Below, piece by piece: positions 1 to 64,000 of a DNA stretch of 64,000 nucleotides. Origin of the DNA: Uranotaenia lowii (lineage: Eukaryota > Arthropoda > Insecta > Diptera > Culicidae). The notes below the pieces were generated by a model, which did no database searches, was not told where the DNA came from, and was given only the letters and a program-made list of their open reading frames with translations. The DNA is taken from positions 143,218,853 to 143,282,852 of the forward strand of contig NC_073693.1 of the NCBI RefSeq assembly GCF_029784155.1, in the 5' to 3' direction. Each line of letters starts with the position of its first letter. The first letter of the stretch is position 1. A program made the translations under genes and the position numbers.

Positions 1-371
1 TAGTGAGTGCTTATAAGAAAAACATTGCATGTAGGCTTGTTTGCAAAACTAATATTTTTTTCATCTTTGATGGTCTACATCCTATCTAATGTTAAATTTA
101 CATTTTCAAGGGGATTAAGGGAGTTGAATTCATACATCAATGGAAACCTGATCAGGAGAGCATATCAAAATTGTTACACAATCCCATCTCTACGAGATAT
201 TATTAACTGTTCAGATATAGCTTTGATATCATAATCTTCGTTTTGGTCGTTTCGAAAAAAAAAACGATTATAGGTGACTCTTTTGATACAATCAGTTTTT
301 TTTTGCCGGGCAAGCAAATGCTTCGAAAACTTTTATTGAACGTTTGAAGATCTCATTCCAATGCACCAGGC

Positions 372-425
372 ATGGTTCTGTGGTAGCGGGCGCGCATCTT
401 ACCTTTAGGTCGAGGTTCGAATCTC
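372..425 (+). repeat. tRNA-like (SINE head or tRNA pseudogene)
   Basis: A box-A-like TGGTTCTGTGGTAG (373-386) and a clean box B GGTTCGAATCTCC (413-425) are spaced as in a tRNA. The T stem is degenerate, so this is not a functional tRNA. Confidence 0.4.
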
Positions 426-574
426 CTGGCTTAGTACCCGAACTTTTCAAGAATTGTTCAAGTTGTAAACAATGAATGAAAATTTGAGTCCAACTCAGAA
501 CTATTACTATTATTGCGTGTAAGACAAAAATGGCATAAAAGATTGTATGCAAGACTCATATTTTTGCGTTTTTG

Positions 575-780
575 GTGGTCCTAATCCTATCTGATTGAGA
601 TATAATCTTGATTTATTTCAAGGAATGATATGATTTAGTTATGCTTGCATGGACTTTTTGTTATAATTTGAGATATTTTAACATCCTACGAGTGCTAAAT
701 TATATCTCATTTTGATAGGAAAAAATTGAATATCAAAATATCTCATCTTGATATAATTTTGTTTTTCTCTTCTGATCGGG
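575..780 (-). repeat. diverged copy of the CCCGATCAG-terminal element
   Basis: Ends in TTCTGATCGGG. Its interior (ATCCTACGAGTGCTAAAT, repeated ATATCTCATNTTGATAT) matches the arms of the palindrome at 3666-5583 in inverse orientation. A short piece of the same family occurs near 150-231 (CCTGATCAGGAGAGCATAT). Confidence 0.6.
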
Positions 781-1547
781 AAGCCAATAACTTGACCAAC
801 AAAACCCACTTAAAAATCATACGAACTCAGCCAAACTTATATAGGGTTATAGCTTACTGAAAAGGCATTATTTAAGATATTTTGTAATATATCTCCTTTC
901 TTAGTTGAAAAATGTATTTGACATGTTCCACAAAAATGTGTTCCCAATTCAACTTTTTTTGGATAAGATATTTATTTTGTAACATTTTTGATGGAGGATA
1001 AGAGCTTCGTTTGCACTTGCTGGCAATTGCTCTGGTGCACATTAGGGGAGATAAGGGCATAACGAGTACCCCGGGCATAATAAGCACTCCTTTTTTCTAC
1101 AAAATAACGTATTTTCTTAAACAAATTTTCATGAGGATTTGTTTCGTACAACTTTTATTATAAATTTTTCACCAAAAAAGAAATATCTTTTTCGTCTTTA
1201 CAGAAATACTAAATAATAACCAGGTAGGTTCTCAAGTGACGAAAATATTATAATTTTTTAGCACCACCAAATAAGCTTTTATGATCTTTAATCATCTTGA
1301 TCTGAAATGTACGAATTGCAACATGATTTGCACATTGTTTCTCAAATTTCACCATAATGAAATTTTTGATTTTTCACTTTAATCTATTTTAAAACGTGTT
1401 TTTACTCAAATTTGTTGACCTGGGGCGAACAGAGCACTATTAATCAGGGCAAGATGAGCGTTTTCTGCCGTATATTCTAGTAGCGAGTTGAACTCGATGA
1501 AGTCAACTGAATAGTAGAGCTACAACTTAACTCTTTCATCTGTCGAT

Positions 1548-1626
1548 TTGGCCTATTGGTAAGGTGTCGGAGACGTAATCAGTAGACTCGAGTTCGATTC
1601 CTGTTCGAGGGGATTTTTTTTTTCAC
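1548..1626 (+). repeat. tRNA-like pol III unit in the left arm of the foldback MITE
   Basis: Box A-like GGCCTATTGGTAAGG (1550-1564), box B AGTTCGATTCC (1591-1601), then a run of T ending the unit, as in a pol III terminator. Probably a tRNA-derived SINE head rather than a tRNA gene. Confidence 0.5.
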
Positions 1627-1830
1627 ATACCATTCATAATTGTTTTTTTAATGGTTACATTATACAGCCAGTAGCATCATCCGTCAAACAAAACACCAGA
1701 AACATAATGTATGAACATGAGTTAATTCTTTGAATTCTTCAAACAGACCTAGATTATTTTGTTATTGCTTTGTTTGATGAATCTACGCCTCATTGTTTAG
1801 TGCAAAATGCATCGATCATGATTGATAAAG

Positions 1831-1918
1831 GAAAAAAAATACCTTGACCAGGAATCGAACTCGAGTTTACCGATTACCTCTCTGACATCTTACTAATAGC
1901 ACCTAATAGGCCAAATCG
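1831..1918 (-). repeat. tRNA-like pol III unit in the right arm, convergent with the left copy
   Basis: The reverse complement of the left unit, with box B GAGTTCGATTCCTGG (1848-1862 region), a box A region carrying a short insertion (CCTATTAGGTGCTATTAGTAAG), and a T run at its 3' end. The two copies point at each other across a loop of about 200 bp. Confidence 0.5.
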
Positions 1919-2915
1919 TCAGATGAAACAAGTCAAGCTGTAACTCTATTATTCAATTGACTTCATCGAGTCGAATTCGCTGCTAGATTCCCCGACAGAA
2001 AACGCTCATCGTGCCTCGATGAATGGTACTTATACTGCCCCAGGGGTGTTCTCATTATGCCCCTACAGTGACTGGTTTTCAGCTTTCGGCAAAAAAAAAA
2101 TTAAAATGCATTTTTAAACGTTTTTATCTACTTTTTCAAGTTTCATCCAATTAGGCATTTGAGTGTCTGAACACGAAACAATGATGTAATTCACATACTA
2201 TAGCTGTTTTCTATGGTTAAATTAGCGTTTTCCTTAAGGTGGCCGTGATACCCTTATCTCCCCTACATATATTTTGAGCCAATCAAATCAAACAATAAAA
2301 AAGTATCATTATTGCCAATTTTCATCGGAAGTTGTCTATTAGGTATTTTTGTAATGTTAAATATTTTCAAGATCGAAGGAAAATCATGAATCTAAAATCA
2401 TCAAAATATTGTAACAAAACTTGTAACAGTATTCTGTACATCGTTTATTCGAATTACCTCAGTGTATATGAGCGATGTCTTGGATAACCGTTTTTAGAAC
2501 AACTAGATCAACTGTGGCACTCTTTTTGGCCTCTTTGTTTGTTGGGCTTATCGAGAGCAGTTCGACTTTTGTGCATGCAGCAGTTTTTAACTGTTTTCGT
2601 TTCCGTTCTATACAAATGGCAGGCTGTAGTGAAAAATCACATGGCGAAATATTTTGTAGCAATTTATTTCAGAATTTCCAGTCTTTATTTACTGTCGTTT
2701 AACCACGTTAAAGGTATCATCGGTGCATGCGATGATTAGCATGTTTTGAAGTGAGTGATAAGTTGATTTTTTAAATAAAAGCGAAGCACTAAATAATATC
2801 CATTTTTGTATTAGAACTGCTCTAACAATACCAAATTAAAGCTTAGGAAGCAAGGATATCTATCCGTTAGACAAAAGAAGATCAACAGATATGACGATTG
2901 TCCGTTTTTTGTGTG

Positions 2916-3155
2916 TCATTTAACCAATCGTACACGTGTCTGTTCATAGGTTAAATCTTCACACGAAGGTTTTTCTGTAGGATCTACAGTTCCGTCGCCT
3001 CGGTCAGTCGGTTCCAAATCCAGCCTCATGTATCGAGTCTGACCAGTAGGAGAAAACAAAGTTTGGGCCAAGTGATCGGTAATAGCTTGGTCAAGGTCAT
3101 CTAGGTAGCTTGCACGTTTGTAGGAGGTACCAGCAGGGTTGGTAAATTTCGCCCG
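2916..3155 (-). pseudogene. unrecognised open stretch of 79 codons, no start codon
   Basis: The minus strand between an in-frame TGA at 3156-3158 and a TGA at 2916-2918 is open and protein-like in composition (PAGTSYKRASYLDDLDQAI, then TGQTRYMRLDLEPTDRGDG, ending TYEQTRVRLVK). GC is higher than in the surroundings. I do not recognise the family. It may be a fragment of a transposon ORF or of a captured gene. It has no ATG at its start, and no convincing splice context was established. Confidence 0.3.
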
Positions 3156-3333
3156 TCACGCTTGACCCGACTAGTTTTGTTTCATCAAACGACCGGCACC
3201 TTACTTAATTGACGGAGCCTCACTACTCGCATGACAAATGAAGCACGACAACAATCAACATTTCTCCGTCATGCGAATGGCGAAGCTCCTACACATGGTC
3301 AAATTTCTCCTGAGAGTGACTGGCAAAGCTCTT

Positions 3334-3665
3334 CCCGATCAGGAGAGCATATCAAAATAATAACTCAAACGTATCTCACCAAGATATTTATATCTGATTC
3401 AGTTATAATTAATTACTCAAAATTTTCGATTTTAAGTTTCTCTAATCTGAATCATATCTTATTCTGATTGACAGACTTGAATGGGGTTGAGCTCATTTTC
3501 AATGATAAAGATTTTTTTCGGATTGTCTTAAAATGAAATGATTATATCTTATTTTGATATACGTGCAACTTTTTCTGAAACACGGACATCGAAGTCAACG
3601 GTCCAAATCGTGCATTAATGAGTTTTGCTCAATAAAATAATAAAATTGAAACCAATTTTTGGGAA
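3334..3665 (+). repeat. CCCGATCAGGAG element, A-unit copy
   Basis: Starts CCCGATCAGGAGAGCATATC and matches 4641-4980 (direct) and about 4260-4591 (inverted), including TGGGGTTGAGCTCATTTTCA and AACACGGACATCGAAGTCAA. It abuts the palindrome at 3666. Confidence 0.75.
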
Positions 3666-5583
3666 CCCGATCAGGAGGGAAAAACTAAATTATATCAAGA
3701 TGAGATATTTTGATACTAATATTTTTCCTATCTAAATGAGTTATTATTCAGTACTCGTAGGATGTTAAAATATCTCAAATTATATAAAAAAAATCTATGC
3801 GATCATAGCTAAATTATATCTATTTTAGATATGCTCCTTTCAAGATTATATCTCATTCAAATAGCATAGTTTGATATTGGGCAGAACAAAACCTATCAAA
3901 ATTAAAACTTATCAAGATATGAGTGCTTCGAGAAAAATTTCTAATGGAATCCCGATCAGGAGGTTAAAACAAAATTATATCAAGATGAGAGATGATACTA
4001 ATATTTTTCCTATCTAAATGAGATATTATTCAGTACTCGTAGGATGTTAAAATATCTCAAATTATATCAAAAAATCTATGCGATCATAGCTAAATTATAT
4101 CAATTTTAGATATGCTCCTTACAAGATTATATCTCGTTCAGATAGCATAGTTTGATATTGGGCAGAACAAAACCTATCAAAATTTTAACTTATCAAGATA
4201 TGAGTGCTTCGAGAAAATTTTCTAGTGGAATGTCAATAAACCACATTATTTGCTAAACCATGCCCCATATCTGGTTTCCAAAAACTTAGATTCAATTTTA
4301 TGAATCTATTGAGCGAAACTTACAAACGCACGGTTTGGGCCGTTGACTTCGATGTCCGTGTTTCAGAAAAAGTTGTACGTATATCAAAATAAGATATAAT
4401 CATTTTATTTTAGGACAATCCGAAAAAAATCTTGATCATTGAAAATGAGCTCAACCCCATTCAAGTCTGTCAATCAGAATAAGATATGATTCAGATTGGA
4501 GAAACTTAAAATCGAAAATTTGTAGTACTTAATTATAACTGAATCAAATGTAAATATCTTGCTGAGATACGCTTGAGTTATTCTGATCGGGAAACCAAAA
4601 ATAGAGCATGGTTTTAGCATATAATGTGGTTTATTGACATCCCGATCAGGAGAGCATATCAAAATAATAACTCAAGCGTATCTCACCAAGATATTTACAT
4701 CAGATTCAGTTTTAATTAAGCACTACAAATTTTCGATTTTTAGTTTCTCCAATCTGAATAATATCTTATTCTGATTGACAGACTTGAATGGGGTTGAGCT
4801 CATTTTCAATGATCAAGATTTTTTTCGGATTGTCCTAAAATAAAATGATTATATCTTATTTTGATATACGTACAACTTTTTCTGAAACACGGACATCGAA
4901 GTCAACGGCCCAAACCGTACGTTTATGAGTTTCGCTCAACAGATTCAAAAAAATTTAATCCAAGTTTCGGGAAACCAAAAATGGGGCATGGTTTAGCAAA
5001 TAATGTGGTTTATTGACATTCCACTAGAAAATTTTCTCGAAGCACTCATATCTTGATAAGTTAAAATTTTGATAGGTTTTGTTCTGCCCAATATCAAACT
5101 ATGCTATCTGAACGAGATATAATCTTGTAAGGAGCATATCTAAAATTGATATAATTTAGCTATGATCGCATAGATTTTTTGATATAATTTGAGATATTTT
5201 AACATCCTACGAGTACTGAATAATAACTCATTTAGATAGGAAAAATATTAGTATCATCTCTCATCTTGATATAATTTTGTTTTAACCTCCTGATCGGGAT
5301 TCCATTAGAAATTTTTCTCGAAGCACTCATATCTTGATAAGTTTTAATTTTGATAGGTTTTGTTCTGCCCAATATCAAACTATGCTATCTGAATGAGATA
5401 TAATCTTGAAAGGAGCATATCTAAAATAGATATAATTTAGCTATGATCGCATAGATTTTTTGTTATATAATTTGAGATATTTTAACATCCTACGAGTACT
5501 GAATAATAACTCATTTAGATAGGAAAAAATTAGTATCAAAATATCTCATCTTGATATAATTTAGTTTTTCCCTCCTGATCGGG
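3666..5583. mobile_element. 1.9-kb near-perfect palindrome of CCCGATCAGGAG units
   Basis: Begins CCCGATCAGGAGGG at 3666 and ends CCCTCCTGATCGGG at 5583. The internal boundaries CCCGATCAGGAGG (3951) and CCTCCTGATCGGG (ending 5298) are exactly symmetrical about 4624.5. Each 0.96-kb arm holds two B units (ATCCTACGAGTACTGAATAA etc.) and one A unit. The spacer at 4592-4640 is itself a piece of the flanking unit. There is no coding sequence. This is a foldback or MITE-like family not assigned to a known superfamily. Confidence 0.75.
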
Positions 5584-5619
5584 TTCACACTTCGATCGGC
5601 TGCATACGGCAGGTACAAC

Positions 5620-6000
5620 CAGGTTTGCCAACTGTTTTTCGAAAAAGTCTGGAAGATTTAGAAAAAATGTCTGGAAATGTCTGAAAAAGTCTGGATAGCT
5701 TGCTTTTGGGAAAGTGGTGTTCTGTTTGACTCTAATTTATCATATATTTTCGAAGAATTTGCCATTATTCATAGCTTTCGACCACTGCATTCATAATTCA
5801 TAAATTGTAATAAATTTCTGTCATATTATATCGTGACCATTTTGAATTTTCAGAGTTTCTTAGAACAATTTATGTCCTAAGCCAAAAGTCTGGAATTGTC
5901 TGGAAGAAATGTCAAAAGTCTGTAAGTTTGGAATACTGAAAAAATGTCTGGCAAAAGTCCAAAAAGTCTGGAAGATCCAGAAAAAATCTGGAAGGTTGAC
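5620..6000. repeat. phrase-like degenerate repeat (GTCTGGAA)
   Basis: Two clusters, 5646-5695 and 5885-5992, of imperfect repeats around GTCTGGAA and AAAAAGTCTGG, separated by unique DNA. The outer edges are GTTTGCCAACTG on the left and GGTTGACATC on the right. No ORF. Confidence 0.55.
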
Positions 6001-6185
6001 ATCACTCAGTACAACTAATTGAACGACTTGCTGGCAGAGAGCAACGATAATAATAAATGCGTTTCTTTTTCGTCTTCGGTTCGGTCGACGACTCGTTCGA
6101 ATGCGATTGGTGAACGCTTGACTATGAATTTTTTTTAGCTTCAAACGATTGGGGGTTGAGTGACTGGCAAACGAAGTGACTGGCG

Positions 6186-7035
6186 TAGGGGAACATGCCC
6201 TATTATGCGCCACCTAAGCGAATCGCTGATTTTCTATGTATTCCACGTACAAATTGTGTTGAAAATAGGTGCAATCGTTGAAGAAAAGTGTTTTCTACAA
6301 ATGCCTATGATATTTTATTACTCAAATTGCTATAGTTGCTTCAAAAACTTGATTGTTAAAAACCATATTCAAAGCCACAGAACAAAACTGTGTTGCAAAT
6401 ACGCGCCGCTGTGTATTCAATATGCGCCTAGCAGCCGAACACACCCGAAAGCAGCCGAAGACCAAAAACACACCAATACTTACAGACACTTTGACTGAAA
6501 AGAAAATCAAAATGGGCTATTCAAAATTTTGAAAAAAATGAAAAGTAGATTTTTTGGGCTGAATTAACGCTCCAAATATGGTTTTAGACTTTTTGTTCAT
6601 TTTAAATGAAAATTGGCCTTTTTGAAAATTTAATGCTATTTTCAGCCTACTACGATTGGCGCGTTATAACGAACGCATGGGCCGTGATAGAACATACCCA
6701 TAAAAAGCATACCTTTGCGAGTTCAGTATGATTTTTTAGCATGAAATCATAGTTTAGATTCTCCTCTATCGATGTGTCAGAAAATATTGTCTTATTCGTT
6801 TTTCTCTACTAGGTGACACCTTATTGAAAGTGTTTTAAAATTTAGATCAAAATTATGAAAAACCTGAAATTATCACGACACACGGGCATTTTAAGGAAAA
6901 ATTTATGCTTGCCATGACCAATCACAGCATTTAAAACAAATTGGTAATATTTTGCAGGCTTAAAATGTTTCTGATTCTTCAAAACAAAGGTGGCGCGTAT
7001 AAGCCACATGGTGCGTTATATGAACTTTTCCCCTA
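6186..7035. mobile_element. MITE with TAGGGGAA/TTCCCCTA termini
   Basis: TAGGGGAACATG at 6186 and its inverse TTTTCCCCTA at 7026-7035 bound 850 bp. Subterminal GCGCCACC/GGTGGCGCG also mirror each other. Same terminal style as 1043-2265. Short ORFs inside have no protein similarity I recognise. Confidence 0.6.
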
Positions 7036-7081
7036 TAAGGAACAGTCAATTGAGTTTGACGGACCAAGAGGCTCAACAGTC

Positions 7082-7243
7082 ACAGCCATTTGACTAATGA
7101 CGATGAATGATGCCAACCCTGGGTACCAGCCACCATCTCCGAGCCAAGGGACCCCGATTAGAAGTCGAAGTCGAAGACGCGTAGTCAACGACGCGAGCCA
7201 TCCGGCTAGTGTAAAAACTGTGCTCACCAGCCGAATTAGGCCG
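7082..7243. repeat. GC-rich retroelement-like fragment left of the inserted MITE
   Basis: The composition changes abruptly to GC-rich (GAGCCAAGGGACCCC, AGTCGAAGTCGAAGACGCG), like the DNA right of the MITE at 7718 (GAGCCAAGGG recurs there). Read as the upstream part of the RTE-like element, split by the insertion. Confidence 0.4.
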
Positions 7244-7717
7244 TACCCAGCAAACATTTTTGTCGGTGTATTTCTAAACAAACTTTGTTATACATTTCAT
7301 ATACATTATAGAATCATCGCATGAAACTCGAAAAAACAGCATTCACCTACCAAAGTGAAGGCAATATACACATACATATTTTCTTCTTCTTCTGGCTTTA
7401 GTGATAAGTATTGAACATATTGGACGATATTCAACTTATAGAGTACCTACATACATACTAACAGTATGCGAGAGAGGGCAAGTTTTGCTCTCAATGCATG
7501 CAAACCGTTGCCAGCGACAATGAATGATCCCTCTGATTTTAAGAAATCTGGTACCACTGCTTATCGCTTTTCTCACTTGAATCTCACACGGGAGAACAAA
7601 TTTGCAAACATGGCGCACTTCTTATCACATCCGAGTCGATACACTTTAAATAACCATTTTTACGATCGTTTACATATTTGATAGGAATTACGGTCTGCAT
7701 TTTATGTTTGCTGGGTA
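7244..7717. mobile_element. TA-flanked MITE with CCCAGCAAAC termini
   Basis: CCCAGCAAACAT at 7246 and ATGTTTGCTGGG ending at 7715 are perfect terminal inverted repeats. TA at 7244-7245 and at 7716-7717 is the target duplication. 470 bp, non-coding. It sits inside the retroelement-like DNA, so it is younger than that. Confidence 0.8.
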
Positions 7718-8674
7718 GGAACTCTCGTTAGGGTTCCGAGCCAAGGGTTTCCGACACTTTCGGGTCGGTATTGCTTGCTGTCATCAGTCCGGAGGGGCAC
7801 CAGTCTCTGCCCTGAGCCAGTGGACACGGCTACCGTGGATACCCCATATCGGGTTCTCCGATTGGCGATGAGAATATAGCTCACGGATTAGGCCAGGTCA
7901 GTAGGAGCTCACCTCCGAGTTCTGAGTCAACCAGACCAAGCCTCGGTAGTCGTTGAACCGGTCGGACGCCATCTCATGTTTTTGACCCATCCATAGCTGG
8001 TTGTGGGTAGCAATGAGGCTTCTTCGTCACTTACTACATACAACCAGCTGGTGATGGGCAAAGAGTCACACAGGCAGTATAATGCAGCCGTGAGATCCGG
8101 CAGTGAGTTATCAGCGGAAGTCGTGCCTAAATACTATAGACTCCACAAGCAACTGCAGTCGAAAAGACTTAGCACTCGCACGAAGTGTAACACGTATATG
8201 GCGCTCATTAGACCGGTTGTTCTCTACGGGCACGAGACATGGATATTGCTCGAGGAGGGGCTGCGTACACTCGGAGTATTCGAGTGACGAGTGTTGGGAG
8301 CCATCTTTGGCGGTGTGCAGAAGAACGGTGTGTGGAGGCGAATGATGAACCACGAGGTCGCGCGACTCTACTACGAACCTAGTATCCAGAAGGTGGTCAA
8401 GGCTGGTCGGATACGCTGGGCGGGACATGTTGCGAGAATGCTGGACGACTGTCCTGCAAAACAGGTGTTCGCTACGAATCCGGTAGGAACAAGACGAGCG
8501 GGGGCGCAAAGAGGGAGGTGGTTAGACCAAGTGGAGCGTGATCTGGCGAACGTGGGGTGCCCATGAAATTGGAGAACGGTTGCTATGAACCGAGTGAATT
8601 TTAGGAATTATGTTCGTCAAGTTATGTATGTCGTGACTCGTGAGAAGGAATACTACGAAATTAAAAATATATAA
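7718..8674 (+). pseudogene. RTE-like non-LTR retrotransposon relic, C-terminal end of ORF2
   Basis: From about 8057 the plus strand encodes the C-terminal tail of an RTE-type LINE polyprotein: KRLSTRTKCNTYMALIRPVV, LYGHETW, then RVLGAIFGGVQKNGVWRR, EPSIQKVVKAGRIRWAGHVA and RGRWLDQVERDL. The frame carries two in-frame TGA codons, 8285-8287 and 8564-8566. Each stands where the family has Arg, so both look like CGA to TGA changes. After the second, the frame continues to TAA at 8672-8674. The reverse transcriptase catalytic core and endonuclease are absent. 7718-8056 is GC-rich and probably belongs to the same insertion but has no recognised product. Confidence 0.8.
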
Positions 8675-8780
8675 CATTTTAACGCACGGTAAATTATAGA
8701 TTCGCAAATTCAAGTTATACCAAAAACATCAAAAAAGGAAAAAATGGGTCCAAAAAGTTTGAATTTTTTGAAATTTTATA

Positions 8781-8805
8781 TAGCATAGCATAGCATAGCA
8801 TAGCA
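8781..8805. repeat. (TAGCA)5 microsatellite
   Basis: Five TAGCA units followed by a degenerate sixth. It lies about 100 bp after the LINE stop codon and may be its 3' tail, since short tandem 3' ends are known in the RTE clade (inference). Confidence 0.6.
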
Positions 8806-10304
8806 TATCATAGGGTGACTACACACATCTTTCATTGGCTGATATACGAGGTACAACTGATAATCAAGTACAACGCAAGATGCTAAAATGAGTATCTGGA
8901 TTCAATATTCATTTCAAGTGCTGCTCTTGAAGATCAGTTTCGTACCATGATGCACACCGTGATAAGTCAATGTAATCATAGAAGGGATTATCTGAAACAG
9001 CAAAAATAACTTTTTAGGTGGAGAGAACTCATACGACACATAAAGCTGTTTCAGAAAGGTTATGGAAGGGATCCTAGAAGGGTTATGGAAAAAAATAGGA
9101 TTAACGAAATAGGTATAAATTGATTAAAATAAAATGAAACAATCTCACCAGAGTCCATTGATAGGCGATGAGGGAAGGACGCAGCATGGATTGATTTGTA
9201 TTTGATCGTCCTGTTGTACTAATGGTAACCATCCCTGCACCTTCAAGTCACTGTTGCTTAAAAATCCAGCAAGTGCTTATGAATCATTCGGGATCGGGAT
9301 TTGAGTGCTTCTTTTCTTAGTTAACTTCCCGACAAATTTACTTTCCCACAACATCACCAAACACAATTCCAACAATAAACCACTGCCCCAACTATTTCAG
9401 CCGAATCATAACGAATCACATGACCGAATCATATTTCTTCGCCCAATAGCATTTTATTAATTTGACCAACAAAATGCAGAACTTCTAATTAATAGGATAC
9501 GAATTCTAGGCCCAGAAAACATTATTTTCTTCTTGGCCGGCTGAAGCTTACTCTAGCAAAACAAACAGACTGTTCAACACATTCGCTAATACAAAATTTA
9601 AGACAGCAGGTGAACCAAAACCACAAGACCACCGACTTTTGGTTTTAAATCATTCAACACACATCCGTCTAAGCGTTTAACACATTTTTAAAAGATTTCT
9701 CACAAAATGCATATAGAAATTATAAAATTATTGTTCATTTTCACTGGAACGAAAGAAAAAAAACACGTGCGATGCCATCAGGTCAACGACTTCTTCGTAT
9801 CGATTCTTAAATTTTTTGAAATTTTATATCATAATATTATAAAAATAATTTGAAATTTTTTAAAATATGCATTATAAATGTAGTTTAATGAGATAAAATT
9901 GGAGAAGTAGAAGCGTGCAGCATCTTTTCCCCATCCTATTTCAAAATGCACGTTTATTCACTAGATATTAAAATTATGTTTATTGGTTGATTATTGAAAA
10001 CATAAAATCACACCTCCCCTCTCGCCCTTCCCCATGAGCAAGCTCTAGGACCGCATCTGGTCAATCGTAAGTTTTATATGTTCTTGGTCGTGCCAGGTAG
10101 TATCAGCTTTTAAATATTATATAGTTCATTAAATTACTTTAATTTTCAGTTTATTTTGGCTGGCGCTTAAAACAACTGAAATTCCCAAAGCTGGCATTAT
10201 ATTCCGTGCCACTTGTTTTCTAAATAAATTATAGATTTGAAACTTGAGCTCACACTACTCAAAATATAATTTCGAATATAAAATAAATCGTGTTAGAAAC
10301 TTAC

Positions 10305-10505
10305 CGATGATCCAATTTGAAGTGTGGTGAGCTGCGGCATCATTCCGTACGGTACGGCGGCAGCCGGGTTTTCACTGGACATGATCATCGAAACACCCCG
10401 GGGTTGAACCGGAGTGACGGTGTCCGTTTTGTACGGCGTTCCGACGCTCAGATGGGGTGTTTGCATCTGCACGTACTGCTGCGGATTTGGAGATAGCGAA
10501 AGCAC
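10305..10505 (-). CDS. shep: shep/RBMS exon: C-terminal low-complexity region
   Basis: A 201-nt exon, phase 0 in and out, after a 59-nt intron (10506-10564; donor GTGAGT, acceptor AATGTAG). The sense strand reads [17 protein letters not shown], then [13 protein letters not shown] and [13 protein letters not shown]. This is a Pro/Gln/Met/Ser-rich tail as in the C-terminal half of shep. The donor TCG|GTAAGT is at 10304. Reading through it gives VSF and then a stop within 20 nt, so further exons are expected; none was recognised between 1 and 10300. The branch-site-like TACTAAA sits only about 10 nt before the acceptor, unusually close. Confidence 0.88.
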
Positions 10506-10564
10506 CTACATTTAGTACATAGATGATCCTCTGTTTTTTTCTGAGCGTTTAATGAAAAACTCAC

Positions 10565-10932
10565 CTGATCATCGACTGGGGCAATCGGTTGGGTCATCAT
10601 GTACCCGGGAACCCACTGGGATCCGGGCATGGCATAGCCGCCGACCTGTGGGGTTCCAAACCGGCCATAGGGCATCCCGATGTGGGCACCTACATTCACT
10701 CCGATACCGTTTTGCTGCAGATTGGGATCGTACGTGACCGGAATACCTTCGGCTCCATCGCGCCAGGACCGGGCATTCGGATCCGGGCTCTTGAAGGCGT
10801 TCTTCTTCTTAGAGCCTCCATCGGCGAACTTCACTAGCAACGGTTCCTTGGCACCCTGCAGCTGCGTCCCGTTGAACATCTGAATGATTTGTTCGCATTT
10901 CTCTCGAGACTCCATCCGAGCGAAACCGACAC
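10565..10932 (-). CDS. shep: shep/RBMS exon: second half of RRM2 and conserved linker
   Basis: The minus strand, starting at CACCAG|GTGTCGG, reads [17 protein letters not shown] (RNP1 of RRM2 plus the following helix). It continues through LLVKFADGG, a lysine-rich KKK patch and [11 protein letters not shown], then a Gly/Pro/Met/Tyr-rich stretch ending [16 protein letters not shown]. All are shep-family landmarks. It is 368 nt, phase 1 in and phase 0 out, with donor CAG|GTGAGT at 10564. The second beta-alpha-beta part of RRM2 is complete. The lower-complexity segment after FADGG is the usual family linker, not a recognised domain. Confidence 0.95.
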
Positions 10933-11063
10933 CTGGTGAGTTGAACAAAAAACAAAAGTTTTTAAAAGGTTAGCTAAACTTCACAATTTTAAAACTGGTA
11001 TCGGCTGATAATTGTAACATTTCGATCTTGCGACGCTAAACCGGATCAATGTCGTTCACTCAC

Positions 11064-11205
11064 CCTTGGACTGAGTGTTCTGGTCGCGCAAAATTCTTGT
11101 CGAGATAACCTGACCGTACTTGGAAAGAAGGTTTTCCACGTCCGTTTCCTTATAGTTAAGTGGTAGATTAGCGATGTACAGATTAGTGGGATCCTGTTCT
11201 TGTTG
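11064..11205 (-). CDS. shep: shep/RBMS exon: first half of RRM2
   Basis: The minus strand reads [18 protein letters not shown] and on to [18 protein letters not shown] is RNP2 of RRM2, and the [11 protein letters not shown] stretch is diagnostic of shep/RBMS proteins just after the RRM1-RRM2 linker. The exon starts in phase 0 (142 nt from 11205) and ends in phase 1 at AAGG|GTGAGT (donor at 11063). The next exon supplies GT GTC GGT to rebuild K-G-V-G-F, so RNP1 of RRM2 is split by this intron. The following intron is 131 nt. An alternative acceptor 3 nt upstream would add one Gln. There is no frameshift or stop. Confidence 0.95.
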
Positions 11206-11210
11206 CTGCT
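11206..11210 (-). promoter_or_regulatory. tandem (NAGNAG) splice acceptor of the 42.8-kb intron
   Basis: The sense strand reads CACAAGCAG|CAACAAGAACAG. Both AAG and CAG can serve as acceptor, giving QQQEQ or QQEQ after MAK or RPAI. The upstream polypyrimidine tract is weak: the last 40 nt are A-rich with only short C/T runs. Confidence 0.6.
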
Positions 11211-11405
11211 TGTGATGTGATGGGAGTTCGGATTGTTTTATTCCAGACGAATTTGTTTCATTTTTGTTTTGTTTATTTGTAAACGCACAAAACGGTGGAC
11301 GGAAGCCGTCGCAATTAGTGAAAAAAATTGAGGAATAGAAAACAAGAGAAAAAACGACAATTAGTATATAAATTCCGTCGATCAACTGGTGGCTAGCGTT
11401 TCTAA

Positions 11406-12682
11406 GTCTGAGTTCTGAACCGCGACACGAGAGATGAGAGTCGAGACTTTGAATTGGTGAGAGCTTGTGGGATGGGGTGGAGAGTTTTCCTGATCAGAAA
11501 ATTCTTAAGCCCACTTGTTGCGTTCTTGCAGGAATGAATTCGTCGAAGGGGCTACAGTTTGTTTCTCGTTTTTTTTTCACCGGAAAAGGGAGCAGCAGTA
11601 GAATTACATCCCCAGAAATTTGAATGGGGGGGGAGACAGCAAAAGTTAACCGAATGGGAAGCATCATTTTGGGGCATGGTATGGAGATAGAACTTTTCCA
11701 TTTTTCTTTTGGGAGGGTTTTTAATCTCCTTGTGGTTTAATGACCGAGTTATGCAACAGACGTTGGACGACTCTTTTTATTTTCTTGAGGCCATTAAAAG
11801 GAAGCAATGGATCGTCGTCGTCGTCTTCCTGAGTAGGGGCAGAGACAGACAGACAGAGAGTGTGAGTGATTTTGTTTTATCCTGAATGAAACGAACGAAA
11901 TTAGTTGGGATGATGAATTTTCGGAAGTACACAAAATAGAGAGTTCGGGGGTTTGTCGTTTCCTAATTGGTCTCCCTAGCATAAAAATGGTTAAGAAAAA
12001 AAAAGTAGATAAATATATCAAAGACTCGTGGTTCCCTAGACTTACGCACATGAATCTGGTTGCTGGTCTGAGCTAGCCCTAAGCTTAACTTACTCATATG
12101 ATATTTGGTATCAATTTTTGGCCGGCACACTATTGTCGTATTGTAAAATTGGTTATTAATTGGTAGCACTAGTAGTTACAATAGTAGTAGTAGTAATAAT
12201 AGTTATTCGATAACGGTAAATATACATGTTAAGAATATTGGTTAAACACTGTTTACATTGGCTAATAGCTTTCGATGGGATGGTTAACGCTGAACAAACC
12301 TAGAGAGATTTCTGCTGGGTTGTTATATGGAAAGTGACTAACTACTACTGATTTTATTTGGCAGACCAAACGATCGCTAGCCGATTCTCATTTTCCTATT
12401 CTAGGCTGGTTATTTGAAAAGACATTTTCAGCAACAACATTTTCAACGAACACACTTAGAAATTAAGTTTACGATGCATAACAGAATTATCTGGAAAAGA
12501 TAGGTTTCCTTCATTTATCAGTGAATAGCATTCAAGTTCTAATTAAATAATTTCAAACTTTTCAGTGTACTAAGCCTCGTAAACCCAAGTAGTTTAATCT
12601 CAGCTTGCAGAGCTTCCATAAAACCATTGAACTCTAAGTTTCCTTCAAATCAACATTTTGATCCCAGGCCCAATTTTCTAAA
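11406..12682. other. intron DNA with short microsatellites, no gene seen
   Basis: Holds a (GTC)n run near 11813-11825, (GACA)n near 11845-11860 and (TAG)n near 12178-12205. No ORF with support. Confidence 0.5.
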
Positions 12683-13424
12683 TAGGGGAGAATAGGGAGA
12701 CTAGATCCCATATTCTTGTTAACCTCATAACTGTTTGGAAAAAAATAGCAATTCGCCGTCTTCTACATTTTCTAACAGCAGCGTGTGATTTAAAGTTAAT
12801 ATGCTTCAAAAGTTAGAACGATACTTGATCCGGTTGAAGAATTAGAAGCATTTTCATGAAACGAAAAAAAAACAGTGATTTTTCCAAGTTCAAAGAGACT
12901 TGAGCATTTATTCAAGGGCCCTAACTATCGGAAAAAAATCAAACAAAATCGAAAGATATAAGGTCCATTGACTATTATTGGCATTTATTCTCATTTCAGA
13001 AAAAGACTATTCTAAAAGTGTGTGTATAACCCTTAGCAATTACATACTTTTAGGCGCTATTTTCTATTTTTAGACAAAAATTTTTTTTGAGTCCTTTTAC
13101 CGAACAGTTAGTAATTTTGAATTAATTATTGGATAAATATTAGCAATCTCGTGCTAACAATGATCACGATCTATTCTGAAGAATAATATGTCTTTTTGAA
13201 TTCTTGGGATCAACTGAAACCATAAAGAACCTTTTAGTAATCTTTTTCTGGAAAAAATGACAGTTTCCCACGGTTTTTAAATATGGCATTATGAAGTTCA
13301 TAAAGTTTAACAGGTCACAAAATAAATTTAACTGAAATTTTTGGGTTAACTGCATAGTTGTTTTACTCCACATGGCACATTTTTTTTAAAAGAATATTTG
13401 ATTTTTGATCTTTGTTTCGAGATA

Positions 13425-16207
13425 TAGGGTAAATGTACCCGACCTTGGCACCTAAGGCATGGTTTACCCTTTTTTCAACATTCCAACCTTCCTGTTGAGT
13501 GCACCATAGAACATCCTTTGAAGAATTTACTTGCTAACTTACTTAGAGTTCAACAAAAATATGTTTTCTCTATGGAACTTTCATTAATGTGAGCAAAATG
13601 CATGCAAAGTATCCACTGCGGTGCTCCAATTACTTGGCTGCCGTACCAATTGTTTGCCGTTTCGATGATCCGATTCTTGGCCACCAGCAATGTGCAATAG
13701 ATCTTTACCAACAACGCTCAATTGACAGTTAACAGAATCGTTGGCGATTCTGAATATATGGCCACTGACAGAATGACGTCAGCTGAGCGTAAAGTTTTGT
13801 GCGACGATGGAACACCTGGCTTCACTCATACAACAAAAAGGCTTTGAAAACATTGATGAAATTTGGTTGGAAGGGAAGCACAAAACAAGCTTTTATTTCA
13901 AAAAGTCGGAAGTCCAGAATTTCTGCAATTTTTTTTTCAATTTTTAAAACTTTAAACTTTTTACTCATTTAAACAAAGTAATGATTATAAACACCTCAGG
14001 TTGTTTAAGAATATTTGTTTATGAACAAGAATCATTGGTTTATGAATGACAACCAAACCTTCATCAGGGGGACCGATTCTAAAACGAATTATGTCCACGA
14101 GTGTTTTGAACTTTCTCTTTTTTATGAACATTAAATCCTTTTGATGTTATCTAAACTAACATGTTTTGAAAGCAAACTTTTTAAACTGGACACTTCAAAA
14201 AATTTCTCAAATATGTATACAGTAAGTTACTTATGAAGGACTGATAAAATCTGAATAAAGCCAATCAATCTAGGAAAAGTATTTCAGATAGCATGGGCAT
14301 ATCTAAACTAGCTCAGGTTTTCAACGTAGAGTTTAAAAAAAAAGTTGGTGTGGTCCAGCTGCCAGAATATTGAAGTAAATTATCCGTATTTGGCCCCGAT
14401 TGATTCGCATGCCTCGAAACTTTTTAAAGAGATTTTACAGTTCATCATTTTTGCGAAGTTTTTGAGACAATTTCATCAAAATAAAAATCAAATACGACTT
14501 GAACGGGAGTCATACTGAAAGGTTTGAGTCGTGTCAAATAAACGAATTATTAAAAAAACGACTTGAACGTGGTTGTTGTAAAAGTGGTTTTGTAAAGTTG
14601 AATTGAAATATGCGAAAAAAAAAATCTTATTTTGAACTTTTCTCATCGATTAGATTTTTCCAAATATGGAAAAATTGCTTAGATTTTCTCAGGTTTTTTT
14701 GGAGAATATCCTGACTTGAATGCTAACTGGACAAATTCTGGAATGCTAAGTCTAACGACAGATTCATTTACGACATTTCTTTGGTTCTATGCATCATCAT
14801 GTGTTGTCATTGATGAATCATTTTTTTTAATTATTCCTTTTGAGTTTTTATAGATCATAAGTTGATGATAAAATACTCTAGGAAACTTGCGACTGCTACA
14901 CATAGGGTTATTTTCACTACCAAACAACTATCTTCATATTGTGGAGCTTGGCTTCATAAAGTAAGAAATTGAAAAATTCCTTGAATGGTATTTCAAAATT
15001 TTGCCCTTTTGAATTTGTTAGCTGAGATTATGAGCTTCTAGCAAGAGCCATCTCGATAATGCCCGGGGCGTTGCGCAGTGGTTTGACACGCCAAATAGAT
15101 GTTAGAATGTAAACCTTGCTAAAACATTTTTCAAATTCGACTCACATCTAATATTTTAAGGAATAATTGGAAAGAAAACGATATTTTCCTGAACTTCCAA
15201 CTTCTGTTTCCAAGAACAAAATTAGAACAAAAATCAAAAAAATTTAATCTGAGTATATGGTTCCCGAGCAATAGAAAACGATTCCAAAACTCAATTAATT
15301 ATGTATTTTATATACTTAAGTCATAAATTGCCATCGATCCAACAGTTTTTAGATAAGAAAAACATCTTAAGTCTTGTGAGTTGCTTAACTTCACTTAGTT
15401 TTTTTTTTTAATTTCGAACCACTGTGTTCTGTAGAAGACCACGTGGCATTTGCTCGGCAGACTGCAATGAAAATGCTCTTCGCACGCATACCAATGTACT
15501 TTCGATTCATGGTTCCCAAATAGCGATTTTTGCATTTTCAGTGCTTGGATATGACTTTTAGTTAATCGAATCTTTTATGTTCTCCAACTTATTTCGAATC
15601 TTAAGTTGATAGAAACTGTCTAATTAAACAAACCCAATTAGTATGAAAACATTTGTGCGTAGTTTTAAATGAATTTTAAGGGAAAACATCTGCCCAAAAA
15701 TACCTCTTTAGTGAACATGTATTTTTTCCAGCTTCCAACACTGGTGGTGTATTTCGATTGAAGTTGCATGCCAAGAAAAGGAACAAAATTAGTTTTAAAT
15801 TTTTATTCAAAACCTAAATAAATATTCATTCTTTTGTCTTTCTAGTATTTATTGATTTTTTGCCGAGTTTAATTGTAGGCATGAGTTTTTATTGCAAATT
15901 TTTCAAATGGATGTCTGAGTTTGAAATCGCATGTGAATTTCACAGTTGCACTAGAAAGGTGAGTTCACCTGATTTTCATACGGTGATTTCCAACATAATT
16001 GCCTCGGATGCCGATCGATAACAATTAACTACTTTAATAAAGTAGAAACAATAAAAAAAATCGGTATGCACAGATTTGAAACAAATTATTCTCTTCGAAT
16101 GAAAATATATTCAAAATTTTTTAGCTCAATTTGGACCTGAAAAACATGAAAAGACATGTTGGCATGCCAAGAAAAGGACCATGCGAAAATAGGGCTCACT
16201 TACCCTA
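13425..16207. mobile_element. large non-autonomous element with TA-GGGTAAATG termini
   Basis: TAGGGTAAATGTACCC (13425) faces GGGCTCACTTACCCTA (ending 16207). TA lies at both ends. The interior repeats a subterminal motif (CATGCCAAGAAAAGG at about 15768 and 16163). There are no transposase-like ORFs in 2.8 kb. Confidence 0.55.
15061..15150 (+). repeat. tRNA-like sequence (SINE head candidate)
   Basis: GCGTTGCGCAGTGGTTTGAC resembles a box A/D arm, and CAAATTCGACTC 50 bp later is a weak box B. Too degenerate for a tRNA gene. Confidence 0.3.
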
Positions 16208-16256
16208 GCTGAGGAATCAAGTAACCCCAGGGATCAATTCTTCTCATTCGCCCCTA

Positions 16257-18655
16257 CCGTTGAAAAAAGTGAAAGCATGGAAATCTCGTATTTGGTCCGC
16301 AATGTGTTAACTGTGAAATGAGAAGTTATATGACCGAAAATATTTCAATGGACCATACATATATCTATCGATTTTGTTGTTTTTTTTACAAAGGGTTATG
16401 TTCCCTGAATAAAGATTCAAATTTCCTTCAATTTCTCAAAAATCATTACACATGGCACAAAAATTTACATTTTTTCGAAGTACAAAGAATATAAATAAGA
16501 GCTCGTTTTGACTTATTTTTTCGGCGCTGATTCCAAATATTCATTTTTTTCTCTATCAGCTCTTGTTTTCGAGATAACTTTTGAAAATTGGTAAGCAGCA
16601 TTCGCTGCATAAATTTGTGCACTCTTTTTTCAAAATTATAAAACATTCTAAATAAATTGAAAACAAAGGTTGTAACTTAATGATAAACTTTCTTTAAGAC
16701 CAAGAGTAATTTTAACTTCCGAGAAAAAAAATATTGAAGTTTCATTTTTGTCAATATTTCCCAAATCAGCAAGGAATATTTAAAGAAGGCAGTGCTAAGG
16801 CAGCCCTGCTCTTGTATTGGTACAGGCTGAGACGTCACATTCACGAAAAATCTGTTAATTTACTAGGAAAATTTTCTTTTTCGATGATAATTCGAAGAAT
16901 CTGCTGGAAATTTTCCACTTTGAAAACATGCTCTTGTAGAAGGATTCTTGCTTTTCAAGATGGATACAAAATTAGTTGCATTTTCAAATAATTTTTGTAT
17001 AAAATAGACCATCGAAGTTCGAAAAAATTGTGGATTGTCATAACTGAAATTTGCAAAACTTTAAAATTAGTTCAAAGTCTTCTATGAAAACTTTCAAGTC
17101 AGTTCAGTTTAAGCTTCCCATTACAATAAAGTGATCAAAACAATTTTTTTTAATACGAAAACACATTCTTATATTGGCATTTTAGTAAACTGAGTTAACA
17201 ATCATGAATTAAATGTTATTGTTCTACATAAGAATTGTATATGGTAAACCGGTTGGATTAAAGACATGACAATCAGTTGAACACTCAATATCTACCAACT
17301 AGACCTTTTTGAAGTTGATATTTTCCTCATTTTTGCTCGTTTTAGCTTCAAGGCGACATTGCCTTCATTAATAAATTATGAAAAAAACCATGATGCAATC
17401 TTCAAAGGACCAAGAAACTAAATTACAGAGTCAAATAGAGGCCCTACAACAAAATCGAAATGAAATTGGAACTCGATTTCGATTTAATATATGTTTTTTT
17501 TTTTTGAAATTCCTACCATTCTCACATAAATTTTGTGACGTCACAAAAAAACTCAATATGGCTCACGACACTACCTTTTTTAAATATTCCTTGCCAAATC
17601 AGCTTAAAAAAATAGGGAATTTCGACAGAATTTTAAAGAACATTTAAACCAAAATGAATCTTTGTTATTTTTAAAATCTTAAGTCATTAGACTGAGTCGG
17701 TTTGAGGTCATTTTTGAATTTCTCAAATTCGTTCGAAATGGTTCGAACTCTTCAATGATTTTTTGCAGAATTTCTAAGTAACGTTTATATGAGTAAATTT
17801 GAACTTTTAGGTATGTATGGGAAAATTGTTTTTCTTTGTACTGAAAAATCAACATCATTTTTGTTTCTTCTGTGAAACCGATCCTGGTAATGGGTTTTGT
17901 TCCAATTGATAAATTCTTTGAAGGAAATTTTCCGCTGAACAATTTGTTGAACACCGTCATTTCGTATCTTATTAGACAAAAGAGTTTGTCTTTTGGCATA
18001 GAAAAACAAAAAAAAAACAGTTGACACCACTGCTGGTGCCTCGTGAATCATTTCATGAAAAGTAGTCATGCAATACTTCGCTAGACACCATGCAGTGATG
18101 TCAATTTAATTTATTATTTTTCTATACCAGAACACATATCTCTCTAAAACAGCTAATAACTAAACAACTATAAAAAATCAATTTTCCCATACAAACCTAA
18201 AAGTTCAAATTTACTCATGTAAATGTTACTTAAAAATTCTGCAAAAAATCATGGGTGAGTTTTGAACTAAAACAAAGCTTTTTAGGTTTGAAAAATTAAA
18301 AAATGACCCCAAATCGACTCAGTCTTTTAAGTCATATCGTTTCACAGTCTTCAACAAATTTGATAAATGAGTTAAAATCTTTAATTTCAAATACTCAAAT
18401 AGTTTCTTCAATGATGTCAGGATAAGTTGTAATCTTATCTATTGAAATTTCCCAAAACTGTAGAGTTTATTTCTTCAAGAGATGTCTCTTCAGAGGACGA
18501 ATGACAGCTGCTGTTAAAATCCTCTCTAAATAAATCAAATTAGAATTAGAGATGTCTCTTCAAAACAAAAAACATCTAGGCAAGTTCTGTTTTCTGAATT
18601 AAATGAAGGATAATAGATTAATTCTAAATAAGCTTCTTGTTTTCATGTAGGTCCA
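16257..18655. other. AT-rich intron DNA, no gene seen
   Basis: Includes a short repeat at 16277-16305 (CTCGTATTTGGTCCGCAAT) whose reverse complement occurs at 54563-54590. An imperfect inverted pair lies around 17760-17830 and 18180-18250 (GTATGGGAAAATTG against CAATTTTCCCATAC). Small ORFs have no recognisable similarity. Confidence 0.45.
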
Positions 18656-18964
18656 CCCAGACAACCAGAAGTCGTATTTTATTTTACGGATTATATCGTA
18701 TAGAATGTAATTTAAACTCATTTTCGTAGATCTGCACCTACAATGTGCGGCTCATGTATATTCTTTATCGTATTTGAATACATGGCATGATTTTATTACG
18801 ACAATACCATCAAAATCAAGAAATTGTGTGCTAATGTACCTATATGGACTCCAAAATAATACGTATATACTGGTTTTGCTGCATTATATACTATATGTTT
18901 ACGCGTATATTTGCACGTATATTTGTGTTGCAAATTTGAAATACCCACCAAATGGTTGTCTGGG
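18656..18964. mobile_element. MITE with CCCAGACAACC termini
   Basis: CCCAGACAACCAGAAGTCG at 18656 and GGTTGTCTGGG ending 18964 are inverted repeats; 309 bp. Related motifs (TCGTATA, AATCGTA) continue to about 19290, suggesting a second, less clear copy. Non-coding. Confidence 0.6.
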
Positions 18965-19639
18965 ACGATGATCAGCCATGATTGACAGATTTTGTCGTGC
19001 TATGCATAAAATTATTCGAAATTAAGATTTTTTTTTAACATGAAATAAGATTGTTAGATCTTAGCAAAAAGAAAATAAGCTCGCAACTTTGCTTGCCACT
19101 CGGAGCTATATGCTATAAAATCGTATATAACTGCATTGATTCGTAATAATGTGCATGCAATCGTATACCTATGCAAATTAATTCGCATGTCTGATTTTCG
19201 TCAAACGTATTTGCTGGCAATCGTAAAAGAATACAAATAAGTTTAATAAAATCGTTTATGATAATACAACATTGATGATTATACTCGTATTCAAGGAGGC
19301 TTCAAAATGCTGATCTATTTTTAGATCATCGATGACGTGTTCTACGATTTAAAAGATTTTAGTTATAGAAATATACGGTTTGCTTTTGGTTTAATGCCTT
19401 TGAAGCAAATCCTCTTGAATTTATATATTCCAGATACCGTCGAGGAGCCATCATGAGTTGCAGATCGTATCGTCAGGGGATCAAGTCCAGGTACTAACAA
19501 TAACTTCATGAACGTTGAAAAAAAATCAGCAATCAGGCAAATAATAAATTTGTACGATATAAACATGAATTTGACAGCAAAAAAAAGCATTTCTTTGAAA
19601 TAATCTAATTTTTATTATTTTTGGGGATGAATAAACCAT

Positions 19640-20040
19640 AATTGGTTTAAAGTACAAAAAAAATATCACCAAAACTAGAGCTGATAGACCAAATCTTTTG
19701 AGTTCAGGACGTCGAAATCTTCCAAAAACAGTTTTTAAAACATAAACCTACAGATTCACGTATCGTTCTTATTTTTGGAGCATAGTAGACTGGAACACAT
19801 ATCAATTTTTTCATTTGTCAACCCCCTCCATCGAAGTTTCCAAAAAATCCGAAGGGGAGAATAAATAAAGTTTGAAGTATTGTATGTAAATTTCGAAAAA
19901 AAGTTCAAATATCCGAAAGAATAGAAGACCAAAAAACAAATTTTGGAAGATGGGAGTTATTTCACTGTTTGCATTCTTGATTTTATTGAATTTTTCGATT
20001 AAACATAACTTGATTTATAGGTTTTGTGCAATGATATAGT
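19640..20040. repeat. dispersed repeat shared with 57290-57690
   Basis: Shares the order of ACCCCYTC, TTTCCAAAAA, GGAAGATGRGAGTT, ATTCTTGATTTTAT and GATTTATAGGTT with the copy at 57480-57660. Non-coding. Confidence 0.5.
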
Positions 20041-23000
20041 TTGCAATTTTGCTGCATACAAGTTTTCGTGCATTTTATTTCAATTTATTTGTTTTTCGCA
20101 TTATTTTTTACTATCCCCCTTCTCATTATTTGGAAACAAAACATAATTTTGGCCTTCAGATCCCTCACATTTTGGCAACTTGCGAATGTAGAACGGACAA
20201 AGTAAGAAAAAAAAACTATTTGGTGTCCAATTTTTGACTTGTAGAATACCTTGAAGAAGGTGTAAATAAACGCCGAAACCTCGGATGCAGCGATGTTTGA
20301 TACTTTTATCACAGTTTTTTTTAACTTTATCTGATCAATAATTTTGTTTTTACTTTTTGGAAGGTTCAAGTGTCCTACTTTTTAAAATAATTTCTGTTCA
20401 AGTCAAGTGAATCTAGATTAGAAATTCGTAGCAAATCATTAAAATATCTGATCTTAGTTTGTGTAAGAACAATTCTAATGTCTTGTCAAGAAATGTTACC
20501 ATTTCACGCAGAACATTTGTTTGTTTCCATCGAAACATTGGAATTGATACCTAGTTCTTTCCGAAGTTTTTTGTAGTCTCGCTTTGAAATATGATGTTCC
20601 ATTTTTTGTTTGTTTAGGACGTCTTCCTTAAGGAAATCGATGGTTGTATAGGTTTATTGATTTTGACTTAAAAATTGAAAAAATATTTTTTTTCCATAGT
20701 TATCGTCCAAATTTAAAGGTCGACATCTGCATATAAAAATTGATGCAATTTGGCCATTGTGTATTCTACTTTTCTGCAAATTATACTTCCAAATTTTGAT
20801 TCGTTCGATAATTCATATTCATGTTGAAATCAGATAGACTTTAAAGCTATGAATAAGTTAGTTTAGAGTAAACATTTTTTGAGCATTTTGGTATTATTTG
20901 AAATTGTCCAGAAACGACATTATAAAACAAAGAATTCTTGACAAAACCAATGACAGTAAATTGTTCCTGACATTGGTATTTTCCCATCAGTCTCACAGGA
21001 AGGCGAGCACTCAAGTTTATATCAATTTCCATATAGAACAACAATATAAGGTTCTAATAATGATAGAAATGACTTTTTTTCTGTTTGTTCTAATTCTTTA
21101 GATATGCATGAGATCTTATTTGCGATATCCTGTCAATAAATTGCGAAAAACTAAATTTATCTATGATGATTGAATTTTTCAATTGGGATGGAAAACTTCT
21201 CAATCCACCATCAATAAGTGACTACATAATAAGTGTATACATACATTACTTAACTTATAACACCAAAAAAATCATTTATAACAGGAGTGGTTCAAGAGAA
21301 GGTTTCAAATGGTTGATTCAGCCATTGTTTATTTGTTTACCAATATCCAACAAGAAGATGAATCATAAGATTTTTTTTAAATTTTCTGCTTGCGGTTTCT
21401 TATATTGAGTCTAAAGCCTTTTAATTTTCTAATAAATTTGGGTGAAACTATCGGGAAACTTCAAGAAAGCACAATAAACTCAAAGCAAAACATGGCGTTC
21501 AATGCATCTAGCATTTCACAAAAACTTTTATTATGCTTATTTTGTGTAAATCACAGTGAAGCTTATAAAAACACACTTTATCAGTATACTTGAAATTCAA
21601 ACAGCTTCAAGCGGTCAAATAAAAAAAACTTTACGTGGTGATTCTTTGAACAGTTCAAACTTATTAATAATAATAACCCGTTTATTCATTATCATAACCT
21701 CTGTGTGTTCGTTGAAAACTTGGATTCTGACATTCCTTCTAATGATTGTTAAACACGATACCAAATTGTCAAGTTCTAGCTTTGAAAAACTAAGAAAAAA
21801 ATTTATATATACAAAGAAAACGTAACCGTAGGACAATCTATTCTACCTAAACTCCCTGGAAAACAAACGGTTTATAACAAGAAAATCAACGCACTCCTCA
21901 GTAAAATTGTTTATATTTGTACAGAAAAAAAAAAAACGCTATACGATATTTCATAAATTCGATTACATAAATTCAAACCCTTTCGCTACCCTATACTACA
22001 TGGAAGGAAACTATCTATTATATAAGGAATTGTTAGGAAAAATTAACACAACGTTTCATATTTGGTTTTCTAGTTACTACCGAAATTTCAGCTGTAAGAA
22101 ATACTTCTGGAAGTTGTACTACGGTTTAAATTTTTTTACGGTTTTTTTTCTTAATTTTCGATTGGGCGTCAAATGTTTTGGGTTAGTAACTTGTGAGATG
22201 CACCGGTTAGTAAAAAAGGAATTTAGATACATTTTAAGCCACCATTGCAATTCTTATGGCTTGTTTTTTCTTTGTACAAAAGGTTTAAGGGTTAGTAATC
22301 TGGTTCGAATCGTTTGGCGTTGTGTGTTAGACGAACTGTTAGAAGCAGTTGCAACTTGCAGTTCAATTAAGGTGGGATGGGAGCTCGAAGGAGGTAAATT
22401 TACAAATATTTACACGTACATTCCAAGTTTGTGTGTTCGTGCAACAGGGATCATGACGAAGAGAAGGGAAAAGTATGAAAGGTTTTTTCCGCGATTGGTG
22501 GGAATCGCTATTTTCCAGTTGTAGTCACACGTATTGTATTTGATAAATTTTTATAGCAGTTTCATTCCATTTCATCGGAATCAATTATTCGAAGCCAATG
22601 GCAACGAATGAAAACCCCAACTCGAAGAAATGTGCTGGAGACGGACCAGCCAAAGCTAATTATAAGTGTCCTCGAGCTGTTAAAAATGGATTAAGGCAAC
22701 TGCCAAATCTTCGGTCCAAGGGATAAGAATCAATATGGCGAAAAAGGCGGCAAAATGGCAGACGAAGCCAGTTGCAATAGCAGTTATTACTCGATATTTC
22801 GTGGAAGGATTTTGACCCAAAACGACAATGGCAACCAATTTTATGGTTCCCCTTTCAAAGTAAAACGAAAGCTCTTCAGTCTCGGAAAATCCGGGCGAAC
22901 GATTATGTCGAAGCTTAACAATGAATGGGTTTTCCACTTCTCGAACTGTTTGTAGTTGTTGTTACTATTTTGTATTTTCATTCTCTCATATTTAACTGGC

Positions 23001-23395
23001 GAAACGAGCACAAACGAAACGAAACGACGACGAGTAGGTTGCAAATATTTTATTTAGTGGAAAAGTCCGCCAGCGACAAAAGCACACAACACATTCAGAA
23101 ACAAAATCCCCATCTTTGTTGCTGAGTTTCCAATAAATTCCGTTCGGTTACAAGAACAAACTTCAAGTAGCAGCAACTGGCTCGAAAACCGTTATCGATT
23201 CAACTGGACGGGAGAATAAATTGCTGGCGGCACAACAAGGAAGAAAGAAAAGTCAATTAAACTTGCCGGCTTTAGTTTCTCTAATTGATGGGATTTTAGA
23301 ATTTATGATTTCACAAGAATCCCAACATCTTGTTGTTGAAATATTGATCTTGAAATCAGGGAAGCTTCTCATAAGTCACCCGAATATTCAAAAAA
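20041..23395. other. intron DNA left of the satellite, no gene seen
   Basis: Mostly AT-rich. 22300-23250 has higher GC and fewer homopolymers, with several short ORFs that do not resemble known proteins. It looks like ordinary or conserved non-coding intron DNA. Confidence 0.45.
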
Positions 23396-23450
23396 CAAAT
23401 GTTCAAAAATGTTCAAAAATGTTCAAATTTTTTTTTCAAGATAGCCGACG
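23396..23450. repeat. left edge of the satellite: degenerate 11-bp repeats
   Basis: Three AAATGTTCAAA units, a T run, then TAGCCGACG directly before the first TTGTCAAAA unit at 23451. Confidence 0.6.
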
Positions 23451-26400
23451 TTGTCAAAATTGTCAAAATTGTCAAAATTCTCCAAAATGTCGAAATTGTC
23501 AAAATTCTCAAAAATGTCGAAATTGTCAAAATTATCAAAATTGATAAAATTGTCAAAATTGTCAAAATTGTCAAAATTGTCAAAATTGTCAAAATTGTCA
23601 AAATTGTCAAAATTGTCAAAATTGTCAAAATTGTCAAAATTGTCAAAATTGTCAAAATTGTCAAAATTGTCAAAATTGTCAAAATTGTCAAAATTGTCGA
23701 AATTGTCAAATTTGTCAAAATTGTCAAAATTGTCGAAATTGTCAGAACTGTCAAAATTGTCAAAATTGTCAAAATTGTCAAAATTGTCAAAACTGTGAAA
23801 ATTGTAAAAATTGTCAAAATTGTCAAAATTGTCAAAATTGTCAAAACTGTCAAAACCTGTCAAAATTGTCAAAATTGTCAAAATTGTCAAAATTGTCAAA
23901 ATTGTCAAAATTGTCAAAATTGTAAAAATTGTCAAAATTGTCAAAATTGTCAAAATTGTCAAAATTGTCAAAATTGTCAAAATTGTCAAAATTGTCAAAA
24001 TTGTCAAAATTGTCAAAATTGTCAAAATTGTCAAAATTGTCAAAATTGTCAAAATTGTCAAAATTGTCAAAATTGTCAAAATTGTAAAAATTGTCAAAAT
24101 TGTAAAAATTGTCGAAATTGTCAAAATTGTCAAAATTGTCAAAATTGTCAAAATTGTCAAAATTGTCAAAATTGTCAAAATTGTCGAAATTGTCAAAGTT
24201 GTCAAAATTGTCAAAATTGTCAAAATTGTCAAAATTGTCAAAATTGACAAAATTGTCAAAATTGTCAAAATTGTCAAAATTGTCAAAATTGTCAAAATTG
24301 TCAAAATTGTCAAAATTGTCAAAATTGTCAAAATTGTCAAAATTGTCAAAATTGTAAAAATTGTAAAAATTGTAAAAATTGTCGAAATTGTCGAAATTGT
24401 CAAAATTGTCAAAATTGTCAAAATTGTCAAAATGGTCAAAATTGTCAAAATTGTCAAAATTGTCAAAATTGTCAAAATTGTCAAAATTGTCAAAATTGTC
24501 AAAATTGTCAAAATTGTCAAAATTGTCGAAATTGTCAAATTTGTCAAAATTGTCAAAATTGTCGAAATTGTCAAAACTGTCAAAATTGTCAAAATTGTCA
24601 AAACTGTCAAAATTGTCAAAACTGTCAAAATTGTAAAAATTGTCAAAATTGTCAAAATTGTCAAAACTGTCAAAACCTGTCAAAATTGTCAAAACTGTCA
24701 AAACCTGTCAAAATTGTCAAAATTGTCAAAATTGTCAAAATTGTCAAAATTGTCAAAATTGTCAAAATTGTCAAAATTGTCAAAATTGTCAAAATTGTCA
24801 AAATTGTCAAAATTGTCAAAATTGTCAAAATTGTCAAAATTGTCAAAATTGTCAAAATTGTCAAAATTGTCAAAATTGTCAAAATTGTCAAAATTGTCAA
24901 AATTGTCAAAATTGTCAAAATTGTCAAAATTGTCAAAATTGTCAAAATTGTCAAAATTGTCAAAATTGTCAAAATTGTCAAAATTGTCAAAATTGTCAAA
25001 ATTGTCAAAATTGTCAAAATTGTCAAAATTGTCAAAATTGTCAAAATTGTCAAAATTGTCAAAATTGTCAAAATTGTCAAAATTGTCAAAATTGTCAAAA
25101 TTGTCAAAATGGTCAAAATTGTCAAAATTGTCAAAATTGTCAAAATTGTCAAAATTGTCAAAATTGTCAAAATTGTCAAAATTGTCAAAATTGTCAAAAT
25201 TGTCAAAATTGTCAAAATTGTCAAAATTGTCAAAATTGTCAAATTTGTCAAAATTGTCAAAATTGTCAAAATTGTCAAAACTGTCAAAATTGTCAAAACT
25301 GTCAAAATTGTCAAAATTGTCAAAATTGTCAAAATTGTCAAAATTGTCAAAACCTGTCAAAATTGTCAAAATTGTCAAAATTGTCAAAATTGTCAAAATT
25401 GTCAAAATTGTCAAAATTGTCAAAATTGTCAAAATTGTCAAAATTGTCAAAATTGTCAAAATTGTCAAAATTGTCAAAATTGTCAAAACTGTCAAAACCT
25501 GTCAAAATTGTCAAAATTGTCAAAATTGTCAAAATTGTCAAAATTGTCAAAATTGTCAAAATTGTCAAAATTGTCAAAATTGTCAAAATTGTCAAAATTG
25601 TCAAAATTGTCAAAATTGTCAAAATTGTCAAAATTGTCAAAATTGTCAAAATTGTCAAAATTGTCAAAATTGTCAAAATTGTCAAAATTGTCAAAATTGT
25701 CAAAATTGTCAAAATTGTCAAAATTGTCAAAATTGTCAAAATTGTCAAAATTGTCAAAATTGTCAAAATTGTCAAAATTGTCAAAATTGTCAAAATTGTC
25801 AAAATTGTCAAATTTGTCAAAATTGTCAAAATTGTCAAAATTGTCAAAGTTGTCAAAGTTGTCAAAATTGTCAAAATTGTCAAAATTGTCAAAATTGTCA
25901 AAATTGTCAAAATTGTCAAAATTGTCAAAATTGTCAAAATTGTCAAAATTGTCAAAATTGTCAAAATTGTCAAAATTGTCAAAATTGTCAAAATTGTCAA
26001 AATTGTCAAAATTGTCAAAATTGTCAAAATTGTCAAAATTGTCAAAATTGTCAAAATTGTCAAAATTGTCAAAATTGTCAAAATTGTAAAAATTGTCAAA
26101 ATTGTCAAAACTGTCAAAATTGTCAAAATTGTCAAAATTGTCAAAATTGTCAAAATTGTCAAATTTGTCAAAATTGTCAAAATTGTCAAAATTGTCAAAA
26201 TTGTCAAAATTGTCAAAATTGTCAAAATTGTGAAAATTGTCAAAATTGTCAAAATTGTGAAAATTGTCAAAATTGTGAAAATTGTCAAAATTGTCAAAAT
26301 TGTCAAAATTGTCAAAATTGTCAAAATTGTCAAAATTGTCAAAATTGTCAAAATTGTCAAAATTTTCAAAATTGTCAAAATTTTAAAAATTGTCAAAATT

Positions 26401-29375
26401 GTCAAAATTGTCAAAATTGTCAAAATTGTCAAAATTGTCAAAATTGTCAAAATTGTCAAAATTGTCAAAATTGTCAAAATTGTCAAAATTGTCAAAATTG
26501 TCAAAATTATCAAAATTGCCAAGATTGTCAAAATTATCAAAATTGTCAAAATTGTCAAAATTATCAAAATTGTCAAAATTGTCAAAATTGTCAAAATTGT
26601 CAAAATTGTCAAAATTGTCAAAATTGTCAAAATTGTCAAAATTGTCAAAATTGTCAAAATTGTCAAAATTGTCAAAATTGTCAAAATTGTCAAAATTGTC
26701 AAAATTGTCAAAATTGTCAAAATTGTCAAAATTGTCAAAATTGTCAAAATTGTCAAAATTGTCGAAGTTGTCAAAATTGTCAAAATTGCCAAAATTGCCA
26801 AAATTGTCAAAATTGTCAAAATTGTCAAAATTGTCAAAATTGTCAAAATTGTCAAAATTGTCAAAATTGTCGAAATTGTCAAAATTGTCAAAATTGTCAA
26901 AATTGTCAAAATTGTCAAAATTGTCAAAATTGTCAAAATTGTCAAAATTGTCAAAATTGTCAAAATTGTCAAAATTGTCAAAATTGTTAAAAATGTCGAA
27001 ATCGTCAAAATTGTTAAAATTGTCAAAATTGTCAAAATGGTCCAAATTGTCAAAATTGTCAAAATTGTCAAAATTGTCAAAATTGTCAAAATTGTCAAAA
27101 TTGTCAAAATTGTCAAAATTGTCAAAATTGTCAAAATTGTCAAAATTGTCAAAATTGTCAAAATTGTCAAAATTGTCAAAATTGTCAAAATTGTCAAAAT
27201 TGTCAAAATTGTCAAAATTGTCAAAATTGTCAAAATTGTCAAAATTGTCAAAATTGTCAAAATTGTCAAAATTGTCAAAATTGTCAAAATTGTCAAAATT
27301 GTCAAAATTGTCAAAATTGTCAAAATTGTCAAAATTGTCAAAATTGTCAAAATTGTCAAAATTGTCAAAATTGTCAAAATTGTCAAAATTGTCAAAATTG
27401 TCAAAATTGTCAAAATTGTCAAAATTGTCAAAATTGTCAAAATTGTCAAAATTGTCAAAATTGTCAAAATTGTCAAAATTGTCAAAATTGTCAAAATTGT
27501 CAAAATTGTCAAAATTGTCAAAATTGTCAAAATTGTCAAAATTGTCAAAATTGTCAAAATTGTCAAAATTGTCAAAATTGTCAAAATTGTCAAAATTGTC
27601 AAAATTGTCAAAATTGTCAAAATTGTCAAAATTGTCAAAATTGTCAAAATTGTCAAAATTGTCAAAATTGTCAAAATTGTCAAAATTGTCAAAATTGTCA
27701 AAATTGTCAAAATTGTCAAAATTGTCAAAATTGTCAAAATTGTCAAAATTGTCAAAATTGTCAAAATTGTCAAAATTGTCAAAATTGTCAAAATTGTCAA
27801 AATTGTCAAAATTGTCAAAATTGTCAAAATTGTCAAAATTGTCAAAATTGTCAAAATTGTCAAAATTGTCAAAATTGTCAAAATTGTCAAAATTGTCAAA
27901 ATTGTCAAAGTTGTCAAAATTGTCAAAATTGTCAAAATTGTCAAAATTGTCAAAATTGTAAAAATTGTCAAAATTGTCAAAATTGTCAAAATTGTCAAAA
28001 TTGTCAAAATTGTCAAAATTGTCAAAATTGTCAAAATTGTCAAAATTGTCAACATTGTCAAAATTGTCAAAATTGTCAAAATTGTCAAAATTGTCAAAAT
28101 TGTCAAAATTGTCAAAATTGTCAAAATTGTCAAAATTGTCAAAATTGTCAAAATTGTCAAAATTGTCAAAATTGTCAAAATTGTCAAAATTGTCAAAATT
28201 GTCAAAATTGTCAAAATTGTCAAAATTGTCAAAATTGTCAAAATTGTCAAAATTGTCAAAATTGTCAAAATTGTCAAAATTGTCAAAATTGTCAAAATTG
28301 TCAAAATTGTCAAAATTGTCAAAATTGTCAAAATTGTCAAAATTGTCAAAATTGTCAAAATTGTCAAAATTGTCAAAATTGTCAAAATTGTCAAAATTGT
28401 CAAAATTGTCAAAATTGTCAAAATTGTCAAAATTGTCAAAATTGTCAAAATTGTCAAAATTGTCAAAATTGTCAAAATTGTCAAAATTGTCAAAATTGTC
28501 AAAATTGTCAAGATTGTCAAAATTGTCAAAATTGTCAAAATTGTCAAAATTGTCAAAATTGTCAAAATTGTGAAAATTGTCAAAACTGTCAAAATTGTCA
28601 AAATTGTCAAAATTGTCAAAATTGTCAAAATTGTCAAAATTGTCAAAATTGTAAAATTGTCAAAATTGTCAAAATTGTCAAAATTGTCAAAATTGTCAAA
28701 ATTGTCAAAATTGTCAAAATTGTCAAAATTGTCAAAATTGTAAAATTGTCAAAATTGTCAAAATTGTCAAAATTGTCAAAATTGTCAAAATTGTCAAAAT
28801 TGTCAAAATTGTCAAAATTGTCAAAATTGTCAAAATTGTCAAAATTGTCAAAATTGTAAAAATTGTCAAAATTGTCAAAATTGTCAAAATTGTCAAAATT
28901 GTCAAAATTGTCAAAATTGTCAAAATTGTCAAAATTGTCAAAATTGTCAAAATTGTCAAAATTGTCAAAATTGTCAAAATTGTCAAAACTGTCAAAATTA
29001 TCAAAATTGTAAAAATTGTCAAAATTGTCAAAATTGTCAAAATTGTCAAAATTGTCAAAATTGTCAAAATTGTCAAAATTGTCAAAATTGTCAAAATTGT
29101 CAAAATTGTCAAAATTGTCAAAATTGTCAACATTGTCAAAATTGTCAAAATTGTCAAAATTGTCAAAATTTTTCAAAATTGTCAAAATTGTCAAAATTGT
29201 CAAAATTGACAAAATTGTCAAAATTGTCAAAATAGTCAAAATTGTCAAAATTGTCAAAATTGTCAAAATTGTCAAAATTGTCAAAATTGTCAAAATTGTC
29301 AAAATTGTCAAAATTGTCAAAATTGTCAAAATTGTCAAAATTGTCAAAATTGTCAAAATTGTCAAAATAGTCAAA
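23451..29375. repeat. satellite block 1, T-type
   Basis: Almost pure AAAATTGTC. It carries five of the seven 10-bp units with AACCTGTC (near 23856, 24676, 24704, 25353, 25498), 8-bp units near 28650 and 28740, and an ATTTTTCAAA break at 29168. Confidence 0.9.
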
Positions 29376-30711
29376 ATTGACAAAATTGACAAACTTGACA
29401 AAATTGACAAAATTGACAAAATTGACAAAATTGACAAAATTGATAAAATTGACAAAATTGACAAAATTGACAGAATTGATAAAATTGACAAAACTGACAA
29501 AATTGACAAAATTAACAAAATTGACAAAATTGACAAAATTGACAAAATTGTCAAAATTGACAAAATTGACAAAATTGACAAAATTGACAAAATTGACAAA
29601 ATTGTCAAAATTGACAAAATTGACAAAATTGACAAAATTGACAAAATTGACAAAATTGACAAAATTGACAAAATTGACAAAATTGACAAAATTGACAAAA
29701 TTGACAAATATGACAAAATTGACAAACTTGACAAAATTGACAAAATTGACAAAATTGAAAAAATTGACAAAATTGACAAAATTGGAAAAATAGGCAAAAT
29801 TGTCAAAATTGATAAAATTGACAAAATTGACAAAATTGACAAAATTGACAAAATTGACAAAATTGACAAAATTGACAAAATTGAAAAAATTGACAAAATT
29901 GATAAAATTGACAAAATTGACAAAATTTTACAAAATTAACAAAATTGACAAAATTGACAAAATTGACAAAATTGACAAAATCAACAAAATTGACAAAATT
30001 GTCAAAATTGTCAAAAATGTCAAAATTGTCAAAATTGTCAAAATGGTCAAAATTGTCGAAATTGTCAAAATTGTCAAAATTGTCAAAATTGTCAAAATTA
30101 TCAAAATTGTCAAAATTGTCAAAATTGTCAAAATTGTCAAAATTGTCAAAATTGACAAAATTGACAAACTTGACAAAATTGACAAAATTGAAAGAATTGA
30201 CAAAATTGACAAAATTGTCAAAATTGACTTAATTGACAAAATTAACAAAATTGACAAAATTGACAAAATTGACAAAATTGACAAAATTGACAAAATTGAC
30301 AAAATTAACAAAATTGACAAAATTGACAAAATTGACAAAATTGACAAAATTGACAAAATTGAAAAAAATTGACAAAATTGACAAAATTGACAAAATTGAC
30401 AAAATTAACAAAATTGACAAAATTGACAAAATTGACAAAATTGACAAAATTGACAAAATTGACAAAATTAACAAAATTGACAAAATTGACAAAATTGACA
30501 AAGTTGACAAAATTGACAAAATTGACAAAATTGACAAAATTGACAAAATTGACAAAATTGACAAAATTGACAAAATTGAAAAAATTGAAAAAATTGACAA
30601 AATTGACAAAATTCACAAAATTGACAAAATTGACAAAATTGACAAAATTGACAAAATTGACAAAATTGACAAAATTGACAAAATTGACAAAATTGACAAA
30701 ATTGACAAAAT
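29376..30711. repeat. satellite block 2, A-type with T-type island
   Basis: AAAATTGAC units with a T-type island at 30001-30151. Markers include ATTGGAAAAATAGGC (29781), TTTTACAAAATTAAC (29932) and GACTTAATTGAC (30226). Confidence 0.88.
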
Positions 30712-33700
30712 TGTCAAAATTGTCAAAATTGTCAAAATTGTCAAAATTGTCAAAATTGTCAAAATTGTCAAAATTGTCAAAATTGTCAAAATTGTCAAAA
30801 TTGTCAAAATTGTCAAAATTGTCAAAATTGTCAAAATTGTCAAAATTGTCAAAATTGTCAAAATTGTCAAAATTGTCAAAATTGTCAAAATTGTCAAAAT
30901 TGTCAAAATTGTCAAAATTGTCAAAATTGTCAAAATTGTCAAAATTGTCAAAATTGTCAAAATTGTCAAAATTGTCAAAATTGTCAAAATTGTCAAAATT
31001 GTCAAAATTGTCAAAATTGTCAAAATTGTCAAAATTGTCAAAATTGTCAAAATTGTCAAAATTGTCAAAATTGTCAAAATTGCCAAGATTGTCAAAATTG
31101 TCAAAATTATCAAAATTGTCAAAATTGTCAAAATTGTCAAAATTGTCAAAATTGTCAAAATTGTCAAAATTGTCAAAATTGTCAAAATTGTCAAAATTGT
31201 CAAAATTGTCAAAATTGTCAAAATTGTCAAAATTGTCAAAATTGTCAAAATTGTCAAAATTGTCAAAATTGTCAAAATTGTCAAAATTGTCAAAATTGTC
31301 GAAGTTGTCAAAATTGTCAAAATTGCCAAAATTGCCAAAATTGTCAAAATTGTCAAAATTGTCAAAATTGTCAAAATTGTCAAAATTGTCAAAATTGTCA
31401 AAATTGTCAAAATTGTCAAAGTTGTCAAAGTTGTCAAAATTGTCAAAATTGTCAAAATTGTCAAAATTGTCAAAATTGTCAAAACTGTCAAAACCTGTCA
31501 AAATTGTCAAAATTGTCAAAATTGTCAAAATTGTCAAAATTGTCAAAATTGTCAAAATTGTCAAAATTGTCAAAATTGTCAAAATTGTCAAAATTGTCAA
31601 AATTGTCAAAATTGTCAAAATTGTCAAAATTGTCAAAATTGTCAAAATTGTCAAAATTGTCAAAATTGTCAAAATTGTCAAAATTGTCAAAATTGTCAAA
31701 ATTGTCAAAATTGTCAAAATTGTCAAAATTGTCAAAATTGTCAAAATTGTCAAAATTGTCAAAATTGTCAAAATTGTCAAAATTGTCAAAATTGTCAAAA
31801 TTGTCAAAATTGTCAAAATTGTCAAAATTGTCAAAATTGTCAAAATTGTCAAAATTGTCAAAATTGTCAAAATTGTCAAAATTGTCAAAATTGTCAAAAT
31901 GGTCAAAATTGTCAAAATTGTCAAAATTGTCAAAATTGTCAAAATTGTCAAAATTGTCAAAATTGTCAAAATTGTCAAAATTGTCAAAATTGTCGAAATT
32001 GTCAAATTTGTCAAAATTGTCAAAATTGTCGAAATTGTCAAAACTGTCAAAATTGTCAAAATTGTCAAAATTGTCAAAATTGTCAAAACTGTCAAAATTG
32101 TCAAAATTGTCAAAATTGTCAAAATTGTCAAAACTGTCAAAACCTGTCAAAATTGTCAAAATTGTCAAAATTGTCAAAATTGTCAAAATTGTCAAAATTG
32201 TCAAAATTGTCAAAATTGTCAAAATTGTCAAAATTGTCAAAATTGTCAAAATTGTCAAAATTGTCAAAATTGTCAAAATTGTCAAAATTGTCAAAATTGT
32301 CAAAATTGTCAAAATTGTCAAAATTGTCAAAATTGTCAAAATTGTCAAAATTGTCAAAATTGTCAAAATTGTCAAAATTGTCAAAATTGTCAAAATTGTC
32401 AAAATTGTCAAAATTGTCAAAATTGTCAAAATTGTAAAAATTGTCAAAATTGTCAAAACTGTCAAAATTGTCAAAATTGTCAAAATTGTCAAAATTGTCA
32501 AAATTGTCAAATTTGTCAAAATTGTCAAAATTGTCAAAATTGTCAAAATTGTCAAAATTGTCAAAATTGTCAAAATTGTCAAAATTGTCAAAATTGTCAA
32601 AATTGTCAAAATTGTGAAAATTGTCAAAATTGTGAAAATTGTCAAAATTGTCAAAATTGTCAAAATTGTCAAAATTGTCAAAATTGTCAAAATTGTCAAA
32701 ATTGTCAAAATTGTCAAAATTGTCAAAATTGTCAAAATTTTCAAAATTGTCAAAATTTTAAAAATTGTCAAAATTGTCAAAATTGTCAAAATTGTCAAAA
32801 TTGTCAAAATTGTCAAAATTGTCAAAATTGTCAAAATTGTCAAAATTGTCAAAATTGTCAAAATTGTCAAAATTATCAAAATTGCCAAGATTGTCAAAAT
32901 TATCAAAATTGTCAAAATTGTCAAAATTGTCAAAATTGTCAAAATTGTCAAAATTGTCAAAATTGTCAAAATTGTCAAAATTGTCAAAATTGTCAAAATT
33001 GTCAAAATTGTCAAAATTGTCAAAATTGTCAAAATTGTCAAAATTGTCAAAATTGTCAAAATTGTCAAAATTGTCAAAATTGTCAAAATTGTCAAAATTG
33101 TCAAAATTGTCAAAATTGTCAAAATTGTCAAAATTGTCAAAATTGTCAAAATTGTCAAAATTGTCAAAATTGTCGAAGTTGTCAAAATTGTCAAAATTGC
33201 CAAAATTGCCAAAATTGTCAAAATTGTCAAAATTGTCAAAATTGTCAAAATTGTCAAAATTGTCAAAATTGTCAAAATTGTCAAAATTGTCGAAATTGTC
33301 AAAATTGTCAAAATTGTCAAAATTGTCAAAATTGTCAAAATTGTCAAAATTGTCAAAATTGTCAAAATTGTCAAAATTGTCAAAATTGTCAAAATTGTCA
33401 AAATTGTCAAAATTGTCAAAATTGTTAAAAATGTCGAAATCGTCAAAATTGTCAAAATTGTCAAAATTGTCAAAATGGTCCAAATTGTCAAAATTGTCAA
33501 AATTGTCAAAATTGTCAAAATTGTCAAAATTGTCAAAATTGTCAAAATTGTCAAAATTGTCAAAATTGTCAAAATTGTCAAAATTGTCAAAATTGTCAAA
33601 ATTGTCAAAATTGTCAAAATTGTCAAAATTGTCAAAATTGTCAAAATTGTCAAAATTGTCAAAATTGTCAAAATTGTCAAAATTGTCAAAATTGTCAAAA

Positions 33701-35680
33701 TTGTCAAAATTGTCAAAATTGTCAAAATTGTCAAAATTGTCAAAATTGTCAAAATTGTCAAAATTGTCAAAATTGTCAAAATTGTCAAAATTGTCAAAAT
33801 TGTCAAAATTGTCAAAATTGTCAAAATTGTCAAAATTGTCAAAATTGTCAAAATTGTCAAAATTGTCAAAATTGTCAAAATTGTCAAAATTGTCAAAATT
33901 GTCAAAATTGTCAAAATTGTCAAAATTGTCAAAATTGTCAAAATTGTCAAAATTGTCAAAATTGTCAAAATTGTCAAAATTGTCAAAATTGTCGAAATTG
34001 TCAAAATTGTCAAAATTGTCAAAATTGTCAAAATTGTCAAAATTGTCAAAATTGTCAAAATTGTCAAAATTGTCAAAATTGTCAAAATTGTCAAAATTGT
34101 CAAAATTGTCAAAATTGTCAAAATTGTCAAAATTGTCAAAATTGTCAAAATTGTCAAAATTGTCAAAATTGTCAAAATTGTCAAAATTGTCAAAATTGTC
34201 AAAATTGTCAAAATTGTCAAAATTGTCAAAATTGTCAAAATTGTCAAAATTGTCAAAATTGTCAAAATTGTCAAAATTGTCAAAATTGTCAAAGTTGTCA
34301 AAATTGTCAAAATTGTCAAAATTGTCAAAATTGTCAAAATTTGTTAAAATTGTAAAAATTGTCAAAATTGTCAAAATTGTCAAAATTGTCAAAATTGTCA
34401 AAATTGTCAAAATTGTCAAAATTGTCAAAATTGTCAACATTGTCAAAATTGTCAACATTGTCAAAATTGTCAAAATTGTCAAAATTGTCAAAATTGTCAA
34501 AATTGTCAAAATTGTCAAAATTGTCAAAATTGTCAAAATTGTCAAAATTGTCAAAATTGTCAAAATTGTCAAAATTGTCAAAATTGTCAAAATTGTCAAA
34601 ATTGTCAAAATTGTCAAAATTGTCAAAATTGTCAAAATTGTCAAAATTGTCAAAATTGTCAAAATTGTCAAAATTGTCAAAATTGTCAAAATTGTCAAAA
34701 TTGTCAAAATTGTCAAAATTGTCAAAATTGTCAAAATTGTCAAAATTGTCAAAATTGTCAAAATTGTCAAAATTGTCAAAATTGTCAAAATTGTCAAAAT
34801 TGTCAAAATTGTCAAAATTGTCAAAATTGTCAAAATTGTCAAGATTGTCAAAATTGTCAAAATTGTCAAAATTGTCAAAATTGTCAAAATTGTGAAAATT
34901 GTCAAAACTGTCAAAATTGTCAAAATTGTCAAAATTGTCAAAATTGTCAAAATTGTCAAAATTGTCCAAATTGTCAAAATTGTAAAATTGTCAAAATTGT
35001 CAAAATTGTCAAAATTGTCAAAATTGTCAAAATTGTCAAAATTGTCAAAATTGTCAAAATTGTAAAATTGTCAAAATTGTCAAAATTGTCAAAATTGTCA
35101 AAATTGTCAAAATTGTCAAAATTGTCAAAATTGTCAAAATTGTCAAAATTGTCAAAATTGTCAAAATTGTAAAAATTGTCAAAATTGTCAAAATTGTCAA
35201 AATTGTCAAAATTGTCAAAATTGTCAAAATTGTCAAAATTGTCAAAATTGTCAAAATTGTCAAAATTGTCAAAACTGTCAAAATTATCAAAATTGTAAAA
35301 ATTGTCAAAATTGTCAAAATTGTCAAAATTGTCAAAATTGTCAAAATTGTCAAAATTGTCAAAATTGTCAAAATTGTCAAAATTGTCAAAATTGTCAAAA
35401 TTGTCAACATTGTCAAAATTGTCAAAATTGTCAAAATTGTCAAAATTTTTCAAAATTGTCAAAATTGTCAAAATTGTCAAAATTGACAAAATTGTCAAAA
35501 TTGTCAAAATTGTCAAAATAGTCAAAATTGTCAAAATTGTCAAAATTGTCAAAATTGTCAAAATTGTCAAAATTGTCAAAATTGTCAAAATTGTCAAAAT
35601 TGTCAAAATTGTCAAAATTGTCAAAATTGTCAAAATTGTCAAAATTGTCAAAATTGTCAAAATTGTCAAAATAGTCAAAA
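30712..35680. repeat. satellite block 3, T-type
   Basis: AAAATTGTC units. Holds AACCTGTC units near 31494 and 32143, GCCAAGATTGTC near 31082 and 32884, GTTAAAAATGTCGAAATCG at 33424, and 8-bp units near 34980 and 35060. Confidence 0.9.
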
Positions 35681-37113
35681 TTGACAAACTTGACAAAATT
35701 GACAAAATTGACAAAATTGACAAAATTGACAAAATTGATAAAATTGACAAAATTGACAAAATTGACAAAATTGATAAAATTGACAAAACTGACAAAATTG
35801 ACAAAATTAACAAAATTGACAAAATTGACAAAATTGACAAAATTGTCAAAATTGACAAAATTGACAAAATTGACAAAATTGACAAAATTGACAAAATTGA
35901 CAAAATTGTCAAAATTGACAAAATTGACAAAATTGACAAAATTGACAAAATTGACAAAATTGACAAAACTGACAAAATTGACAAAATTGACAAAATTGAC
36001 AAAATTGACAAAATTGACAAAATTGACAAAATTGACAAAATTGACGAAATTGACAAAATTGACAAAATTGACAAAATTGACAAAATCGACAAAATTGACA
36101 AAATTGACAAAATTGACAAATATGACAAAATTGACAAACTTGACAAAATTGACAAAATTGACAAAATTGACAAAATTGGAAAAATAGGCAAAATTGTCAA
36201 AATTGATAAAATTGACAAAATTGACAAAATTGACAAAATTGACAAAATTGACAAAATTGACAAAATTGACAAAATTGAAAAAATTGACAAAATTGATAAA
36301 ATTGACAAAATTGACAAAATTTTACAAAATTAACAAAATTGACAAAATTGACAAAATTGACAAAATTGACAAAATCAACAAAATTGACAAAATTGTCAAA
36401 ATTGTCAAAAATGTCAAAATTGTCAAAATTGTCAAAATGGTCAAAATTGTCGAAATTGTCAAAATTGTCAAAATTGTCAAAATTGTCAAAATTATCAAAA
36501 TTGTCAAAATTGTCAAAATTGTCAAAATTGTCAAAATTGTCAAAATTGACAAAATTGACAAACTTGACAAAATTGACAAAATTAAAAGAATTGACAAAAT
36601 TGACAAAATTGTCAAAATTGACTTAATTGACAAAATTAACAAAATTGACAAAATTGACAAAATTGACAAAATTGACAAAATTGACAAAATTGACAAAAAT
36701 AACAAAATTGACAAAATTGACAAAATTGACAAAATTGACAAAATTGACAAAATTGACAAAATTGAAAAAAATTGACAAAATTGACAAAATTGACAAAATT
36801 GACAAAATTAACAAAATTGACAAAATTGACAAAATTGACAAAATTGACAAAATTGACAAAATTAACAAAATTGACAAAATTGACAAAATTGACAAAGTTG
36901 ACAAAATTGACAAAATTGACAAAATTGACAAAATTGACAAAATTGACAAAATTGACAAAATTGACAAAATTGACAAAATTGACAAAATTGAAAAAATTGA
37001 AAAAATTGACAAAATTGACAAAATTCACAAAATTGACAAAATTGACAAAATTGACAAAATTGACAAAATTGACAAAATTGACAAAATTGACAAAATTGAC
37101 AAAATTGACAAAA
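35681..37113. repeat. satellite block 4, A-type with T-type island
   Basis: Repeats block 2, with the same markers in the same order: GGAAAAATAGGC (36177), TTTTACAAAATTAAC (36319), an island at 36391-36544, and GACTTAATTGAC (36620). Confidence 0.88.
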
Positions 37114-39454
37114 TTGTCAAAATTGTCAAAATTGTCAAAATTGTCAAAATTGTCAAAATTGTCAAAATTGTCAAAATTGTCAAAATTGTCAAAATTGTCA
37201 AAATTGTCAAAATTGTCAAAATTGTCAAAATTGTCAAAATTGTCAAAATTGTCAAAATTGTCAAAATTGTCAAAATTGTCAAAATTGTCAAAATTGTCAA
37301 AATTGTCAAAATTGTCAAAATTGTCAAAATTGTCAAAATTGTCAAAATTGTCAAAATTGTCAAAATTGTCAAAATTGTCAAAATTGTCAAAATTGTCAAA
37401 ATTGTCAAAATTGTCAAAATTGTCAAAATTGTCAAAATTGTCAAAATTGTCAAAATTGTCAAAATTGTCAAAATTGTCAAAATTGTCAAAATTGTCAAAA
37501 TTGTCAAAATTGCCAAGATTGTCAAAATTGTCAAAATTATCAAAATTGTCAAAATTGTCAAAATTGTCAAAATTGTCAAAATAGTCAAAATTGTCAAAAT
37601 TGTCAAAATTGTCAAAATTGTCAAAATTGTCAAAATTGTCAAAATTGTCAAAATTGTCAAAATTGTCAAAATTGTCAAAATTGTCAAAATTGTCAAAATT
37701 GTCAAAATTGTCAAAATTGTCGAAGTTGTCAAAATTGTCAAAATTGCCAAAATTGCCAAAATTGTCAAAATTGTCAAAATTGTCAAAATTGTCAAAATTG
37801 TCAAAATTGTCAAAATTGTCAAAATTGTCAAAATTGTCAAAATTGTCAAAATTGTTAAAAATGTCAAAATCGTCAAAATTGTCAAAATTGTCAAAATTGT
37901 CAAAATTGTCAAAATGGTCCAAATTGTCAAAATTGTCAAAATTGTCAAAATTGTCAAAATTGTCAAAATTGTCAAAATTGTCAAAATTGTCAATAATGTC
38001 AAAATTGTCAAAATTGTCAAAACTGTCAAAATTGTCAAAATTGTCAAAATTGTCAAAATTGTCAAAATTGTCAAAATTGTCAAAATTGTCAAAATTGTCA
38101 AAATTGTCAAAATTGTCAAAATTGTCAAAATTGTCAAAATTGTCAAAATTGTCAAAATTGTCAAAATTGTCAGAATTGTCAAAATTGTCAAAATTGTCAA
38201 AATTGTCAAAATTGTCAAAATTGTCAAAATTGTCAAAATTGTCAAAATTGTCAAAATTGTCAAAATTGTCAAAATTGTCAAAATTGTCAAAATTGTCAAA
38301 ATTGTCAAAATTGTCAAAATTGTCAAAATTGTCAAAATTGTCAAAATTGTCAAAATTGTCAAAATTGTCAAAATTGTCAAAATTGTCAAAATTGTCAAAA
38401 TTGTCAAAATTGTCAAAATTGTCAAAATTGTCAAAATTGTCAAAATTGTCAAAATTGTCAAAATTGTCAAAATTGTCAAAATTGTCAAAATTGTCAAAAT
38501 TGTCAAAATTGTCAAAATTGTCAAAATTGTCAAAATTGTCAAAATTGTCAAAATTGTCAAAATTGTCAAAATTGTCAAAATTGTCAAAATTGTTAAAATT
38601 GTCAAAATTGTCAAAATTGTCAAAATTGTCAAAATTGTCAAAATTGTCAAAATTGTCAAAATTGTCAAAATTGTCAAAATTGTCAAAATTGTCAAAATTG
38701 TCAAAATTGTCAAAATTGTCAAAATTGTCAAAATTGTCAAAATTGTCAAAATTGTCAAAATTGTCAAAATTGTCAAAATTGTCAAAATTGTCAAAATTGT
38801 CAAAATTGTCAAAATTGTCAAAATTGTCAAAATTGTCAAAATTGTCAAAATTGTCAAAATTGTCAAAATTGTCAAAGTTATCAAAATTGTCAAAATTGTC
38901 AAAATTGTCAAAATTGTCAAAATTGTCAAAATTGTCAAAATTTGTTAAAATTGTCAAAATTGTCAAAATTGTCAAAATTGTCAAAATTGTCAAAATTGTC
39001 AAAATTGTCAAAATTGTCAAAATTGTCAAAATTGTCAAAATTGTCAAAATTGTCAAAATTGTCAAAATTGTCAAAATTATTAAAATTGTCAAAATTGTCA
39101 AAATTGTCAAAATTGTCAAAATTGTCAAAATTGTCAAAATTGTCAAAATTGTCAAAATTGTCAAAATTGTCAAAATTGTCAAAATTGTCAAAATTGTCAA
39201 AATTGTCAAAATTGTCAAAATTGTCAAAATTGTCAACATTGTCAAAATTGTCAAAATTGTCAAAATTGTCAAAATTGTCAAAATTGTCAAAATTGTCAAA
39301 ATTGTCAAAATTGTCAAAATTGTCAAAATTGTCAAAATTGTCAAAATTGTCAACATTGTCAAAATTGTCAAAATTGTCAAAATTGTCAAAATTGTCAAAA
39401 TTGTCAAAATTGTCAAAATTGTCAGAATTGTCAGAATTGTCAAAATTGTCAAAA
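37114..39454. repeat. satellite block 5, T-type
   Basis: AAAATTGTC units repeating part of block 3: GCCAAGATTG at 37512, GCCAAAATTGCC near 37745, GTTAAAAATGTC at 37854. Confidence 0.88.
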
Positions 39455-42400
39455 TTGACAAAATTGACAAACTTGACAAAATTGACAAAATTGACAAAAT
39501 TGATAAAATTGACAAAATTGACAAAATTGACAAAATTGACAAAATTGACAAAATTGACAAAATTGACAAAATTGACAAAATTGACAAAATTGACAAAATT
39601 GACAAAATTGACAAAATTGACAAAATTGACAAAATTGACAAAATTGACAAAATCGAAAAAATTGACAAAATTGACAAAATTGACAAAATTGACAAAATTG
39701 ACAAAATTGACAAAATTGAAAAAATTGACAAAACTGACAAAATTGGAAAAATTGGCAAAATTGTCAAAATTGATAAAATTGACAAAATTGACAAAATTGA
39801 CAAAATTGACAAAATTGACAAAATTGACAAAATTGACAAAATTGACAAAATTGACAAAATTGACAAAATTGACAAAATTGACAAAATTGACAAAATTGAC
39901 AAAATTGAAAAAATTGACAAAATTGACAAAATTGACAAAATTGACAAAATTGACAAAATTAACAAAATTGACAAAATTGACAAAATTGACAAAATTAACA
40001 AAATTGACAAAATTAACAAAATTGACAAAATTGTCAAAATTGTCAAAAATGTCAAAATTGTCAAAATTATCAAAATTGTCAAAATTGTCAAAATTGTCAA
40101 AATTGTCAAAATTGTCAAAATTGTCAAAATTGTCAAAATTGTCGAAATTGTCAAAATTGTCAAAATTGTCAAAATTGTCAAAATTGTCAAAATTGACAAA
40201 ATTGACAAACTTGACAAACCTGACAAAATTGACAAAATTGACAAAATTGACAAAATTGACAAAATTGACAAAATTGACAAAATTGACAAAATTGACAAAA
40301 TTGACAAAATTGACAAAATTGACAAAATTGACTTAATTGACAAAATTAACAAAATTGACAAAATTGACAAAATTGACAAAATTAACAAAATAGTCAAAAT
40401 TGACAAAATTGACAAACTTGACAAAATTGACAAAATTGACAAAATTGACAAAATTGACAAAATTGATAAAATTGACAAAACTGACAAAATTGACAAAATT
40501 AACAAAATTGACAAAATTGACAAAATTGACAAAATTGTCAAAATTGACAAAATTGACAAAATTGACAAAATTGACAAAATTGACAAAATTGACAAAATTG
40601 TCAAAATTGACAAAATTGACAAAATTGACAAAATTGACAAAATTGACAAAATTGACAAAATTGACAAAATTGACAAAATTGACAAAATTGACAAAATTGA
40701 CAAAATTGACAAAATTGACAAAATTGACAAAATTGACAAAATTGACAAAATTGACAAAATTGACAAAATTGACAAAATTGACAAAATTGACAAAATTGAC
40801 AAAATTGACAAAATTGACAAAATTGACAAAATTGACAAAATTGACAAAATTGACAAAATTGACAAAATTGACAAAATTGACAAAATTGACAAAATTGACA
40901 AAATTGACAAAATTGACAAAATTGACAAAATTGACAAAATTGACAAAATTGACAAAATTGTAAAAATTGACAAAATTGACAAAATTGACAAAATTGACAA
41001 AATTGACAAAATTGTCAAAATTGACAAAATTGACAAAATTGACAAAATTGACAAAATTGACAAAATTGACAAAATTGACAAAATTGACAAAATTGACAAA
41101 ATTGACAAAATTGACAAAATTGACAAAATTGACAAAATTGACAAAATTGACAAAATTGACAAAATTGACAAAATTGACAAAATTGACAAAATTGACAAAA
41201 TTGACAAAATTGACAAAATTGACAAAATTGACAAAATTGACAAAATTGACAAAATTGACAAAATTGACAAAATTGACAAAATTGAAAAAATTGACAAAAT
41301 TGACAAAATTGTCAAAAATGTCAAAATTGTCAAAATTGTCAAAATTGTCAAAATTGTCAAAATTGTCAAAATTGTCAAAATTGTCAAAATTGTCAAAATT
41401 GTCAAAATTGTCAAAATTGTCAAATTGTCAAAATTGTCAAAATTGCCAAAATTCTCAAAATTGTCAAAATTGTCAAAATTGTCAAAATTGTCAAAATTGT
41501 CAAAATTGTCAAAATTGTCAGAATTGTCAAAATTGTCAAAATTGTCAAAATTGTCAAAATTGTCAAAATTGTCAAAATTGTCAAAATTGTCAAAATTGTC
41601 AAAATTGTCAAAATTGTCAAAATTGTCAAAATTGTCAAAATTGTCAAAATTGTCAAAATTGTCAAAATTGTCAAAATTGTCAAAATTGTCAAAATTGTCA
41701 AAATTGTCAAAATTGTCAAAATTGTCAAAATTGTCAAAATTGTCAAAATTGTCAAAATTGTCAAAATTGTCAAAATTGTTAAAAATGACAAAATTGACAA
41801 AATGACAAAATGACAAAATTGAAAAAATTGACAAAATTGACAAAATTGACACAATTGACAAAATTGACAAAATTGACAAAATTGACAAAATTGACAAAAT
41901 TGACAAAATTGACAAAATTGACAAAATTGACAAAATTGACAAAATTGACAAAATTGAAAAAATTTACAAAATTGACAAAAATGTCAAAATTGTCAAAATT
42001 GTCAAAATTGTCAAAATTGTCAAAATTGTCAAAATTGTCAAAATTGTCAAAATTGTCAAAATTGACAAAATTGACAAACTTGACAAACCTGACAAAATTG
42101 ACAAAATTGAAAAAATTGACAAAATTGACAAAATTGACAAAATTGACAAAATTGACAAAATTGACAAAATTGACTTAATTGACAAAATTAACAAAATTGA
42201 CAAAATTGACAAAATTGACAAAATTGACAAAATTGACAAAATTGACAAAATTGACAAAATTGACAAAATTGACAAAATTGACAAAATTGACAAAATTGAC
42301 AAAATTGACAAAATTGACAAAATTGACAAAATTGACAAAATTGACAAAATTGACAAAATTGACAAAATTGACAAAATTGACAAAATTGACAAAATTGACA

Positions 42401-42509
42401 AAATTGACAAAATTGACAAAATTGACAAAATTTACAAAATTTACAAAATTTACAAAATTGACAAAATTGACAAAATTGACAAAATTGACAAAATTGACAA
42501 AATTGACAA
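39455..42509. repeat. satellite block 6, mostly A-type with T-type islands
   Basis: A-type units with T-type islands at about 40031-40191, 41311-41785 and 41981-42061. The doublet ACTTGACAAACCTGAC occurs near 40207 and 42075. GACTTAATTGAC occurs at 40330 and 42172. Confidence 0.85.
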
Positions 42510-42720
42510 TTTACTAAATTTTGTAACCAAATTGTTTCTACAGAATTGTCACCAAAACTGGGCACAAAATTGTTTCAAATTCGTCCCTAATTTAAGTATC
42601 TCAAAATGGTCGAAAATAAGAAATTACAATTTTTCTCAAAACTGTCAGAAATTTTTCACTGTTTTGTTTAAGACTGTCATTTTGTTTTCTCAAATTGTCG
42701 CGGAGTTGCCACATTTTTGA
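42510..42720. repeat. right edge of the satellite: decayed units
   Basis: Scattered AAATTGT, AACTGTCAG, AAGACTGTCATTTTG and CAAATTGTCGCGG fade over 200 bp, ending in GGAGTTGCCACATTTTTG. Confidence 0.6.
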
Positions 42721-45700
42721 TCAAAATATTTTTGCTAAATAAGATATCATAAAATTGTAACACATTTGTCATAATCATTTTCACATTTTCAAAAGTCGGA
42801 TAAACATATGACTTCAATATTGAGTAAAAATGTACAACAAAAATTATGGAATTACGAATCAAGCCATTGTTTTTGTTGATTTTGTGATTAAGGGCAAATA
42901 AATTCGATTTTTGTTTCGTACAATGAACTATGAGATATTGTAAATTAACATTTTATGAATGACTTGTTATTTTGAACAACAAGCTCTGAGAACCACAAGA
43001 AAATTTAAATTTTGTAACGTTCAACTAATGTCGTAATTTTCGTAAATTATATTTCAGAAAGCTTCACAACACAAAAATAAAGATAAAATTTCACACGTCA
43101 AATTTGGAAGAAAACGACATTCTCTAAAGATTGTTGAAGATTTCGCCGACGTTTAAAAATCTAAAGAAAAACATATTTGATGAAACCCTACTACAAGAAA
43201 AAAAAACAGAAAAAACAAGACAACACTCGCAATGAAAAGGCTCAATCCAACTCGGTTTAGTCTAGGATATCTTCATTCGGAAATCACATTTTTCAAGTTT
43301 TTTTTTCGGTTTGTTGTTATTTGTTTTTTTTTCTCTGGTTTACTTCAAATTAAGTTAGATATATCTAGATAAAACAGGTAAACGAGAGAACAAACAGCGG
43401 CTGAACAAAACTATGTATCACTAAAATGCGCTCTTAAAACTGGGGGCAGGGCAAAAAGGTGAGGAACAAATGTTTTTCTAACTATAAGTTCTATATGTCG
43501 AATGTTTTTTGTGTCTGTGTGTCTAAGCATTTGTTTGAAAATGTATGTTTGTGTGTGTGTTTTCAAACAGCAGATTGGAATCCTTCTTTTCCGGCTTTCG
43601 AACTTTTCCGAGGGAGGGTGTTCTAAAACTGTGTTGGGGACAACTATCAGTAGAAGGAAGTTTCTGGGGATAATCGGCAGGGGTAGTTTGAAGACCAACG
43701 AGAAGAATTGTTCTGCTTCTAGCGAAAATATCGTACTAAAAACCATTTGGAAAGGGGAACCAACACTCTATTTCTATGTCTAGGTATATGCGGATATAAG
43801 ACGATAAAACATGGTCTGGTTTCTCTAGCATCTAAGGTTGTCTATAAACTAGTTATGTTTGTTTCTGTTTTTTTGGAGGTTGGGTGGGTAAGGGGGGATG
43901 CCTAGGTGGGGAAAACTGGAAATTTAACGGGCTGGGCTGGACTTCTTTCGGGGATGATAAATGTGGAAACCGGAAGGAAACCTGAAGGGATTTGAATAAA
44001 CTTAATTTTGATTACAGAATAAATAAAATACCAGATTCGAATAAACTAAACCACTGCGAAAACCAATGCGGAACAGAAAAACACATGTAGGTTCGTACTG
44101 TATAGGGGAATGGGGGGATGATGACGATAATAATGATGATAACGTCCCGGTTTGCTTTTTTGGAAGGGAAATTTGTGGCGTTTGGAGAAAACGTTCACAA
44201 TTTGCTCGATAATTGCAGCAGCAAAGTTGTGCTGTGCTGGTGATATTCTACAATTTTTTCCCGGGGTTTGGTCGGTTTTGTGGAACAAGTCTGGGGTTAG
44301 GTTTGGTTAGAATTTAATGATAACAGAGAAGACCGTTCGTTCTCTCAGATTAGGTTAATTATGTGTGCACTAGACAGTTTGTGAACAAGTAAGGGAACCA
44401 GAGGTTCCGAGATTACTACAAAACTAGCCAATCGAGGCCTGACTAGATTACAGTTTTGAACTCTCCTACCGAAACCGAATCGTTGGTTGGGTTAGTGTTA
44501 GGGGCAGAAATTTAGCAATGGTAGCAGTTAAATTTTGGTTGCTAATTACTGTGCGGTTGGTTTTTTTTTTGGTATTTTGGTTGAAGTTTTGAGAGATACA
44601 ATTTGGGGGGCGGTACAAGTTCTGTAGGATGTCGGGAAAGTGGAATTTTATAATATTTTCGAGTGATTTTAAAGAGAAATCTATCTGAGGAAGCGAAGTA
44701 TGAGATATGGTTCGTTATGTCATTTGATAGATTACTTGATTGAATTTATTGTTCATGGCCCCGGAATAGTAATGTGTGAAATACTTCCTCCCACATTATA
44801 CTGGTTTTCGTTTAGAATAAATTACAAAATTTTCTATTTTAAACTGTGATAGTTTAAATACATGATTCAAACTAGTAAGAATTTTTATTTTCCGAAATAT
44901 TCAGATTGAATCAAATCTTTATCTTATATTTTGAAGTAGGTATTTGCTAGATACAGTTGTTCTAATTCAATGTGAGTTAATTCCCTTGTTATTTTTTTAA
45001 AGACAATAAAGCTGGGATTACCTTTTGACAATTTTTTTTAAATTGGTTTTAAACAGTATATTTTAATGAACGGTATATTTAAATTAAAAAAAAAACAGTT
45101 ATTAGGATGGCTTGTATGCAAACACTCTTCCAGAAGAAATGGATGCACTTGGAAGAAGACGGATTGCTCTTCGTGGCTCACTAATTTGTTAGCTTTTCAT
45201 ACATTTATTTTTCCGTGTTCATTTTATTGTAATTTTGTTTATTTTAGATTTAAAAAAAAGGGTCAACACTTTTAGGTCGTCAAACAGATTACATTAGCAA
45301 GAAAAAAATGTGCAACTGTGAGTTAATCGACGGGTGTTAAACAAAAATCACACCGTAGAAGTGGTCCAACCTTCCGTAGTAATATCGGATGTTTTTTATG
45401 TTTACGTCTATATGTATGCAGCACACAAACAGCAATTTTCGAATTGAAGCTCAAGTAACAGGAATTGTGTTTAATTGGGTTTGACCAAAAAAAGAAAATA
45501 TCTGCAATTGATCTTTCCATATTTTGTTAGTTAAATGGCATCATGAATTTGTAAGCTTCTCGATTTTCCGCGAAATTTTACAAAATGTACTCCTTTTTTT
45601 TAAAGACATTGTTTCAGAGCATCATTTTTTATTGCTGTATATTATCATGTTTTATCATGTTTGTCAGCAAAATACCATATCTTTCGAAAATAATAATCTA

Positions 45701-46520
45701 TACTAGGAATACTGAGTCCCGACTTTTCACTTAAAATGTTTTTTTATGACAATTGGGTAGATTTAAGACTTAGTTGTCCAATCACATTTTAGTGTTCCAA
45801 ATCAAAATTAAAGTTTCAAATTAAGGTTCGAAAAAGAATCCAAATACAAAATTGAGTTCAAAGTTACAATCAGACAGAACCAAAGCTGGAATTTCGAAAT
45901 TTATAATTCATAATCGAAATGCTTATTTAAATTTCAAATCTCCGGAACACAAAAAAACATTTTTAAGTAATGTGCGAAAGGATAGCACATTTAATTTTGA
46001 ATTAAGAATGAGATTCTCATCAGATAAAATATAAAAAAAAACATAAACTTTGCTGGAAAAGATCATCTAAATGTTTGTCACATTACATTTGAAAACATAA
46101 GCTCATAATGGAGATTTAATGTTCAAACTCAAAATCAAATGAATTAAGTGCCTTAAACAAACATTTCAAGTTCAGATAACTCAGAAAAACCATAAAACCA
46201 AAAAAAAAAACAACTCAAAAAACACTTGAAAATCCCAATGAATTGAATCTCGATGTAAAATCTTGAAGAAAATTTAATAAAAATCATCGAAGTATTCACG
46301 TTTCGAGAATCGCACAGTGAAATTCGGAAATCAATTTTACTTATTACTTATTACTCTAAATTTATGAATAACTTCAGTAGAGGTTAATTTGAAAATAGGA
46401 GTATTTCAAATTAAAAAGAATAAAACTAAGGTTCAATCCAGTTACAATTCTTTTACCTAATACGAATTTCAACTCTAAGGCCGAAATTGTTATAAAAATT
46501 TATAAAGAATTTCAGTGTTG
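42721..46520. other. intron DNA right of the satellite, no gene seen
   Basis: 43400-44700 is unusually G/T-rich on the plus strand (C/A-rich on the shep sense strand), with GTGTGTGTGT at 43550-43560 and many GGGG runs. It contains an unsupported 111-codon minus ORF. The rest is AT-rich. Confidence 0.45.
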
Positions 46521-47070
46521 CTGATTAGTCAAATTTGAACACCTACAGTTTTTGGTTTTTTTTAAATTTATTTTCGGAAAAGGTGTAGAGTAATGTGGCC
46601 AGAATTTTCCCCGGGAGTATCCGGACCGGGCGAGCATATGTAATTTTATCTTAAAACCTGTCCAAATCCGTGCATTTGATTTTGAAAATTTCAAATCAAA
46701 ATCCGGGAAAATTTGGTCAAAAACCAAAAAGTTATTCAATAAGAATCAAGAGCAAAACACTTGAAATAGTTTTGTTTTTTTTTTTATCAAAATACATCAA
46801 CAGATATTAAACTTTGTTAAAAGCTTCCAAAACCCGTTCATCGTTATTCGGATAAAACTAGCTAAAAAAAGTCTATTGATGCAAAAATCAGAAATTATTA
46901 TAACTCAAATTGAGTTTTTCTTAGCTTTGCTAATAGAGTGAATAAATCCGGGCAAATCCAGGCTTTTTTCAACAAAATCCAAGCAACTGGACCAGGCCGG
47001 CCTTTCCAAAATTTGGTGTCAAATATCCGAGCAAACCCGAGTAAAACCGGGAAATCTGGCAATCTTAACT
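46520..47070. repeat. phrase-like degenerate repeat (CCGGGNAAATC)
   Basis: Clusters of CCGGGAAAATTTGG, AATCCGGGCAAATCC and AAAACCGGGAAATCTGGC, ending in CTGGCAATCTTAAC. No ORF. Confidence 0.5.
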
Positions 47071-47298
47071 AGTATAAAGTATATAAACTAACGCATATTT
47101 CTGTAATGGTTGGAAAGCTTCAATCAATTTTGCATTATTCATACATTCATACTCATACTTATGCCTTTAAAGTTAGCATTCCAGATTGCTGTTTTGTATA
47201 AACAATGTTATTTCAAGCAAAGCAGCAAATCCTATTTTAAAAAAGATAATTACTGTAAGTTATTCGAGTTTCGACAAAGCTAAGAAAAATAAACTCCT

Positions 47299-47316
47299 CC
47301 CCCCCCCCCCCCCCCC
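47299..47316 (+). repeat. poly-C tract (18 C)
   Basis: Uninterrupted run of 18 C (poly-G in the shep sense strand). Confidence 0.9.
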
Positions 47317-47544
47317 TGAGGGTCCAAATATGCCAAGTGAATGTTTTTTTCTTAATTCAAAATTTCAAATTCCTAATCAAATTTTGATGAACGACTAAAA
47401 TGTTTCAAGAGTAACAATCTCGACTCAGAACTAAAGCCAAAACCTCTTAATCTTATTAAAGGTCCACAATTGTAGTACAGTTTTTAAGAGAAATTCTCAC
47501 TTATTGAGTGAAATTTTGTCCCGAATATCGAATTTCAATTAGAT

Positions 47545-47885
47545 AATACTAAGCTTGCCATATTGCCGAGATGTTGCCCGATTTTATTCACTTTATTTGC
47601 AAAATCAAACGAAAATTGAATTTTATTCATAAGAATTATGTATCTTGCATCCCAATGTTTTGAGCAAATTTCATAAAAAATAACAGAATCGGTTTTTTGG
47701 AAACTAAAATTTTTATTTCCAATTCTGACGTGTTAAAAAAAATAGTTTTTCAAGTGCTTTCTTTATGATTTTTATTGAACAATTCGGATATTGGCGGATA
47801 TTGGTGGATATTAGAGAAAATAACCTGAAATTGCACGGCCCGGATATTGGAGGAACAATATCTGGTAAGCTTAGTTTAGAATAAT
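47545..47885. repeat. phrase-like degenerate repeat (CGGATATTGG)
   Basis: TTGCCGAGATGTTGCCCG at the left, CGGATATTGGCGGATATTGG in the middle and CGGCCCGGATATTGGAGG at the right. A related phrase occurs at 49750-49880 (TTGCCCGGATTGG) and at 53125-53200 (GCCCGGATAGTGCGGCCCGG). Confidence 0.5.
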
Positions 47886-47970
47886 TCCGTATTATGCGGT
47901 TTAAAACTTGCTTATGAACATTGAAATTCGATGTCTGTGATCAGATATCGCATTCTTCATTTAGTGTTTT

Positions 47971-48822
47971 CCCAAGCAACCAAAAGTCGCGTTTTTGCTT
48001 AACGATGGAACTCCGAAGTTCACATTTGGCTGAAAAAATGCTTTACGAGAGCTTCAGGTGACTCTTGTCACGTAAAAGTTACTCAGGAACTTCCATCGCC
48101 TTTGAAAGGTTAAATTATCGATAATGGAGCTTCTAAGCGTTTTTAATGCAACTTCCTTCAAGACGGTCGATAACGTTCGCTCAACACTTTCTAAAGCATC
48201 GTTAAGATACTTCTAGGTGTTTTAAAGAACCTATATGGAAATTCTAAGCGATATGTCGAACATGTCTTTCAATTTCTTCTCATGGTATTTGTTTTGTTTA
48301 TATCTGTACTGATATTGGAAATGGAATGCAAGAATTTTTAGAATTTTTCTTATCAATGTTAAGATTTTCGAATAAATTTTTGATGTTGACAATTTTTGTT
48401 ATTAATTACTGAGAGTCCTTTAAACGAAATATGGTACAATATTTATTGACATTAAGTTTAAATATTAATAATTACACTGGCAATGAACTATCGCTGGATT
48501 GGTCGAGAGGCTAGTGAGTTTCATTGAAACCTAGAGAGCAGCGGTTCAATTCTCTAGTCATAAGCAGCTTTTGCAATCAAAACAATATAATCAAAATCAA
48601 TGAGATGGAACAAGATAGACCGGCAACCTAGCAATCTGTCATCTGGTTGTCAGAGTCAATCATTCTCTTAGAAGCTGAATAGCATGCTCTTGGGCCACCT
48701 AAAAAAACTTCAAAGTAGCTTTGAGAACTTATATTTTGGGCTGATTAGCATTCTCTTCCGACAGAAACGAGTGCTGATTAAGCTTCTATGAAACCTTTTT
48801 AAGGGAATTCTCGTTGCTTGGG
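47971..48822. mobile_element. MITE with CCCAAGCAAC termini
   Basis: CCCAAGCAACCAAAAGTCG at 47971 and GTTGCTTGGG ending 48822 are inverted repeats; 852 bp. Interior imperfect repeats of the type CTTCTAAGCGT and AACTTCC are seen. It encloses the tRNA-like sequence at 48495. Non-coding. Confidence 0.6.
48495..48560 (+). repeat. tRNA-like sequence inside the MITE
   Basis: GGATTGGTCGAGAGGCTAG resembles a Ser/Leu-type D arm, and GCGGTTCAATTCTC 45 bp on is a good box B. Probably a SINE head; stems do not pair well enough for a tRNA gene. Confidence 0.4.
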
Positions 48823-50039
48823 TTGTTCTTGAAATCCAGTTTGGATCATCTTAAGGAAAAAAAAACCTGATTCGAATCTTGGTTTTGTATTTCAAACCTC
48901 AACTAAATGCATTTTCCATATTCGAAACTCATCTTTCCGGAATGTGAAAACAAAAAAACTACAACTATTACAATATTACCTACTACTTTTTATTCTTACG
49001 CAGAATTGGAGCCTAAGAAAGTTTCATAATGATCATCCAGAATTGAAAAATCCGAACCAGTTTCATCATTCTCAATTCTTATTTATATTTAGATCAATTT
49101 CAAATAAATAACTGAAGAAAGAATTCATATCAGAAGACGAAAATTCATAAGTCAAATAAGAGAATTCTTGTTGTGGGTTTTGATACAAATTTCGCGTTTT
49201 AGTTCATAGTTTAAAAAAAGTTATCTTCTGCAACTTAGATTAAAAAATCGTTTTTATTTCAAATCTTAAATTTATAAATTTATTCCCTTTTTTTATTTCA
49301 GAATATTTTATGGTTTAAAAGTATTAGCTTGTTCTCTGCTTATTTGGATTTAGGATTTATTTAGGATTTATTATTTGAAAGTTGAGATTAAAATAAATAC
49401 CTTACTTTTATTTTAAAATAACTTAAAACTAAACAATAACAATTAGCCTGCACACTTTTTAATATCCTTGATGCATGAATTGCTCAAGCCCCTTCCCTCC
49501 GCCTCATGAGGTGGTTCTTCCTGCGGTCCTGTGCTCGATCAACTTAGACTGTAGAATACCTTTTCTACCCAGCAATCATAAAATCGCATTAGAAACGATA
49601 GCTCAAGTCGTTAACAATGTTAATGCGAATCGCAATTTTTACCAAATAAGTGAACGATCGTAAATATAAAGTTTTTAGTTACTTAAAGTCTGTAAAAATC
49701 GCATATGTTAAATAATCCACCATGTTTTCAAATTTGATATGATATACTTATGATATTACTCCTAGATTTTGCCCAAATTTGCATGGATTTTTATCGGAAT
49801 TTGGGTTTAATTTTTTAAAGTAATGCTTGGATTTTGCCAGGAGTCCAGATAAAATAGCTGGGAATTGCCCGGATTGGATTTCTACGTGAAAAACCCAAGT
49901 AAGTTTACAGTAAACTCATTCCAAATTGTTTCATTGAAATCTTTTATCGAAATGCACTCTGACATGAAGAAGTCAGAGCTTATAAAGCGAATTTTCCCCG
50001 AGTTACAATTTGTAACAATTCCTGTTCAAAGCCATAAAA

Positions 50040-50620
50040 AACCCATTCACCCTTTGGTTGTTGCTGCTGCTGTTGCAGCAGCAGCCGCAATAGTTTCGAC
50101 AAAACATAACATTTATGTAAGGAAACTTAGTAGCGAAACACAAGCGCGGTGGGGTTTTCCACTTACAATCCATGAAAAGTGCGAAACGAATGTGACTTTC
50201 AATGGAAGTTGTAGGGGAGGGTTGGCTCTTAAAGGGGAAGTGGGGGTGCGTCTGTTTGTGTGATGTTTGAAGGAGCCTTGCGGCAGCTCTTGAACATCAT
50301 CGTCTCATTCAGGGCCAGGAATTGTGTGTCGGTGTGGTGGGAAAAATGTTCATCCCCAATGGCAATCCCCCACACATACAGTGTTCAGTGACTGCAAAAA
50401 CTGCGCGCTCGCTACACAAAGCAGCATTATGGGGATGATTTTCAAGAAAACGCGGATGGTTTCCATGTAATCTTTTTTTTCTAGCTTCTCCATCCTCCAT
50501 CTCAGCTTTTATCTCGCATGTATGAGGATGTGGATGTGGTTTTTGCTTGCTGCTGCTGCAGTTTAGTGTGTTGACGCTGCATTGAGTTTGAATTGAAACT
50601 CAAAGACGTAACCGAGCATT
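50040..50620. other. intron segment with (CTG/CAG) runs, no gene called
   Basis: GCTGCTGCTGTTGCAGCAGC at 50063-50082 is a local palindrome, and GCTTGCTGCTGCTGCAG lies near 50546. Higher GC than the surroundings. The 132-codon plus ORF over it lacks any recognised domain and is not called. Confidence 0.4.
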
Positions 50621-52174
50621 CAGCCAAGAATGAGGTTCAAGCGTTTAATAGTTAATCCGATGATGGCGGACGAACGAGCGAGCGAGCTGCACACAATTCA
50701 GTTTTGTTACTGAGTGAGTGACTTAACGAATATTTGATCAGTCTTTTTTTTTTTGACTCAAGCTCTCCATTCTTGCCAGGGCAATCATTGTGGATTATGG
50801 CAGCTTTTCATGACTACTGAATGTCGAATATTTGAACGATGTAGCTCAACGGCTTCCGGTTCATGTCACGAATTAAGGTTTTTTTTCTGTTGAATCTATG
50901 AATTAATTATTTCGATAATGTCTGGGTTCAAACAGTAGCAGTCCTTCTATCAGCTATGAAATTGTCCTTGTATTTGAAAAACTAGCACGACACATAACAG
51001 AAAGTCTACAACTCTATAAAATCCGGAGAAACTTTTGATAACGTGCAAAATTTCAAGTATTATTCAACATATTATCTAACTTGTATTTTCCAATTGAAAG
51101 ATTTCGCGGCAATTCAACACAGTATCGGGCATGACCTTCTCAGAATTGAAAGAAACTTTGTGTGTGTATAGTCCTCTTTTAGTTAAGGCACTTGACATAC
51201 TTAATTTTCCCAAAAAAGATGTAGACTAACATTTGAAAAAGTTCAACTTTTCAGGCCAATTTTGTATGAAAATTTGTAGCTTGAAAGTTAAAATTCCTGG
51301 ACAAATATGGCCTTTGGAAAAATTTTAGAAAAAATATTGAATTTTTAGAAACAAATATTGACAAAAATATTTTGAAATTCTACACTGAGAACAATGCATT
51401 TTAAAAATTAAAACTTTAATTCTTAAAAAACGCCATCTTAGAATTTGATGTAATTTATTGTAAGACGGGTAGTAATAATGCCTACAAGTCGTTCATACAT
51501 TGCAAGTTGTGCTTATTTAAGGGAAAAAAGGTTTTCCGACAACAACTTTATCATAATTTTTATTGAAAATTATGTAATTTTTTTAGTAACTGCTTAGTTA
51601 AATTGATTGTGCTGATTATGAAGAAATAAGAGCTCTGATTGTTATAATTGATGGTAAAAGTAAGTGGAAATCTTACACTGAAAGAATGCAAACTAAAAAC
51701 TTAAAGTAAATTTAAATAAATTTCCTTCTCAAAGTTCGATGAAAAACAAATTTCATGAAATTCTGAGATAGCATTTTTAGGAAATTCAGTTTTAGTTTGG
51801 GAAATGTGTTTTTCTCAGTGTAGGATAGAAAAAAACCATTTTTTTGGCTAAAAATTCAATCATGCCCTTTTCAAATGTTAGTCTAGATAATTCTTGGGAA
51901 ACTAAGTATGCCAAGCAGCTTTACTAGGTACGACCTTGATGTCTACAAAGTTTCATTCAATTCTGAGAGGGTCATGCCAACTTCGTGTCGATTTGGCGGG
52001 AAATCCGTTTATTAAAACTTTTTTTGAATTCCAGTCAAAGTTTGACAAAATAGCATGAACAGAAAAAAGATAAATTCAAGAAAAATCAGTTTCAAAAACT
52101 TGTTGGCAAAACTCAGCGTTTTTGTTTTTATTTCAAATTATATCTCTAGCACTATCCCAAAAATTATCAGAGGG
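50621..52174. other. AT-rich intron DNA, no gene seen
   Basis: Nothing coding. Repeated phrases such as AATTCTGAGAGGGTCATGCC (51970) and GGGCATGACCTTCTCAGAATT (51127, inverse) mark a weak inverted repeat of about 850 bp. Confidence 0.4.
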
Positions 52175-52275
52175 TAACCAAGTAACATTTAAAGTTTTAT
52201 AGCAGGCTATTAGATCATGTTTTGGTTTTATAAGGGCTTGAGGAGTCCAATAAAACTATCGGTGTTACTTGGGTA
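52175..52275. mobile_element. mini MITE, TA-flanked, CCAAGTAACA termini
   Basis: CCAAGTAACA (52178) and TGTTACTTGGG (52263-52273), with TA at 52175-52176 and 52274-52275. Only 97 bp. The same termini open a copy at 63597. Confidence 0.65.
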
Positions 52276-53930
52276 GGGCTTTGATTTGTTTTTGATAGGC
52301 GTTCAAAATATAGACTTTACTAAAAGATCTAGAACTTCGATAAAACCAGCGGAAGCTGCCTATTCCATATGTTTGTGACTGAGTCACTCGAAATAATTGT
52401 CGATGTTCGAGCTTGACATTTTTGCGTCTTCGATTTTTCTAAACGCATTTCATCGATTTTTTTTTCTGACAGCAACTATAGATCGAATTTTAAAAATTTT
52501 GCACGACTTCGAGAAAAAGTTTTCAGCTTCGAAGATACAATAATTTTCCACATTTGCTAGCTGATAGATCATGAACATTGATGAAACCTGCGAAAACTGA
52601 GACGTTTTAAAGAAACTGTTTTCAAACGTGTTTTAACAGAAACTTGAAAAAAAACCATAAAAATTAACTTTATATAACCATGATAGCTGTAGCCAACAGC
52701 ATAAAACATTTAGGAGTTTTAAGTTTTTTTAAGTTTTTCAACCTAATTTTAAGTGAAGCATTTTAAACAGTTTGTAAGTTTTGTTTACACCGAATATTCA
52801 ATATTTTAAATAAAAAAATACATTCAAGTCATCTCACTTGATCTCAAAACAGCATATTTATCTTAGATACAAATAAATTCAGAAAACTGAAATACAAAAC
52901 TTTTGCAAATATTTCTAAGTGTTGCAAATTGAAGTCGTTAGCTGAAGTTGTTGTTGATGAATTCTTTTAAAATTTCTTACAAAGTTCGTCAGTCAAAGAT
53001 TTTTAACCTTGTTAGCTCAGTTAAAATATTCTCTTTTGAGAAAGTTTTTATAAAAATAATCATGAAAATTTATTGAAATTTTTTTTCTGGTTTTTGATGA
53101 GTGATTCCTAGGTTTTAACGAAATTGCCCAGATATTGTTCGGATTTTGGTCAAAAATTTTGAAATAAAATGCCCGGATAGTGCGGCCCGGATCCGTTCTG
53201 GAAAATTTAATGTAAACCTTTAAAAAATCCTAATTTATCCTAATTTGAGGATCTACTCCTTGAAAGCTTTACTGCAAAGTATTTTTTAAATATATTTCCA
53301 TTTCCCATATTATCGAGCTAAACCTCATGCAAATGTTTCTCCAAACCGTTAGAATCCCCGGATAGTTCCAATTCCGCAAAGTGGTCGTCCGTATGTAGCA
53401 AAACTTAAAGTGTAATACCTTCCAATGAAAACGATCAAAGCACAGATATCTTTAAGTAATGAAAATGCAAAATCGAATAAACTGAAAGAACAGAAAAGCT
53501 TTAAAAAATGATAACGAACCATTAAACATACAAGTTGGTATGGGGGAATGAACCGGAAGGGTGAAAATTTCTCGTTTCTCGTAGATCGCAGAAAAAAAAC
53601 ATTCAAAATTGAATGCGTGAAAAGAAACTTTCGGTACTTGGAAGGAAAGTTTACAACAGAAAAGGAAACTGTGGGGATGAAAGGGTGATTTTTTTTTACT
53701 TCGCGGTAAACAGGTTACAACAGAAAGAGACGTTTTTTTTCGGAGGACAAAGAAATAGGGAGAAAATAAAGACCGGGAATAGAATTAAGTGGAATTAGGA
53801 CGTGAAATGAGACCGTAAGGTTAGGGTGCAGGTTTTGAAAAGAAAGAAAAAGTTGGAAAAAGTGGGGAGCATAAGGAAATTCAGGGTTTTGGAGAAGAAG
53901 ACTAGGAGGATTGTGCCAAAATATTTTGGC

Positions 53931-54022
53931 GTGTGTGTGCGTGTGTTGGTGAGGGGTAAGTATTACTTGCATGCAAACAAACGTACAATGGCCGGCCTAT
54001 GTAGCACCCAGATACCCACTTT
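53931..54022 (-). promoter_or_regulatory. alternative 5' splice-site control region with UGCAUG and CA repeat
   Basis: On the sense (minus) strand the proximal donor GTGGGT (54019) is followed 33 nt later by the distal donor GTACGT (53986). The hexamer TGCATG (53975-53970) comes 11 nt after the distal donor. A CA-rich run (53948-53931) follows about 40 nt after it. UGCAUG is the known Rbfox site, and CA repeats are known hnRNP L-type sites. Their role here is inferred from position only. Confidence 0.55.
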
Positions 54023-54111
54023 GGCCATCTGGGCTTGAATGCCCTTCGCTTGGAGACCTTTGACGGCACCTTCGGCGCACGCCGACGATTCGAAGTCAAC
54101 AAATCCGTAAC
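53987..54111 (-). CDS. shep: shep/RBMS exon: C-terminal part of RRM1 (two alternative donors)
   Basis: Internal coding exon of an alan shepard/RBMS-family RNA-binding protein. The minus strand reads GYGFVDFES, which is the RNP1 motif of RRM1 (first Gly split over the splice junction), then a segment ending GIQAQMAK, the family signature at the RRM1-RRM2 linker. The acceptor is CATTAG|G at 54112, and the exon starts in phase 1. Two in-frame donors are present. GTGGGT at 54019 ends the exon at MAK (92 nt). GTACGT at 53986 adds 33 nt and 11 residues, [11 protein letters not shown]. Both leave phase 0, matching the next exon at 11205. Reading past both donors gives VRLFACK and a stop. The family binds AU-rich single-stranded RNA or DNA, and in flies shep acts in neurons. 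The exon with the start of RRM1 was not found up to 64000 and should lie beyond. Confidence 0.93.
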
Positions 54112-54562
54112 CTAATGCGGGTGGGGAGCAAGAAAGTTTTCGGATGGAAAAAGAAAGAGAGAGAGAGAAAGAAAAAAATGTGACAACAAATCGGTTACGG
54201 TTAATTGGGTGGGATTTGTTTTCGATGGGATCTCTTACGGGGTTTTGATTTTGGCGAACGGGGCCAGCTTACCTTTACATTTGTTTGTTGTTTTATCTAG
54301 TATTGCCTTTGTGGAGATGATAGTACCGTATCTGAAAAAAAAAAGAAAAAGAAAATGGTCAGACTTTGAGGGACCAGTAGTACGCTTTTAAATACCTAAA
54401 CAAATGAGATTCTCGTTTGTTATATTTAATCGAATCATTTGACGGTACCGAAATTTATACTTTTTAAAGCAATGAATTTGTATGAATTTTTCAGTAGCCA
54501 TGCGTCTTAAAAACTGGGTTGTTCATAAAGTTTCACGGTTTGCTAAGAGAAAGCTTTTTTAT

Positions 54563-54760
54563 TAACACATTGCGGACTAAATACGAGATATAGTTTTTTT
54601 CGCTTGACACGTGTGCGCTTCACCGAGAAGCATAGCTCAAATGTGAAACATTTTATAAAGAAACATCATTCTACAAAATTGTGTACAACACTTATGATTA
54701 CTCAAAGATACTAAATTTGAAGAATTCGGTCAAGTGGTTTCTGAGATAGAGAATGCCGAA
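54563..54760. repeat. dispersed repeat shared with 16277-16305
   Basis: ACACATTGCGGACTAAATAC is the inverse of the motif at about 16282-16301; the match fades beyond it. Confidence 0.4.
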
Positions 54761-54833
54761 TTTGGCCAAATTCAGAACCGGATGGGAAAAGGTGGAAGAC
54801 ATTTTCAGGCATATTAAACTATCAAGGTTTTCC

Positions 54834-55098
54834 AAAAAATATCTTATTTGGGAAGCTATCTGTACCTCAGGCTGCCTTTCCCGAAGAAACTTGGCTAGTA
54901 CATACACGTTTGACCGGATTTGGCATCCTGCCATTATGAAAAAGGGCCATGAAGTGGTATGCTGCTAACAACATTAAGATTGTGCGAGAAGCAGTTCGAA
55001 GCAAACTGGCGTTCCGCGGCGAAAAAAGTGGATAAGGTGACTGTTCAAAACTGATGGAAGGCGTCAAACGAAAGTCTCGCCAATTTGGACTTGGTCAA
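54834..55098 (+). pseudogene. mariner/ITmD37E-like transposase relic
   Basis: Fragments of a Tc1/mariner-superfamily transposase in three frames. KYLIWEAICTSG comes first. PDLASCHY follows (carrying the second catalytic Asp, codon 54917-54919), then KWYAANNIKIV, then NWRSAAKKVDKVTVQN. LMEGVKRKSRQFGLG is the typical C-terminal end. Order and spacing match the mosquito ITmD37E group, but the stretches between the catalytic residues are shortened and the third acidic residue region is missing. At least three frameshifts and an in-frame TAA are present. Not functional. Terminal inverted repeats were not identified. Confidence 0.75.
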
Positions 55099-56780
55099 CC
55101 ATAATCTTAAATGAGTTTTTTTTCCGTCCTTTATCCTACAGATTGAACTTCAAAAAGAAAGATACTTTAAACAAATACTCAATTAACACGCAATTTAGTT
55201 TGACCACTTTTTGATCCGAACGCGCTTTATCTACAGCAATTCGAAGTTCAATATTTATTTTAAAATCAAAATTTATTTTTAGAATCGCATATTGATTGTG
55301 AACCAATCACTTCCCCACAATTAGAACAGCAGTTTTGAACACACCTGGGCAACTGAGTGCACTCTGCGAACACATACTGTATCAAGCAGCATGGTTGCTC
55401 ACGTGGCATAGTGGGACAGAACCTCCTTTGTGCTGGGCAAAAACTTGTAACTTCTTAAAATCAACTCCTAGAGGTTTTATTTCTTAAGATGAAATGTTCT
55501 CGGTAATAAAAGCTATCTCATCGATTAGTTGATGATTTTTCAACTAACTATTTGAATTCATTTTTGAAAATTACAAAATTAAGATTATTCGTTGGTAAAA
55601 TGATGATCAGTTCATCCTAATTTAACTACGTTAACTCCGAAACGAAAAAAAAATACATAAATTAAAAATTTTTTACATATAAGGTGGAATACTGCCTTAT
55701 CCATCTATTCGCTAGAAAAACCCATCGGATGGTTCCAAACTATTTTTTTGAAGCTTTGTGTAAATAAACACGTTTTTTCGTTACACTTTGTCTTAATTTA
55801 TCCAAAATATATCGAATTTAATTTCTTGAAAATGAATGTTTAAACTTGCTTCCAAATTTAACGCGAAACTGAAATTGAAAAGATGTAACGATTTTTAGAC
55901 ATTATTTGAAAGTTCTAGGATTTTAGGGTTTGAATAAAATATTGAAATTAAATAAAAAACTAGTTGTAATAACCATTAATGTTTTCGGCAACACTATAAA
56001 CATTTACAAAAGCTTTGTTAAGAAGATGTTTTTGTCTAAGTATGTTTGAATCGGAAATAAGAAGCAGTGTACAGTTTAGTAATGATAGTTCCATTTTTTC
56101 AGGACTTCAGTGTAACAGTGTAGCCAAATTTATATGTTTACCATCAGCCAAAGTTGTTCATAGAAAATAGACTAAGGTTTTTTTAACGCAGATTAATTTT
56201 TCTCAGTTTTTCTTATATGACTTTATTTCCCATTTTTTTTGCCATATGCACCGTTATTTTCCACAGTTCTCGCGAATCAACACGTTATTTGAGAGAAAAT
56301 ATTTCAAGTCGTTCATGTAAACGGTGGATTTGATACCGCGTAAAAATCCTTTGTGTAATTTGTATACAAATTTGTTTCTTTGGTATTTTTTTTAAAATGC
56401 AAAAACTTTAAAAAAAACTTCCATCTTTATATACTTTGAACAATTGAGTCGAAAATGGTGTAATATAAGGCATTTTAAATTAAATTCCGGCGAAAAATTC
56501 AATCTCTATGATTCTATAATCTATAATTATTTGGAAGCCAACTAAACAATATTTTCTTCATACATTAGTTGGACGTGCTCCAAGAACACTTAACTGGATC
56601 AGAATCTTACTGTAAAGCTTAGAGCTATAAAGTTCTTCAGTGTTGTCTTATAAAAACTATGAAAAATGCTGCTTATTTTGAAAAAAAGACGTATTTGAAA
56701 GATTTTCTGTTCGTCTCAGAATTCAATTTGACACTAAAGTTTGGTTTTCTTCAGTGTAAATCAGTCAACTTTGAAAAGTT
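55099..56780. other. AT-rich intron DNA, no gene seen
   Basis: No supported ORF, repeat or RNA seen. Confidence 0.4.
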
Positions 56781-56789
56781 TCCCAAGAA

Positions 56790-56885
56790 AAAAAAGCGGG
56801 ACATTTTGAGTAAAAAGCGGGCCAGCGGGACTTTCAACAAAAAAGCGGGACATGTTCCGCTTTTGCGAGACGGATGGCAACCCTA
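56790..56885. repeat. phrase-like degenerate repeat (AAAAAGCGGGAC)
   Basis: AAAAAGCGGGACATTTTGAG, AAAAAGCGGGCCAGCGGGAC and AAAAAGCGGGACATG in a row, ending GGATGGCAACCCTAC. A short ORF runs through it by chance. Confidence 0.55.
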
Positions 56886-57289
56886 CTTTAAATGGCAAAA
56901 AGCGGTATGGTAGGATTCCAGAAGATAATTCATTTTGCTAACATAGGAATATCTTTGTCCTATGCTAGCAAAATGAATTTTTCACAATTCGGCATTTTAG
57001 GACTAAATTAGGCCCTAGGTCCAAAGTAGGAGCATTCACCTTAAATTGGATGACATGGATTTTTATCAAAATGTTTGAAAGATTTGAGATGCGCCGAAGG
57101 AAGTACCTGTAACCTACACTCCACGCAACTTGGAATCGCAATTTTAAGAGCTGTTAAGCCAAGAAAATCAGGATTTACCCTGCCAGGGGGGAGTTTTCAG
57201 CACATCAGTTTTCGATTTCTTGGAGAAATACATATTTGAATAACGACCTGTTGAACTTCTTGTAATTGGATAGGGAATTTCTAAAAATT

Positions 57290-57690
57290 TAAGCATGCAC
57301 CGTTTTTGCTAGATTTTGCCTCAAACGCCTTATATTTGTTTCCCAAATCTTTTTGATTAAGTTCATACCAGTTATAAAAAGTATCAAAAAACGGTAAGAT
57401 AGAAATTCTAAATTTTGGTATACATAATATAGCGTGTGTGAAATTTCTTTTAGAAATAAATGTACCAATTCGACCAGATTCTTCTTTTGTCACACCCCTT
57501 CGAATTTTCCAAAAATCCCGGGGGTAGAGGAAGGGGGGGGGGGGGGGGCAGCAAAGAGCAAAGAGCAATACAAAATGTGGAAGATGAGAGTTCTATCACC
57601 TTTTGTATTCTTGATTTTATAAAATTTTCAATAAAAAAATGACTCGATTTATAGGTTCTATGCATTGTAGATAGTATGCATTTTATTGCT
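57290..57690. repeat. dispersed repeat shared with 19640-20040, with G16 tract
   Basis: The same ordered motifs as the first copy. A run of 16 G lies at 57533-57548, absent from the other copy. Confidence 0.5.
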
Positions 57691-57699
57691 TATTTACAA

Positions 57700-60600
57700 A
57701 TGTAGATGTTAACAAACTGTTTATGGGTTGCTTAGTTGCCCTTTCAAAGTATACTATTCATTCAATAATCCCTAAATGTATACACTCATTTCTGATTTCA
57801 GTTACAGGTTTTTATGAGTTGTTGCTACAAAACATGGTTGATCCTAAGAATCTGAGTCATAAGTAGCGAGAATATATATTTTGTTTTCAGGTTTTCTTCC
57901 ATACGCGCCTTAGATCAATGTTGGTGTTTGTTTGTAAATGATTTGTTCTTGTAAAGTTCGTTTTCGTTTGTCTTCTATGAAGGCCGAGGAAGGGAGTTTT
58001 TCCGAAAGCGCGGAAGTCACGATTTCAGAAACTCTGTTCGCGATCATCATCGTAGACAAACGATATCAAAATTCATAAAAAAATATCCACAAGAAGAAAA
58101 ACAAATCCACAAACAGCTGTTTGTCACACTAGAGCCTGTGTTGCGAATAGAAGCCATCAATTTCTTCCCGCTACTTATGACTCACTCTTTTTGATTAAAA
58201 AAACCTTATGTGACCCTCTCTGAAGGAAGGTTTGGCTTTCTTTTGATTATTTGATGAAAGAGCAGATCCTGTCACAGAAAGCCCAAAACTTCATTGGCTC
58301 ATCTTGAGCATGATTCTTAAATGTTTGTAATAACTTGTTGTAGAAGATAGATCTATTGAACTCTTGTGCGTTCTATACTCAGCCATCACTTGAACTACCT
58401 ACTTTTATTGATGGCTTTTGGCAGTTGTAGGTTTGTTTTTCGAAATAGGTCATCGATGATGGACAGCCCCCGGAAAGAAAAGCAGAGCGAAGCAAAAAAA
58501 AAAATCCCAACAGCTCCAGCTAGTTGTTTCAACAATTTAACCACTGCTGCTGCTGCTGCTCCAGGCGTAGCATGTTCCAAATGTGGGAGGTTTTTCCAGA
58601 TTTTGTTTTTGCTTGGCCAAGAAGAGCTTCATACCTATTGGCTGTTGACGGATGACTAGGGAGCCGTTGCGATGGTCATATCACAATGAAGACTGATGGG
58701 TTCTTTATTGAACGATTTTCGTTTCATCAATTGCTGGCCATTGCCAATGATTGCTTCTGCTTAATGACGGGGTAAATGTACGAATGTTGACCCATGAATT
58801 CATCCGATTCCCATAGAGCTGGTTCTCTGCTCTCGCTCCCCAATTGGTAGGACTAGTCTATTGATCAAAGATTTGCTGCTTTCGAAACATTCAATACGCG
58901 AATCCAGGAAGGAGGAAAGAATACCAATACCCTAGTTGCTTAGATTTTCTGGTGCCAGTATTTAATCATCAGAGAATACGCCTTGCGACGATTTTTTCCC
59001 CAAAGGCCAGAGAAGCATAGTAAAACAAAATTTGGAGGGGAATGACTGATTGGATGCGCTTGTGCTAAAGATTGTAGCAAAATAACGATGTTTGATTAGA
59101 TTGAATCCTCAGTTGGAGATTGATTGCAGGCCTTATTTTGGTATTAAAAAAAAACCTCCAAAGATTCGAAAAAATAATATAAATCTAAAATCAAATATTT
59201 AAAAAACTTCAGAATGAGCACGATTTTGAAATTTTTTATCAAAAAACAGCTCCTTCGAAAGAATTCTTTTTTACAAATCGAATTACAGTTCATGTGCTAT
59301 TCTTATTCTTATATCACATTTGGGCACATTAACATTACATCGGCATGTTCACGTAGTCCAGCGTTATGGCGCTATCCTAACGATCGTGAATTGGCACCTT
59401 TTTTCCTCGCATTTTCGGGATCTCTTTCCCATTTTCGTTTCATGTTCATTTGCTTCATTAATAATGTATCAAACGTCTTCTGTGTTCGGAATCCTTCGCC
59501 AGAAAGCAATTTTCCTGCAACTTATCATTCATTAAAGGGGATTTTCTTCGCACTTTTCGCGGCGCGGCGGCCCTTCAAAGGACCTCAAATGATGGCTCAT
59601 GAGAAGAGTGGGAGTTTGTCCATCCAAATGGCCAAGCGTGTATAAATTATGACAACCTCATTTTTTCGACACTTTGCAACAGCCAACAGCGAGGAATAGA
59701 TAGAGAAATGAAGAACCATCCGAGACATAACGAACGAGGAGAGTGAGTTCTTAATATGTTTTTCATGTCCCACATATTTTTCACCTCATTATTTGGACCT
59801 GGACACCGATGAGAAAAATGACGAAAGATAACCTTAGGAGTGAGAAACTGTTCAATTTAGATTTTTTTTAAAACTCAACGTTTAAGTTCAACCTCGACGA
59901 ATTAAAAACTCATCCTTCAAACTTAAAAATTAAGATATGATTTAAAAATCAAGCAGTTGGACCCAGGAACAAATTCCATGAAGTTTTTTCATCTGTGTCG
60001 GTGTATTAATAAGGCTGAGGAGATTGTTCGTCCGTCCGTCTGGCCGGAAGAGCGAAACGAGTGGAGTTATTCAGAAGGGCTGAGGCAGAAGTAAAGGCTC
60101 AAAAACATTGTTAGCGATGGACGAACGTGGCATACTAAATTATTTCTGTGACGGGGGCGTGGGAATGATTGACTTCTTCTATTATGGTATGGATCTCTCC
60201 GTGAAGGGCTGTCTTGGACACAAAGAAAAGTCTAACGTTTTCAGATCAACTTTTCAAAGGGTCGGTTTTATTGACTTATACAATAGTTTTCTACAGCTGC
60301 ATTTATTTTTCGATGAATCCGGAATTATTCATCAGAAAAAAGTACAAATCCCTAGAACTTTTCGATCTAATTGATCGGAATTCGTTTCTCCAGTTGACCC
60401 AAACAAGAAATTTGATCTAGATATTTTGTACATTAAGTTAGTAGTTTTTTTTTTAATTTTTTAATGTTTAATATTTTTTAATACACGCGTTTTCCCTTGA
60501 CCAAATTTTGACCGTATCACCCTTTACCTTTTTACGCAGTATCAGTTTCACTATATCATTTTTAAAAGGTGGAAATTGCAACAGTCTTGATGAAGGAAAT

Positions 60601-61098
60601 TTACTTATGCTCACGGTTGATGAGATAAAAAACAGCCTAAACTGCTTATTTGCAAGAAGACTGCGATGAGAAAAAACATTTCCTGACTTTCTATTGCAAT
60701 TCTACCACCATCTTACCCAGCTTTCAGCTACATTATTAAGCTTCAATTTGATGCTAGTTTTTTTTTTCAAATATTCAAGTGAGAAATAGTGCAATTATTT
60801 CATAAAAAGACATAATTTTCATATGAATAAAGGGGGCCTAAACAGATCACTTCATTAAATATTTTCATCTTTTCATTCAAACGATCCGTTTTGAGTAAGT
60901 CTAAGTTATGTTAAAAAGAACATTTCAGTTAATTTTATAGGATTGCACGCAATCACTTGAAATTTCATGTTGCTAGGACTAATTGAGAAAAAAACCTATT
61001 TTACATTCAGATGGCTCAAATCAAGCGGCAGATTTGAATTTCTGTAAGCGGTTATGGTATTAATGTTACGTTGAAGTTAAGCACTTTTTGGTCGTTCT
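57700..61098. other. upstream shep intron, no gene seen
   Basis: 58400-60200 has higher GC, a (CTG)6-like run at 58542-58559 and CGCGGCGCGGCGGCCC at 59559-59574. It resembles conserved non-coding intron DNA. ORFs of up to 143 codons have no recognised domain. No RRM1 start exon (NLYIRGL-type sequence) was found on the minus strand. Confidence 0.4.
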
Positions 61099-61110
61099 AC
61101 ATTGCATGTG
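61099..61110 (+). repeat. left target-site duplication of the R1-clade LINE
   Basis: ACATTGCATGTG, identical to 62901-62912 on the far side of the poly(A) tail. Confidence 0.9.
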
Positions 61111-62440
61111 TCTCTCTTGACCTAAAGAACGCTTTCAACAGCGTCAGTTGGGCAGCGATTGCGTCGTCGCTCATCAACATGAGGATTCCGGCATATTTCT
61201 GCAGGATGGTGGAGTGTTACTTCCGTGACCGCCAACTACAGTATATGACCAGCGAGAGACTGGAAATAGTAGAGTCTCGGCATGGGTTCCACAAGGATCG
61301 ATAATTGGCCCGGTATTGTGGAACATTGTCTACGACGAACTGCTGAGACTGCGTCTCCCCACGGGAGTGAGACTTGTGGGATTCGCCGATGACGTGGTTC
61401 TCCTGGCATCGGGCCCATCAACCGAAGAGGTCCAGCAACTCGCCACAGTAGCTATCGAGAAGGTGGAAAGTTGGATGCGCTCCAAGAGCTTACGTCTGGC
61501 TCACCACAAGATCGAGATGGTGCTGATCACCAACCTGATCTCAGCACAATCAGGGACGATTGCAGTTGGACCGTGCAAAATCGAGTTCAAGCGTGCGATT
61601 AAATACCTGGGGGTGATGATCGACGACCGGCTATACTTCACGGCCCGTGTCGACTACGCCTGTAAAAGAGCGGCAATGGCGACAGCAGCCTTCTCACGGG
61701 CCATGTCGAACAACTTGGCGATCCGCTGCAGCAGAAGGAGGGTCCTGGCGAGTGTGACCTCGTCCATTCTGCGGTACGGAGTGGCAGCCTGGAAGGCAGC
61801 CCTGAGCAGGCAGTGTAACCTGCAAAAGCACTGCAGTGTACAGCGGCTGATGAACCTGCGAGTAATCAGCGCATACAAAACAATGTCCTCGGTAGCTGCT
61901 GATGTTGTGGCGGGGGTCATGCCCATCTCGGTCTTGCTAGAGGAAGATACCTTCCGCTACGAGCACAGGCACATGTCCGAAGTGCGGAAACATGCCAGAG
62001 AGGCTTCGCTGTCCAACTGGCAGCACCAGTGGGACAGCTCGGAACGTGGCCGGTGGACCCATCGCTTGATCCCTAACATCGGATCCTGGATGGACCGGAG
62101 ACACGGAGAGGTGGATTTCTGCATGACACAGTTCTTGACTGGTCACGGATATTTCATGCAGTACCACCATCGGTTTGGACATGTGGCCTCGCCATCCTGT
62201 CCAACCTGCGATGACACAATAGAGACACCAGAGCACGTAGTGTTCAACTGTCCGAGGTTCGAAGGGGTACGTGCTAACATGCTTGCCGCCTGCGGACCAG
62301 ACACGACAGCCGATAACATCGTGTGGAGGATGTGTGAGGATGCCAATACTTGGCGCGTGGTCAGCGATGGGTTGACCCGGATCATGACTGCCCTGCAGAG
62401 AAGTTGGAACCAGCACCAGTCCGCGACCGGTTTAGGGTGA
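61111..62440 (+). pseudogene. R1-clade reverse transcriptase, C-terminal two-thirds, one frameshift
   Basis: Frame 1 encodes SLDLKNAFNSVSW, RT motif A with its catalytic Asp, up to about 61275. It is then joined by a frameshift (1-nt loss or 2-nt gain) to VPQGSIIGPVLWNIVYDE. The second frame runs to TGA at 62438-62440. It contains FADDV (61383-61397), the catalytic Asp pair, then the thumb region (IKYLGVMIDDRLYF). The C-terminal zinc-knuckle-like CPTCDDTIETPEHVVFNC (CX2CX8HX4C) follows HRFGH, typical of R1-clade elements, which lack RNase H. Upstream RT motifs, endonuclease and ORF1 are absent. Codon use and GC (over 50%) contrast with the AT-rich host intron. Confidence 0.88.
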
Positions 62441-62900
62441 CTCCTTCGTCGGGGAGCACCTGAGTAGTGTGCGTCCGACCCTGGCAGTAAAGCATACAAA
62501 GATAAGACTATACCTTGAACAGAGGCGTCTCGAGGCTAGTCTTGAGTTGCGAGTAAAGGGCGGATCTCGAGTCGTTAGAGGAGAGGTCCTTAGTCTTGAA
62601 TCGTAGCAAGAGGCAGGGTATATATGCTGGAGTTTGACTCGAACTGGAGTCGCCGATGATTGCTTAAGCGCGGACTTGGTCTCTCATCTCGGGTATAGCC
62701 TTCGTTGCAGGTCCGGATGGGAATTATGGCCAGATGCCTCAGGTGGACTTTATGGCGTAGGAGTACTTAGTATCATGAGTCGTCCAATTGCACCCATGGA
62801 CCCAGAGTAGCATACTGGGGGGACTCGGTCACTCGCCGTGCCTTGGAATGCAATCCGTAAAAAAGATTTACCACCTGGGTGATCAACTAATAAAAAAAAA
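61111..62900 (+). mobile_element. 5'-truncated R1-clade non-LTR retrotransposon
   Basis: The insertion runs from the reverse transcriptase domain to an A-rich tail (62891-62900), between two perfect 12-bp copies of ACATTGCATGTG. The 3' UTR is 62441-62890. 5' truncation with a long target duplication is the mark of target-primed reverse transcription. Confidence 0.9.
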
Positions 62901-62912
62901 ACATTGCATGTG
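62901..62912 (+). repeat. right target-site duplication of the R1-clade LINE
   Basis: ACATTGCATGTG directly after the A-run. Confidence 0.9.
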
Positions 62913-63596
62913 CCTTCTTCAAAAATACGAGAAGAAGCTTTTGCAAGGCAATTAAAGAAAGTAAAAATGCATGTTTGAGGAAAATTTGTGATTGATGGCA
63001 TCACCTCATGGGGATGGCTATAGAATTGTCATGGTAAAAAAACAAAAGTGTTGGCACGCCACCTGAAATGTACCCCAACAAACTGTAGGAAATAACAAGG
63101 GACCTGTTACCTCAGCATAATGTCACCAGCTGGCCTCTTGTGCCGTACGACTGGGATACGAGTGAGGAGGACTTAATATCGGTAGAAGAACTGCACGACA
63201 TCGCACAATCCCATAAGCTGGAAAAAGCTCCGTGTCCAGTTGGTATCCCGAACATTGCAGTTATGGAATTTCCCGAAAAGTTCCGATCGTCACTGTAAAT
63301 TTGTATTGAGGAAAGGATGTTCCCAGAACTGTGGAAACGGCTGTAGCGGTAGGAAAAGTTCTGGAAAGGTTCTATAAAAGTTGATCTTGAATCGTATCCA
63401 GCAGTACAACGAGGGTGAAGGCGGACCGTCCAACAATAAGTTCGGCTTCAGAAAAGGGCGATGGGGGAGAGAAGAAGGGATTGTTTTTGTGCGATTGTAA
63501 CACTGTCCGTGCGCAAAGCCTTCAATACTACCAGCTGGCAGCGTAAAAACTGGTGAAAAGCTATTTCCAGAACCGTAGGCTTCAATACATGACGAT
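62913..63596 (+). pseudogene. older R1-clade LINE relic, N-terminal RT region
   Basis: Broken frames carry R1-clade landmarks in order: KCMFEENL then PHGDGYRIVMVKKQK (linker before RT), PQHNVTSWPLVPYDW, EELHDIAQSHKLEKAPCPVG and IPN (the KAPGPDGIPN motif, with Gly and Asp changed), MFPELWKR, NKFGFRKGR, and SYFQNRRLQYMT at the end. Multiple stops and frameshifts are present, with internal deletions between FRKGR and SYFQNR. It is a different and older copy than 61111-62900; it covers the RT part missing there but is not the same insertion. Confidence 0.8.
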
Positions 63597-64000
63597 CCCA
63601 AGTAACACAGATCAAGCCAATTGGCTTTTTTGAGTTTTAATATTGTTTTGTGAAGACTTTTCGATGGCATCCCATTTTTAAAACGGTTTTATTGTAACAT
63701 AGGAAATGCTTCATTTATCGTGTGTTTTAAAAGAGCCCTGAAAGTTTTGCTAAAACTTGAATAAAACACTATCTTAAGAGTGTTGTAAAAAAGTTGCAAA
63801 AGTATTGCTAAAGATTCAATAAAACTCATACTTTCCTGTTTTTATTAGAGCTTTGTTAAGGGTTTTAATAATGCGCTCAATGCGCTTTTAAAACTAGCGT
63901 TCAAGCCTAGTTGAAAAACTGATTTATTGGAACATTGGATGTAGGCATGATAAAACTAAGTGACAGATGATTTGACAATCGAGAAGAACGTATACACGCT
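63597..64000. mobile_element. start of a MITE with CCCAAGTAACA terminus (right end outside window)
   Basis: CCCAAGTAACACAG at 63597 interrupts the R1 relic. The DNA that follows repeats AATAAAAC and TTTTAAAA phrases, as in the mini MITE at 52175. The right terminus is not in the window. Confidence 0.45.

Follow-up and report, generated by a model that had tools for sequence, protein, structure and literature searches.

Short-unit satellites are usually regarded as makers of heterochromatin. In the Drosophila Y genes kl-3 and kl-5, satellite DNA lies within introns that must be transcribed. Drosophila satellites with a 5-bp unit, e.g. AAGAG, form long homogenised arrays and, in the available part of PMC12692304, are described as building heterochromatin. 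Dispersed satellites of other insects (Rhynchophorus ferrugineus, Rhodnius prolixus and Tribolium castaneum) form abundant arrays in the euchromatin of the chromosome arms and are not confined to centromeres (available parts of PMC10048060 and PMC12692304). Each is compared here with a 19-kb array of a 9-bp unit within an intron of the shep gene of the mosquito Uranotaenia lowii.

The window, i.e. the whole 64,000 bp stretch that was analysed, includes a single satellite array composed of AAAATTGTC and AAAATTGAC units at positions 23451 to 42509 (forward strand). TRF reports a period of 9, 2116.8 copies, 96% matches and a score of 32145, and the identity at a lag of 9 is 0.962. A unit-by-unit parse resolves the same region into 2118 units, namely 1405 of AAAATTGTC, 425 of AAAATTGAC and 288 variants, which fall into 62 further types; single bases are inserted at 15 places and deleted at 7. 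The length of 19 kb and the copy number of about 2,100 given in the first-pass annotation are thus borne out, and the mosquito origin that it assumed is correct. The description of the copies as uninterrupted in that annotation is correct in that no foreign sequence was found in the unit parse, but 13.6% of the units are variants. At the edges, 8 of the 10 opening units and 4 of the 10 closing ones are variants, compared with 288 of 2118 in the whole array. The right edge (42510 to 42759, forward strand) contains decayed units, with 6 nine-mers at most one mismatch from the unit and a shuffle mean of 0.6.

The shep gene is on the reverse strand. Comparison with relatives identified the exons for the middle of RRM1 (54271 to 54363, ends approximate; also from genome exon matches), the first part of RRM2 (11064 to 11205; also from human RBMS1, 6m75), the remainder of RRM2 and the linker (10565 to 10932), and a C-terminal part (10305 to 10505). 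The acceptor of the last may instead lie near 10481; its first residues are absent in relatives. The C-terminal part of RRM1 is encoded at 54020 to 54111, and the intron between this exon and RRM2 covers 11206 to 54019 (42,814 bp), with the exon junction supported by relatives. An alternative donor, backed by Teleopsis, extends the RRM1 exon to 53987, which adds 11 residues and leaves an intron of 42,781 bp. The array occupies 44.5% of the 42,814-bp form, in agreement with the 42.8 kb and about 45% first proposed. The placing of the array between the exons for RRM1 and RRM2 in a shep orthologue also stands, the exons having been confirmed against relatives and by genome matches. Likewise, the joining of the exons at 54 kb and 11 kb is backed by human RBMS1 (6m75), a 454-aa relative (91% identity) and Anopheles gambiae AGAP005964, all of which match the junction. 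The predicted product has the two RRMs and the 15-residue junction of the RBMS/alan shepard family.

The shep coding sequence gives 8 collinear exon matches in the genome, and none of the 12 matches at other places exceeds 42% identity. Alternative gene structures were not needed because the exons are collinear, and shep was found once in the genome. Its coding exons span ~300 kb. The array intron is not the largest of the gene; the one that separates the first and second matched coding exons measures ~225 kb and contains a 1.9-kb array of a 7-bp unit.

The 36-mer (AAAATTGTC)4 has 1049 matches in the window and 488,440 in the genome (239,895 on the forward and 248,545 on the reverse strand), while the reversed control has no match on either strand (0 and 0), so that a chance origin of the array is excluded. 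Genome matches to AAAATTGTCAAAATTGAC number 2014 on the forward and 1806 on the reverse strand, with 5 and 1 for the control. Arrays with the family consensus AAAAWTKWC were found on all three chromosomes. When 120 spaced stretches were sampled, the first base fell inside such an array in 6 (5%, 95% CI 1.9-10.6%), a family array was present in 7, and an unrelated 9-bp array was present in one. One tandem unit therefore recurs at numerous unlinked sites across several chromosomes, as in a dispersed satellite. The shep array is the longest of 17 array pieces profiled, which had been located by means of a motif and are in many cases cut at 10-kb stretches. It belongs to a family of short-unit satellites that is abundant and dispersed, and it is not special to shep. 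The first-pass annotation had singled it out as remarkable for this intron, a view that is not upheld; as family arrays cover ~5% of sampled points, it is by a rough estimate no surprise that a 43-kb intron holds one. No report of the AAAAWTKWC repeat was found in the open-licence literature using unit rotations and relatives as whole words, and no papers on mosquito tandem repeats were found there. A satellite is not mentioned in the available part of PMC10981705, which concerns U. lowii. The account that we consider likely is that the shep array, which belongs to this family, expanded locally by slippage and unequal exchange and is passively transcribed and spliced.

A unit that recurs at so many sites must have been dispersed in some way, and the arrays could be carried by a transposable element, e.g. 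a Helitron-like or foldback element that contains tandem repeats, and lengthen once inserted. Arrays are found in both orientations, which is consistent with such a route, and transposon carriage of tandem repeats is described for several animals in the part of PMC10048060 that was available. However, no shared carrier adjoins the arrays in a comparison of 600-bp flanks, 18 on the left and 19 on the right, between differently named loci (same-locus pairs left out), 6 of the 37 flanks being masked over at least 90% of their length as tandem repeat. Nor was a carrier present among the matches listed for the 2.5-kb flanks. In the sole cross-locus match of the 600-bp flanks, two 556-bp direct repeats of identical sequence lie ~6.5 kb from each other and flank an insertion within one array; this is an element that landed in the array rather than the carrier of it. 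On these comparisons, carriage by a flanking transposon is unlikely.

Each of the 6 arrays detected at first bases is within the outer 23% of a half-chromosome (hypergeometric P 8e-5). A permutation of mean distance gives P 0.0004, and P is 0.004 with the seventh array included; the test was picked after the positions had been seen, covers placed sequence only and assumes centromeres near the middle. Under the same assumption, the centromeric or pericentromeric concentration of a classical heterochromatic satellite was not observed among the sampled arrays, which are mostly biased to the distal arms with few in mid-chromosome. This distribution argues against a heterochromatic block that requires special handling for transcription, as in the gigantic-intron genes of the Drosophila Y. 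Short-unit satellites are known in gigantic introns (PMC6508621 and PMC11207136, available parts), and shep is long, with ~300 kb between its coding ends. However, gigantic introns of the kl-3 type contain satellite and extend over hundreds of kb to megabases, and the array intron, at 42.8 kb, falls far short of this. Genes whose largest introns are 50-100 kb are, in the available part of PMC11207136, without attenuation when splicing is perturbed. Special handling of this kind is quite improbable for shep.

On the sense strand, the 19.1 kb of the array contain no AATAAA, ATTAAA, GTRAGT or pyrimidine-tract acceptor, compared with 48 AATAAA, 6 GTRAGT and 35 pyrimidine-tract acceptors in the 23.8 kb of flanking intron. 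The splice dinucleotides AG (2.8/kb) and GT (28.4/kb) are present. Of units with equal composition, 23-75% would be expected to lack AG and CT, so that this absence is no proof of selection. As the sense strand is without strong processing signals, transcription through the array would probably need no special device.

The sense RNA of the array is predicted to fold as a long imperfect hairpin in 4 of 4 stretches (z -7.8 to -11.6), and z is +1.6 in one stretch outside the array. Both this fold and the 19 kb that the array adds to shep transcription are consistent with a function in shep, which could be to delay transcription, to form a regulatory RNA structure or to dock DNA-binding proteins. 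However, the family is spread throughout the genome and folding is not common to it, since family arrays of AAAAATGAC and AAAAATTAC are unfolded on 3 of 4 strands (the fourth, z -5.2). Folding was rejected as a family trait, though the AAAATTGTC type folds. A function is very doubtful and the array is probably passive in the gene, although the strong predicted fold leaves room for some effect at the RNA level.

Self-alignment revealed two large-scale copies of ~6.3 kb within the array (24710 to 30985 and 30986 to 37287) and a partial third copy (37288 to 39208), all on the forward strand. Copies 1 and 2 are 98.9% identical over aligned bases, with 67 base differences and 23 gaps, and the third matches the beginning of copy 2 at 97.9% identity over aligned bases. 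The top self-alignment score is 620, compared with a mean of 172 and a maximum of 235 in 30 block shuffles; past 39208, self-matches score at most 168 and do not exceed the shuffles. Variant columns agree in 71 of 84 cases, and 17 of 29 gap lengths are divisible by 9. No short-lag higher-order repeat was detected, as no lag exceeds 15 of 287 variant units and only the 6.3-kb copies are prominent. A large internal duplication of this kind is the sort of trace left by unequal exchange. Assembly of long, near-identical tandem arrays is difficult, but an artefact in which the array was expanded or haplotypes were joined is, despite the near identity of copies 1 and 2, highly improbable, since the window contains no N characters, the copies differ as given above and overlap as ~2.3 tandem copies rather than two complete alleles, and similar arrays occur elsewhere in the assembly.

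For a locally expanded family member, a short AAAAWTKWC stretch would have arrived in the shep intron and reached 19 kb there through replication slippage, with gains and losses of unit size. Further growth by unequal exchange, or by a larger tandem duplication, may have given rise to the 6.3-kb copies. Alongside the observed family, its dispersal, the internal duplication, the absence of strong processing signals and a collinear coding gene found once, we infer the arrival, age and direction of growth of the array. The gene would transcribe the array as ordinary intron and then splice it out, and such neutral tolerance would be expected of major units in which no splice acceptor or donor and no poly(A) signal is usable.

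A more tentative suggestion is that the family makes up ~1/20 of genome bases, spreads without a carrier, grows best in recombination-rich distal arms and invades introns as an RNA-silent repeat, able to settle inside genes because its units are without splicing or polyadenylation signals. At ~2-10% of the U. lowii genome, distally biased and present in a conserved RNA-binding gene, the 9-bp family provides a natural test of repeat spread, of recombination-driven growth and of the unit sequences that introns tolerate. How so short a repeat reached all three chromosomes is a question worth asking.

The U. lowii family resembles the dispersed satellites of R. ferrugineus, R. prolixus and T. castaneum in its abundant arrays outside centromeres, a likeness in array position along the arms. 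However, its unit is only 9 bp, and closely related variants of that length make up arrays that range from hundreds of bases to 19 kb. A short unit and long homogenised arrays are shared with the heterochromatic satellites of Drosophila, but the U. lowii arrays found at first bases are all distal (6 of 6 in the outer 23%). With kl-3 and kl-5, shep shares a satellite in an intron that must be transcribed. The introns of those Y-linked genes reach megabases, whereas that of shep is 42.8 kb, and the gene, which was found once, lies on a 370-Mb chromosome.

The sole 9-bp tandem array in the window extends over positions 23451-42509, and a unit-by-unit parse gave 2118 units, in agreement with the approximately 2,100 copies counted in the first-pass annotation. 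AAAATTGTC accounts for 1405 of them, AAAATTGAC for 425 and variants for the other 288, and the parse includes 22 single-base indels. The two major units are arranged in blocks, with AAAATTGTC predominating and AAAATTGAC zones near 29.4-30.7, 35.6-37.1, 39.4-41.3 and 41.8-42.5 kb (map read by eye). Variant units are enriched at both edges, making up 8 of the first 10 units and 4 of the last 10, compared with 288 of 2118 overall. The 250 bp right flank includes six nine-mers with at most one mismatch to a unit (0.6 in shuffles), and the 250 bp left flank has none within one mismatch. At 3662-4231, a 281-bp unit is present in two tandem copies (93% matches).

When the array was aligned to itself unit by unit, a single dominant off-diagonal match was found between 24710-32860 and 30986-39208, with 840 matching units, 14 mismatches and 112 gap units, and 71 of the 84 variant columns identical. 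Its score of 620 compares with a maximum of 235 over 30 block shuffles. All remaining self-matches score 168 or less and do not exceed the shuffles, supporting approximately 2.3 copies of a 6.3-kb block and no more. At the base level, copies 1 and 2 share 98.9% identity over aligned bases with 23 gaps; when the third copy is included there are 29 gaps, of which 17 have lengths divisible by nine and 8 span a single base. This is the trace expected of slippage combined with either unequal exchange or a large-scale tandem duplication. An assembly error as the source of the array or its internal copies is not favoured.

The array lies in a 42,814-bp intron (11206-54019) of the minus-strand alan shepard orthologue, shep. 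The exons at 54 kb and 11 kb had been proposed to be joined, and this is supported, as joining 54111-54020 to 11205-11064 leaves the frame unbroken. An alignment with human RBMS1 (6m75) spans the junction with 15 identical residues there, and the junction is common to P0001, a 454-aa relative (91% identity, 2174-bp contig), and Anopheles gambiae AGAP005964 (alan shepard). Splicing from another donor, 33 bp further downstream (53987-54019), would add 11 residues that are also present in a Teleopsis shep isoform, and this alternative donor looks conserved across flies. In a whole-genome search, the 454 residues of P0001 were covered by eight collinear minus-strand matches at C3 143,213,625-143,513,841, placing the coding exons over approximately 300 kb with an intron of approximately 225 kb upstream of the window. 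Stops in two of the eight matches, both running beyond exon ends, are expected because the search takes no account of introns. The other 12 of 20 matches reach at most 42% identity, and shep is therefore single in the genome at the sensitivity of the search. The 225-kb intron also carries a 1.9 kb array of a 7-bp unit, AGAGATG (C3:143310451-143312395; L011 7599-9543).

Read in the sense direction of the gene, the array contains no AATAAA, ATTAAA, GTRAGT or pyrimidine-tract acceptor (8 or more pyrimidines in 10 bases followed by NYAG), versus 48, 27, 6 and 35, respectively, in 23.8 kb of flanking intron. Its antisense strand has two ATTAAA. Bare AG and GT occur at 2.8 and 28.4 per kb of sense strand, compared with 45-47 and 44-49 in the flanks. 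Both AAAATTGTC and AAAATTGAC lack AG and CT, a property that would permit tolerance within a transcribed intron; it is no evidence of selection for tolerance, because 23-75% of units of equal composition also lack both. In Drosophila, genes whose largest introns measure 50-100 kb are described in PMC11207136 as being without attenuation when splicing is perturbed. In the sense orientation the array RNA folds strongly, with z of -7.8 to -11.6 against shuffles for four stretches (25600-25740, 30600-30740, 40600-40740 and 29360-29500), each forming a long imperfect hairpin. Two other family units gave no such fold on 3 of 4 strands.

Uranotaenia lowii is a culicine mosquito, and across the 1,077,602,043 bases searched the 36-mer (AAAATTGTC)4 has 488,440 matches, 1049 (0.2%) of them in the window, with 0 for the reversed control. 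The family was estimated from 120 evenly spaced stretches chosen regardless of content and totalling 75,000 bases (20 are 2000 bases long, 80 are 400 and 20 are 150). Of these stretches, 37, 46 and 37 are on chromosomes C1, C2 and C3, with sparser coverage of C2 and C3 than of C1 and none of the unplaced contigs. Eight stretches include 9-bp arrays, and seven of these fit the consensus AAAAWTKWC (four AAAAATGAC, two AAAAATTAC and one AAAATTGTC). The eighth, a AAACGAACG array, does not fit; it is unrelated, GC-richer and has 100% matches (C2:60000213-60000400; L122 213-400). A family array was present at the first bases of 6 of the 120 sample points (5.0%, interval 1.9-10.6%). Two further stretches carry 10-bp arrays. 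Tandem repeats of approximately 98, 143, 150 and 80 bp were also met in regular samples L032, L038, L050 and L059, and several kinds of tandem repeat are thus abundant in the genome.

The outer 23% of half-chromosomes holds all six first-base arrays and 27 of the 120 sample points (P 8e-5 by the hypergeometric test, P 0.0004 when the mean distance is permuted), in a test picked after the positions were known. Addition of the seventh family array (C1, 84 Mb) gives P 0.004. The window array is interior, at 143 Mb of the 370,270,374 bp of C3. The first 100 mixed-motif matches listed extend to C1 11.1 Mb, a density of 9.0 per Mb there versus 3.5 genome-wide, which agrees with a distal excess as a count of motif matches, not arrays.

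The mixed motif led to 20 other array pieces in fourteen 10-kb C1 stretches, and 16 of these pieces were profiled. They range from 0.6 kb to more than 7 kb, several being clipped by stretch ends, and the commonest unit is AAAATTGTC in 13 and AAAATTGAC in 3. No common carrier was found beside the arrays, as 18 left and 19 right flanks (600 bp each, tandem repeats masked, six at least 90% masked) gave one cross-locus match. This consists of identical 556-bp direct repeats approximately 6.5 kb apart (C1:817558-818113 and C1:824052-824607; L028 5559-6114 and L015 2053-2608), which read TG...CA with one further shared base, and the 9-bp array continues on both outer sides. The repeats flank a transposon-like insertion within a single array, which makes two of the pieces the halves of one array that predates the insertion, and the identity of the repeats suggests that the insertion is recent. 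The window itself includes an RVT_1 reverse transcriptase open frame (61229-62437) that shares 53% identity, at 90% coverage, with a protein of Aedes albopictus, the source name of which points to an RTE element.

As described in the reviews PMC10048060 and PMC12692304, satellites dispersed in euchromatin are known in several insects, the major satellite accounts for up to 20.4% of the red palm weevil genome, and Drosophila heterochromatin carries 5-bp satellites. The U. lowii family resembles the insect euchromatic satellites in its dispersed distribution and the Drosophila heterochromatic satellites in its very short unit. The 9-bp family therefore combines a trait of each, and the array in the shep intron counts as one ordinary, if rather long, member of it.
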